64,000 nt of DNA from Bullera alba (taxonomy: Eukaryota > Basidiomycota > Tremellomycetes > Tremellales > Bulleraceae), in the NCBI GenBank assembly GCA_001600095.1, contig BCIX01000002.1:620001-684000 (forward strand), given 5' to 3'. Under the pieces are notes generated by a model, which saw only the letters and a list, made by a program, of their open reading frames with translations, was not told the DNA's origin and ran no database searches. Below are positions 1 to 64,000 of the stretch, piece by piece (position 1 is the stretch's first letter; every line of letters begins with the position of its first letter). The position numbers were made by a program, and so were the translations under genes.

Positions 1-209
1 CGAGCGTGACGGTGGAAGAAGCGACTCCATCCTCTGGCAAGGTGATCGATGATACTGTGCCTGCGACCCAGCCAGAAGTCGTATCTGGCAGCCAGACCCG
101 GGTGCCTTTGGCATATGTCGCCGCCATGTCGATATCAGACTTTGATCAAACGATACTGCGGATGGATATTTGGCAGTCGGGTCACTGGTCTCCCTGCGAC
201 CTGATATAG
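1..209 (+). other. possible 3' end of a gene cut by the window edge
   Basis: One plus-strand frame is open from the window edge to a TAG at 207-209 and would encode about 68 Thr/Ser/Val-rich residues ending in SPCDLI. There is no in-frame ATG near the edge, so if it is coding it is the C-terminal part of a gene starting to the left. I recognise no domain and cannot exclude a chance open frame. Confidence 0.2.
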
Positions 210-754
210 TCGTCCCGCGACGCTCCGAGCGTAGAGTTGAACTCTGGCGGCGAGAGTAAGGGTATCGAGCTCCGACGGGTACCGAAGCGAGCTTGTCTTC
301 GCAAGTTTGGGATATCTACCCGTATACTTGCGGTGGAGAGGTGATGTTTGTACCCGTAGACTGTTATTGCACGATGAGTCCAGGGGTATCTGTCGACTGT
401 CGAGTGCACCACTGTATACATAGCTGGGATTTCAGCGAGAAAGTGAAACACGTCCCTCCGCTTCCGCTGCTGCGACGCGTTGCTGGGTTGGGGTGGCCAA
501 ACGATGAATACCACGTCACCCTATATTCCAAGGCCACACCCTTATCACCAGCTGAAACCCGCGCGGAGATGACCGAGAATGCGGTACGACTAACCGGGTC
601 AAGCTGAAACGCGCATCTTCCTCGGCCAACTGCGTGGAATCAGGTCGACATAGGATAGACAGCAGTGGACACTTAGCTGTACAGAGCTATCTGCTGAGCA
701 CAGTAAACAGAGTGATAGTCAAAGCAAACATATATTCGCGACCACTCCATCGAT
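210..754. other. non-coding upstream region of ATG7
   Basis: Overlapping open frames on both strands here are short, show no recognisable motifs, and are not joined by convincing donor/acceptor pairs. I take the stretch as 3' flank of whatever lies to the left plus the ATG7 promoter. No clear TATA box or repeat is visible. Confidence 0.4.
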
Positions 755-3296
755 ATGCCAGTCCTTCAATTCCAACCCTTGGCCTCGCAACCGACACCAT
801 CGTTCTGGACGGCCCTCAACGCTCTCAAGCTGGACAAGTTGAAGTTGGACGATGCGGAGCAGCCAATATCTGGCTGGATGACCGAGGGCAAGGAGATCAT
901 TGATAAAGATCATCTCACGGGGAAGCAGGGTGGCATGATCAGTGTTGACGGATCATTGGGGGTCGGTGGGTCTGCCTTTGGCGAAGGAGGTGAAAGGTGG
1001 GTACAGGATACCATGCAGATGATCTGTGCCGTATCGTGGCTGACCTGCTCAAACTCGTTATTAGATCTCCACAGGGTACCATACCCATGACAGGGGTGTT
1101 CAAGAACTTCAACACGATAGAAGAGTTCAAATCGACCGAAGGGAAGAAGGAGCTCTTCACCAGTGCCGTCGATTCAGTGAGCATGGCTTGATTAATCAGG
1201 ATATCACAAGCTCATCCGATATAGATATTGGCTTCGTTCGAGACGGATCAGCCTCAGCTCAATCCCTTTCTCCTGGTCACGTTCGCTGATCTAAAGAAAT
1301 ACATATATCACTATTGGTTCGCCTTCCCGGCTCTGGTAGCCAAGCCCTCGTGGGAGATAGATGGCAACGGACTACAGGTGGCAGATGAAGTTGTAGGTCG
1401 ATCACGAGGAGATGAACGCTACGCACATCATTGACAGATAATCAGGATGTAGAGGAGATCAGGAGACTGGAGGGTAGTCTGCCCGGAGATCATCTAGCAT
1501 ATCTGGTCAAAGGAGCCAGAGGCAGTAGGCAGGTCGCCCCTCTCATAGACGCTTCCAGCTTCTTTGAGGATACTACGCAGCCAGAGGTGAGTATGTGAGA
1601 ATAATCAAACACGGACAGCCCGCTGACTTGATCCTACGATCAGCGGACCATCGCCTTCCACGACCCATCCTCCGTTGCCGATGCCCCGGGTTGGCCGTTG
1701 CGGAATGTCCTGTACTACCTCCAGCACCGACACGGTATCTCAGACATCTCTATCGTAGCTCTGCGGTCCGGTGCTTCCTCTCAATCAGGACGCATCAGCG
1801 TCTCGCCCTCCGTGACCGATGCGGAATCGCGGCCTCAAGCGGTGGGCTGGGAGAGGAACAAGGTCGGCAAGTTGGGCAGTCGAGTAGCCGACCTAGGACC
1901 AATGATGGATCCAGCTAGGTCAGTGGTTGCAATCAAGTGCAACTCCTGCTGACGAACTCTCAGACTTGCCGATCAAGCTGTTGATCTCAATCTGAAACTG
2001 ATGAGATGGCGAATCATGCCTTCGCTGCAATTGGACAAGATTGCGGCAACGAGATGCTTGCTGCTCGGAGCTGGTACCCTTGGGTGTTATGTCGCCAGAT
2101 CATTAATGGTGAGCGGGCCGTGACCAGCACTCTCGCCGACCAAGCTCAATCTCGGGTCTCTGGTCTAGGGCTGGGGTATTCGGAATATCACCTTTGTCGA
2201 TTCTGCCAGAGTGTCATACTCGAATCCCGTCCGACAACCCCTGTTCGACTTTGAAGACTGCTTGGATGGGGGAAAGCCCAAAGCCCAATGTGCCGCGGAT
2301 CGCCTGAAGAAAATCTTCCCTGGAGTTGTAAGTTATTTCCCCAACGAGACGAGCTAAAGAATTTCCCGTTTAGAACGCGGCTGCGCATTCGTTCATGATT
2401 CCCATGCCTGGTCATCCAATACCCTCTGCCTCAGAATCTCAGACTCGGGAGGACGTCAAGAAGCTGGAACAGCTGATCTCGGAACATGACGCCGTGTTCC
2501 TCCTGATGGATTCGAGGGAGTCACGGTGGCTCCCTACCGTGATTGGTGCTAGTAAAGGCAAAATCGTCATCAACGCCGCATTGGGCTTTGACAGCTATCT
2601 TGTCATGAGACACGGGGCCTCGCCTGATGACTATGTGCCAGAGAACCAGGATCGGGGGAAGCGTCTGGGATGTTATTACTGCAACGACGTGGTCGCGCCC
2701 ACCGACGTGAGCTGCCCGTCACATTCCGCGTCAGAAACAGCTGACATTCGGCAGTCACTCTCGGATAGGACGTTGGATCAGATGTGCACGGTGACGAGGC
2801 CCGGTATTGCCCCATTGGCCTCTGCTTCCGCGGTCGAGCTACTCGTCTCGCTTGTTCAGCATCCTCAAGGGTGAGCTCCGCACCACATCTTCCGGTCTTC
2901 CTCTAATGACCCTCTGTAGGATACATGCGCCTGCTGAGACTGCGGACAAGGCCCCGGCGGAAGGTCAGGGCTCGCCATTGGGACTAGTACCACACCAGCT
3001 TCGAGCGCAATTGGGTCAGTGGAAGACGCTGCTCATCGAGGGCGCGGCCTATGATCGGTGTACCGGTTGTTCAAAGCTCGTAAGTCGTTGTCCACCATGT
3101 CCGAGTGAGGAGTGTTGCTGAATGGTCGGTGTAGGTCGTCGACGCGTATAGGAACGACGGGTTCGATATGCTCCACAAGGTGTTCAATGATAATGCCTAC
3201 TTGGAGAAGTTGACGGGATTGGATGAACTGCATAAGGAGAGTGAAGCAGTCTTGGAAAGTCTGGACTGGGAGGAGGGCAGTGACGAAGACTTCTAG
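755..3296 (+). CDS. ATG7: Atg7, E1-like autophagy activating enzyme
   Basis: Atg7 activates the ubiquitin-like proteins Atg8 and Atg12 in the cytosol by adenylation and thioester formation, then passes them to Atg3 and Atg10. The sequence shows the family N-terminus ([19 protein letters not shown] at the ATG at 755), the [15 protein letters not shown] block near 1.26 kb, the nucleotide-binding motif [14 protein letters not shown] near 2.07 kb, and the catalytic-cysteine motif [19 protein letters not shown] with the Cys codon at 2785-2787. The zinc-binding CxxC pairs CYYC and CTGC are present, and the C-terminus ends [10 protein letters not shown], typical of fungal Atg7. About eight short introns interrupt the gene. 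It converges on the IKS1-like gene with about 320 bp between stop codons. Identification is firm; exact intron borders were not all resolved. Confidence 0.95.
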
Positions 3297-3615
3297 CCGG
3301 AGCAAGGAGCGAGACGAGAGTAAGTAGAATGTGCAAGCCTCGTGGTCCGAGTGCAAAGTGCCCGCTGTACGTTTCGTGATGAGTGCATTTGAGATAGTGT
3401 CATGAAGGGGTTCGTAAGACTTGTTATCGATCTTTGTATATATGTACAAATACAACAGTAGAGTATGAAGATGTGAAATTTCGTCTTGATATCATAACGC
3501 TGATATACGTGGTGTTGTAGCTGAGGGGAGCCTGGCGATCACATAGGTTGAACACAATTAATCACTTCCATGGTCACTTCTGATAATTGTCAGGATAAGA
3601 ATGGACACTTGTCGT
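3297..3615. other. convergent intergenic region ATG7 / IKS1
   Basis: This stretch lies between the stop codons of two convergent genes and is AT-richer than its surroundings (3400-3500). Nothing beyond 3' UTR-type sequence is seen. Confidence 0.5.
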
Positions 3616-6236
3616 TCATGACTGACTTTGTCGAATTGCGACCAGGAGCGCCACATGGACAGTAGTGCTGGCCAGCTCTATACCCCAGGTCGCCATAAAA
3701 AGCGATACCAGAGCTCCAGCGAGAAGAAGCACTGCGGCGAACGGTGGCGGATTGATACCGGTAATGGATGACTGTAAGGATAGGACCTGGATACAGGATC
3801 AACACGACCCGCTTCCCACAGTGCCTCTCAGCAGACTCACTTTCAGCACGAAAAGGCCAGTGTGAATCATGGTCTTATGCTGATCGGTCAGATGCGCCGT
3901 CGTCCACTTGGGCAGTGTTGGCGATACAGAAGGAGCCGTCTCGAGAATCGGACTTGGCAGTGCCAGCATAGGTCTCACGGGGGAGTATTCGGCCGTGTTG
4001 ATCTGTCATACGTCAGTATCGTCAAGTACTACCACCTGGTAGTCCCTCACTCACGATATTGTCTCGAGATAACGGTGATGTCGCGTTGATGTCGATATTC
4101 TGTGGCCTGATGAATCGAGTTACTATCCCATTGATACCGCTAGATGCGGGTTTGACGGTCTATAGAGAGCTTCAGCTTTCGAGCGCCTAACATCTGCAGC
4201 TGAGGGAAAGAAGGCACTCACGATCCCACGAATGCCCGTCCTGACTTTCTCGGCGGTCGGTCGAGACTCGGGATTGACGTGAACCAACTTGGACAAGAGG
4301 TGCAGCAAGTCTCGTGGGATATGGCGTCGTTCACAGGACCGTATGAGGTCGGAGGTGAGGACGAATCTACAAGATGTTCAGGGCAGGCATGAGTAATGGC
4401 TATCTGGGGCAGATTGTCCGTGCCTACCCGGGGTACTCGAGGATCTGAACTTGCAAGTTGTCGAAATCTTCGGTATCGGTATATGGCAAGTGGAGGAAGA
4501 GCAGTTTGTGAAGGATCATCCCTAAGTGTAACTCAGCTTAGTGTCATGTCGTTGTGACACGCAGACTCACCCAAAGACCACATATCTGCGTGCGAGTCTG
4601 AGGGTCTCCAGTGACCATTCGCACCGACGACCAAGGTCTCTGGAGCCTGGAACGAGAGTTCATTATTGGCTCCGTTCCGGAGCTACCTATTGGCAGAAGC
4701 GGTACCCACCATGTACTCCATAGTGCCGGTATGGCCGGTCCGTTCTCTGTTTCCCCTCAGCATTTCTTCTGAAGTGCCGAAGTCGGAGATCATCGCTTTG
4801 GGACTGGCTCAAGGCGTCAGCTTTGCGGAACTGGTTGGTAGTTTGGCTCACATTAGTTTGCCTTCTTCCCAGTGAAGTAGGACATTTGAGCATTTCAGAT
4901 CAAGGTGGAGGATCGAATTGGCGTGCTGTAAGAAATGGTGAGCCATTTACCCGGGTTCATGACCAGGATACACACCAGGAAAGCCAGACCCTCGACCACA
5001 TCCCCAAAGAGCTTGACGATCTCCTCCAGTCCTAAAAGCAACACACCCCTCGTTTCCTCCTTCTTCCTCGTACTTCCCGTCCCGCTCTGACGGCGTTTCT
5101 TGAACGCCTTGATGCGTTCGAGCTTCGGTAATTGACCCAGACTTTCTGAATCAGCGATTCCACCAGCCGAGAGGTCCGGTTTGAAGGGCTCCTTTGAGTT
5201 GGAGCGATTCAAGAGGAACGAGTCGAGATTGCCGGCAGTGGCGTACATCATCAATACGTGCAAAGCGGTGATGGGTGGTCCGAATCTGCTTTCATCAGTA
5301 TATTACCTCGATTTTGACGACGGGACCAGCTGCTCACGATGAAAACCTGGTAAGGTCTATCCAGGAGTGATGATATGGTATGATATTAGGGTGTCGTAGC
5401 GCCTCGAGTAGTCGAACCTCTCTGAGCATTTTGACCAAATAATCCTTGTTGTCCCCAACGGCTATCTTCTTGACGGCATACGTACCTGCCACAAGGTCAA
5501 TACAGTGTTGGTAGAGTGTCCGTGCTCACCCACCAAGGACGTTCCCGCCTATAACATGAGTGGCGAGGTATACGCTACCTTCAGCTCCCATCCCCAGTCT
5601 ACATTCCTCCTTGAAGAACCGGTCGTAGTATCCTCTTGCCGGTACATCCCTGGATTCAGCTTCTTCCTCCTCTTCTTCTCCTTCATCAATGGCTATGGGA
5701 TCCAAAATTGACCGTCCCCCAGGTTTCGGCGTTCCTGAGCTGCCTCGAGATCTAACCCGTAACCCGGGAGAAGGGGGTCTCGAGCCTTCATGGGCTTGTT
5801 CCAACACCCTGAAGTATGCATTGGTCGTCGTGGTTGGTTGGAATGGCACCGAGCTGGCGAACGGATCCAGACCACCTGGAAGTGGTTGTAGGCAGTATGG
5901 ACACGAGGCGGTGTTCAGCTCTTGCTCGGGCTGACGCTCTATCGACTCGATTGGCGTTTCGGCTCTCTCTCCATAAGGTAGAAGCAACGGTCGAGGTCGG
6001 TACGAAGGCAATGAGGCTCGCCTGCTTCTCTCCAGCCCGGTTGAGGAGGATTCTGCAAGAGGCGGAGGATGGGGCTGAACGGAAAGGGCATGCGACGGTG
6101 GATGATACAGGATCAGCTGGTTGGACGTTTGACTATTAAATCAGTGCGATCAGCATTTGTTCGAAGCGTAGGAGGAAGGCTGTGCTCACCCTATAGGATG
6201 CCATTCCACCATCCTATTCATGGCTGCGATATCCAT
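3616..6236 (-). CDS. IKS1: IKS1-like serine/threonine kinase with C-terminal membrane segment
   Basis: A protein kinase of the fungal IKS1 family; IKS1 is a known gene of the Cryptococcus neoformans MAT locus. The start at 6236 gives a 47-nt first exon joined (intron 6133-6189) to a family-typical N-terminus containing NQLILYHPPSHALSV. A CPYC..L zinc-binding-like motif follows, then GYYDRFFKEECRLGMGAEGS (glycine loop), LHVLMMYATAGNLDSFLL, RIKAFKKRR, KLFGDVVEGLAFL, and an activation segment with DFGTSEEMLRG and GHTGTMEYM. LLSKLVHVNPESRPTAEKVR is the end of the catalytic domain. The last exon reads AAVLLLAGALVSLFMATWG plus a second hydrophobic run and ends IRQSQS, so the protein may be tail-anchored in a membrane. 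It diverges from VPS26. An in-frame extension upstream to 6428 exists, but its sequence does not look conserved. Confidence 0.88.
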
Positions 6237-6637
6237 ACTGGGATTTGACTTGACTTCTGGCCTCTCGTTGAACCCTTTGTGCATGAGAACATGATGGTGA
6301 GTCAAGATCCAAGGCCATCCGGCATGTGTTGAACAGCTGGTGTACCGTGCGGAAAGGGGAGTAGCCGAACCACAACTTTCCCACGATTGCGTTATACGGG
6401 CCAAGGCGTCGCGCTGTGCACCGTGCATATGACATCGGTCCGAACCACAGCTTGTCCACAGCGCACCTACAAGTACACAACGAACGCATTGTCCAGACCC
6501 CTAGAGAGCACCGTGGCACTACCAGAGGATAGGTAGTCATCGTCTTTCGCCTATCACACCAGGATACCCAGCGTCGCATCGGTTTGAATAAATACCGCAA
6601 GATTCCCCGGTTCTGAGCTACGAGGTGATCAAGCGCC
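6237..6637. promoter_or_regulatory. divergent promoter region IKS1 / VPS26
   Basis: About 400 bp separates the start codons of two divergent genes, so it must hold both promoters and 5' UTRs. I see no TATA box or pheromone response element in it. Confidence 0.45.
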
Positions 6638-7872
6638 ATGGCATCGCTGTTCAGCTTTGGCGGGCAGCCAGTCGACGTGGAGATCAAGCTCGCCGGTGAA
6701 GATGACAGGAGGCAAGCTGAGGTCAAAGGCGAGAAGGACAAGAAGGAGATGTGTCCTGTGTATTACGACGGAGAAAGCGTTGTTGGTCAGGTGAGTGAGC
6801 GATGGGCGGAGTGTCAGGTCTATACGGCTTGTTCTGCAACACCTCTGGTCATCTGCTGGACCTTCTATCGGATGTAAGATATGCCGAGACTGACTCCGCA
6901 ACACAGGTCAATGTAAGGGTCAAGGATGGCAAGAAGTTTGTGCATGATGGAATACGCATAGAGTTGATAGGATCGATAGGTAGGTTGCACCAGCCCATTC
7001 CCGAGTAAGCTGAGTAATACATCTGACCCTTGGCTCAGAGCTGTTCTACGACCGTGGTAATCACTACGAATTCGTGTCGCTGTCACAGGAACTGGCGTCC
7101 GGAGGCGAGATGAGACAAGCGCAAACCTTCGACTTCACGTTCAAGAACGTCGAGAAGCAGTACGAGAGCTATGCAGGCATCAACGTGAAGCTGAGGTGAG
7201 TGATCATGCGAAGCAGGTCTGTCCTCTATATACTGACTGTCTATAGGTATTACCTTCGAGTGACGCTTGCCAGGCGGATAGGCGAGGTGATCAAGGAGAG
7301 AGAAGTCTGGGTACATTCGTATAGAATGCCACCGGATTCCAACATGAGTATCAAGATGGAGGTCGGAATCGAGGATTGCTTGCATATTGAGTTCGAATAC
7401 AACAAGGCAAAGTGAGTCGAGGTCTATCTCCTGTCCTCCCCTGACCCGATACACGGCTAACATGGTCCCAGGTACCACCTCAAAGATGTTATCGTTGGCA
7501 AGATCTACTTCCTCCTCGTCCGCATCAAGATCAAACACATGGAACTATCAATCATACGAAGAGAGACAACGGGCGCCGCGCCCAATCAGTACAATGAATC
7601 TGAGACGATAACAAAGTTCGAGATCATGGATGGTGCACCAGTCAGAGGGGAGACGATACCGATTAGATTATTCCTCGGCGGATTCGAATTGACACCAACG
7701 TTCAGAGATGTCAACAAGAAGTTTAGCGTCAGGTATTATCTCAACCTCGTGTTGATAGATGAGGAGAATAGAAGGTACTTCAAGCAGCAGGAGATTACAG
7801 TGTTCAGAATCCCGTGAGTGAAAGCGTCAGCTGATGCGAAGCATAAAGCTGATCCCTTTCAGCGAGAACTAG
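6638..7872 (+). CDS. VPS26: Vps26, retromer subunit
   Basis: Vps26 is the arrestin-fold subunit of the retromer cargo-recognition complex (Vps35-Vps29-Vps26), which recycles receptors from endosomes to the Golgi. The ATG at 6638 opens MASLFSFGGQPVDVEIKLAG, followed by MCPVYYDGESVVGQV, KKFVHDGIRIELIGSI, the FVSLSQELASGGEM block, and a C-terminal half containing IPIRLFLGGFELTPTFRDVN and FSVRYYLNLVLIDEENRRYF. The last intron (donor after FRIPC-phase CC near 7815, acceptor at 7862) joins to EN and a TAG at 7870-7872. About five short introns. Length near 330 residues fits the family. Head-to-head with IKS1 and convergent with RPL39. Confidence 0.95.
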
Positions 7873-8294
7873 ATGGCCTGATGAAACGACGCGAGATAGG
7901 TTTGTATGATCTTAGAAGATGAATGCCAAGTTGTGACGAGTCATGAGTCCCCCGTGTCCGTGAAAAAGATTGAGTCAAGATAGCCTTGGGCCGATCAACT
8001 GTCATCCATCGGTTCGCGGCTTTGCGCGATATGTCTGTCAGACGAGAGGAACAATCTGCATTCCAGTCGCCAATGCCATTGTAGTTTTTGTGTTACATGG
8101 ACTTTCCCTACATCCCTAGTCCCATCCTCATCTCCTGCTCCTCGCAATGCCGAATGCGAAGAAGCGCAATCCAGACTCTTTCTCCAAATGCGCCTTCCGA
8201 ACTCAACACCTCTCAACGCTCCAAACCAAATCAAATCCAATCCCAGATCCCATCGTTGTATCGTAAATGAAAAAGGGGGTGTCGAAATGGTCGA
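7873..8294. other. convergent intergenic region VPS26 / RPL39
   Basis: This stretch lies between two convergent stop codons. Only short shadow frames are present, and I see no further gene or repeat. Confidence 0.45.
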
Positions 8295-8897
8295 TTAGAG
8301 GTTGAGCTTTGTTCGTCTCCAGTGCCTTCTCTTGGCGTTGTACTACAGAATGGGGTCAGTATTGCCATCTGTTAACACATTCAAGTTGGGGGTAAAGCTA
8401 ACCTGGATCGAGTCTAGTAATGGTCAGCTACTACCTTGTCGAGTTCTAATACCACCAGCACTCACTGTCAGTCTTCAACCTGAACCACTGGGGAACAGGT
8501 CGGTTCTGCCTCGACTTCTTGGCCAACTTCTGCTTGATTTTGAAGGTCTTTTGGGAAGGCTACGTGGGTGTCAGCGGAGGATCGGGCACAAGTGCACGGC
8601 GATCTCTGATCCTCGACTGAGAACTGAGACCGTGCCATCTTCGCGTCCTTCTCTGATCCGTGTAGTCTTTCTCTTGTCCAGCCAGACGTGACCATCCGTA
8701 TCTTCATGGGTCTGGATTCGCCCTGCATAGCCGTCCACGACATTCCTGGCTGGCCTCTTCTTCCCCATCGTCTAGCAAGTCGGTTGATTGGCGATTCTTG
8801 TTTCTCGTCATCCCGGAGACGTCCCGATATCCTTCTTCATCGATTCCATCTCACGTCCCTCGGACTACCAGTGCCTGCTGTGCGCTTGACTCACCAT
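8295..8897 (-). CDS. RPL39: Ribosomal protein eL39 (RPL39), with an 11-nt micro-exon
   Basis: eL39 is the small basic protein lining the exit tunnel of the 60S subunit. The protein had to be assembled from four coding exons: ATG alone (8895-8897), 8466-8559, an 11-nt exon 8403-8413 and 8295-8342. Together they give exactly 51 residues, the universal length of the family. Recognisable blocks are [30 protein letters not shown], and [15 protein letters not shown] before TAA. The 11-nt exon supplies NSIQ across the junctions, where other eukaryotes have a similar stretch. Intron 1 (8560-8894, 335 nt) is far longer than its neighbours and starts directly after the initiator codon. RPL39 is another member of the Cryptococcus MAT locus. 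It diverges from the mitochondrial-type gene at 9404. Confidence 0.9.
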
Positions 8898-9403
8898 TTT
8901 GTCGGTTGTTGGTTACCTTGATGGATGAAGAAGCTCCTCTAGGTCTCGTCGCAAAAACCTCGAAAACGGCGGACGACTGGAGCCAGCCAGTCGCTGCGAG
9001 CGCAGTGTCCCGCCCGTCGGAGTTTCGCAAATTCATCTCAAAACGCCGAGAAGGGGTATTCGGGTGGAGGAGTGGGACCTGGGTATGTGGCAGTCTTGGG
9101 CGAGCGGTCCTCGATAGAATTACTTCCGTTAATTCTATCCCTGTGTTGGCATTCAATCGGCCGTTTCCGATGGAAACAACAAAGTTCGGGTCAAAGGGGC
9201 CAAAGCACTTGCACAGAGAAGTTCAGAGTCGCAATGTCGGTGTGATAGGTGACAACTCTGGCAAGTGATACTGTACAGTCGCCTCAAAGCCGCATGGCCC
9301 GGCTCAACAATAGGACTTGCTCTCAAACAACGCCGCATCTCAGGACGCTCATCGCATTCCTGGCCGGATCTGAGACGGTCGCTACAATCAGCGGATCCGC
9401 GGA
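8898..9403. promoter_or_regulatory. divergent promoter region RPL39 / predicted mitochondrial protein gene
   Basis: About 505 bp between two divergent starts. It contains an inverted short repeat around 9110-9145 (TAGAATTACTTCCG and TTAATTCTATCCC-like arms) but no recognised gene. It presumably carries the ribosomal-protein promoter. Confidence 0.35.
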
Positions 9404-12400
9404 ATGAGGCCTATACTTCGTTTAAGGCTCCTTGCCTCAAAGCAGACATCATGTCGAAGCCAACCTGAGTATGTCTACGACGTTGATATAGAGGTGTGTA
9501 CTGACTATGGGCTTGCAGATTGAGGATCGGGCGACATGTATCCACTACCACAACATCGTCGGAACTGGAGCACCCAATATCAGAAAGCAAAGAGGACGGA
9601 CAGCATGGAAGTGCATCTGCACGAGAGAGAAACGGTGCATATCCCGCGCCCTCATCTGCCAGCACTGAAGCCGGTCCTTCGACATGGCAACAATTGAAAC
9701 ACAGTCCACCACCTCCTAGTCCGGAATCGAGCTCGCCTTCTAGCTCAGTAACGCCAGCCCATTCGAATCTTCGTTCTTGGTCGCAAAAAATTGGTACCGA
9801 AGCCGCGCCATCACCGCAGCTCGTCTCTGGAGAGCAAGAATTGATTTTCGCCATCGCCCGACGGCTAGACCAACTCAGACTCCCCACTGGATCTCCGCAG
9901 GAGGGCAAACGGCACAGCACGGCCGGAGACTCCGATGCTTTATGGTCGCTGTATCAGAGGCTGAGTGAACCAGTCCGGCTCCGAGGTTTACCGGCCGACT
10001 TTCTTCGAGCGGTGTTGCACACCATCATCCCAAGGAGGATCGAGACCAAGCGCGAACCATCCGTAGGCTTCGACCCCCGAGCCGAAATGGTCACGTCTCA
10101 GAATCTCAGCGCCGAGTATACCGGCAGAGCGACATTCGTTCTACGAGACCTCGGACGGAGGGGTCAGGACATCGCTACCGACTACAGGGTCATGATCAGT
10201 CTACTGTCGAAATTCGGTGCGACCACTCAGGTCGAAAGCCTGTACGCGGAGATGATGCGCAGATGGCCCCTCGTGTCGGGGACATATTCGTTTCAAGGCT
10301 CTCAGGTTCCGACTTCGACCATGGATCACCGTCTCGAGGCGATATCTCTTTGTCTGCGGCAAGCCGTCTCGATCAAGTCCACAATCCCGACCACGAGGAT
10401 CCGAGACTACTTTATCGAGACTGTCCGGACGCAAGTGAAAAAGGCCAGTAAAGTGAAGGACGTGGTATCAACTCTCCCGGAACTACACTCGCCTTCAGAA
10501 CTGTCGACTCAATATCCGCGAGCGATTCCGGAAATCGACAGGCTGTTGGAGGAGATGGGCGACAGGATCTTACGGACATTACTCGCCATGACGAAGCAAG
10601 TCACGACGGCAGAGGTCCCTGTGTCGCGAATCACCGTGAAGAGGTTGACACAGTGTGTCACTGTGGCTCGAGAGCTGTACACAACGGGACCGATCGCCAA
10701 AACGCTGGATACCATACTCGAAGGTCTCCTGACGGATGTTTACGGAATGGCAATACCGTATATCGGCCGTAGGCAGGACATCTATGCCAGCCACGCCAGC
10801 CCTCACCACACTTCGGAGCAGTCTGGCCCAAGAAGTCTGCACTATCGGTATGGAATTTCAGCACCGGATACCGATCGGTCGCAACACCGGAACTACTACC
10901 CTATAGGCCAGGTTGATTTCGGCAAAGGAAAGAGGACGCACCGCAGAGAGCTGGCGAGTTTGCTATATCAAACTGTTGGAGTCAATGCTGGCGTCGATTG
11001 GTACGCTCGCCGGGGTCAACTGTGGCAGATGATCGCCGCCGTGGACGTTTATGGGGACAGTGCGGTCTTCAACAAGCACACCGACGCTGTTCTAGCGAGA
11101 TTCCGGATTGACGACCCGGTGCCGGCAACCCACCCACCAACAGCTTCGCTGGCACCCGTCAGACAACTGCCACGGGGACTAGAGGGCCTGGCCACCGTGG
11201 ATGACCTCGGTCCGACGTTGAGCGAGGTATTGGCGGAGGAAAAGACGAAGAAGGAGAGCGGGCGCATGTTCTCATTCATCTCCAATTCTGTCAGCGAAGC
11301 GACTTCGTCAGACTCTTCCGACTCAACTTTAGCGGAAACAGCGTCGAATGGAGTCGTCAGAACGCCAGGAAGGCAAAAGGCTCGACGGTTCAAAGACTTC
11401 ACTACGACATATCCTACGCCGGGGGATATTGTCAAGAAGACCTATGAGATCGACCTTGCGGAGTTGAAGTCAGCCGATCCTTACAACGAGCGGCCGTTGT
11501 TCAACCCAGTCAACACCGCCACATACTCGACCATGGTCACGACGGCCACGGATCAGCGGGACATTGTCGCTGTTCAACACATTCTTCGGTCTTTGCACGA
11601 TACGCTCGCACGACAACAAATGGTGTGGGTCAGCCATACGTTCAGCGTACATCGATTGTTCAATTCGCTGGCCAGTACCTATGCCGAGGAGGCTCCGCAG
11701 CAATTAGCAATCGGCTTCGATCGGCATTTGGTTGAACGGACAGTCAAGATCACGGTTCGAATACTTGCCTTCATTCTAAGATGTACCCTAACGCTGCGGA
11801 AATGGAAATATGCGGATCAAGGCACAGGGACCGCTCTGAACGAGTTAAATGCCATCTGCGCAGATCTCGTCAATCGGATGACGGAAGAGCATGTCCTTCT
11901 CTCCCGTCGCCCACCAACCCTGAAGAAGCTCGACCTCAAGCAGTATATCAAGGCCATGCGACAATGGGAAGTGACGGACGCGGAGCCCGCTGAGATCCCA
12001 GCGCCGTTCGAGAGTCACCTATTTGCGACAGAGGAACAGCTGGCGCAATGGGCTGGACGGGACCGTTACGATCACGCACTCGCGCGTTTCGACCCGCTCG
12101 ATCATCTTTGGAGGTTGGATCAAGGGATCTACCAGCTAAGGGGATTCCTGGGGGAGAGCTTGTACATGAGGCGGAAGACTGTCGATGAGAATATGAGGCT
12201 CAGGAAGGCAGAAGTCGTGAGAGCTCGAAGACAAGCTCGAAAAGCTTTCTTCCGAGAACAAGGACTAGCTCTAAAAGAAGCTCGAAGAGCTTTCTTAGAA
12301 CGACGACTAGCTCGAAAAGCTCGAAAAGGTCGAGAAGGTCGAGAAGGTCGAGAAGGTCGAAAGCTTCGAAGCTCTATTAGCGATCGACTTCGAACAGCTC

Positions 12401-12528
12401 GAAAAGCTCGAATAGGTCGAATAGCTCGAGGAGATCGACAACTTCGAAAAGCTCGAAAAGCTCGAAAAGCCGAAGAGCGGAAAAGCTGGAGAAGCTGGAG
12501 AGATAGACAAGGGGACTTCGACGTGTAG
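9404..12528 (+). CDS. Large predicted mitochondrial protein with a repetitive basic C-terminal tail
   Basis: I do not recognise the family. A 65-nt first exon (9404-9468) spliced to 9519 gives an open protein of 1024 residues. The first 20 residues, MRPILRLRLLASKQTSCRSQ, have the Arg/Leu/Ser-rich, acid-free composition of a mitochondrial presequence, and only this start keeps the long exon in frame. The body is helical-looking and mildly PPR-like (for example MISLLSKFGATTQVESLYAE), so an organellar RNA-related role is possible but inferred. From about residue 905 the protein becomes Arg/Lys/Ala-rich with ARK and GRE triplets, encoded by 9-bp units such as AGCTCGAAA, ending DRQGDFDV. Nothing like this tail exists in neighbouring genes; it looks like a late minisatellite expansion. 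A long single exon is also unusual for this intron-rich window. Confidence 0.75.
12220..12500 (+). repeat. degenerate 9-bp minisatellite inside a coding exon
   Basis: Units of the form AGCTCGAAA / GGTCGAGAA recur in frame, perfect at 12310-12360 and 12455-12475 and degenerate elsewhere, encoding runs of A-R-K and G-R-E. Because the unit is three codons long, copy-number changes keep the frame. The array forms the C-terminal tail of the predicted mitochondrial protein. Confidence 0.85.
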
Positions 12529-15007
12529 GAGGCAGCTGGACCGCCGCGCTGTGCTATGCAGCCGTACTCGTCGGCTCACGGCATGAAAAGGATGCATCTA
12601 CCTTGTAGCCGAGATGAACGTATTGAGCGGCATCACCAGTACTCTGCCACGGCAGCGATGGCAAGGCTTTGTTTCTGAGTTGTCGATCTCTTGTCGCCGA
12701 TCTTGTGATTGGCATAAGCGGCAGGAGATGTGCAGATGGACGCAGTCTTCGACCGTCTGTGATGACTCTCGCGATGGGCAGCATCAAGGGCGAGACGCGC
12801 TTGAGACAGTTTGTACTGCTATAGGCTACCTTGCGCAGTCATGCTCACATCGTTTGTTCATTTACGTCCGAAACATCAGTACCACGATTTGTTGCTGGAT
12901 TGCTGCCTGCTGGCATGCTGCGGAATAGTGACACGAGAGCGAGATGGCAACGTCGGCGGAGCGCAGCCGACTCAAGGGGTGGAGGCTGGCGGAGGACAGA
13001 TGAGTCTGCAGGAGTCTGCGTATGCTGTGAAGATCTCACCTCGCGCATCTCGACATGGCGACTCATGGCGATGATCTTTCGGTGAGCTAGTAGCTAGTGA
13101 CAAACTAACGATCTGGAACGAGCTAAATGCAGATCTCGACGGAGTCGATCACATTTCCGCATGTCTTCGCAGGGCTTCGCTCGTCTCGCGACTCGATTTA
13201 CCAACCGATATTCAAATACCCGTGCCAACATGTGCCAACAGACATGCCCAGACAAGCAGAGTCTCGCAGACCTTCGCAGACGCAGAGTACGGTGTGATTG
13301 CGGGGCAGACGTCTGCTGCCGACGTGCAATATCGTGGAGATGAGAACTGACGAGAGTTGCCGAGAGATACACGTTCCGTCTCCTTCCATACATCTACTAC
13401 TCATCTACCGTAACAGCAGACCGTACCCCCTCGTACCCCGAATACTCCCGAATACGACAGATCTGACCCAATTGATTAGAGGAGAGTTAGGAGAGCAAGC
13501 TAAGATACGGCGGGGAAGGCGCATGCTCAGTCGTACGTACGCGCTCGGGGCCGCGTCCTCCGTCCGTAGAGTGTGCTACTGAAAGACTAAAGGCTAGTGG
13601 TGTGACGCAGAGTGACTCATCGGCCGTGGGATGTTGGAACAGGTTGGAACACGGCTGATCACGGAGTATCACCAGGTATCACCTGGTATCGCGGACGCTA
13701 TTAGGCCCTATTAGGCCTCGTTAACCATATGTGATGACCGATCTGACGAGATCAGATGAGATCAGACAGGATCTGACGAGATCTGACGAGATCCCATTTT
13801 GACATCGGTCGATCGAGCCGACGATGCCGATGCAGCTGCCGGCAAGACCAAGGCTGACCAAGGTTACATCTGGTTACACATCCCGGTTAGACCTTATTAG
13901 ACGTACCCTGCGATATGCGCTGCGTCACCGCAGCTGCTCGTGCATTCCTCATGACCAGATATGGCCCTGAGAGGCCTTTGTACCCTCTGATGATCTGATG
14001 ACTCGGTATCGAGCATGCATTTGAAGCCCAGTCGGCTCCGAGAGTCAATCCTGCGCAGTCTCAGTAATCTCGAGCCAAGTATACCAGAGTATACCCTAGT
14101 AATACAGAGTAATACCCAGCACCAGAAGCAGACTGCTGCCAGTTGCTGCGGCGCCGGCTCCCGGAATCTTTTGTCGGTCCAAGCTTAATCGTGCTATGAA
14201 CCGGAGTGAGACATCTTTAGGGCTGTTTAGGGCCGTTTAGGGAGAGGCGGAGAGACGCCACCTATTGCACCTTCCGGAACATCTCGAGAAGCATGTGTTG
14301 AGCTGGTGGAGGGGAGTGGAGAGGAGTGGAGGGAGGGGAGAAGAGGATGCACGAGCTGGCACGAGGGACTAGAGGGGACTAGGGAGGATTAGGGAGGCAG
14401 ATCAGGTTCGACAATCTGCAATGAGCAGATCGCTCGATACGGAAGGCAGGCGGGCTGCATGCTATTGCTGCTGCTGCATGAATGCATGAACCATGTTACT
14501 GCCTGTTACTGCCTGTCGCCACCTCGTGGCCTGCTAAATGACCCCAATATCGATTACCTCATTCGTCTAAGTTACCGTCGACCCCCTGGGCTGGGGAGGT
14601 CAGAAGCCATTTTGCTCGACAACCATCAAGACAATACAGACCTTCTGCACTTGCTCTTCCTCTTTCGACACAGAGTTTGATACAACTCTGCATCTTGGAC
14701 CACGAGGCTGATCCCTCGTCTCGACCACGCCTCTCTCTGTAATTAAAGGTAACCCTGGCAGAGCTCATTCAAACCGTATCATTGTCGGAGACCTGAAAAC
14801 CCGAGGTCGAGCTCGCAACACCTTCGTGGCTTGACAGTCTGGTCAAAGTCAGCCCTGCGACCCCACAACAATACCTATCGCCTACTCGACCCCGTCTATC
14901 GTCAACAACCCAACCACAAACATCGACACGACACTACCTCACTTCAATCGCCGTGAACAGGCAAAGCCACGCCTTTGGGAAGTCACCTCCTTAGCCTTCG
15001 ATCAGTC
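12529..15007. other. 2.5-kb gene-poor region upstream of the Zn2Cys6 factor
   Basis: No open frame here carries a recognisable domain, and splice signals are sparse. From about 13.2 to 14.6 kb the sequence is dominated by short words repeated once or twice within 5-20 bp. The last 350 bp before the ATG (14640-15007) is pyrimidine- and CA-rich, like a 5' leader. The region probably holds a long promoter and 5' UTR for the factor at 15008, perhaps also a non-coding transcript. Confidence 0.45.
13660..14525. repeat. cluster of short tandem 'echo' duplications
   Basis: Successive short motifs occur in near-identical neighbouring copies: ACCAGGTATCACCTGGTATC (13671), CTATTAGGCC twice (13698), five copies of a GATCTGACGA/GATCAGATGA-type word (13740-13796), ACCAAGG twice (13847), AGTATACC then AGTAATAC twice each (14085), TTTAGGG three times (14217), GGACTAG / GATTAGG (14365), GTTACTGCCT twice (14495). 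Copies differ by one or two bases and are separated by a few bases. Confidence 0.75.
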
Positions 15008-18000
15008 ATGTCGCAGACAATAGACCCAGCGTCTTTCCGACCTTCTGGCTCGCAGATCCCGACCTATGTCCAGCAGAACCCATTCAATCCCTCGTTGCAG
15101 AACACCCCTTCCTCCATCGACTCGCCCGCAAGCTCAAACGGGTACTATGAACAGCCGCAACTGCATATGGCTTCTGCCATGGGTGGTGCCGCCAGTCAGC
15201 CCTATACCGTGAACAACGGCTACCCAGCAGGCGGAGCGTACTACCCATCCCAGGCCCAGATGGACCAACAGCCGATGCCTAGCTCTGGCAAAGCGAAGTC
15301 AGGGAAAGACAAGCTCCCCGTCGACACAGTCCGAGCGACAAGTGGTAATGGCCACGTGGTACCGTTCAAGGAGGGTCCAGTCAAAGCAGCGTGCCTCAAC
15401 TGCAGGAGCAAGAAGGCGAAGTGCGATGGCGTGCAGCCCGTGTGCGGCGCGTGTCAGAAGAAGAACCTCGAGTGCCAGTTCGTCAAGTCGAGGAGAGGCG
15501 GTGCGAGAAAGAAGCGGGAAGGTGAGTTTCAGGCGTTGCAGGCGTGTCGATGGCGTGACGCAGCTGACCCTGCCGTCCAGTCGTTCCCCCTTCAGCATTG
15601 CAAGAGTTCCTCAAGAAGTTGGATGGCTTGCTAGGCATACCAGACTTCAAGGTTACGCCAGGTCATCGCAATCCTACAGATGACATTACCAACATTGTCA
15701 GGCAGTTCACCTCACGCGAAGAGATGTAAGTGCGAACTAGCTCCCGCCGGTGGTATCCCAAGCTTATCGCCCTCGTCAGCTTCCGATGCTATTACAACGA
15801 AGTCCACCCATTCATGGCTGTCATGCCTCCACGCCACCTCCTCGACACGATCCTACCCACCCTTCTCCCCCAATCGCCCTTCCTGCTCGCCGCACAAGTC
15901 ATCATGGTGCTCGTGCCTCACCCTCTAGACCCAGAGCCAAGCTCCGCAGATTCTAAGCGATTGAGATCGGCTGCGTCGCACGAATTGGCAAAACAGACGA
16001 CCGACGCGATCAACAGATTGGTTGAGCTCGGACAAACCAACTTGGAATGCGTCCAGGCGCTAACAATGCTCTCGCTGTGGGAATGGGGAGCCAATGGAAG
16101 CGTGCATCGAAACCGTGCGAGAACAGGTCAGGCCACGCAACTCGCCATGGAGCTCAACCTTCACGACATGGACAAGTACAGCCATGCTCCAGGCAACAAG
16201 GCCGTAGAAGGTCAAGACTGGAAGTTGGATATGGCTAGAAGGACCTGGTGGATGACATATGTGAATCAGCTCATCTCTTCCATCATCACCGGAACATCGC
16301 CCGTCATGTCGGCCGAAGATCCCCGTATACACGTCGATTACCCCGTCTGCTCGCTCGATGACCAATCTTGGGCGCGCTGGATCAGTGCTAACCGGAAGTG
16401 CGCCATCGTCTTCGATACTGTCAACACGGTGTACTCGAATCTCGCTAAATCAGGCGGTGGAGGCAACACATGGGGTACACAGCAAGAAGTCTCGGACGAG
16501 ACCAAGGAGCAAATGAAGAAGGAGATCTACGAGGTGGATGCTCAGATGAACCGAATGATGAAGGAAGCCGAGGAAGAGGCCATCATCGAGCTAGTCCCAG
16601 GTGGAGAGGAAGAGGTGGTCCGAAATCAGCAATTATCCGCTCGACTGGGTATCTCGGTCGTACACATCCACATCCATCGTCACCAAGCCTTCCCCGAGGT
16701 ATCTCTTTTCAGCAAGATGATCTGTGGTATCCCCAAGATGGGAGGCGACATGTCAGAGGAGGACATCGACCTTCCCGCTCTGGCTCAATTGCAACAGCAG
16801 CAACAAGTCACCAATGGTGATGAGTCCAATACGCCAAACAGCGGTGTCTCGATAGAAGAGAGGGACCCATCGTACGAGTTCATCGAGGACATGTGGCAGC
16901 CAGAGACGTATCCCGAAAACCTACCCGAGCCCTGGTTCGCTCATGCCGACAAAGCGAGGTCGCTATATGCTCCGATTGAACAAGCGCCCAGCTTCCATCC
17001 GGATTTCCAGTACGCTCCCTCCAATGCTTCGTCAACGGTCTCGCCACCAGCGTCTGCCAGTATACAACCGATCCAGATGTCTTCGCCCGAAGGAATCCCT
17101 TCGAATGTACGAACAGCGAGACGACCATCGACCATGTCCACCGCTTCCAACAAACCTCACAAGGCTTGGGGTGTGGACGCAAATGACAAACCTCAAGCTG
17201 AACTGCCCATCCCGGTTGTCACACAACAAGGGTCGAGACAGGCTCCTAACGTGTCCGATTTGAATGTCTTCCCACCTGGTGTTTCCCTGGCTAGGTGCGC
17301 GACGGCTGCTCATACAGTCGTGCGCTTGGAGGTTCTGCATCGAAGTGCAATTATCGCCCTATGGGATGGACCGTGAGTCAAGAGGGTTCCGAGCTTGATC
17401 AAAATGAGCTGACAGTGTCCAGACCCAAATGGATGCCGTTCTGCGCATGTGGTCTCGTCACCGGAGCTTATGCTTTCTTGCTGCTCGCCCTCGCCGTGCA
17501 AGCGGAGAGCGCTTACAACATCCCCACCGACCGAGCCTTGGAGCAGATCGACGGCCTTTTGACCAATGTCAAGGTCATCGTTGCTGGTCTCGAGGCTTAT
17601 GGAACCATGTGGGACGGTATCGAGGTCATGGCCGGTGAGTAATATAACAGGCCTGTATATGATCAGCTCTTACGCCCTATTTAGGCGAAGTTCGAGCAGC
17701 TTTGGAAGCAGTCACTCAGCTGCCCAACGAGATGAGGAGGCAGCTTGCCGCCGCCGAGGCCGCGCAGTATGCTCAATTTGTCCCCGCCGCCTACCTCGAG
17801 CCGGTGCCGAGTTCCATGACGGACAATTCTTTCGATTCGGGCTACTACAATGGTCAGCAACAACATCAGCAATCCGCCCAGGCGCAGACATCGAGTCAGA
17901 TCCAGTATCCCATGGCCGACCCGGACTACACAATGGTCAGCAACCAGATACCGCAGTACAACGGCCAGATCAGTGTAGCGGGTCAAATGATGGGCGAAGG

Positions 18001-18139
18001 CTTTGACGGCAACAGGCTCTCGAACTTGAACCTCAATGCCAACGGCTTTGGTGGACTCGTCCCCGGAGCTGGTCACTATGGGTATACCAACGGCGCAGGT
18101 GTTCCAATCGGTAGTCCAGATCACGGGGGTATGCGATAA
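15008..18139 (+). CDS. Zn2Cys6 fungal-specific transcription factor
   Basis: A binuclear zinc-cluster regulator. The ATG at 15008 opens a Ser/Gln/Pro-rich leader of about 125 residues. The cluster lies at residues 129-156 (Cys 129, 132, 139, 146, 149, 156: CLNCRSKKAKCDG, VCGACQKKNLEC), followed by the basic stretch KSRRGGARKKRE. Introns at 15522-15580 and 15726-15779 lead into a fungal transcription-factor middle homology region: YYNEVHPFMAVMPPRHLLD, LEWG-type LTMLSLWEWGANGS, RARTGQATQLAMEL, ARRTWWMTYVNQLIS. Two more introns lie near 17375 and 17635. The tail is Gln/Asn/Tyr-rich and ends GSPDHGGMR. The target pathway cannot be read from sequence. It is preceded by an unusually long non-coding region. 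A TTG-start extension at 14975 is in frame but unlikely. Confidence 0.9.
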
Positions 18140-18359
18140 GCTCACAAGGAGGCAACGAGGAAGCGAGGCGAAGAACGAAGAGTCAACAACTTGGATGGAC
18201 GATTTTGGAGAGTCCCGCGATTACAGTCATTGAGTAGGAGTTTGAGAGACAGACGAACAGCATCGCTTCATAGTTGTATTTGTGACATATACGTCGTCGC
18301 ACTAGGGCAAGATCTAGTCGTTATCTGCATGTACATACACGTATCTCAATTCTCAATTC

Positions 18360-19808
18360 TCATCGGACCTCCCATCCTCCGAAACTAACCCTTCGGGCAC
18401 TTCTTGCTCCAGTGTTTGAAGCATCCGTCATCGAGGATGCCTGACCTGCAGCCTTCGGCGGGTCGGCGACGGCGTAGTCTACAGCTCGTACGTCGTTCAC
18501 TGGGCGACTCTGCTTGGGCTTACGAACGCCCTTCTTGAGAGCTCGGGTGAACGACAGTTTGAAACTGTGCGGTCGAGAGGTTTGCGGTAAGTTGTTGAAG
18601 AGGAATGCGAAAGTGTTTCGCCTCGAAGACAGCTGAGCGGCGAACGCGGACGTTGGGGTCATCGCAGGGATAGGTCGATGATGGGATTTGAGCTTGCTAC
18701 GGAGACGAAGACGTCGAAGAGGGTCAGCGTCTGAGCGATCGTGCGCAGGGGTAACGATGCTCAAGGTCTTGTAACTCATTTACTCACGCATCGACCTTGA
18801 TCTTGAGACCCTGCTTCTTCCTATCCCTCCAGCCGCCCTTCTTCCTCCCTCCCTTCGAAGTCGGCTGACTGGCAGTCGGAGCGACTCCAGACGTGGGCAC
18901 AAAGTCATCTAGGTCCATCACGCTGCTCGCGCTCAAGGGCGGTTCGCCATCTTGGTCAATACCCCGAGCTTCAAAAGAGCGGGTGGCGAATCCTGTGCCG
19001 GCCATGCCCAACCCCAGTCCCGCGCCCATGGCCACGGCCATAGAGGCCAGGTTTGGGGTGATGTCGCCGTGGAAGGAAGTTGCTTGTAGGGTCAGCTTTG
19101 GTAGTGCGGCGAATGTGGCCGGGTGTACTTCCAAAGGAATGGGCCTGAAAGCGGCAGTCAGTCCTATAGACACCTTCTCGACTCTCGTGGACTGTCATGC
19201 TCACATTGGGTCTAAAGGATGTGGCTCCTCTGCAATACTGAGGAATGAGCCTTGGACGTAGAGGCTACCACAAGAGGCCTGGTCACTATGTGAACGCTGG
19301 TGAACTGTGTGCACGCCACTCACTCCATTGGCCCATGACCACCCACGGACCTGACATTGCCTAGTCTCTGCCCCTCTTCCCATATTCCCCTGAGGTGCAT
19401 CCCCATAACTCTTCGCTTGGTGTCCCATCTGATGCCCGCCTCATGAAGCTTCTCCGCCAAATCAATAGCCTCCTTCATCAACCCCTTTGACGAGTTGCGC
19501 ACCGGAAAGAGGTGTTGCGCGAGGAGCATACTCAGCTGCTTTGCCTCGTTCGACGTCAGAGCTCGGTGCTGTATGTTCGGCAGGTGAATCTGGGTTTCCG
19601 AGGAGGATATCGGAGAGGCAGAGGTAGCTGCGGATGTGGGCCAGAAGGGTGAGAGGGCCGAGGTGGAGGACGCGGTTGGAGGGGAGAAGTGAAGTACAGG
19701 GAGGGAGGATGGGACGCCGGTGGCCACCGTTGGGGAGAGGGCGAGGGCGGCGAAGATGTCGCTAGGGGTCCGAGGGGTGAGGGGAGCAAGAGCCACCATG
19801 ACGCTCAT
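18360..19808 (-). CDS. Unrecognised protein, four exons
   Basis: Four exons join in frame from the ATG at 19808 to the stop at 18360. They run from the start to about 19323, then 19281 to about 19207, about 19145 to 18788, and about 18700 to the end. The N-terminal 60 residues are Ser/Pro/Ala-rich. A helical segment follows (NEAKQLSMLLAQHLFPVRN, KEAIDLAEKLHEAGIRWD, GMHLRGIWEEGQRLG), then YVQGSFLSIAEEPHPLD, a Gly/Ala/Met stretch AVAMGAGLGLGMAG and a basic segment GGRKKGGWRDRKKQGLKIKV. The C-terminus is again basic (LSFTRALKKGVRKPKQSRP) and ends RRVSFGGWEVR. The alternating low-complexity and helical pattern with consistent splice phases supports a real gene, perhaps nuclear from its basic patches (inference). 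I know no named homologue. Confidence 0.65.
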
Positions 19809-20307
19809 CGCTGTCAGACGACAGAGTCGTGAAAGTGTAGATGAACTTGCGGAGAGTGCTATCGAATCAGCCAGCCAGTCAATGGCGGTCAGTGAGACGA
19901 TGCAGATTGTCAGTGCTATGCTGCCCCTTTTTAAGTATACTTTGCAGAACGAGCTGGCTGATTTGGGTTACGGGTAGACGACGTGATACCCAAGCGATAG
20001 GCCGAGTATAATGGATCATTGCGAAAGGATGGTCGAGTGTAACGTGTTTCGATCCGATGAGCCCCTTTACTGATATCCTCTGGGCACAAAGGTTGACGTC
20101 GTATCCTCTAAGCCGCACTGTCACCATCTCACGGGATCAGATACAGTCCAGTGTCGATGGCCTTTGCCGAAAGATCGGGTCCACGAATGAGGCTGCGCAT
20201 GTCGCACCGAACAGTGCCATCCACTTATGGCGCATATTGAATCCTGCACGAAAGAAGCTGCTTTGGCTCTGCCCTCGGCACCTGCAGGATTTGACATGAA
20301 CCGCGCC
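19809..20307. other. intergenic region between the gene at 18360-19808 and TAP42
   Basis: About 500 bp carrying the promoter of the minus-strand gene to the left and the 3' flank of TAP42. No coding evidence. Confidence 0.4.
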
Positions 20308-21665
20308 TTATCCCCGGTTCATCGTGTTGCCCGCTCCTCGGGCGTTTGCCTCGGCGTACACTGCCCAGTTCTCCTCCTTCAATCTCTTCTGCTCCGACTT
20401 TTCCTCTCCCTCTAGGGTACCATCCTGCTCGCCTGCCAGTTCCAGTAGTTCCGAATCTGTAGGAGCATCGTAAGAAGCTTGACTACGGTCATCGTCAGTA
20501 TTTTTGAACCGAGGTCATGCTATACTGTCGACTTACCCTCCGCCCGTTATGATATTCCCCTGCCGCCTCTCCTCCTCTAGATACTCGTCTATCGTCATCG
20601 TCGGCAGTCTATGACTACTCCTAAACACCTCGCTCCTGATCCTTTCCCTATCTGACAAAGCGGTGGTACTGGGCAAAATGGTGAATGGCCTCAGGACCTT
20701 ACCACCGCCTGAGATAAGTTCCCTCGGCCTCGTTGGACCGCCTGGGGTTCTGTCCAATCGCCAAGTGGAATCCTCCTCCCCTCTCCGAGTCTCTCTTGGA
20801 TCTGCTATAGGCGTGATGAAAGCCTCTGGTGGTGGTGCATTGGCCAGAAGGTCTAGTTCCATCTTTATAGACGCCAACGTGGCGAGGGAGAGGGTATGCA
20901 GAAGGCGAAGAAGCAGTATGGTAACTTTCCGCTGCTCGGGCGGATCTTCTGGGTTCACACTAGTAGATCCCGTTGAGGTCGAGACTAGAGTGGGCTTGTT
21001 CGAAGTCGAAGGGAGAAGGGACAGAATGAATGACACGGGCGAGGATGATGACGAAGGTGAGCCATGTGCTTGAGTCTAGGGTAAGGTCAGAACAGTCGCA
21101 TATTGTACTTGGTGAGATGAACTCACCGAAATCTGCTCCCTAAGCTCTTTCTCTCTCCTGTACTGCTTGATCTTGGCTTCCCGTCTCTTTGCCGGATCTC
21201 TGGGCAAGCCCGATTCTCCAGCCATTGAAGAGCTCTCGGCTTGCTCATCAGGCGACAACACCGCATATGAGGAGAGTAGAGAGAGGAATTGGGTCGAATT
21301 GTCCTGATAACTTATCAACACAGAAGTCTTAATCACTGATAGGTCGGACCCACCTGCCCGCGCTTGAGGGCTGCTATACGATCCTCTCGACCCTCTGAGC
21401 CGCCTTTGGCTTCGGCTTCTCCCAGCACCCAACCCAGAGTCATGAACACCAGCTCGTTGTCACCAAGCTCATCTGCGGTCTCGTTGTCGCTGAACACCCC
21501 TAGGGAGTTGATCATTCGGGAGATCAAGTGGAGATTGTCCAGTCCATTCTCGAGGATAGTCCTGGTGGACGGGTCGGATAGCGAGAGAGTGTCGTCGAAC
21601 ACGGGCAGGAGGGACTGCAACGTTTGGGCATAGAACACAGGGAGAGGAAGATTAGTGCCTGCCAT
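20308..21665 (-). CDS. TAP42: Tap42/alpha4, regulator of PP2A-type phosphatases
   Basis: Tap42 binds the catalytic subunits of PP2A-like phosphatases and connects them with TOR signalling. The ATG at 21665 opens MAGTNLPLPVFYAQTLQSLL; further blocks are LDNLHLISRMINSLGVFSD, NELVFMTLGWVLGE, DPAKRREAKIKQYRREKELR, LLLRLLHTLSLATLASIKME, and PFTILPSTTALSDRERIRSE, then PTMTIDEYLEEERRQGNI. A final exon gives KRLKEENWAVYAEAN and ARGAGNTMNRG before TAA, the diagnostic fungal and animal Tap42 C-terminus. Three or four introns. It diverges from RPN6 across about 290 bp. Confidence 0.93.
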
Positions 21666-21958
21666 GTCGGAGCAGCTGATCTACCAGCTCGACACCTGGT
21701 TGCCCGGGGTTCGAAGATGAGAGCAGCGCAAGAGTAGCGTTCATAGTGTCTCGCAATCTCGACGGTGCATGGACAGACTGAGCAGCTGGAGCCCCGAGCG
21801 GCAAGATATTTATTTCAGGTATTTATTCCACATTTAATCCGAGAATGGGCCTACCGCTCACGCGTTCCGAGGTCCACCTCGACCGGACTGCAATGACACC
21901 CATGTCCAACTGTTAGGTGGACTAGAACACTCGATCTCTCAACGCACTCATCAGCACC

Positions 21959-23775
21959 ATGTCGAATCACGAGAAGCAAGAGAGCACCTCGGATCTGATC
22001 ACCAGGGCCAACGGCCTAACGGCCAGCGAGCCAGAGACCGCATTGGACCTGTACAAACAGGTGCTGAGCCGGACCGCAGGTATGTGCAGCGGTTGAACCA
22101 CATCCAAGGCAGTTGCTGACCCAATGCAGCGGACGAAGATGAGCTGAGGGATCAGGAGACCGCTTTGGTCAAGCTGGGAGCGATATATCGTGATCAGAAG
22201 TGAGCTATCCCGATCGATTTGCAGTTACCGAGCTGACATCTGTCTAGCAAAATCGAAGATCTGGCTCGGCTGGTGACGGAGTCTAGGACGTTCATGGCTC
22301 AAATAGCGAAGGCAAAGACGGCCAAACTCAGTGAGTGATAGCCTGGAAGCATCCATCACTAAGCGGTGGAGCTTGAGTAAGCTGATCAGGCGTCCAGTTC
22401 GAACTTTGATCGACTACTTCCCTCCCAGCGCTCGAGATCTGCAGAAGAAGGCCATTGACGACAACATCGCCTGGGCCCGTCAGGAGAAGAGAGTGTTCCT
22501 GAGGCAAAGTCTGGAGATCAAGCTCGTTGGCCTGTAGGTGCTTCGGCTTCCCTTGCTTTGTCCCAGCTCACACTTGACTTGTCTAGCCAAATCGATGCTG
22601 GAAACCATCGACAAGCGTTAACGATGACCGAGGGACTGTTGAAGGAGTTGAAACAGCTGGACGACAAGGTCATCCTGACCGAGGTTTTCTTGCTCGAATC
22701 GAGGGCAGCGCATGCTATCCAGAATCTGCCCAGAGCGAAGGTACGTTGAGCTTGCCGCCCCTTAATCTCGCCCTCTAGCTCACCGCGCACGCTTCGCAGG
22801 CATCTTTGACATCGGCACGAACTACCGCAAACTCGATCTATTGCCCCCCATTACTTCAGGCTCAGCTAGACTTGCAGTCCGGTATCGTCAACGCCGACGA
22901 CAAAGACTACAAGACCGCTTATTCATACTTCTTCGAGGCGTTTGAGGGATTGGGGCAGTACGACACCAAGGATCCAAGAGCGCTGAGGGCGTTGAAATAC
23001 ATGCTGTTGTGTAAGATCATGATGAGCTTGGTGAGTGACGTTTGCTCAATCCCTACCCGCATATATTGACAAATCCTTAGCCGGATGATGTGCCACCACT
23101 ACTGCTCCTGAAGAGCGCTGCGCCACATGCTGGAAAGGATCTGGACGCGATGAAGGCGACGGCTGTTGCGCTCAAGGAGAGGAGTTTGGAGTTGTTCAAG
23201 ACGACGCTGAAGGAGTACCAGGAGCGTGAGTTCCCCGGTGCTTTCAATATCAGACGCATCGGCTCACCTCCTATCGATAGAACTGCAACAGGACCCTCTA
23301 ATACGATCTCACCTTTCGTCGCTGTATGACACCCTACTTGAGCAGAATCTGGTGCGAGTGATTGAGCCATACTCGTCAGTAGAGCTATCGTGGATCGCCC
23401 AGGAAGTCGGGCAGGGCCTTCAGGTCGTCGAGGAGAAGTGAGTCCTCATACCGCCATCCTAGCATACATCAACTGACTTTGCGCTAGGCTGAGTCAGATG
23501 ATACTCGATGGTGTGTTCTACGGTGTCATCAACGAGGATGTCGGTACATTAGAAGTGTACGATGAGCCCGTCGAGGATGTAAGTCTGATCGTATTCATGC
23601 GTTTGAGAATAGTGCTGATGAAACTTTAAGCCCACGTACACGACGGCGTTGGATACGTTGAAGCAGATGGGAGATGTAGTGAAGAGTCTTTATGACAAGG
23701 TAGGTCTACCTCTCGGACAAACGCCTTCTGGCCCTAACGCTGATAATACTCTTGAAGGCCACACTGGTTGCCTAG
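21959..23775 (+). CDS. RPN6: Rpn6, 26S proteasome lid subunit (PSMD11)
   Basis: Rpn6 is a PCI-domain scaffold of the 19S lid that clamps lid and base on the 20S core. From the ATG at 21959 the exons encode [39 protein letters not shown], the LIDYFPPS.. [20 protein letters not shown] block, [50 protein letters not shown] and a PCI/winged-helix end ([40 protein letters not shown]). It finishes with a one-codon-scale exon reading ATLVA and TAG at 23773-23775. About ten short introns. TAP42 lies head-to-head. Confidence 0.94.
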
Positions 23776-24004
23776 ACGATTAGACGAGGTAGACTGACTC
23801 CCTGCGCTCTGAGCGTGATACCCAGCATGGCGGAATGTAATGAGATACGAAGTCCAATTGATGCAAGACATCATCATTAAATATCATCCGGCGTGTACTC
23901 GTATTCGTTTCTCGTATCTTCGTTATTCGTCATTTGATTATAGATACCAATCGTTGATCCACCCCTCTCTTCCACCCGACCGCTAACACCTTACTCCCTC
24001 AAGT

Positions 24005-27000
24005 TTACTCGGCCCCGATGACAAAGACGACGTCGCTAGGTCTGACAAAAAGCACTCTAGGGTTTTCGAACCCTGTGAACGTACTGCCAATCCCCCAATC
24101 GCCCACAAAGGGACTAGTACTCCGTTTCCTCAAGCCCTCCACGCCTAATTGATTATGCCCAAATCCCCCGGATACAGGTGGTAGACCGAGACCTAAACCC
24201 ATGAGATGGCTGTTCCCGGAACCAGGTGCAGTGTTGTTACGATTTGGTTTCCGCTTGAGACCCTCTCTTATCGATTCGATACGGCGTTGTCGATTGTGCC
24301 GAACCTCTTGTTCTGCGGGGGAGGGATTGTGTCCGAATTCCAAAAGGTCCGTCTTGTGGAAATAGTGAAGTCCATCTTTGGATCCGCTAGGCAATGTCTC
24401 CACACCCAGTCTATCAGAGTCTTCCACCTCTACCCCCACCCAAGGCCCTTTCGACTGAAAAGGGTCTTATCAGTAAAGTGCCTCGAAGGTCGCGCAATGG
24501 GAGCCACTCACTCCGTCCAGATGACCAATGTACTTGATGCACGCCTTGAACCTCACCCTCCGCTTGTCCAGGGAAACAATACACGGAACGCCGATATTCA
24601 GACTGACGCCTTTCCCCTCGAACGGCCTCAGACCCTCTTCCAGCGACTTCTTCGCCAACACCCCGGGAAGCGGTTCGGACCGTCGAGGGGGGTCGAATGC
24701 CGATGCTGGGTGGTAGTTCCGGCTGCTGAATGACGCGGCGGATCTCGTACTGGAACTCGAGACCTTTCTCGGGATACGATGGATCGTCACTGGCGGTGGA
24801 GGTGGCAGCGTGATTGGAATTGGCATTGGCGCCTTGGTCGGCGAGGAAGAGAATGTCAAGCTGCTAGCTGGCTGTGATCCCATTTCAGAGACATCAGACC
24901 CGTCCCGCCTGATGATGGGCTCGATTGCCGGTAATCCAGATGATAGCCGGGGTGTCCGTGCCTCGGAGCCATCTTCAGTGGTGGACGAAGAGGGTGACCG
25001 AACCGATGCTTTGGATAGATTGCTGTGCGAGGGTGGTGGAGCAGTTTTGACAGGTTTGAGGGGCTGTGTGGGAGGTTGCATCCGAGATCGAACGGAAGAT
25101 GTGGATGCCACAGAGGGATTCCGGATCCGAGCGGACGCCGTCGTTGACAGCCCAGAGGCTTTGGCAGGCGAGGCGCTTTTCGAGGTCGGAATGCGATGGG
25201 AAGAGGGCGTTTCAGGAGATTTTGCCGATGTCGCTTGCTTGGCTGGGGATTGCGGAGATTTTGCGTTGTTGTTCGTCACGAGAGCTGCCGAGGCCGACTC
25301 TGAGGTCGATTCTGTCTCTGGCTTGGGATCGACAGAAGTTGACGAAGACAGGGGGACCTTCGAAAGTGCCACTGTGCTTGACTTCGTCACTCCTTTGGCC
25401 GTTGGAGTCGGCTTTGCCGCGATACCAGGTGCTCTCGTGGTCACCGTCGTCCTACTAGCTATCGACGGAGCTATCGATGGAGCCCGGCTTCTCATCGAGG
25501 CGGTCGTAGACGCCGATGCTGTTCGCAATCGAGTTTCCGCCGTGGCTTTGGTGACCTCTGGCGTTTTGCGACCGTTGGCTACGGATGTCACTCGGGAAGT
25601 CGGAATGGGCGGCACAGGTGGTCTGACCACTGGGGTTGAAGCCGTCCTCCCTTGGCCGTTCACTTTGACCCGAGGACCAGGTGCAGCTGTTGCTGCCGCG
25701 GTCTTGCTTGCGTTGGCGTTGATACTGGCGACTCTGCTTCGCACAGAGCCTGTGGTCGATGCGCTGGTTGTCCTCAGCCGACTGGGACCGGTATCAGCTG
25801 TTGATGGTACAGGGGGTACAGGGGGCACGGGCGGTCTCGCTACGCGAGTAGTTGATGTGGAAACGGCCGCCTGTGGTGTTTTGGCGGTATTTGTAGACCG
25901 GACAGATGTGATGGATGGTGTTGGCTTCGACGCCCGAGCCGCCGATGTTGCTGTACTGGTAGTCGATGTTCCAGTCGTCTTGACAGCAGGTGTCGATGCA
26001 GTGGAGGGAGTAGTCCTAGCGGATGATGTCGTAGGTATGGTACCACTGGCCTTTGTACCGGGCACAGGTCTCGTCACAAGTGGACGGAGCGGTCCTGACA
26101 TTGACCTCGTGGCGGTAGTCTTGGCGGTTGCATTTGTCCTTATTGAGGCAGTTGGAGACGAAGCCCTTGGAGGCCGTGTCCGCCCAGCCGCGGCTGGTCC
26201 TATTGGCACAGTTGGACCTTGTCTCGCTGCAGTGGGACTCCTCGCCTGTGGACCCGTGGTTGGCGCTGCGGTCTGTGTTGGAGGTCGAGGTCGTGAAGCT
26301 GGTGATCGCCGACTTGCACTCGACACCGTCGAAGCAGAACTGCTCAATCTCAACCTCCTCAGTCCAGACGGATCAGGGGGTGTAGTGGTCCCAGCTCGCA
26401 AAGTAGACGGTTGTGAGGCTACGCTTGCAGTGGTCTGCCGTGTGGCGGTGCTTCTGACAGACGCGCCGTCCGAGGCTGAGGGTCTAGGCCGAGGTTTGGG
26501 CAGAGCAGAGCGAGGCGAGGCGCGGGATGAGGAAGGTGTCGAGTTATGAGCGAATCGAGCAGCCTTCTTCGGCGTCTGCGGTGCAGGCAAAGACGACAGC
26601 AGATCATCCACGGGGATCTCAATTTCTGATAATCGAAGATGGTCCGTCAGTGCAATGACCCAAACACTGACGCCGGAATCGAAAGCGCCTCACCATCTGA
26701 AATTTCCTTTAGAGCCCAATTCTCCAGCGAGTCGAATCCCCTTGTGTCCCTAACCTGCATCCACCTCCTCCTGATATGCCCCACCACACCCTCTTTGATC
26801 TGTTCGACCTGTTGTCTACCCCGCGATCGCATCGGTAGAGCCGTTTGTAAAGTTGCAGGATCCACCTTGAGCAATATTGACGAGACGAGGGCTTGATATA
26901 TCCTCGGACCCTCCACACATCCCTGTGACGAGCTGACGATGTTGACTATCTCCTTGCCTATGTTCTCAAGCAGATCGTCGTTGAATCCTTTCCCACTGAC

Positions 27001-28744
27001 CAGATCCCATAACTCCTGACCTTCTGCAATGGCCGGAAAATCCGACATGAGCAGTTGTCTCAAGTGATCCTGGAACTCCTCTAACATCCTTTCCAGATTT
27101 TCCACCCATACCGCCGCATCTCGACCTCGAAGTCGGATAGCATATTCCATACGCGCTTTGACCATCTCCACCGATTTGAATACCGAAACGGCGTTCCTCG
27201 ACGTCACATTCGCCTGCACTTCGGCTACTAGACTATCCCGATCTTGCTGGTCCGCAGTGGCGATATCCCTGCCCCAACTCTCGCCCCATCCCCGGACTAG
27301 GAACCTCCGAGCTCGTTTTGCGAGGACCACAGCTCCGACGTCCGGAGCACTGGCAAATTTCCATACTCTGCCCGCACGCAGAGAGCACTTCTTACAGTGA
27401 CACTTGGAATAGTCCAGTCCATGGCAGAAATCCCAGACGATCCGCGCTTCGATCTCGTCGATCAAGGTATCGAGCTGGAGGTATGATGCAGCTCGATGAA
27501 TTTGAAAACTAGTCAAGAGGTCGAAAGTCCGGTTTGAAAAGTCGAGATGGCCGGCATACATGTATCCAAGACAGAAATGCAGTGCGGCAGGCGTGAAGGG
27601 TGGCGTTGGCAGGTGTATATCGGCAGTGGAGCTGGTCTGGAAAGATGACGGGTTGAGGAGGAGAGAGGCAAAATAGGGCGATCTGGAGGCGAGGACGAAC
27701 TTGTGAGAGGGGAAGATAGCGGTGGATGATAACGAGTCTATCGAGTCGTCAGAGTCGTTATCCGATCCAGACTGCTCGCTGTCGCCTGGGGAGTCGAGGT
27801 GGATTCGAACATCGGCGTAAAGCTTGCTCCGCCACATGTAAGTGAGATCTTGTCCAAGCTTGTCCCTCCGTTCGTGTATGTTCCCTCTTCTTCCCAGTGA
27901 GTCTCGTATACTCCCTCCCATCCCACTATCATCTTCCGCAGAGATCCACTCGACCACATCGCCGAAGCCTTCGCCGGTATACAGCCATCTACACGAAAAT
28001 CAGCATACGCACCGAGATGATCGAATTCAAAGCATAGCTCACTCGAGCTGAGCTCTGAACAGCTCTGGGGTATCGCCGTGAGTGAGACGCATAACCCCAT
28101 CGCCAGACGCTCGGATCGTCCCCTCGCTCTGAAAGGTATCCACCGAAAGGCTGCTCGACCGACCTGGTATTGGGCTCGGACGCCGAAACGACGATGGCGG
28201 TGTTGACGGGCGTGAGGATGGGAACAAAGGCGGCAAGAGGTGTGGTGAAGACGAGCTCAAGGAAGTAGGTGAACGAGTCATAGGTCGCGTGATGAAGTAT
28301 CGATCTTTGAATGCCTCTGCGCCATGTCAGCTCGGACCGCCTGTGCGACTGGATCCACTCACTCGGGGCTCTTGCATAGATTACGGCTGGAAGCATCCAT
28401 GTCAGTCACTCCTGGTTCTTTCATCCACAAATTCTGCTCGTCTCACCCTTATGGCCCCAGACTCTGTCCCCAAGCTGACCGGAGAAGCCATCGCCCTCGC
28501 TCTCCCAACTGACGTCCCCGAACCTCTCCTTCGCGTGGTCAAACAGACTTCTCAGCTCTCTTGCCCATACTTCCGTGCTATTCTCCACTCTGTCCTCCAC
28601 GCTGGGGAACATGTCCCAGTCCAGCCGCGACGACGAAGCGAGCGCATTCTGCAGACCAAAGCCGTTACTGTTGACTTGTTTGATATCATTCGAATTACGG
28701 TCGACTCCTCTGGGTGATTGACCGTTGATCGGTGGACGGGTCAT
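24005..28744 (-). CDS. BTB/POZ plus CAP-Gly domain protein
   Basis: A long multi-domain protein (roughly 1,450 residues) read from the ATG at 28744 to TAA at 24005. The N-terminal part has a first, interrupted BTB fold (GDRVWGHK, AVIYARAP, FKDRYF, then a Ser/Pro insertion and ELFRAQLEWLYTGEGFGDVV). A full BTB domain follows (SKLYADVRIHLDS, FPSHKFVLASRSPYFASLLL, ALHFCLGYMYAGHLDF, AASYLQLDTLIDEIEARI), then a helical region and about 600 residues of Ser/Thr/Pro/Ala-rich linker (26600-24900). Near the end is a CAP-Gly module: GVPCIVSLDKRRVRFKACIK, KGPWVGVEVEDSDRLG, GSKDGLHYFHKTDLLEF. The usual GKNDG tubulin/EB-tail groove reads GSKDG. A microtubule-linked cullin adaptor is a reasonable guess but not shown by the sequence. 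Convergence with RPN6 leaves about 230 bp. Confidence 0.85.
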
Positions 28745-29128
28745 TCTGCCTTGTCGTGAGGAGTATCATAGCTGGTTCATTATCGAGAGTCGAGACGTTT
28801 CCTAGAGCAAGCGGGCCGAGTTGTATGATCAGAGCAAGAGTGGAATGGACAATGATGCGCTCGTGTGGTTTCCAAAACAACTATCAGATCGACCACCAAT
28901 TCCGAAACGCGTGTTTTGACCGGGCGGCGAGTGCGTGAAATGAAACAAGGTCTTAGCCTCTTCCTAGGGCGAGGGCGGTCGGTATTTGCTGGGCCAGATA
29001 GCTCAACCACTGACTATGAGTCGCTGTACAATACATCAGGGCAACGACAAAGGCTACCAAATCCCTGTACAAAGATACCATATTCAAGCAGCAATACACC
29101 CTGCAGAAGATCTCGACGCCATACTACC
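28745..29128. other. intergenic region between NDC80 3' end and BTB/CAP-Gly gene start
   Basis: About 384 bp with the promoter of the BTB/CAP-Gly gene and 3' flank of NDC80. Nothing else recognised. Confidence 0.4.
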
Positions 29129-31572
29129 CTAATGAGTCTCGGCAAGCGCCCGTATCGACTTGAAGTGGTTCGCAGTATGTTCCTTCATCTTGAAGATGAT
29201 CCGCATGTGCTCCATCACTTGCTGCACCATGTCCTCTTGCAAACGCGCCGTCTTGTGTTTGAACTCCTCAAAGCTGTATCGCGATCAGCTTGCACCTCCT
29301 TGATATGTGACCGGCACTCACTCTACTCTCTTCTGCTCCAGTGTCGACTGGAGAGTAGTCACCTCTTGCTGGCTCTCATTTGACATTGTGATGACTCTCT
29401 CCTCCATACTTCCGATTTGACGATTCGTGTCGTTGGTTTCGCTCTCCAATTGCTGTTCAGAATCAGCACCATCCTCGCACGATTTACAACGCGAAGCTCA
29501 CTCTTCTAGCAAGCTCGGCTTGGTCGCTCGCCAACTTCAACTTGACCTCGAGATTGTCACAATCGGCTCTCAGCCCGTCTACTCTTTGACCAACTTTGTC
29601 CAGATCATCCTCCAGTGAGATCTGCTCGTTGGCCAATTCCGAGACTTGCCGCCTAAAGCTCTCGCTGTATGCTTGGAGAGCGGGCTTGATGACTTCGCTC
29701 ATCCTCTGTCCTGACGTCTGCACGTGTAGGATGTCCTCTGTACCCATATCGATCTGGATGTTGTAGTCGACTCCATCTGGTCCTAGAGACGTCTCGCCAT
29801 CGGCCAGCGGCTGGATGATACCGATTTGGTGCCCGAGAGAGGTGTACTCCGATAACAATTGCTCAAACAGGTCGATCATCTTGGTGACCATGAGCTCCTG
29901 ATTGTACGATTGTTGGCTGACTTCGGCAACTTTGGTCCGCAGGTCGTCCAGATTCCGCTTCAAGCTTTCCCTCTCGTGATTCATCCGTTGGACTTCGTCC
30001 GGCGATAGGTTCTGCTCCGCAACTGCTTTCTCTATTCTCGCCAGCTCGGCCCGTTTAGCGATCACATCTTGTTCTGTAGCCGAGTCAGCGTGGAACGACA
30101 GTCGAAGCGGTATCGCATATTCTCACCCTGATCACTTATTAGAGCTCTGGCACGCTCATTGGCAAGGCGTAGTTTTTCAGACTTGGCCCTCTGGGACGTG
30201 ATGAACGTGACAAATTTGGCTTTGTCGCTCATGTAGTCGATGTGCTGGTTCTCCAGTGCCTTGAGTGGTGGCTGCACACGATGTATCAGCGACGCCCCTG
30301 TCCTGGTCTGTCACGGACATACCTCTTGGGATTGTAAATCCTTCAGCTCGGCGTTCAACTTCCGGAACTCGGTCTCTAGCTTTTCGCATTCCTCGAAAGA
30401 CGCTTGAGCGATTTGCTCTGTAACAGGTCAGCATTAGGTATTTCTTTCAGAAAGTGTCCGAGTGATGTTGCTCACCGTAGACATCGGTGAAGGCATCATC
30501 TGCCTCTTGGAACTCTTCGTATCCCTCGTTGTACCATTGGCCATAGGTTATCCTCGCGTAATCCCAGAACTCCCTGTCCTCCTTTTGTGGGTGATCAATC
30601 GGCAGCATTTTGGCCGGTAGAGTCATTGGATCGGTGATGCATTCTGGATCGACCCAGCGCTCGTGTGCCTGTACTCAGGTCAGCCCATACGCCCCACACT
30701 GATGATACTAAATGCTTCCTGGCCTTTACTCACCCGCTTCAACTCGACCAGCCAGCACAACATGGCCAACATCCCAGGGTAGTGTGCCGGAGAACCAGGT
30801 GCTCCCCAGGCCGTCTTGCCGCACGAGTCCATACCGGGGTACCTCAGATCCTTTAGAATCGCAATCGCTGCATCCTCTGGCTTCTTGAACTGTTCAAAGG
30901 CGACCGGATCGATGAACTCGTCGATGAGATATCGGAACATCTGGACAAACTCCTTTTGCGTCGGAGAGGTGAACGTCTTTGCGGTGATGGCCACTGGATA
31001 GTGCGACTCGAGGAGATACTCTTGGACAGTGTTCATGCAGTCGAGTTGGAATTTCCGATCTCTTAGCGGTCTCGTGTCCTGTTTCGAGTGTTGGAGCATC
31101 ATACCCGGTGCCACAGATGCTCGTCCACCTCCAGGAAACACTGAGCTCCGGCGGACACTATAATCACACAGTATAAGCTGAAGATATTTGGATCTGTGAT
31201 GTGCAAAGCTCACCTCCCTGGGGGATTCCGGCTAGGTTGACTGGTTGATGCTCTTCCGTACATCCCACCATCACCCCTACTGCCGCTTGGGAGCCCGACC
31301 GAGTGGGTCTCCCCTCTCAATGGTCCCATTCCACTGTTTCTAAGCTGGTCCTGCGAGCTCGAGTGCGATAGAGCCGGTTGCGAAGATGGCCCCGGCATGA
31401 CGCTCAGCCTCGAGTGACCGGGTTGACTGGGCGCCATGGACAATCTGCTATTACTAGGCATCCTCATTGGACCTTTCTTCATTGCTGATGAGGGTAGCGG
31501 GATGCTGGAGTAGGCTTGACCGTTGCCCATAGGTCCATCAGGGACCAGAGTCCGGCGTCTGGCGGCGTCCAT
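29129..31572 (-). CDS. NDC80: Ndc80/Hec1 kinetochore protein
   Basis: Ndc80 forms the outer-kinetochore microtubule coupler with Nuf2, Spc24 and Spc25. The ATG at 31572 opens a basic, Ser-rich, disordered tail (MDAARRRTLVPDG, SNSRLSMAPSQPGHSRLS) of the kind phosphorylated by Aurora B. The calponin-homology head follows: DTRPLRDRKFQLDCMNTVQE, MFRYLIDEFIDPVAFEQFKK, AILKDLRYPGM, HYPGMLAMLCWLVELKR. The rest is coiled coil (ESLKRNLDDLRTKVAEVSQQ and similar) with a final FKMKEHTANHFKSIRALAET-H before TAG at 29129-29131. About seven introns. Identification is firm. Confidence 0.94.
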
Positions 31573-32075
31573 GGTATCTGAGGTGTCGTCGGGATTATGC
31601 GTTGAACGCCTGATAGATCACTGTTGTTGTGGTGCTAGATGAAGGGACTGAGGTCCAGTTGACCTTATATGACCTCGAGTGATGTCGAGTACACTCTGAC
31701 TGAGTCCACCTGTGTCGCTGGCCCAAGTTAGAGTCGTCAAGATGAGAGATGTCGAATGACACGAAGGACAGAGAGCGCGTTTGGCGTCAGAGTTTGTTTA
31801 CACCATTTTCACGCCGAACGCGAGAAAGTTGCCACTTTGGGTAAAATCTATAAGGAACGCCACGTGGGAGAGCAGTTCGCGCGATATGCCCGGGAGACGT
31901 GCATGACTGGATCTGATCTAGCCGATCGACTACATGGTAGATGCTCTGAGTCCTGGGAGATAGTACCGCAGACGAGTGCACAGGAGCCCAGCAGTCGTGG
32001 TTTCGTATTAGGTCAAGCGAGTAGAACTTCCACGACGTCTCGTTCTGGTGAGCTTGATTTTCACCCACGCGAAGG
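31573..32075. other. intergenic region between decarboxylase 3' end and NDC80 start
   Basis: About 500 bp upstream of NDC80. A plus-strand frame running through here into the decarboxylase exon has no ATG-linked domain and is a shadow. AGTGATGTCGAGT-type echo words occur near 31680. No gene seen. Confidence 0.4.
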
Positions 32076-33904
32076 TCATAACGTTGACTCCAAAACAGCT
32101 TTCACGATATCCAGATCGCCGTCCGTTCTATCTAACCCAGTCCTCCAATTACTGACAGCCACCCTCACCGCTCCCTGGCCTCTCCACTTGGTCGCACTGA
32201 CGTACATCTTCCCCGTGCCGTTGATCGCGGCGGTCAACCTCGATGATGAAGTGGGGTCTGAGGGCGGGTATGCTGAGGTCTCCGATCCGCTGAATAGGAC
32301 GATGTTCAGGGGGACTATAGGCTGATTGTCTTTGGCCTCCGAGCCGTGGTTTGCAGAAGGGTTCATCAAGACGAAAGAGCTCGACTTGTCGATGTATTCT
32401 GCCACACGACGGGCGAATTGGATATTCCGTCTGATAAGATCTGGATCGAGGGGGTCAGCTTAGGAAGCGGCTTGCCAACAGCTAACTCACCTTGATATCC
32501 TTCTTTTCCGAGACTCATCAGGCTCGCAAATAGAGCCAATGCGCGGAAGCGTCTCGAGTTCTCGATTCCGAGGTATAGCGGGCTGGTAATCCCTGCGTGG
32601 TTGATCACCCCGGTCAACGATTCGTCGACGATACCCGGGTCTCTGGTATTGACAGTCAGGTATGCCGGGGCGTTGGGCGGTGCAAACACTGCTGTGAGTG
32701 CAGATGGTGATTTGGCATAGAACAGACCGCAGTCGTACGGTACCTACACGGGTCAACCGGAGCCCGCTCGAGGTCTAGTGACACTTACATTGAGCCACTT
32801 GTGACCTGAAGTAAGGTCAGCAGCAAAAAAACAGAACGGGAACTCGTTCTCCTACCGTCCAGAGTTAAGCTATTGACTTGATCCAGACCGTTGGTCAGAT
32901 GCCGCATTTCAGGCAGCACCGCAGCGAATCCTGCAAATGCTGGGAAAGATCAGCCTAACCCATATTCGAGCGATATCGACCTACCAGCGTCAACATGAAG
33001 CCATGCGCCATATCTTTTGCAAAGATTGGAAACCTTCTCCAATCCACCGCCGAAAGCGCCCGTGTTGACCTCGCCAAGGCCGTAAGAAACGATAATCCCT
33101 CTTCCGACCTTCTTCTCCTCATACAATCTGCTCTCAAGCGCCAGCAGGTCAAACGCGAGCTCATCATCAGGACTTGCTGGCATGCTTTGGATGACTTTAG
33201 GGCCGCCACCTATACCCACGAGAGCTGCTGATTTGGTGATTGAAAAGTGGGGATGTAAGGCGAGAATGGCGATTGGCGGTGAAGGAATGTTGGGCCCACA
33301 AGGCGGTCCATCTTGGGCATAAGAGTAGCCTTTCGGGAGGTGTGGCGAGACTGAATAGAGATAGTCTCTTGCACAAGCTATAAGCAGTCAGTCGAAGCGT
33401 CTCGTTGTGTCGCTGCACTCTTCACATACCGAGGCCTAGAACATTTGAAGCGGTTGCTCCGGTAGTAAGGGTCTTGCTTTGGAATGCGTCTGGTTGCACA
33501 CCCAGAAGATCCAATACGAGATCGAGAGTCCTGTTCTCTATCGCAGTTGCGGCCGTTACATCCGGCAAGGTCACTTGGACATTCTCATCATAACTCCCCG
33601 CTAGGATGTCTGCCAATTGTGCAGCTGGCGTCACTCCACCGGTGACAAAGCCAAAGTACCTCGGTCCAGTTTGTGCTTGAAGACATCCCGGCAAGATGCT
33701 ATTGACCAACAGCTCAGTGGTGGCCTTCGTGCCTAGTCCTGATACTGGCAGATCCCTGGGCAGTGATGATAGCGCTTTGCTGTAGGCGGATGCCGAGGGC
33801 AAGATAGGGAGATCCGAAATCGAGTTGTGTCGCGAGGTGATGTGTTCCGTCACGACTTGCAGCACCGAGCTGAAGTCTTGGTCATCTTGATGCAGCGTCG
33901 ACAT
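32076..33904 (-). CDS. Group II pyridoxal-phosphate-dependent amino acid decarboxylase
   Basis: The protein belongs to the aromatic-amino-acid / glutamate decarboxylase superfamily, which removes the alpha-carboxyl group of an amino acid. From the ATG at 33904 it shows LPVSGLGTKATTELLVNSIL, GPRYFGFVTGGVTPAAQLAD, LTTGATASNVLGL, GRGIIVSYGLGEVNTGAFGG, RYGAWLHVDAG (PLP-pyridine Asp region) and the Schiff-base lysine motif LTLDGHKWLNVPYDCGLFYA. The catalytic-lysine codon is in a 17-nt exon (32789-32805). The C-terminal lobe includes YLGIENSRRFRALALFASLM, FVLMNPSA, and VRVAVSNWRTG. It ends IVKAVLESTL. Substrate cannot be assigned; by the pattern it is closer to the tyrosine/aspartate-decarboxylase-like fungal group than to canonical GAD (inference). 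Confidence 0.88.
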
Positions 33905-34313
33905 GGCCGGAGATGTGGATCAAGTGCAAGTTATACATGCGTCGCCCACTCCAGTGATCGGCCCTGTCAGTCACACGATGCCATGTGTTGCAGGTGCAAC
34001 GTCGCTATCGCAGGACCTGGCAGCTCCCTGTACGCGGCGCTCCCTTTGGCTGGGCGGGGATGAGCGCTCGCGGGCCTACCAGCCGAGCCTGTTCCTGCCT
34101 ATGCCCACTGTTAAGTTTAGGCGGGCACGCATAGGAATTGTTGTTGCCTTGAACAATGGCGACGGTGACTCTCATCCATAGATTTCGGTAGCTCGAACGA
34201 CTCATACCGCAAATCGCAGGGCTAGGGACCGCAACACGACCGTGATGACCTGGAATGACGGATCACGGAGCTGAAGACACTCAAACGACAGAATCTCATG
34301 CATTGGAGGAGAA
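33905..34313. promoter_or_regulatory. divergent promoter region decarboxylase / Munc13-like gene
   Basis: About 410 bp between two divergent start codons. No recognised element. Confidence 0.35.
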
Positions 34314-37300
34314 ATGACGAGCGAGAGCTGCCTTGAGTGCGTATAATGTTTCGTTCTCGGTCGCGAGGTGATGTCGTCCACTGCTAACTTTTGCTTGCAG
34401 ATATGCTCTTCGAGTAGCGTGAGTAGTGATCGACTCTGTCGGACGGCTCAAGGATGTTGGTATGTTGTGCTAACCCGCTGTAGCTGCCTGCAGGTCCTGA
34501 TAGACCAACGCGCACGGCAACCGCCCCCCGCGCCACCGCCTAACCCCTCCACGCCCTCTTCAGCAACCCAGACACCGTCCAGAAGATCGTATCAGGATGG
34601 GGTCAGTGGTCACTCGTTCAGAGCGTTCGACTTCTCGTCCCTTATCGGGCGGGACTCGAGCAAATCGCCTAAATACCCGGAGAAGATGCTCAAAGTGATG
34701 GATGTCACGCTTCAGCGGATAGCTATGGGGCAGGAGCCGAAGTGGGTCTTATTTTCCACGAAGGTCGCGGACGTTGATGTTTTGATGCTGATACTGGAAC
34801 AGATTCTCTGACCAGCGGTTTCGTCGGACAGCAGCAATGTTTTGGAACTCGCCCTGGCCGGACAAAGCGTTCCAGAAGCAAATGCGAGAGTCAAGAAAGA
34901 TCGAGGATCTGATCCTGCCGTTTGTCACGACCGCGACGAAGTCACTCAAGAAGGAGGAGGAGCTGGCAGATGGCGCATGGAAATTTGAGTTGAATACCCA
35001 AATCGCCCTCTTCCTCGACTTGCTAGCCGACTCTTTGGCTGCGGTTGGACCGTCATCTGGCGAATTGACCAACAGGCTGGAAAGCTATCGACAGAGATTA
35101 CGGGAGCCAGCGCCAAATTCGACAGCAGGATCAATCAAGGAGGCAGACAGGAATTCATTAGTAGTTGGAAGCGATAGAGGTCATGGAGGTGACGCGGAGA
35201 GTACTTTCAGTACACGGAGTGCCAAAGCGGACGGTTTTAGAGGGAAAGAGACGGAGGAAATCGGTCAATTGTTCGGTCTATCGGACGATCAGCTGCAAGC
35301 TAAACTGAACGAGCTCAAGACAATATGCACGGAACGGGTAAGTAGTCACTTGGAGATCTGGTCTCATGCTGACTTCGAATGTTCCAGGCTGCTCTCGAGG
35401 ATCTCAAGGTGTGTTCTCGCGATGTCACACAACCTGTGCCATATTCTGACCTAACCCTGTTAGTCCTGCTTAAAACGCCTGAACACGGACAACCCTATAC
35501 CATACGGGCCCAACGATTTCTCGGATCCCGCCCAATGGACAATCTATCGTGCTGGAGAGGTGTCGACTCTATCACAAATGATGCTGCTTATGATGCAGGC
35601 AAACCCCACCTTGGCTCAGACCTCGGAACGACACTCGACTGGCGGAGATCTATCTGCAAGGGTCGACTCGCTCCGGTTAGACGGCCCCACCTCATCCTTC
35701 ACATACGTTCCGTCGGATCCGCGATCGGTGTACAGAGATTTACTCGATCGATGCCTGGAGTGGGATTTGGAGGTGCTGAGCACCTTACCGGAAGATGAGG
35801 ATGTCAGTCTGGGAGTCTTGAGTCAAGAACACATGAGTCTCCTCGGAGAATGTGCTGTAAGATGGAGGCTTCCAGCGAGTTTCAGAGCTTGGGTATTCCT
35901 GTCTGCCATCGTGGAGAGGTTCGAGCAAGGCAATGTGCCGTCCGCTTGTGTACACGAAGCGACGGCCATGGTGGCTAAGGTATCCGCTGAGGCGTCGGTG
36001 GACACATGGGCAACTTCCGATGTGAGTCCTGGTCCTCTAGCTGCACAAATAGCTCGCTGATTTATCCTAGCGACAAGGGCTAGGGGCTGCCATGGCGAAA
36101 CGAGATCTGTGCTTCTTCTCCGCCATTGACTCTTCTCTATCCTACGCATCGGATGGGTATCACTCGGCAGACTTCTACGACGCCGTGTCGGATTGGCTTG
36201 TTATCGGCACTCAGGAGACGACTTCCACACCGGCAATGGCCAAAATGACAGAAAGCATCGTTTCTCGAATACGATCACAGGCCTTTGAGAGCTATATATC
36301 GGAAGCGGGCGAGAAAATGGATCTGTTCGAGGGTGGGAGACAGAGCAAAGGCTTTGCGATGGCGATGAGTGCTTGGGTTGAGAAAGAGGCCAAAAAGCTC
36401 AACAAGAAGTTCGGTGACCCCGTAGCCGAGTGAGTTGTCTCTATCTTACCATCCCTGTACATTGACTGACTAGCTGCAGTGGGATTGATGTTGTCCCGCT
36501 GGTCATCACACAGCAATTGTCCCTGTGGCTGCGGGATTTGGAAGACGCCATGTCGCAGCTCGGGCCAGGCCAAGAGGAGGACGAGATTGAAGAGGCATTC
36601 GGATTATTCAGAAAAGCCCAGAAGATGATCAATCTTGGCAACGCCTTCTCAAAGTGGGTTTCAGCTACAGAAGGTGACAAGAAGCTAGAGCTAACCGCTC
36701 GGAACAATAGTGATCCCATACACTTCTCCCTGGCTCCAGTCTTCGAGCCGATAGTCAAACTCTGGCTCGACAAGACGGCGCTGAAGACGAAGCAATGGGC
36801 CGATCAAGTACGTAGCACGATGAGGGCCATATCAAAAGCTGACCAACTTTTGCTTTTAGGCATTGGCGGTAGACAACGTGAGTGTCCCTAACTGCAGGCT
36901 GGCTTTGGAGAGCGTTGCTGACTTTGCGACAGTTCGAACCATCGACAGAATATGGGCCCTCTTCATCGGTGACCGATCTGTTCGACTCGTTCCGCAGTGC
37001 GAGTACGTTCATCATGGACCTGGATTGGCCAGATGAGCAGCAGCTTGCATACTTTGCCATGCGATTGGCGAAGGTGAGTACAATTTAGGTCACCGCCTGC
37101 CGCATCTGGCTGATTTGGTCTCAGATCTTCTCGCTGTCGATACATGACTACTGTGCGAAGATGGAGCAGCTCTTTGCCGAAGATATGCGAGCGGACGAGG
37201 CTGTACAGCCGGCACAAGCAGCTGCAAAGCAGAAAGCCTGGATAGAGAAAGCCAAATCGACTCTGGCAAGTCTTCAAGGAGAAAAGAAGCTTCAGGCTTT

Positions 37301-39061
37301 CTTCAATTTTACGCCAACCGTGAGTCTGATCTGCTCATCTCAAAGTGGAGACGTAAAGCTGACTCTTAGTTAGTCATGCGTCAAGCTGAACAACATTGAG
37401 GCAGCTCGACAGCAGCTGGATAAACTGTACCAGGATATGAGGGTGGACGATCTCTCTGCCTATGAAACATCCGAGCCGCCTCCTACACCTAACGGCCAGG
37501 TCTACCTATTCACAGTGAAAATCCTGCTGGCCGAAGGGCTGAATATGGACGGAACTTCAAACAAATTGCCAGACTCTTTTGTGATCATCTCGGATGAGCA
37601 CGGTAATCGATACGCCAAGACACGAACGATATATGACGATGCGGACCCACGATGGGACGAGACGTTTGACATACCTGTACGAGGAGACGGCGCATGGTTC
37701 ATGGCGACGATACGACACAGGGTGCTTGGACCTGGCAAACACGACCTGCTAGGGCGAGCATACCTACGCTTGGACCCCAATCAGTACAACGACCTCATTT
37801 CCAAGGATGTGCTGTTACCGCTCGACACGAGAGGCGGGCATCTGCTGCTGAGAGTCAGCATGGAGGGTGAGAGGGATGATATTCAGTATCATTTCGGAAG
37901 AGCGTTCAGATGGTTAAAACGGACGGAAGGGGATATGGTCAGGACTTTTGTGGACAAGGTGAGTTGAGCGTATGTCGGGAGATTCACATGCTCACGCGAC
38001 TCAGATGACGCCTGTACTGCGACATACCTTGTCGCGGTCATCGATCAAGTCTGTGCTCAAGCCCGGTAATTCATCACTGAACTCGCTCACTACATCGCTT
38101 GATTACAATGAGGCTCTAGGCAAGATCTCCGCCGCGTATCGATCGGTCGACTACAACGAGGCGCTCGGCAAGCTGTCCGCAGCTTATCGATCTGCACTTG
38201 GCACGCCGGAATACAGCATACCGCTTCCCCCTCGCGAAGAGAGGTCAAACGGAGGCATACCACCTTCGGCCGAGTCCCCTGTCTCGGCGACATCGGCATC
38301 AGCAGTGCAACGACGCAAACCTCCCACAGACGCTGAGATCGAGTCGGCAATCCATCCGTTATTCGACTATCTCGACGCCAACAATCACACCCTCGCCTCG
38401 ACATTGAGCAAAGACGCGATGCAGAGCGTCATGGCCAAGTTGTGGAAGCAGATTTTGATGACAATCGAGAGTCTGATCGTGCCCCCCCTGAGTGACAAGC
38501 CGTCGCATATGCGGGCGCTGTCCGATGGCGAGCTGGACATTGCGCTCAAATGGCTCAAGTTCCTCAGGGACTTCTTCTACGTTGGCGGTGATGAGAGTGG
38601 TGTTCCCCTCAACATTCTGCAAAACGCCAAATTCAACGAGATATTGAGCGTGAGGATCTACTACGATTGGCGGACGGACGATTTGATGGAGGTGAGTCGG
38701 CAGTGTGTCCAAGCGGTGTCTGAAACGAGCTGACCGTTTGTCAGGAATGTATTCGAGGTTTCCAGAACACTTTGAAGTACAGGGCGACAAGACCTTCGAA
38801 ATCACTCTTATCACAGCGGAATCTGGGCACGATCAAAGCTAGAAAGTCTGCCAAACGAGCCACGCCTGCTGGTGCCGGGAATACAGAGATGATCATGCGG
38901 ATATTACGGATGCGGTGAGTCTTGCGCTTTGACTTTTTGTGTTCCTGCTGACCTCTCACAGACAAGGGACACAAGAGTTTCTCGCACAGCAGATACAGAT
39001 TATGTCGGTGGTCAAGTTGGACAATCCGAAGAAGGGAAAGAGCTTGATGATAAGACGGTGA
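34314..39061 (+). CDS. Munc13/Ync13-like protein with MUN-type region and C2 domain
   Basis: A fungal Munc13-like protein; the Schizosaccharomyces relative Ync13 acts in vesicle fusion and membrane traffic at division sites. The model starts with MTSESCLE joined to an 18-nt exon (34401-34418) giving YALRVA, then ACLQVLIDQRARQPPPAPPP. Further blocks are FWNSPWPDKAFQKQMRESRK, a long helical DUF810/MUN region (VSTLSQMMLLMMQANPT, SLLGECAVRWRLPASFRAWV, RAISKADQLLLLGI-type helices), and a C2 domain near 37490-37860 (YLFTVKILLAEGLNMDGTSN, FVIISDEHGNRYAKTRTIYD, DPRWDETFDIPV). After it come two near-identical 16-residue repeats and a second helical region (LKWLKFLRDFFYVGGDESGV). It ends GKSLMIRR with TGA at 39059-39061. 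The first two exons are the least certain part. Confidence 0.85.
38096..38190 (+). repeat. two-copy 16-residue internal repeat
   Basis: DYNEALGKISAAYRS and VDYNEALGKLSAAYRS lie side by side in the Munc13-like protein. The protein copies are nearly identical while the DNA copies differ at several third positions. Confidence 0.85.
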
Positions 39062-39647
39062 AGGATTGGATAGAAGATAGATGGCGGAAACGAGAATCAT
39101 TGGTTGACGAGATATACTGGAGCATCTTTGGTTTCGCCGAGTGTGTAATATGTACCTGCATATCCTTGGGGCTGGCTGTCACATTCCCTTCTGTACTCTA
39201 CGGGTGTGTGGGCCAGCGTGTCGGAAAGTATCGATAGGGAAGTGAATACTCTCGGTGGTGCAGTCACGCGTGTCCCCGAAAAGCGGCCCGACGCGTCCTT
39301 CCGCGTGCCTTATCCCTGCTGCTTCACCTCACTCGCTCCTCTCTTTGTTCTGATCACGACCAGACTCCGCCCTCCTTACGTCCTTTGGCCTTTGGACATC
39401 AACGCACGCCGCTTTGGGTATTCACATTCGACCATTTTCGACGTGACATTCCGGAGTGCTGTCACATACTACAGCTGGTTCTAGTCGCAACCTAATACCA
39501 AGGGGGCGATTGTCATCACGAAGACGGAACATCGCTTCTTTCAGCATCTAGTCTGGGCTTATCGGTCACCGGTATCGGCTCGATACTTGGTACTGTACAT
39601 TGGCGCTTTACCTTCGATACTGTCATCGTACCACCTACACCTTGGTC
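39062..39647. other. intergenic region upstream of STE20
   Basis: About 585 bp between the Munc13-like stop and the STE20 ATG. It should contain the STE20 promoter. I see no TGAAACA/TGAAACG element here and no convincing ORF. Confidence 0.4.
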
Positions 39648-42107
39648 ATGTCGTTCAATAATCTTTCTTCGCTTACACCTTCGAGGCCTGCTCCAACACC
39701 ACCTCTCCGCCCAAATCCCTCCTCGTCTAGCTCATACCGTTCGATCTCGGGTCCGAATCCCGGGTCTACCTCGTCTTCTGCGTCGTCTCGGGCACAGGGC
39801 AACTCGGGCGCCTTCAGCTCTACAGCCTACTCCTCGTCTTTCCCCATTCTGAACCCTTCTTCTGCTCTCGGTCCACAGAGCACATCGAGTAAGAACGTCA
39901 CGGTGAGATGTGGTCCAGCAAGCGTCAAGGAGGAGGGACTGCGGAGCTTCATGTGGAGTAAGAAGTGGTTGGTACTAGGCGGAGTGGATCTGCAGGTATT
40001 CAAGAACGAAGTAAGTCCAGAGCGCTTTCAGTTGGGCAGTCTCTGATGACGCTGCAGCAATCATCTTCGCCGTCATACACCTGCTCTTTAGCCGATGTGA
40101 TTGATGTCCAGCGTGTCGATCTGAAGCCATTCTGCATAGAGCTCGAGGTCAAGGACAAGTTGGTGTACTTTGCCTTCAGGTCCGACGAAGAGGTGTATGG
40201 ATGGATGGAGGACATCTACTCGAGATCACCTCTGATGGGCGTCTCTCAACCTACAAACTTCGTTCATCAGGTCCATGTTGGCTTTGATCCTATCTCAGGT
40301 GGCTTCACAGTGAGTCGATGGGAGCAAGCCTTCATTCTCAGTCATACTGATCAGCCTCGGTAGGGTCTACCCGCACAATGGAGCAAGCTCTTGACCTCAT
40401 CCGCTATCACCAAAGAGGAAGCGGCAAGGCATCCAGAAGCAGTCCTCGATGTTCTCCAATTCTACACTCAGCAGCAGCTTGGCCAGGGAGGAGGCGACTA
40501 TCAGCCTGCACCTATACCCTCCCTCCCCTCGAACAGCCGAACGACGAGTTCCGCTGCCACTCGATTCGAGGGCGTTGGCCTCGCTGGACAGCAACAACAG
40601 CAAAGAGACAGGGAGCGCGAGCAGAGTCGCGAATTGGAGCGAGAGAAGGAGAGGGAGATGGAGCGGGAAAGAGAGAGGGAGCGGGAACGTCAGAAGGACC
40701 GTGAGAGGCAGCGGGACAAGGAGCGAGAAAGCCAACGTCTGCGCGAGCAGGATCGAGAGCGTGAGAGGGAGAGGGAAAGAGAGCGACAGCAGGTGTGTGA
40801 TGATGCTCTGCGGTGACTCGCATGACTGATAATTGCGGCAGGACAAATCGCGACTGGTGGCAGAGAGGAAGGCTCCAGCTCCTCCCAAGCCCGCTACAGC
40901 TGCACCACCTGCACCCGTGCAACCTAAGGCTGAGCCGAAGCCAGCGCCGACGCCAGCTGCTGCACCCTCCGCCGAGTCAACCGCCAGGCCTGAGAGGCGG
41001 ATCAGCACAATGAACGAAGCTCAGATCATGGAGAAGCTGCGGAGTGTCGTCAGTCCAGAAGATCCCAGTCAGCTGTATTCGAAGATCAAGAAAGTCGGTC
41101 AGGGGTAAGTCGAAATTATGACCGAAAGATGGGAAGATGCTAATGAAAATCTCCCAGCGCTTCGGGTCTGGTATTCGTCGCCAAGACCCTCGCAACGGGC
41201 AAGAAGGTCGCTATCAAGCAGATGGACCTGGCTCAGCAACCTCGGAAAGAGCTGATCGTCAACGAGATCATTGTTATGAAAGAGTCTCAACATCCCAACG
41301 TGGTCAATTTCTTGGAAGCCTTCTTGATCCGGAACTCTGAACTTTGGGTCGTCATGGAATTCATGGAGGGTGGTGCTTTGACCGACGTGATCGAGAACAA
41401 CAAATTGGAGGAGGACCAGATCGCCGCTATCTGCCTGGAGGCGAGTCACGGCGATCCCCTGAACCAAGCTCGACGCTGACGTACTGTCCAGACTTGTCGA
41501 GGCTTGCAACATCTGCACTCCCGATCCATCATCCATCGAGATATCAAGTCTGACAATCTGCTCATGAACTCCCATGGCGAAATCAAGATCAGTGAGTCCG
41601 GGCAGAGGAACGAGCTGTCTGGACATCTCTGACCCGGTCGTAGCCGATTTCGGATTCTCGGCCAAGTTGACTGATCAAAAGGCCAAACGGGCGACAATGG
41701 TCGGTACACCATACTGGATGGCACCGGAAGTCGTCAAGCAAAAGGAATACGGGGCCAAGGTCGATATCTGGTCACTCGGTATCATGGCAATAGAGATGAT
41801 CGAGAACGAGCCGCCATACCTTGACGAGGAGCCTCTCAAAGCACTCTACTTGATCGCGACCAATGGTACACCCACCTTGAAGCAGCCGGAGCGTCTCAGC
41901 CAGGACCTCAAACACTTCCTCAGCGTTTGTCTATGCGTCGATGTTGCATTTAGAGCGACCTCAACCGAGTTATTGAAGGTCAGTATCTCATTGATTACTA
42001 TCTATACTTTGCGCTGACTCTTACTGTAGCACGAGTTCTTGAGGATGGCATGCCCTGTGCGAGACCTAGCACCGTTACTGAAGTTCAAACAGACTTCTGG
42101 TTCGTGA
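39648..42107 (+). CDS. STE20: Ste20/Cla4-type p21-activated kinase (PH-CRIB-kinase)
   Basis: A PAK-family kinase that links Cdc42/Rac GTPases to the pheromone MAPK cascade and to polarity; STE20 is a MAT-locus gene in Cryptococcus. From the ATG at 39648: a Ser/Pro-rich leader, a PH domain ([57 protein letters not shown]), a CRIB motif (ISQP-type: [32 protein letters not shown]), then a highly charged Arg/Glu linker, then the kinase: VGQGASGLVF glycine loop, [10 protein letters not shown] (VAIK lysine), [26 protein letters not shown] (HRD), [23 protein letters not shown]. It ends [10 protein letters not shown] with TGA at 42105-42107. Only about 68 bp separate its stop from that of the convergent DBP10. 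PH plus CRIB makes it Cla4/Ste20-alpha-like rather than Pak1-like. Confidence 0.94.
40611..40794 (+). repeat. purine-rich repeat encoding an Arg/Glu linker
   Basis: Almost pure GAG/CGN/AAG codons make a highly charged stretch (motifs such as [16 protein letters not shown]) of about 60 residues between the CRIB motif and the kinase domain of STE20. It would form a single alpha-helix or coiled coil and is prone to length change. Confidence 0.85.
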
Positions 42108-42175
42108 AAGGGTTGCCTTTACTGCTCGAATGGATCACACTCGCGTTTGCAAACGGCAATGATGCATCGACTGAA

Positions 42176-44680
42176 CTATTTTCGTCGGCGCGGGGCTCTG
42201 CTGTTCTTCGCTTTGCGCTGAAATTTCGTTGGCATGATGCGACTGCAGGCGATACCTTGAGAGAGACCACTCACTTTCTCTAGATTCCGACGCGAGCCGA
42301 GGATAGCCGAAGGAGACTTAAGCTCTGTTTTGAGCTGCTGATGTCGATAGTGCTGCAACTATTTTGATCAGATACGCGGCCGCGCAGGGAAGAACTCACC
42401 TTCTTTGGTTTGCTGGGTTCGTCCTTTGAGCCATCTGAAGGTTGACCCCTCTTGGATTTTCGCCATTCATCATACCGACCGCTTCTATAACTGGCCGGTA
42501 GGAGTGCCCCACTCTCACTGCGGATCATCTTCTTGTTGTCTGCGCCAACCTCGTTTTTATTGCCAAACTTTTTGGATTTGCGATCCCACTTCAATTGGCT
42601 GGCTTTGCCTGCTCGGACAGCTGATCCCTCATCCTGAACAAGATCCAAGGTAGAAGATCTCATCTGATCCACGAAGTTGGCATCCTTGAGTGAATACCTA
42701 GTCTGATCAGCTACTGACATTGGCCATAGTTGACATACCCGCTATTCTTCTCTGCGCCCTGTTGCCGATGATCAATGTAATGCTCATCGCGATAGGACCG
42801 AGTAGTCTGAGCTAAGTCAGCGAGGTTCGTGCCGAACCTGTCTTTGATTACCTTGACGTCTGTGACCATAGGCTCCTCCTCATCATCGCTTTCGATACTT
42901 GCCAATGCCTTCTTTGGCCGAGTGTCCCTCTGAGCGACAACCCGGCGGCGCGCACTCATGAGATCGACACTGCCTTTCGACCCTCGTTTGCCCAGTTCGA
43001 GAATTGTCTCCTGAGGGGTGAAATTCTGTACCGATGCGAGTAATCTGCTTTGCAGTTGTGCAACTTCGCTGTCGGCCACCGAACCGTATGAGGGATGTTC
43101 GGGAGGCGCAGTCTCTTTGGCGTTAACGCGCTGGCGCAATGCTTTCGAGTTGCGATGAGAGGCGGCCGAAGCTTTCGAGCGCGACCTTTCGAACATGGTC
43201 TGACCCTTCCGCATGACCTGCCTTAGACTGGGCAAATCCGAGGCTGTTTCCTCGAGGGCGCTGATTGACTCTAACTTCTGATCGATAGCGGTTTGAGGGA
43301 TGGTGAAGAACATACCAGATTGATTTTGCGTTATGGGCTGTTCTAAGAAAGTCTCTAACTCCAACAGGTACGGCAACTCCTCCTTGGTGACGAAGGACCA
43401 TGCAGCACCTTTGCGGCCCGCTCTCGCTGTTCTCCCGACGCGATGGATGAAATTGCGGACTCCGGTTGGGAAGTCGTAGTTGATGACGTTGTCCATAATC
43501 GGTATGTCCAGGCCTCGGGCTGCGACGTCCGTCACAATGAGCAGATCTGCCGTTCCGTCGCGGAACCCCGCCAGTTGTTGCTGTCTAGCTATCTGATCCA
43601 AGGATCCGTAGATGTGATTGACGCGGTAACCGACGGTGACCAACAAGTGTGATAGGTACTCGACGTGGTGCTTCGTGGACACAAATATGATTGCCTGAGG
43701 CGATTTCTCCGTTTCCTGTCTATTTGTGAGAACTCGCAGATTCGTCTCCAAGATCGCAAGTAGCGCAGCTTCCTTCATAGTTGACTTGACATCGAAAAAT
43801 GCCATGGCCAAATCTTCGGAGATTTTGTGGTCTGCATCTAAGCGGATGAGCAGAGGATTGACGAGACCGGCCTTGGCAAACTCTGCGACAGCTGAGGGTA
43901 GGGTGGCGGAAAAGAGTAGATTCTGGCGAGATGCAGGCAGTCGATGCACGATCTCATGGAGTTGAAGTTCGAACCCCATTTCGAACAGCCTACAGTCAGC
44001 GAAACCCCGATTGGATACTCACCGGTCGGCCTCATCGTAGATGACCATTTCCAAGCTACGAAAATCGAGATTCATCTCCACTGCTACATGCAACAATCGT
44101 CCCGGTGTAGCGATTATGCTGGAGGTGAGCGATATGTCCGTTTCCAGCACTCACATGTCAGGTTGCTCCGATAAAGCTTCGAATTGCTTATCAAGTCCTT
44201 CTCCGCCCATGATCAATGCCCAAGTCAAGCCCTGACTGTCCTTGCCCGGCCCTCGGGCAGCAGAACGACCTAGGTCTTTGCCAACCTTGAGGATCTGCAT
44301 CGCTAGCTCCCTCGCCGGACACAGGATCAAAGCCCTAGTTCCTCGCTTTGGATTGTGCGCGGTCGTCAAGTGCTGTATGAGGGGTATGAGGTATGCTAGT
44401 GTCTTTCCAGAACCGGTACGAGCCATACCGAGAACGTCACGCGGCGGGGTTGACAGTGTCGAGGGGAGGGTGTTCCGCTGGATTGGTGTCGGGACTTTGA
44501 ATCCCCGCAGAGTGAGAGCCTTCGAAATGGTCGCGTTTACCCCTGCAAGTACTTAGCAAGGCGATGGCATGATTCTGACTCACCCAGAGCCTGCCATGCG
44601 CCACCCCGAGCTTTGGCGGCAGTAGATGATTCTCCATTCGCGATAGGCATCCATCCTGCGGTTGCGACCGAGGCCGGCAT
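42176..44680 (-). CDS. DBP10: Dbp10 DEAD-box RNA helicase (60S ribosome biogenesis)
   Basis: Dbp10 (DDX54) is a nucleolar helicase of large-subunit assembly. Visible motifs: Q-motif region [19 protein letters not shown], motif [17 protein letters not shown], motif Ia PARELAMQI, motif II with [18 protein letters not shown] split by an intron near 44000, motif [19 protein letters not shown], motif [20 protein letters not shown], motif [20 protein letters not shown], motif [13 protein letters not shown]. The C-terminal family extension is present ([28 protein letters not shown]). The start at 44680 ([19 protein letters not shown]) is chosen over in-frame upstream ATGs because the conserved part begins soon after it. 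The 3' end is less sure: one or two small introns lead to [20 protein letters not shown] and TAG at 42176. Confidence 0.9.
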
Positions 44681-45057
44681 GATTATTTGTAGAGACGTTG
44701 GCGGTCGTTCTGGTATCTCGAGAGCACGATATGAGGCACTGGATGCTAGCGTGTGCATGACAAAGGTCACGATAAGATGCTCCAACACGGCGTGTGTAGG
44801 CCAGCAGCTACCGTACCGGACCAACTGGTCGGTCAGCGGCACGAGCTCGATATCTGAACTTTTCTGGTCACGTGATATTCAAAATCCGGCTCCGGGTGGC
44901 GAGCAGCTCTGAATGGAAGCGGTTGCTCTGAGCTTCAGTTGATGAGTCAAAGCTTTTGCGATACGGATTGCCATCATTCGTCTTTGATCCACGGCACACT
45001 CTTCGAGAAGAAGCCATCCAACTCCAACAACTCACAGCAATCCCCTATCGCATCATC
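44681..45057. promoter_or_regulatory. divergent promoter region DBP10 / REI1
   Basis: About 377 bp between divergent starts of two 60S-biogenesis genes, so a shared ribosome-biogenesis promoter is plausible (inference). No element was identified by eye. Confidence 0.4.
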
Positions 45058-46469
45058 ATGTTCACCTGCATATCATGCCGAGTTGCATTCGAGTCGGCAG
45101 ACGAACAACGAGGGCATTTCGCAACCGACTGGCACCGTTACAACATGAAGCGTCGGGTCGCAAGCTTGCCTCCTGTCGCCGCCGCTTCCTTCAATGAAAA
45201 GGTCATGGAGAGGAGGGAGCAGAACGCAGTCCGGATCGATCCAAGAGATCTCTTCTGTGGGCCTTGCAGGTGAGCATAACTTACGTGGTGTATGGGTTGA
45301 CACATCGTTGCAGCAAATCCTTCTCCAGTGAAAACGCCTATCGGACCCACGTTCAGTCAAAAAAGCATCGCGAGCGAGAAGCAACCTTGCGCGATGAGCC
45401 TCAAACCGCCACATCTGCCGTTCCGCTCCCCGAAACGACCTCTGGAGAGCCTACGTCCGGTACTTCCTCAAACCGAGGCAAGATCGCTGAAGAAGACGAA
45501 GAGGACGAAGACGACGAAGACGATGACGATGAGGAGGGAATCGAGGCCCGAATATCCGCTGCAAGACGAGGCATACGTCCCTCGGATTGCCTCTTCTGCA
45601 CGAGCAAGTCTTCGGACGTGAAGGCCAATGTCGCGCACATGGCCAGCCAGCACAGCTTCTTCATTCCGGATCAAGACATACTGGTCGACCTGACTGGACT
45701 TCTCGCCTATTTGGGTGAAAAGGTGTTGATTGGCAATCTCTGTCTATTCTGCCCCAATGGAGGCAAAGAATTCGCCGACGTAGCTGCCGTACGACGACAC
45801 ATGATCGACAAGTATCATTGCAAGATCGCCTATGACACGGACGAAGACAGAGCAGAGTTGGCCGATTATTACAGCTTTGAGGTAGACGAAGAGGATGGTT
45901 CGGACTGGGAGGAAGTAGAAGAGGGAGACGATGATGTCGCACAGGTAAGTTTACCTATTCAGGGCGATCGCTGATACTGTCAGCGGCCCGCTGCGCTCGC
46001 GACAGACGGGCTGTCTCTCGTGCTACCGAACGGTCGCACGTTGGGCCACCGATCGATGCGGGTCTACTATTCTCAAAACCTTCGTCATCCCTCCTCCATT
46101 CCATCGCGAACCGATTTGTCGACCCTCAGAGTCGACCAAGTCAGAAAACGATTGGCCGACCCAAGTCTTGCTCTGGTTCCCGTTGCAGGAGGCCAAGGAG
46201 CATTCGGCCGGGGACTAGAAGTGATGAAAGCTAGGAATGCGGGTGAGGCTAAATGGGCTCGTCAGCAGGCACGGTCGCATCTAGATCAACGCAAGAAAGA
46301 AGCCATGAAGACCAGAGTGGGTTACGTGCATAACAACCAGAAACGTGAGTTGAATGATGTTTCCTTATCGAGCAACGATACTGACAGACGAGTTAGATTT
46401 CCGAGACCCATTGCGTGAGTGGGCGTTCCTGAAACACCAAGTCAAGCTGATTGTTTTTCAGTGCAATAG
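45058..46469 (+). CDS. REI1: Rei1-like C2H2 zinc-finger 60S maturation factor (ZNF622)
   Basis: Rei1 acts late in cytoplasmic 60S maturation, helping release and recycle Arx1. From the ATG at 45058: CISCRVAFESADEQRGHFAT with DWHRYNMKRRVASLPPV, CGPCRKSFSSENAYRTHVQS, an acidic stretch, DCLFCTSKSSDVKANVAHMA, GLLAYLGEKVLIGNLCLFC, VRRHMIDKYHCKIAYDTDED, a second acidic stretch, LVLPNGRTLGHRSMRVYYSQ, and VGYVHNNQK. An 18-nt exon (46397-46414) plus the last exon give HFRDPLLQ and TAG at 46467-46469, the family's diagnostic C-terminus. It is head-to-head with DBP10. Confidence 0.94.
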
Positions 46470-47388
46470 ACGACATCATCCATATCCTTTCCTCTTGTCT
46501 CGTACCCATTGCAATGCAAGCGAGGACTGCATGCAGAATGTCACCTGACCTGGTTTGTCCTGCGATGCAAGTCTCAAATACGCTCACCATGCCCACGTGA
46601 CAGGAGAGATCGGTATCTCCGGTAATCAAACGTGTTAAAGCTCAGACCATGCTCTCCCTCGTGCCACAACGTTGAGACCCACAAGCTGAGCTTTGATGGC
46701 CCAACCGGATCAGCCAAAATGCTGAATGGCACCGACTTGCCAGTTGTCAGGCCATTTAAGCGGTTGTTAGACATCGGGCGTTTCGACTCATTTGACCCGT
46801 TCAAATCAGGGAGCCCTTTTCTGCTAGATGACCATACGGCTAGAGAGAGCTCACAAACAGCATGAAAGACAGACTGGAAAGCTGGGGCTGGAGATCTGCC
46901 TGGAGTCCTGGACTAAGTTATATACACGAGTGGACAGTGCTCTACTAGTACCTACGAACACGTACATACCTCATTTGAGGCTTTATATGAACGGGCCGAT
47001 TAGGCTATAGGCAAGCCGACCGCGGTAATTAGAACGCTTAACTTGCTACACTAGCTAGTACTGTCAGTGTCAACTGTCAACGTTCAACTCTTTACAGTAG
47101 ACACTAGTAGTGATCAGTGATCATATTACGATCGTCAAGTAAGAGAAGACTTGTGTGTCAGCACACTGTCAGGCCTTTAGCATTGGTTTCAAGAGCGTCT
47201 GCACGTATCTCCTCTCGTGTGCGAAGGGGTGAGTACCACACTGGGTATCTGTAGCGTCTGCGGGTTTTTATGCGTGCTGAAGTCACTCTAGTCCGATCCA
47301 CAGGTTTGACCTCTCCGTCGGATCGCTCAGCTGTTTCTAGTCCCCGAACATGATTTGCTAGCCGGATCCTCTCACTGTTGCAGGCTTG
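46470..47388. other. 0.9-kb intergenic region REI1 / APP1
   Basis: No supported gene. Short echo words occur at 47055-47130 (GTCAACTGTCAACGTTCAAC, GTGATCAGTGATCATATTAC). A CAG acceptor-like site directly before the APP1 ATG suggests a 5' UTR intron. Confidence 0.4.
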
Positions 47389-49401
47389 ATGTCAAGCGGA
47401 AGAAACATGGACGAGATGACGTCGAGCTTTCGTGCGCTGTACAGAAAAGCCGCCTCCGCCGTAACAGACCTATCTTCCGATGCTGGGACAAACCGTATCC
47501 CGGACAAGGCGCAACATCTTGGCGATTGGATTCGTAGCTGGGGCTCAGATGAAGAACCACTATCTGCGAGGTCCGTCCGAGTATTGGTGCAACCTGGATG
47601 GGCGGTCAAGAAGTATCATGGACAGCAATCTCGAATACCTGCCGGTGAGTCATGCATCATTCAAAGTCCAGGGCTCTTCATGATACCACATAGACGCGAG
47701 CCCGTTCGACCTCATTGTGAATATCACTGGCATTGGCGTTGTCGACCGAGAGCTTTCCGCTGTTTCCCGAACACAGCGGGCTCTGATCCTCGTCGCAAAG
47801 CGTAGGTGCCCGAACCTTCTGGTCGAACTGACGCAGCCAGGATTTGCTTCTTTGCCAAGGATGCCTATAGTGGAGGGAACAACCTCATTGCCGCCACTTG
47901 CGGATAGCGGGTCTTCTCGTGGCATCTTATCTTCAGAGTTGGCATTCAAGGACTTGACTAAGTTGAAACATGCGCATTCCAACCTCGATTCACGACTTCA
48001 GCCCTTTTGGTCCTCTTCGGCACCCGAACAAGTGCTTGGCCTGAGAATCAAGACTCGGACCAACGGGGCAGGGCATGGATCGGTCTCATCAGCAGATTCA
48101 GCAAACATCCTGGTCGACACAACTGTCACAACCGATTCCCAAGGTCATTTTGTGAAGAGCCTGGTCATACCCTGGACGAAGCTGTGCACTGATCCGGCAT
48201 CCGTTCCATACATCTTCAAGCAGCATTCCGGCACTGCGAGCACGCATGACGTTCAAAACTGGGAATTAGACATTCAGATCAAAGCTGTGGATAGCTTAAT
48301 GGAGGATGAACCATCCTTGATCGACGAGCCGCCTGCTTCGGCGCCGTCCTCGACGGAGGCCACCTACTATATGCATGTAGCAGAAACGGCAGGGATCAGG
48401 GTGATCTCCGATTTGGTGAGTTAGACTACTTGTCTCACTGACGCATCTGTAGGATGATACGATCAAGCATAGTGACATACTTGCCGGCCCTAGAGAAGTC
48501 TTCAGGTGAGCATACTGAGATGCGGCTGGCCGCTTAAGGATCATACAGAAACGTCTTTTGTCGCCCTTTGGAAGATGTAGCGGTGCCGGGCATGAACAGC
48601 CTTTACCAGAAACTTGCGACCTGCGGTGTCTCTGGCTTTCACTATGTTGTGGGTATCCTCGTTCCGGTTGCAAGGTGTCTCACTGATCACCTGCAGTCGA
48701 ATTCACCTCTAGAGCTTCTCTCCACTATCAACGACTTTCTTCGTCTACACGCATTCCCGCCCCCTGTGTCCCTGAGAGTGGGTCGTGAAGGAGATATTGA
48801 AACATCCACTGACGTCTTTATCCAGCTGAAGCTCTACGGCGGCCGTTCATTAGTGGCCAGTCTTTTTGACTCTCCAGGTGATCGAAAACGCCAGGTTGTC
48901 AACAATATCTTCGATTCATTCCCGGACTCGAAATTCATTCTTATCGGGGATAGTGGGGAGCAGGACCTGGAACTCTACGCCTCGCTAGCTATAGACCATC
49001 CCCGTCGTGTTTTGGCCGTCATCATCCGAGACGTTACCAGTTGTCGAGCCCTAGAACTCCGACAGCTGCCGCTGACGGCCCGACGGACACCATCCCGGCA
49101 ATCTTCCGCCAGCTCTGTTCAAAGCTTCGAATCGATACGGGGATCCGGTCTCGGGAATCCTGTCAATAGTCGCGGACAGGACGGCCAAGACGCGGATTCG
49201 TTTTCGACAGCCTTGCACGAGATGCAGGATCTCACATCAGCACAAGAAAAGATACTCAAACGAGCTGCTCATTGGGACGAGCGAGTACTTCTGGCTCAAC
49301 ACACGATACCTGGCCACATTCCTCTCATCTTCTTCGAGCACACTTTCGAGATGGAAGACCAGATTGTTCAGTTGGCCAGGGCTGGATTGAATATTACGTA
49401 A
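47389..49401 (+). CDS. APP1: App1-like actin-patch phosphatidate phosphatase
   Basis: App1 dephosphorylates phosphatidate at cortical actin patches during endocytosis. The ATG at 47389 opens MSSGRNMDEMTSSFRALYRK; the first intron (47646-47693) joins RIPA to DASPFDLIVNITGIGVVDRE. The DUF2183 catalytic region carries the HAD-type motif DLDDTIKHSDIL (DxDxT), GMNSLYQKLATCGVSGFHYV, SNSPLELLSTINDFL, GDRKRQVVNNIFDSFPDSKF, ILIGDSGEQDLELYASLA. A Ser-rich tail ends VQLARAGLNIT with TAA at 49399-49401. Three or four introns. UBP6 starts only about 150 bp downstream on the same strand. Confidence 0.9.
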
Positions 49402-49548
49402 TGACTGGTGTCGTTTGGCCGTTGTATCATAGCTTGCAATATTGGCCCGCTTCGTAACCGCTTCGCGATGTATATCTTGCGCTAGCTATTACTGTATATC
49501 TCAAACTGCAAGGCCCATCGAATTGTAATCATTGCGGGACCCAAGGAC

Positions 49549-51836
49549 ATGTCGCAAACCGTGAACGGTGAGCTGATCGAGCTGGAGCACTCGGGCTGCT
49601 AGGCTAAATAGACAGTATCCATCAAACACGCCGGGAAGGCACAGCCGTTGGTCGTCGAGATCGGCGCTGGGGTGCTTCCTTTCAAAAGCGCGGTCTATCA
49701 AATCACTGGTGTACCTATAGGTATCTGCGGCTCCCGATATGGAAGACGTGTTGCAGCTGAACCTGCTACTTTAGAGCGGATGAAGGTCATGCTGAAGGGA
49801 GGAGTTCTGAAGGTTGGCTGCGTGGAAGTTGATTAGGCAATCGGTTGACTGGAGCCTAGGACGACACGGATCTGAGCAAATCAGGGCTCAAGGAGGTGTG
49901 TATCGCTGTCGGAGCACGATGTTTGTCGATACTGAACGTTTCATCATAGGGCCAGGTTATCACAGTTGAGTGCACCCCACGATATTGTGCTGAAAGAGCA
50001 GGTAATCGGAACAGCAGGCCCGCTTCCGTCTGCACCAACACCGATATCGTTCAGTGGGTCTCGCTCTTTTTCAACGGCTTTGGAGCTCATGCATGTAATG
50101 CTAGTTGAGGATGCGGACGATGGCGGGGCCAGTAAACTCGTACGTTCCTTCCTAAATCACCGTTGACCAGAAAGTCTCTCGATCCTCCAGGACTCGTCAA
50201 TCTAGGTCAGACTTGCTATTTGAATTCAAGTTTGCAGGTTCTGCGAGCTGTGCCTCAAGTCGACCTTGCTCTCCGGGGGTGAGCTCCAAGCATTCTGCCT
50301 GCGCTGACTAATTAGATACTCTGGGACAAACTCTATGGAAGGACAGTTGACTGCCACCATGAAGAATCTATTCTCTGGGATGGGCCAAGCTACCAGCGCT
50401 GTGCCTCCATTCTTACTTCTGGCGAGTCTTCGAAATCTAGCTCCTCAGTTCGCCGAGCGAGATCAGACGGGTGGATTTTCGCAACAAGGCAGGTAACGTG
50501 CAGCCTCGACGGTCTGCTGATCTCGTGTCTAGACGCCGATGAAGCCTGGACTCAGCTGATCTCTGCTCTGCGAGCGTCTTTGAGGACTGACGAAGGAGAA
50601 GGTATCGTGGACAGGTACATGTCCGCAGAAATCACACGCACGTGAGTTCCTACACACAGACTTTTTCTAATCACTCCAGGCTCTCTTGCGCAGAAGCCGT
50701 GAATGAGGAGCCGTCTGTGGGTAGAGAACAGATACTCAAATTGGAGTGCAACATATCTATTTCGACCAATTTCCTGTTGTCCGGTATTCTGGACGTGAGT
50801 TCGATGTTACTGTAGCTCTTGCTGCTGACATATTCACCGCTTTTAGTCGCTAGATCAGCAGATTGAGAAGACGAGCCCTAGCCTTGGACGTACTGCGGTA
50901 TACAACCAGTGCGTGTTGTTCTCATACCAGTAACTAACACGATCAGGAAGTCGCGCTTGTCTCGGCTGCCAACTTACCTTACCGTACATATGGTGAGTGT
51001 ATTTGATTTTCGGCTGTGGTTGACGTCGGTCCAGGTCCGGTTCTATTGGCGAAGGGATATTCAGTGAGGTTCGACATCCACTTCTCAGCTGACGTCAAAA
51101 GGAAAAAAGCCAAAATTATGAGGAAAGTCAAATACCCACTGCAATTAGATGCGATCGACCTGGTACGTAAACATGCTCGTCAAGTGCTGAATCTGCAGGC
51201 AACCGACGAGCTTCGTGCACGACTTCAGCCCATCAACACTGAAGTGAAACAGATCATCAAAGCACGAGATGAAAGGGCTGTACACGCCAAACGTCAGAAT
51301 TATGATGTATCGGGCGAAGAAGGCCGGCTGCTGGAAGAAAAAGAGAAGATTATGGAAATGGCCTCGAGCCGTGGTGTGGGCGAATCGGGAACCAATCCGT
51401 CGGGCATGTACGAACTATGCGGTAGGTGCCTGACAGTGAGCATCGCTGATGCTTTCAGGTGTGGTTACCCATAAGGGCCCATCGGCAGACTCGGGTGGGT
51501 AACTTGGGAGACGAGATGGCGCTGATTCCAGGTCATTACATTGGCTGGACTCGCAAAGAGGCTACCCTCGTAGCATCTGGTGAGGAAGAATGGTACAAGT
51601 TCGATGGTGAGCATTTCGATGCTGAACGACGCTGATCATCTAGACGACAAGGTATCGATCGTCAAGGCGTAAGTGTTGTCCTCGATGCTTTCTGCTGACG
51701 TCCAGAGATAAGATCCTGGCGATGGATGGCGGAGGCGAAGACAGCGTGGCATACATCCTTCTATACAGGTATGTGCATAGCGGCTCACAGTGTAGACGTG
51801 TAGAGCTTACAAGGCAATAGATCGATGGTCGCGTAG
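49549..51836 (+). CDS. UBP6: Ubp6/USP14 proteasome-associated deubiquitinase
   Basis: Ubp6 docks on the proteasome through an N-terminal ubiquitin-like domain and removes ubiquitin from substrates. A 16-nt first exon (MSQTVN) joins VSIKHAGKAQPLVVEIGAG and the VFKSAVYQITGVP-type ubiquitin-like domain with ERMKVMLKGGVL. The Cys box is GLVNLGQTCYLNSSLQVLRA near 50.2 kb; YSGTNSMEGQLTATMKNLFS-type and TQLISALRASLR blocks follow. RFYWRRDIQ then splices to KKAKIMRKVKYPLQLDAIDL, and the His box GPSADSGHYIGWTRK is split by an intron near 51500. It ends DSVAYILLYRSMVA with TAG at 51834-51836. The gene has about a dozen small introns, which makes simple ORF reading fail. Confidence 0.9.
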
Positions 51837-52053
51837 AGCGAGACCTCTGTCCGGCAAGAGCGTCGGTCCTCGTCGAGATTTGCAGAGTCTGGACGCGTGT
51901 AGACGATATACCGCGACCCGCTTCCTGGGTGACCTGCTTCTCTCAGACGCTGTAGCGCTTGAGCACTCGGACTTGTACTTCACTCGGCGATTCACACACA
52001 TGCATGCACTGTAGACAATCTGCACAGTTCACAATAGACCCTGGTCCTCGACA

Positions 52054-52067
52054 TGAAACATGAAACA
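52054..52067 (+). promoter_or_regulatory. two abutting pheromone response elements (TGAAACA x2)
   Basis: TGAAACATGAAACA is two perfect head-to-tail copies of the 7-bp Ste12 binding word known from yeasts and many fungi. They lie about 640 bp upstream of the pheromone ATG. Confidence 0.6.
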
Positions 52068-52177
52068 GCTGAGTCCAGCTCTTGGTTTCCGGTCGGCCCC
52101 TTTTCGGGATAAATGAGGATAAATGCCGGCCGCGCTCAGCCGTGCCGCGGATCCGGGTTCTGCCGGAATGCCGATCG

Positions 52178-52184
52178 TGTTTCA
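52178..52184 (-). promoter_or_regulatory. pheromone response element, inverted (TGTTTCA)
   Basis: TGTTTCA is the reverse complement of TGAAACA. Like the second upstream copy it directly adjoins a CAGCTG-type word (TGTTTCAGCTG versus TGAAACAGCTG). Confidence 0.5.
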
Positions 52185-52596
52185 GCTGTGGCCTCGGTCT
52201 TTTTGTCTATGAGCGCGGGCGGTTCCCAATCCTTTTTGTACTCGAGTAAGCGTGATCACTGCGTGATCCATCCTCGATCCGGACCGCATGGTCATTCCGA
52301 TCGTCTTGTGAGAGCTGGCCTCAAGTCTTTTGTCCTTGCGTCTCCTTGACTTGGCGAATTCTTGTTGCCTTTTGTTCTTATCTCGGGAATTTGGCAGAAC
52401 GACAGATTGCCAACTCGCTCCAGCTTGCCCCTCGATGTTCGCGTTTTGCATCCTATTGTGCTCTCGCAGACTCTCGCTATCGCTATTGTTCTCGATCCTG
52501 AGCTGACCATTACATGAAAAGTCTCTTTTGTCATGTAGCGAGCACTCCTCCTATTGTTCTTACACCTCGACGACGGCCTCTGGACCGCTCGACGTC

Positions 52597-52604
52597 TATA
52601 TAAG
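52597..52604 (+). promoter_or_regulatory. TATA box of the pheromone gene
   Basis: TATATAAG lies about 100 bp before the ATG and is followed by a CA/CT-rich leader lacking ATG codons, as in highly expressed fungal genes. Confidence 0.65.
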
Positions 52605-52702
52605 GCGGCGACTTGACATCGTTTCTCCTCGTCCAACTCATCACTCACAACACCAAACCTCTACTCTACCCAACCAAACCAACCCAAACCCAATCCACTA
52701 CA

Positions 52703-52927
52703 ATGGTTCAACAAGCTACCCCAGTCAACGACGAGCGAGACCCATGGAGAACCGGCATGTCCCCTATGTGCGTCATCGCCAACTCTGCTCCCGCTCCAGT
52801 CAACGACGAGCGAGACCCCTGGAGAACCGGCATGTCCCCTATGTGCGTCATCGCCAACTCTGCTCCAGTCAACGAGGAACGAGACCCGTGGAGGACTGGA
52901 ATGTCTCCCATGTGTGTCATTGCCTAA
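52703..52927 (+). CDS. Lipopeptide mating pheromone precursor with three tandem peptide units
   Basis: An intronless 74-residue precursor starting MVQQAT and made almost wholly of three repeats (DNA units starting 52721, 52796 and 52865). Each contains PVN(D/E)ERDPWRTGMSPMCVIA. The last unit ends the protein with the CaaX box CVIA, the signal for farnesylation, AAX cleavage and carboxymethylation; the first two continue with NSAP. The ER dipeptide before DPW matches the charged pair where basidiomycete precursors are commonly cut, predicting a mature DPWRTGMSPMC peptide of 11 residues, S-farnesylated at Cys. C. neoformans pheromones share the CVIA end but carry one peptide per precursor. The nearby STE3 receptor and Ste12 sites support the identity. 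The DPW boundary and the release of internal units are inferred. Confidence 0.93.
   Translation: MVQQATPVNDERDPWRTGMSPMCVIANSAPAPVNDERDPWRTGMSPMCVIANSAPVNEERDPWRTGMSPMCVIA
52721..52924 (+). repeat. three-copy in-frame pheromone repeat (25, 23 and 20 codons)
   Basis: Across the 20 shared codons, copies 1 and 2 differ at a single base (CCA/CCC proline). Copy 3 differs from copy 2 at ten positions, nine of them synonymous and one D-to-E outside the predicted mature peptide. Confidence 0.95.
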
Positions 52928-53976
52928 GACAGTGAGTGCTTCTCTTGCTCCACTTGTTGCTAGTGGGCGCTGATACACTGGCGTAGCTTGCACTTCAACT
53001 GATTGGAGATCAGTCCAGTCTTGATTATGCCGGAGCAGAGCTTTTCCAAGGACGTCGAGGATAGTTACGAGTATCGTACGCGATGCATATTTTTAGTACC
53101 CAGACCGAATCTTGTCTCAGTGATGATCGTTGAGCAATGAGCCTTCCTTGATCCTTTACAGTTGCCCACCGCGATATACTCAAGGGTCAAAGACCACCTG
53201 TTGCAGGACTAGTTCGTTGCTGGTTCGTTGCGTTTGTAAGAGAGCCGCCTTGGAGTTCAGGTCTCTCAGATCCGACTCTCATGATGCCCCAACCGATTGA
53301 TACCGCCTGGAGCAGACATGTGAGTGATGTGACCACTCACCACAGTAATACTTTACTGGACTACGTACGGCGGGTCATTCTCAGAGTACATTTATCGTTC
53401 GTCCCGATGTTCAAACTTATAAGGACTTGGCTTTCTGGCATTCAGACTTCCAGGCTCAGTGATATACATCTTGTACACGAGTCACGCATTGATTCTGTGT
53501 GGGTGTTGGAGAAGGCCTATGCGCTCGGCTAGACCTAGCTAGACTGTAACCCCAGCAGATCCCAGTATTCCTCCGGCATCCAAAAAGCCATGACTCGAAC
53601 AGAGCAGGCAGCAGCCTTCCGCCGACATTGACGTCTGGAATACTCTGGATCGGTCTTCTTCTTCTTATCAGTGGTGTCCCAGATGATCATCGCGAGCAGT
53701 CGCGTGGCCGCGTGAAATGTGGAACTTTTGTCGTACGACGATTTCAGACCTGCCAAAATCGAGTTTGACCCCAGCGAACGCTCTTTCAAGATGTAATCGG
53801 ACCCAATAGTCGTAGAGTAGCTGGACAGACAGTAACGGCACAAGGATCCATGGGAGTCAAAGGGCGGATCACATTACATTGTAGTTGAGTCGCACAGCAC
53901 AGCGGCTTGCATGAGCAGCGCTGGGAGGCCGGCTGTAGGCTGATTGCATTCTCATACACAGAAAATTACATTATGA
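52928..53976. other. 1.05-kb interval between pheromone gene and STE3
   Basis: This lies between convergent stop codons. A possible 3' UTR intron of the pheromone transcript (donor GTGAGT at 52931, acceptor near 52986) opens it. I looked for a second pheromone copy or CVIA/CaaX coding sequence on both strands and found none. No other gene is recognised. Confidence 0.45.
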
Positions 53977-55278
53977 TTACACGACTGACCTCTCCACCAT
54001 GATGGGTATACCTTTACCACCACTAGATTGACTTTCAACGTCATGGCCCGCGTGGAAGATTTCGCTCTTGTCATCCAAGACGACACTCGTGCGTTCGTGG
54101 TCCGTATTGATGGGGCGACCGTTGGGCGAGATGGCTTTGGATCCAAAAGTCGGGATACGAGCAGCTTCGGGTTTTTGAACTCTAAGGGTATATGAGTTCA
54201 GCTCCTGTGTCTCCAGCAATACTCCATGACTCACGAGGGCTTTCGAAGGCCTAGTCGAACTAGAAGGGCAAGGACTTTCTCATATGCTCCGATGTACTCG
54301 ATGACGGCCTCCTCACCCAAACCAAAGAACACGAAGAAGATAATAGAGTAGAGCGGGCCGACGTAGAGACCGAAGACGTAGGCGAAGTTTCCCACTGATG
54401 GAATCAGTGCTTCCGGAAACTGGGAGATGTGATTGAACTGATCGTGTACAGTGTTCCAGGAGACGTATGGCTTGATCTGCTGGTCCGAGACTGAAGTGGT
54501 GATTCCAATGACATCCTGGGATATCAGGACAGTGATGTCGCACAGCGCCAAGGCGATGAGGCGAAGGTATCGACTAACACTGAGGCCTGTTTCCGATGAT
54601 GCGAGAATGGCTCGGAACTGCATCCGGCGCACCAGAAACCATCGGACCGCGAGCGCTGTGATTATGTTAGTTCCAGATGCCGTTATGCAATTGGAATTCC
54701 AACTCACCCGCATAGATCATAGATGCGACCGACATGACCAGGGGCACGACGAATCGGATGACGATTCCGGGCCAAGAGATATATGTCGGGATGCTGCAGC
54801 CGATGGACTCTACCACATCGTATCGATGACCCTGTACCACATATAGCAGTGGTAGCATGAGCAGGGGGAAAGCAAAGCAGAGTGCTGCCTCCAGCCACAT
54901 CCGACGGGTTCGCTCGGTGGCCGAAATGACTGATCGTCGAGTTGATGCGACTGCCTCCAGTCGACGCATTTGCGCTAAAGAGCAAGCGGGAACGGCATAA
55001 GGTATGATCTGCAAGATCCGGCCCGCTGACGACTGGTATCAGCTGACAGGTTTCGCGCACAAGTCGTTCGACTCACAGACATCGCACCATGCCGGAGCGA
55101 GATCCGCGTAGTTGTCCGCCCATACTAGGGTGTTGACAAATATGACTAGATTGGCTAGGGCCACCCAAAAGATCAAAGCGACTGTGGCGACATTACGTGC
55201 TCTCCAGTGCCAGGGAATTGGAAGGATGACGGCCACGAATCCAATGAAACTCCAGAATGGGTAATCAGGATGGAGCAT
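53977..55278 (-). CDS. STE3: Ste3-type seven-transmembrane pheromone receptor
   Basis: A fungal class-D GPCR for a lipopeptide pheromone. The ATG at 55278 opens MLHPDYPFWSFIGFVAVILP, matching the family start, then WHWRARNVATVALIFWVAL, LVIFVNTLVWADNY, and WCDV. The intron after WCDV joins GRILQIIPYAVPACSLAQMR. Next come ERTRRMWLEAALCFAFPLLM, YVVQGHRYDVVESIGCSIPT, WPGIVIRFVVPLVMSVASMI, AVRWFLVRRMQFRAILAS, RYLRLIALALCDITVLISQ, and the last membrane helix YVGPLYSIIFFVFFGLGEEA. The last intron joins LGLRKPS to a hydrophilic C-terminal tail of about 65 residues ending MVERSVV. An in-frame TTG extension to 55326 is not needed. It is convergent with the pheromone gene and divergent from STE12. Mating-type allele identity cannot be told from this window alone. 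Confidence 0.94.
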
Positions 55279-55807
55279 GTTGATCGTGGTAGATGAGCGA
55301 TGACTGCTTGCGGTGAGAGATATCAAGAGAAGGAATCATCATGTTTCCCAGAGCTTTTATGCACAGCCGTACTCGCCTATCCATGCAGCTCTAAGATGCA
55401 CCTGCTCTGCTGACAAAAAGCGCCTGAACAAAAGAGCAAGAGCCAAGATGGGAAGAAAGAGAACAGATCAGGATATTTCAGGCGGCAGGGTCGTTATTGT
55501 CCGCATTCAAGCGCGCCTATCAATTTCCGAATGTTGCGGTAGGCGGGCGTCCTCATCGTTTTGGTCAGCAGGGAAAGTGACCCCGTTTCATCCATGTGTG
55601 TTAGAGCAAGTCGTTTCAGACTCTCCAGGCGTTTCGTGTCTTTCTTACCGTACAAGGACGCGCACCAACATCCCGATACACTACCGCAAGATTGTGTCAG
55701 AAGACCAACCTCTTGTTACCGCGAACTCCACACGCTCGTAGTTCAGGAGTGCTTTGCTTGTTTCGACCAGGTCGGAACCAGAAACGACAAGCCGGAGCGA
55801 CGAAGTG
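55279..55807. promoter_or_regulatory. divergent promoter STE3 / STE12
   Basis: 529 bp between the two start codons with no coding evidence. It holds two CGTTTCA words (TGAAACG on the minus strand, the yeast Ste12 variant site) at 55584-55590 and 55612-55618, 28 bp apart and facing STE3. Coordinated pheromone induction of both genes is the natural reading (inference). Confidence 0.55.
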
Positions 55808-58771
55808 ATGTCTGCGGACGAGCGCAACGATAGATGGGCCGACGAAGACTCAGACAAGGTCGCCGCACCACACGGCATGTCATCCCTCGGGGGTGAAGGG
55901 TAAGTTCATTGATGATACCAATGGGCATGATCGGGTCAAGTTGACTTTATCCATCCCTTAGATCGTCCATTCTCGACCAGCTCCAGCTTTTCCCCCTTCC
56001 CGTGCCCCCAAATGTCACACCCCGTCCCGTGACAGCCGAAGAGAAAGCTCGGATTGATACATTGAGCGAGCTGCAATTCGTGAGTGGGAGCAGCATCTCG
56101 CGTCTCGCGACGTGGTCAGAATGAACATGGCGGGCTTACCCGTGCGTGTCACATCACTGACTACGCGTATATAGTTCCTGGCAACTGCCCCTACGCGTTG
56201 GAACCAATCTGAATCGACTGTAAGTTCAGCATCTCCATCTACATCAGCGTTTCACCTGTGCAGAGCTGAAGTTATCCTCCATTTAGCCCATGTCAAATCT
56301 ATGCAAGTTTCAGTTACCAAATGGAGAGTATGTATCATGTGTCCTGTGGAATGGCCTGTACCACATCACTGGCACAGATATTGGTGAGTCCGTGCTTACT
56401 ACCCTCATCCTTCACTCTCCTATCGACTGGACTTCTTGATCTCAAACAGGTCCGATTTTGCCGAATCCGGTAATTGACCCCAAACACGATTCTTTTGTCT
56501 CGACCTGGCATTGCAGCTTACTGATACGTCTCAGTGCGAGCGCTTGCATTCCGCTTCGAAGCCTTTGGCAGACCCATCAAAGCGACCAAGAAATGGGAAG
56601 AAGGTGTTTTCTCCGATCTGAGGAATCTCAAGCCTGGAATAGACGCATGCCTGGAGGAGCCAAAGTGAGCCAGGACAGACCTCTTGATCACCAGGGCTAG
56701 CGATGCTGATGAAGGGCTCAGGTCTCCGTTGTTGGACTTCCTGTTCCGCAATGGATGCATCCGAACGCAGAAAAAGGTGATGATGCTGTTCACGCGTTTC
56801 ATGCATAGGCTGATTGCATCATTCGTTTCATAGCAAAAGGTGTTTTACTGGTGAGTCACCCCCAAATCTCACTCACGAGGTCGATGTCATCCTGATTGAT
56901 TTGCTAGGTTCTCTGTACCGCACGACCGACTCTTTCTCGATGCACTGGAGCGTGACCTGAAGAGGGAGAAGATCGCACAAGTGCCCACCACCGAAGTTGT
57001 CGGAGAACCCGCTCGGAGTTTCAGGTCAGTCTGTGCGGGTCCCCTATGTTTCGACTTGGTGCTGAGACGATCGAACCTAAAACAGGTATGATCCGAGGAG
57101 AAGTCTGTACGAGCAATTCGCTGGACAGAACCCCGGCATGAACACGTCGTTAACAGTGAGTTAGCGAGCCGTTTAACTGTGCACGGATCTCACGCTAACG
57201 CCACGGGCTTCCTACAGACTCCCGCTCCCGACTACGGTTCTGCCGCATCTGAGGCAACCAGAGCCAGCCCTACGGCCGACGCACCGACCGACCAATACGC
57301 CTACGGCGGAGGCATGTCGAGGGAATCATTGAGCGGCGATGCTGCCGTGGGGAGGACAGCTGCATCGTTCAGAGAATCGCCAGTAGAGGGTCCGACCGTG
57401 GCCTTCCAACGCACATTGTTTGAAGGAAGTCCCGCCTACAAACGACGCAGAGTGCGGTCAAGACAGGGCACTTCACCTTCGGTCATTGAGGATGGAGCAA
57501 GACGCGGTAGCCCCGGCCCTCAGAGAGGATATACACCTCAATACCGGGATCAGACAGCCTCACCAAAGTATCAGCACCAGCAGCTGAGAAAGGTCTCAGG
57601 TGAGCGTCAAGTCCGTCATGCTAGGATACCGCGTCCGGCATCACAATCTATCATGACAATGCTGACGACAATCAGGTGGGGCAGACCGCGAAGGCAGCCC
57701 TCTTGGAACCAAGCGCGAACGATCAACATCTGCGATGCCGGAAGAAGGTGAAAAGGTCTACGTCTGTGCTGTGGATTTCTGCCGACGTCCATTCAAGCGC
57801 CTGGAGCATCTCAAACGACACGTCCGCACGCACACTCAGGAGCGGCCCTACGAGTGCCACAAATGCACTCGCACGTTCAGTCGACAAGACAACCTCGTCC
57901 AACATCTCAGAACTCATGGCCGCGTGGAGCAGCAAGGATTAGGTGGGACGCCTGGTCCGAATCCCGGCCTCGGGATTGGCACACCTCCGCCTCGAGAAGG
58001 TGTGGAGTACTATGTGGCTACTGCTGGACCCAACAACGGAGTCGCGTCGTACCGATGGGCGACTGCAAGTCCAGCTGGAGAGAACTACCCTCTGGCTAGC
58101 GATCCGTGAGTGGCTTCTAGGGCAAACTCGACAGCACGCTGACAGTTGGCTATCAAATCAGGCACATGCTACCCTTGCCTAGCTGTCGGTCTGCTGGCAG
58201 TATGCCACCTCCTTCGCTGCCCCACTCCTCGCGACATTCAACAGTCCCACCAGATTGGCCGTCCATCGCGATCGAGTCAGCCTTCACTCCAAACCCGTCG
58301 CCGTATACCCACGCCACGTCATCTATCCGCCGATTCCGGTCTGCGACACCGTCTGGGCTAAGTAATTTGGCTGTTCCCGTCCAAATGGACCAAGTACCGA
58401 GGTGGGGAGGATCTCTCCAGCATTCCAATCATTCGCCAGCGCTAGATCTCGGCCACCGACATTCCTCTGGAAACGTATATCCCCCTCAACCTCCACACAT
58501 CATCACAAACGGGTTGTCCATGTCGAATCATCATGCCACACCACCAATGACCTATCCATACTACAGAAGTACGACAGGCGACGAGATCGTCGGTTATCCT
58601 GGTCAACCCGGTCTACATGAGAACGGAGTTATGATGCACGGCTCGACCTCGGCGCCAAGCACAAAGACCGAGTACATCAACGTTCCCGTTCAAGCGGGTA
58701 TGACGAATGGTCACGGTCAACCGGGTTTCGAAAACGGAGAGGCATACGTCCACTCTGCCACGACGGAGTAA
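55808..58771 (+). CDS. STE12: Ste12-type transcription factor (STE homeodomain plus two C2H2 fingers)
   Basis: Terminal transcription factor of the pheromone and filamentation MAPK pathway. The ATG at 55808 opens MSADERNDRWADEDSDK; after introns come PVTAEEKARIDTLSELQF, FLATAPTRWNQSE, LCKFQLPNGEYVSCVLWNGL, YHITGTDIVRALAFRFEAFG, RPIKATKKWEEGVFSDLRNL, a 17-nt exon (56834-56850) encoding QKVFYW, and FSVPHDRLFLDALERDLKRE, together the STE domain. A disordered linker leads to two C2H2 fingers near 57760-57925: C-x4-C-x12-H-x3-H (CAVDFCRRPFKRLEHLKRHV) and C-x2-C-x12-H-x3-H (CHKCTRTFSRQDNLVQH). The tail is Pro/Ser/His-rich and ends YVHSATTE. Zinc fingers are present in basidiomycete and filamentous-ascomycete Ste12 but not in Saccharomyces. 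STE12 is a MAT gene in Cryptococcus. Confidence 0.95.
56776..56833 (+). promoter_or_regulatory. STE12 intron containing two Ste12-type sites
   Basis: This 58-nt intron (GTGATG...CATAG) carries CGTTTCA at 56795-56801 and again at 56824-56830, 29 bp apart, nearly the same spacing as the pair in the STE3-STE12 promoter. The second copy overlaps the 3' splice region, so splice signals could also explain it. Confidence 0.35.
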
Positions 58772-59333
58772 ACAAACGTCGTGGCTCAAGATGTCGCCGT
58801 CGCCGTCCGCAACCTCGAACGACCACGAGCAGACAACGTTCTCATCTCGCGAAACCGGACCGACACTCGGTTGCGATGCCAACATCCGCATGGACACATC
58901 GAGGATTCCGAGCGTCAATTGTGGTCCGCTCCTCGTCATTATATCTAGTCTCACCGACACATTATTTTCTCTACTGGGCTAAAAATCGGTTCTTTGTCAG
59001 CCGAACTATCGAAAAGTGCGCCTCGATCCGTTGTCATGACGATACATATACCAGAGAACCCCTGGTCGGGCCTCTATACCTATACCCTATATATCTTAGA
59101 TCGGTTCCGTGTATCTTTAGCTGGTTCGAAATGGATGTACCCATGATGACGACGCAACCCTATACTTGTTGCAAGTCAGGCTCATCGGCGCCCGAGTGAT
59201 CAAGCCGTTTTATGCTGCGATCATGGGTATATGGTACATGTGTTAGGTATTTATGAGCTCTACCGAAATTTGGTATCGATCCTTTGTGTCTGCCACCGCT
59301 TGCATGGCCTTCCCAGTATCATTCTCCTCAACT
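58772..59333. other. convergent intergenic region STE12 / SR-protein gene
   Basis: About 560 bp between convergent stops. It includes a TA-rich stretch around 59070-59095 with TATACC/TATATA echoes. No gene seen. Confidence 0.4.
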
Positions 59334-60449
59334 TCAATCATCCCTTTCATCGGCATCGTCACCGCGGGCCTTTGGTTCTTCATGACCGTTGCCTTTCGGT
59401 GGGGGTGAACGAGACGACCTGCGGATAGGGCTAGCATCTCGAAGTCGGCTGTCGCCTCGGCGATCCCTGCCTTCTCGAGCTCGAGACGCTTGTACGACGG
59501 GGGATCGTGACCTTCGGTCGTCTCGTCGATCGTAGTCTCTGCCTCGGTCACTTCGGGGCGGGGGCGATGGAGTTCGACGACGGGGTGGAGGGGCTCTTCG
59601 GTCGTCCCGATGTCCTCGGTCATAGCCACGATCGTCCCGAGGCGGTCTTCGGTCGTCGGAAGCTCTGATGGAGCGTCAGAATTTGACAGATGACACATCG
59701 GAGGGAGAGAACTTACCCGTCATGTCTCCAGGCGGTACTGGGAGGTCTCTTGGCCCATTGGACTGAAATTCTCCTGCCATCAATAGATCGGCCATGCCTG
59801 TAGCGCATCAGACGCAGTCGGTTTTGACTTCGCCCAGCCTACTCACATGTCGTAGTAGGCGTCCTCAGCATCGTCTTCCCTTCGGAACTCGACAAAGGCG
59901 AAAGCTGGAGAGTTTGCAAACCGTTCGTAAGCTTGTGTCGTCCATCGAGAGGTTGACCCGGCTGCAAGGTGATGATCGACGGGTCTGTTTGACCGGATCG
60001 CGAGAAAAGCGTCTCGTGCGCAGGCATTCGGAACTCGTTGGGTGTTCGTTTATCGGATCCGATCGATCTCGTGGCAAAGCGAATCTTGGGGACAGCATAT
60101 AAGAAACAGACTCTGGGCAGGGATACTCGGCAACAAGCACAACGGGATGACGGTCGGTTGGGAAATCCGGAATATTGATGAGGAGGAAACAGTGTCCGAA
60201 CTCACGGGACGACTGAGGGGATTTCAGAGCGGGAATGTCACATCGGACGAGTCTTCCATATCGCTCGAATTCGTAGGCGAGGTCTCTTGCTCGGAGATTG
60301 GGCGAAAAGCCAGAGACGTAAAGCACGCTACAGGCGAAGCGTAAGTACTGCCGAGTTGAAGAACGACCAGTTGTCTACTCACGTGCGAATCTATGTTGGC
60401 AGAAAGTATCAGCTGACTATCCGCCAGGACAGTGCGAGGCACTCACCAT
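59334..60449 (-). CDS. SR-type RRM splicing factor, with an apparent one-base frameshift
   Basis: An RNA-recognition-motif protein with an RS-rich tail. Coding exons: ATG alone (60447-60449), an 8-nt exon (60383-60390), 60206-60327, 59847-59904, 59718-59797 and a last exon from about 59651. The first three give MIRTVLYVSGFSPNLRARDL and YEFERYGRLVRCDIPALK (RNP2 and first helix). Then come PFAFVEFRREDDAEDAYYDM (RNP1) and HGRSIDGRRISV. The expected continuation QWAKRPPSTAWRHDG sits in the next frame, one base short at about 59761. The last exon in that second frame is Arg/Asp/Ser-rich (DDRRPPRDDRGYDRGHRDD, RRSRSP, RRSSRSPPP) and ends DERDD at TGA 59334-59336. The intron 59905-60205 is 301 nt, long for this window. 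The frameshift may be a sequence error or a real lesion. Confidence 0.75.
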
Positions 60450-62398
60450 GTTGAAGAAAGCTTGCAGGGAGTAACGAACAGTGAGTGCATCAACAAAAAG
60501 GTCAAGAACCGCCAACATTAGGGCGGGTTCTGGCAGGCTCGAGGCAGCTCGAGGCGGAGGCACGGAGGCCGGGACCTGAAGCGGCTTCAACCATCGATCT
60601 CCGCCTCTCGTGGTGTAATACGCGCTGTAGCGCATAGCGCGTATTTTGTCAACTCTAAAATTCGGGATTTCGGCGAGAACTCGCGAACTCAGCGTGGCAC
60701 TAGCTACTAAGCTTCGAGCTGCAGTGGCCCTCCTGGTCTTTGCCTGGTCTTCGGCGGTCGGCCTAGCATCTGGTCTCTGTCCTCATGTGTTTTAGAAGTG
60801 ACGGTCAGAGGAGACTTGAGCCTGACTGGCGGCTGAGCCGATGCATATGTCAGGATCTCGCTGGATCAAGTGGAATTACCTGGAACTCTCAGCATAAGCT
60901 GGTCCACAATTGGACGTCGGAGGCAGCTCCCGGAGGCTCCCGGCCTGCGTCGCTCACGATGACACTATCACTATGACATGTACCCGAATCATCATGGTAG
61001 ATCTTCAGCTACAAGCGATGAATATTGAATCGATGAACACCGGCCGAGCCTGCCCGAGCGAACGAGGCGCGCTGGCGTGGACGATCAGACGGTGGTTACA
61101 CAGGGTTACACAGTCACTTACACCAGGTGACATGGTACACCTCTTCATACATCATATCTGGAGGACACTATAGCTGACGCCAGCTTGTACCGAGACTCCA
61201 AAGCTTCAAAGGCCTCAAGCCTCAGGAGCTTCGGGTCCCGAAAGTTGAGACTGTCACAGAGATGAGAGATTCGATGTAGCGACCTCTGCTCACGTGTGAG
61301 GAATGTATTCATGATCATTGATCGTGCTGATTGCGGGTCTAGCCTCCTTCGCTTCCCAAACCGCTTCCAGCTACGCGTCCCAGACCGTGGCCAGCGGAAT
61401 CGAAGTCCGAACATGCTGATAGCGATAGAGGAGGCATCGAAAGTCGCTGACTTGTGATGACACATCTGGACACAAACGCACACAGTCAGCACATCTTGTC
61501 AAGCGGTCTCGCAAGTCCGGGCTCACTCACTCGGGCTCGGACGAGGAGGGCGTGGCCGCCGTCCTTTGTACAGTAGCTATTTACGGATGACGCGTCTCCC
61601 GCGGCTCATCGACTCAAGTCTCAACTGCAGCGGTGGGTAACGAGGGCGTGCCCGCGACGCCCCGCGTCGCCGAGGCAACTGCTCCGATTGCATTGACAGC
61701 CGACAGGAATCGCGTTCTGCAGTGGTCTTACACAGAGCTCCACGACGTGAAAGTACCTTCTTTACGCGCACGAAAGGCTGGACACAGCTATCCGTCTTCT
61801 GTCGAGCTCATTACAGACCGTGGGTCGGGGATCTGGCGTCGAAGATAGGCATAAATTTACAAACGTAACCCACGTCACCGCCATCGGACGATCCGCCGGA
61901 AAGTCCGCCAAGCGAGCTAAAACCGCAACAACAAACGTACGAGAGCGTGTTCGCTGTTCGGGCATCGTTTGATGGAAAATCCCATATCACCAAGGTCCTT
62001 GCAACATCGACCGTACGAGAGGCATCTTCCTATACACCACCATGTCGCAACAACTACCATGATCAACATCACCCTTCATCCATGCGACTAATGGAACGAC
62101 GACTGCGATCAAACATTTTTCAACGTAAACCTGGCAGTCTCAATCAAAACCGACCAACTGCGGAAGCGAGACACTCTTCTGGTTGAGGACCAAACAGGCG
62201 AAAGTCACTCTCAGTCGGTTGGACGTACTTCCGCACAAGCACACAGTGGCCGCTAAACTTTCTGCTCGACACCCTGTGAGCTAAAGTCGCGCCTAGATCT
62301 CATCGTCGCCAACCAACCCTCCTGAGAAAGCTGCGCGTTCGCGACGTCTTTTCGACCGACACATCGACTATCCATCATCCTTCCAACACCATTCGATC
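60450..62398. other. 1.95-kb gene-poor region upstream of the last gene
   Basis: No open frame here has a recognisable domain. Echo duplications recur, for example CTCGAGGCAGCTCGAGGCGG (60539) and GGTTACACAGGGTTACACAG (61092). Pyrimidine/CA-rich leader-like sequence precedes the ATG at 62399. A promoter, a 5' UTR, or an unannotated small gene could lie here. Confidence 0.4.
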
Positions 62399-64000
62399 AT
62401 GCCCTCCTTCATACCCAACTTCACCGAGATCAAAGGCTTCGCCAGCTCATTCAACCTAATGGGCGTCTTTGGTGATACACACCCTGCACCACCATCCGCG
62501 GAAGCAGGTCCCGGTCCTTCAACACAGGCAGCACAGGCAGCACACGCGGCCAAAGCTCGTCCTTTGGACCAACCGCGTCTGATGCCTTCGGCCTCGGGCA
62601 CGACCACACTTCACGTACCCAACCATGGAGGACCTTCACCCTCGCGGCCAATCCGGCCATCGCTCAAAAACACCAACTCCACCTTTCGCGACGACTCGTC
62701 GTCCTCTGATTCTCAAGAGGATGGCTCGGCCAAAAGGAGGAGCTCAGGCACCAATGTCATGATCGTCGATCCAGAGGTTGACTTTGACGACGAGCGCATG
62801 GAACGACGCAGACAACGATCAGAGGGGCTACAAGGAGTCAAGCTATCACGTCCAATGAGTGCTTCAAGTGGTTTGACGGGAATCAGCGTGGAGCCGAGGA
62901 GGAGGAGAAAAACACCCTTGGACGTGAGTCTGGTTGTCGACGTTCATCTACGCGTTGGGTTACTGACGAATGTGATGATTACAGACATACATCATCGTCA
63001 AACCACCCCCAACATCCGCAAAGAACCCCCTTAATCTTCAGATTCAGCTCGTCGTGAAGAACGACCTCAGGGCGAGAGACCGATCTGCCTCTGGAGCACT
63101 CTCAATCCGATCCGCGTCTACTGCCACCGATATCACCCCTGCTTCTGTCACGCCCTCGCCAGAGACTGCGACCTCTGATTTGCCGCCGCCGACCCCGGCT
63201 ACTCTGTCAGACACAGATGTATCGTCGACCATCGAATCCCCAATGAAACTGCGATCAGCTTCACCTGTCGCATACACTCGAGACGACGGAGAGAGTCCGG
63301 CAAAAGGCGCGCAACAGACGCCACTGCGACGAAGCAGCTCGTTGAAGAGTAGCGTCTCTGTTGGAACTACCGGTAGCAACTTGACAGGAGGAGGCAAAAA
63401 GAGGGTCGAGCCAATGTTCAACTTGGCCGTTCACAGCGTGATGCACCACACGGTGGTCACGGACGCTGCGACCGATGCCAAGGTTGCAAAGGTACGTGTC
63501 GGTCAACGAACGACTAGAAAGTATCCTAGCTAACTTTGAGCGCAGTTCCTGAAGCGAAACCTCGACATTACTGGTGTAGGATGCCTGGAGCCCGCTGAAG
63601 TATGGCTACCCCCCTCAAACACCAGCTCGTTCACCGCTCTTGGACTACCGGCCGCAGATGAACCTAGGTCTCGCCCGGTGTCGATGCTATCCCTCACATC
63701 TCCCCTGTCCCCGACTACCACCAGTATTGCACCCGACAGTGGAGTCCGTGGTTCAATCGACGCAACCATTAAGAGGTCTTCGCTCGACTTGCGAAACTTC
63801 AAGATCGATGTAGCGCACGAAGGCGGGGCTAAGAAGTTCTTCGGCAAGGTGTTCAAGAAGAAGGTCAACGCCGACAATACCCTGCATGTCGAGCCTCAGA
63901 TGCGCTCTCGCTCGTCCAGCTTCCATTCTCACGAAGCGACAGAAGGGCTTGGCCAAGTCGCGAATCCCGGTGCAGCCGGTAGAGCCTCGATCTCTCAGGC
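62399..64000 (+). CDS. Unrecognised Ser-rich protein, 5' part (runs off the window)
   Basis: The ATG at 62399 opens MPSFIPNFTEIKGFASSFNL, followed by a Pro/Ala/Ser-rich stretch and RPIRPSLKNTNSTFRDD. The first intron (about 62922-62981) joins KTPLD to TYIIVKPPPTSAKNPLNLQI and QLVVKNDLRARD; a second intron near 63492-63545 joins FLKRNLDITGVGCLEPAEVW. Short beta-rich conserved-looking blocks alternate with long Ser/Thr/Pro linkers containing many SP/TP sites. KRSSLDLRNFKIDV and KKFFGKVFKKKV near 63.8 kb are basic. The gene continues past 64000. I cannot name the family. Confidence 0.7.

Follow-up and report, generated by a model that had tools for sequence, protein, structure and literature searches.

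A probable mating pheromone gene with three tandem CaaX units at the P/R locus of Bullera alba

The window analysed was a 64,000-nucleotide stretch of contig 2 of Bullera alba (BCIX01000002.1, positions 620,001 to 684,000, forward strand). It contained a gene for a pheromone receptor, STE3, whose exons (55278-55077, 55025-54708, 54655-54235 and 54181-53977) were open throughout after removal of the introns. A short ORF, the putative pheromone precursor gene, was convergent with STE3, with 1,049 bp between its stop codon and the receptor gene. These genes and their neighbours were located as follows.

29487..30122, minus strand: NDC80 exon (PF24487)
42714..44018, minus strand: DEAD-box helicase exon, DBP10-like (PF00271/PF00270; gene name from locus comparison, PMC12510652 and PMC13085929)
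45198..45971, plus strand: C2H2 zinc-finger exon, REI1/ZNF622-like (PF12756; gene name from locus comparison)
48538..49398, plus strand: APP1 phosphatidate phosphatase exon (PF09949)
52703..52927, plus strand: putative pheromone precursor ORF, by translation 74 aa, intact, with three tandem units and a TAA stop
53977..55278, minus strand: STE3 pheromone receptor, 381 aa (PF02076, E 4e-48 and 1e-25; from exon joining, homologues and tree)
56302..56689, plus strand: STE12-type DNA-binding domain (PF02200), two exon matches, contig 2 positions 676302-676689, divergent from STE3

The window has 230 stop-to-stop ORFs with a length of 90 aa or more. Pfam was run on 20 of these, and seven had a match with an E value of 0.001 or lower: a DEAD-box helicase, a REI1-like zinc finger, APP1, a fungal transcription-factor domain, BTB, the NDC80 loop and MUN (the last below the Pfam cut-off). 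All but the transcription factor (6/7) are named for P/R loci of Kwoniella (PMC12510652) or Naematelia (PMC13085929). The account of the Kwoniella locus gives a C2/Ync13-like protein, DBP10, REI1, NDC80 and BSP3 with a BTB-type domain (PMC12510652), and that of Naematelia also gives APP1, MUN and BTB (PMC13085929). The divergent order of STE3 and STE12 has been termed constant, and was used for MAT A2 of P. flavescens (PMC4374795). Judged from STE3, STE12 and the neighbours named for the Kwoniella and Naematelia loci, the window is a Tremellales P/R locus. Two long open frames elsewhere in the window, of 1007 codons (9505-12525, plus strand) and 739 codons (24473-26689, minus strand), had no Pfam match at E 0.001.

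A protein search with STE3 scored the 7998 candidates that shared most words with it, and 134 of these were homologues with an E value of 0.001 or lower; the best match among them was from P. flavescens, with 56% identity over the whole length. With this identity the window comes from a species other than P. flavescens, perhaps from another genus. A sequence search of the PDB with STE3 gave no chain at E values up to 1. A tree was built from the query and 27 rows hand-picked from the 120 listed of the 134 matches. In this tree the STE3 of the window joined P. flavescens and two metagenome proteins (support 98/94). It was nested among Tremellomycete receptors (24 rows, 99/99) and stood apart from the group of Cryptococcus and Kwoniella (12 rows, 100/99). 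As part of the best explanation taken as a whole, the locus would quite probably belong to the Papiliotrema lineage of the Tremellales. The mating type is probably A2 (STE3a); this label was given because the compared receptors include those of K. mangrovensis CBS10435 (named A2, PMC12510652) and C. depauperatus (named A2, PMC9296135), the tree rows holding no confirmed A1 receptor.

The precursor ORF was translated as MVQQAT-PVNDERDPWRTGMSPMCVIA-NSAPA-PVNDERDPWRTGMSPMCVIA-NSA-PVNEERDPWRTGMSPMCVIA-stop, and the following features were placed on it and around it.

52199..52531, minus strand: five ACAAAAG/ACAAAAAG boxes upstream of the ATG, putative HMG-box or pheromone-response-element-like sites
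52597..52604, plus strand: TATA-like box TATATAAG, ~100 bp before the ATG
52721..52780, plus strand: unit 1, PVNDERDPWRTGMSPMCVIA, with an internal CVIA at 52769-52780
52781..52795, plus strand: spacer NSAPA between units 1 and 2, by translation
52796..52855, plus strand: unit 2, PVNDERDPWRTGMSPMCVIA, with an internal CVIA at 52844-52855 and one silent difference from unit 1
52856..52864, plus strand: spacer NSA between units 2 and 3, by translation
52865..52924, plus strand: unit 3, PVNEERDPWRTGMSPMCVIA, with the true C-terminal CaaX at 52913-52924
52932..52986, plus strand: probable 3' untranslated intron of 55 nt (GTGAGT...TAG), starting 4 nt past the stop

The original prediction had described three in-frame ER-DPWRTGMSPMC-VIA units, the first two continuing into NSAP and only the last one C-terminal. 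Both the translation and the repeat array bore this out: three in-frame copies of the peptide were present with CVIA at each, the protein continued with NSAP after the CVIA of units 1 and 2, and the CVIA of unit 3 closed it. The details of the units needed correction. The common unit was longer, comprising 20 residues, PVN(D/E)ERDPWRTGMSPMCVIA, behind a leading stretch MVQQAT of 6 residues; the spacers before PVN were unequal (NSAPA versus NSA); and the residue preceding ER was D or E, this being the sole amino-acid variation among the three units. Tandem Repeats Finder, run on positions 50000-56000, detected one array (52721-52924, period 75, 2.8 copies, 87% matches, score 283). The pattern TGYGTNATHGC matched three times in the 64 kb, all inside the precursor ORF, against an expected 0.75; this count is weak on its own because 3 of 100 shuffles likewise reached three, and chance was excluded by the in-frame repeat.

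The ORF was short and ended in CVIA-TAA. In all three units an ER pair was followed by 11 residues through the cysteine; a charged pair such as ER upstream of the cysteine is described as a mark of N-terminal processing (PMC8545103, PMC3068285). The N-terminus was not strongly hydrophobic by hydropathy calculation (best 10-residue mean 1.33 in the first 30 residues). Neither KK, KR, RK or RR nor any lysine was found in the whole 74-aa sequence.

The 603 bp upstream of the precursor held five of the 50 boxes of the window (pattern: ACAAA, up to two further A, then G), the densest cluster in it. Among sliding 600-bp windows, 5 of 1,268 contained five boxes, all of them overlapping this upstream region. 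Upstream elements of U. maydis that respond to pheromone contain CAAAG (PMC3068285). The resemblance of the boxes to pheromone-response elements is suggestive, the motif having been picked after the sequence was viewed. Two ACAAAA(A)G boxes were also located within 160 bp of the STE3 ATG (55413-55434), such boxes being common to the upstream regions of the receptor and pheromone genes.

Searches for relatives of the precursor gave one match in its own genome (19.4 Mb, 7 contigs). Protein searches for homologues found no candidate, either with the whole 74-aa precursor or with a 44-aa two-unit piece chosen to reach precursors of 24-77 aa. These results are weak evidence of absence, because annotation frequently misses pheromone ORFs (PMC6730849, PMC8545103) and because the program requires three shared 5-residue words. 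Pfam gave nothing over its cut-off for the precursor, MFA1_2 falling far below it (E 0.35). A genome-wide CaaX scan, covering the ends C(M/I/V)IA followed by a stop, gave eight matches, versus three for a reversed control pattern, and among the eight only the precursor ORF had an STE3 match nearby. Four of the other seven were without an in-frame ATG, one started three codons before its stop and two were ATG-started ORFs. These two were single-unit ORFs on contig 2, one of 26 codons ending in CMIA (879194-879208, plus strand, ~206 kb away) and one of 33 codons ending in CVIA (1188655-1188669, minus strand, ~516 kb away); both may be due to chance. The claim that the ORF encodes a mating pheromone was supported by the intact STE3 beside it, by the Tremellales P/R genes around it, by the CaaX at its end and by the ER pair.

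The units were also compared at the DNA level. Units 1 and 2, 75 bp apart, were identical at 59 of 60 bases, and unit 3 had 10 differences in 60 bases from either one, nine of the changes being silent and one being the D-to-E change before ER. By the NG86 method, units 1 and 3 had a dS of 1.73, which rests on 13.3 synonymous sites and is near saturation, and a dN of 0.022. When 10 random changes were made to unit 1 in a simulation, a mean of 6.9 amino-acid changes resulted, and one or none was seen in 0 of 20,000 runs. Silence is expected in unit 3, which holds the true C-terminus, so the informative model was one in which unit 3 was restricted to silent change and the internal unit was free. 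Under this simple model, which takes equal mutation rates, the probability of at most one nonsynonymous change in 10 was 0.0007; with both units unconstrained it was 1e-5. CVIA was retained although two of its four codons differed silently between units 1/2 and unit 3; the internal VIA codons had a single silent change, too few to speak for constraint on VIA alone. Because the model with an unconstrained internal unit was rejected (P = 0.0007), selection has probably kept the internal units as peptides. Judged by this divergence, the repeat did not arise wholly recently, nor is it idle. For unit 2 a recent origin is possible, since it differs from unit 1 by one base, and gene conversion may have acted between the units. 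The nearly silent-only divergence upheld the earlier reading of the gene as a multi-copy precursor.

Tandem CaaX precursors are already known in Pucciniomycotina and Ascomycota. Rhodotorucine A (RHA) precursors carry tandem copies with CAAX-like spacers, their processing enzymes being called unknown in 2010 (PMC3068285), and the red-yeast RHA2 has been described as having "tandem pheromone peptides" (PMC3236058). RHA of Rhodosporidium and other Sporidiobolales thus resembles the precursor described here in carrying several farnesyl peptides with CAAX-like spacers between them (PMC3068285, PMC3236058). It differs in belonging to Pucciniomycotina and in having several genes, whereas one gene with a lysine-free spacer, NSAP(AP)VN(D/E), was present here. 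By the title of one paper, R. toruloides is said to have several rhodotorucine A precursor genes per strain; the one match in 19.4 Mb separates the present gene from the RHA family, and several genes are not essential to the architecture. The rust MFA1, a small precursor, apparently has three peptide repeats in tandem, and Microbotryum is cited likewise (PMC10977897). The several repeats in a small precursor are shared with the present gene, but the repeats of MFA1 (also Pucciniomycotina) are merely similar to one another and the three peptides here are identical. Trichoderma HPP1 has three copies (PMC3068285), and the a-factors of Fusarium and Huntiella have several CaaX-like copies (PMC10182648); as here, each copy has its CaaX-like motif and the last one is C-terminal. 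HPP1 is an ascomycete precursor with (LI)GC(TS)VM (CPAX) and two Kex2 sites, whereas the precursor here has PMCVIA instead of that motif and no dibasic Kex2 site. Not every h-type member carries Kex2 sites (PMC3068285).

The relatives compared in the Tremellomycetes have a similar locus and, where a length is stated, short precursors. Kwoniella, Cryptococcus and Tremella have a like P/R locus with STE3 and STE12 as neighbours, and a CVIA end in most. The precursor of K. heveanensis, with 39 aa (PMC2873909), and that of C. depauperatus, with 37 aa (PMC9296135), leave no room for three units, and that of Cystofilobasidium capitatum is 41 aa (PMC8545103). The Tremellomycete precursors of stated length would, by their size, contain one peptide each. 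The Kwoniella species compared have a single MF gene with a C-terminal CAAX, and in Cryptococcus the pheromone copy number was raised through gene duplication (PMC12510652). Trichosporonales have one precursor gene per allele (PMC6730849), Phaffia has two genes with different mature pheromones (PMC5103461) and a pheromone precursor gene is named for P. flavescens (PMC4374795). Tremella precursors are mentioned beside the maturation of rhodotorucine A, and are not called tandem in that passage (PMC3068285). No tandem precursor in Agaricomycotina was found in the open-licence literature searched, supplements and figures being outside its scope. The present gene apparently places a tandem precursor in a new subphylum, plausibly by convergent origin. 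The independence asserted in the original prediction is accordingly plausible, given the short precursors of K. heveanensis and C. depauperatus and the single MF gene of Kwoniella (PMC2873909, PMC9296135, PMC12510652). The rarity of the design had been rated too high, for it also occurs in rusts, Microbotryum, Trichoderma, Fusarium and Huntiella. The different ways in which pheromone copies are multiplied suggest that related fungi took different routes to a higher pheromone dose.

The reading favoured here, and a fairly likely one on the sequence evidence, is that the ORF is the mating pheromone gene of the P/R locus and that its three units would each be released as a lipopeptide. The chief alternative is that prenylation and activity are limited to the C-terminal unit, with units 1 and 2 serving as a long leader or coming off as unprenylated by-products. 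Farnesyltransferase wants a free CaaX end, and the precursor has neither a dibasic Kex2 site nor a lysine at which the units could be parted. Moreover, Trichoderma HPP1 remained fertile after both Kex2 sites were removed (PMC3068285). A leader, however, would have no need of the full peptide and CVIA, which the internal units retain with divergence that is nearly all silent, so three-fold release is favoured and release of the last unit alone has a modest chance of being correct. The internal units might also be freed with tails (CVIANSAP...), unprenylated or otherwise modified, so that one gene would give two kinds of signal. Judged by sequence, cutting might be confined to the PVN(D/E) motif that precedes each ER, leaving CVIANSAPAPVND and CVIANSAPVNE tails. 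This is improbable: the spacer length shifts by one AP dipeptide while the peptide is constant, and the Tremella relatives are lipopeptides (PMC2873909).

An artefact of assembly or a recent duplication, with one or two units in the true gene, was judged slightly less probable still. The 59 of 60 bases shared by units 1 and 2 at a distance of 75 bp would fit it, but unit 3, with 10 changed bases in 60 and a spacer shorter by 6 bases, shows that two or more units are genuine and old. Least probable of all, and very much so, is a repetitive CaaX protein that is not a pheromone and stands at the P/R locus by chance. The database searches yielded no homologue and Pfam gave MFA1_2 only at E 0.35, as such a protein would lead one to expect; against it stand STE3 at 1 kb, the CaaX end, the ER pair, the small size and the fact that, of eight C(M/I/V)IA-stop matches in the genome, this one alone is near STE3.

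With release of all three units as the preferred reading, maturation could proceed as follows. CaaX pheromones are synthesized in the cytosol, and farnesyltransferase requires a free CaaX end. The precursor, which has no evident signal peptide, would be made in the cytosol, where an endoprotease would cut the linkers so that each unit regained a C-terminal CVIA. The candidates are a cut directly between A and N in CVIA/NSAP and a cut at the PVN(D/E)/ER site that recurs in the units, after which the ends would be trimmed. Since no dibasic Kex2 site is present, a cytosolic cut near CVIA/NSAP would be needed for internal farnesylation. Farnesyltransferase, Rce1/Ste24 and Ste14 would then produce a farnesyl-cysteine methyl ester on each unit, a cut at or just before the ER pair would give (ER)DPWRTGMSPMC, an ABC transporter would export the lipopeptide and STE3 of the opposite mating type would sense it. 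The sequence itself shows the ORF, its locus, the receptor beside it, the constraint on the units and the presence of CaaX-enzyme families, whereas we infer that the gene is expressed, that each cut is made and that the peptide is prenylated, exported and paired with the receptor. Each unit probably yields farnesylated (ER)DPWRTGMSPMC-OMe, because an unconstrained internal unit was rejected.

Tremerogen a-13 has 13 residues. The peptide DPWRTGMSPMC, predicted originally as the mature form, is indeed contained in every unit, but by analogy the mature N-terminus may be E instead of D, giving ERDPWRTGMSPMC of 13 aa. Tremerogen a-13 begins with E, and an E start has been proposed for Cryptococcus pheromones too (PMC2873909).

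Families of the CaaX pathway were detected in the genome: prenyltransferase beta at three places, Ste24 at one, Rce1-like at one (two weak exon matches) and ICMT at one. Among 14 control genomes (those named being prokaryotes), Rce1-like matches were found in 11, ICMT in five, M48_N in one and prenyltransferase in none; the Rce1 and ICMT matches are unspecific because 11/14 and 5/14 control genomes also match. Other ways of parting the units were considered. Kex2 processing was rejected, there being no dibasic site, and so was a 2A-type ribosomal skip, there being no NPGP in the precursor. As to alternative splicing of units, no GTRAGT donor was found in the ORF, and the one clear intron falls past the stop. 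Three looser GTRNGT matches (52768, 52843 and 52912) fell on the Met-Cys-Val codons of each unit, and were largely dictated by those codons.

Tentatively, a more specific proposal can be made, which we regard as rather less than an even bet: the tandem CaaX precursor arose independently in Agaricomycotina (Tremellales), and a cytosolic endoprotease cuts after the internal CVIA, before Asn, to give three farnesylated pheromones. If this is true, CVIA/Asn cutting would be a previously unknown step, and a similar one would be required for precursors of the rhodotorucine, rust and h types. A tandem precursor poses a processing problem, since lipopeptide pheromones need a free CaaX end. The present gene adds a compact example from the order of Cryptococcus and Kwoniella, one whose three peptides are identical and which lacks a Kex2 site, and with such a gene the processing question becomes experimentally tractable.

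Other mating-type genes were also located. A homeobox (KN) match lay on contig 1 at 1770038 (minus strand), and a homeodomain-like FQNRRNRKTKGRR stretch was found ~2 kb from it on the opposite strand (plus). This pair probably represents divergent HD1/HD2 genes, which suggests a tetrapolar arrangement in which the HD pair (contig 1) and the P/R locus (contig 2) are unlinked. A further five homeodomain matches were on contigs 3, 6, 7 (twice) and 2. The one on contig 2 (786344-786499, minus strand) was ~111 kb from STE3, and through it some HD gene could conceivably be linked to the P/R locus. A second STE3-like receptor gene was present on contig 4 (1548677-1549225), possibly a Cpr2-like receptor.
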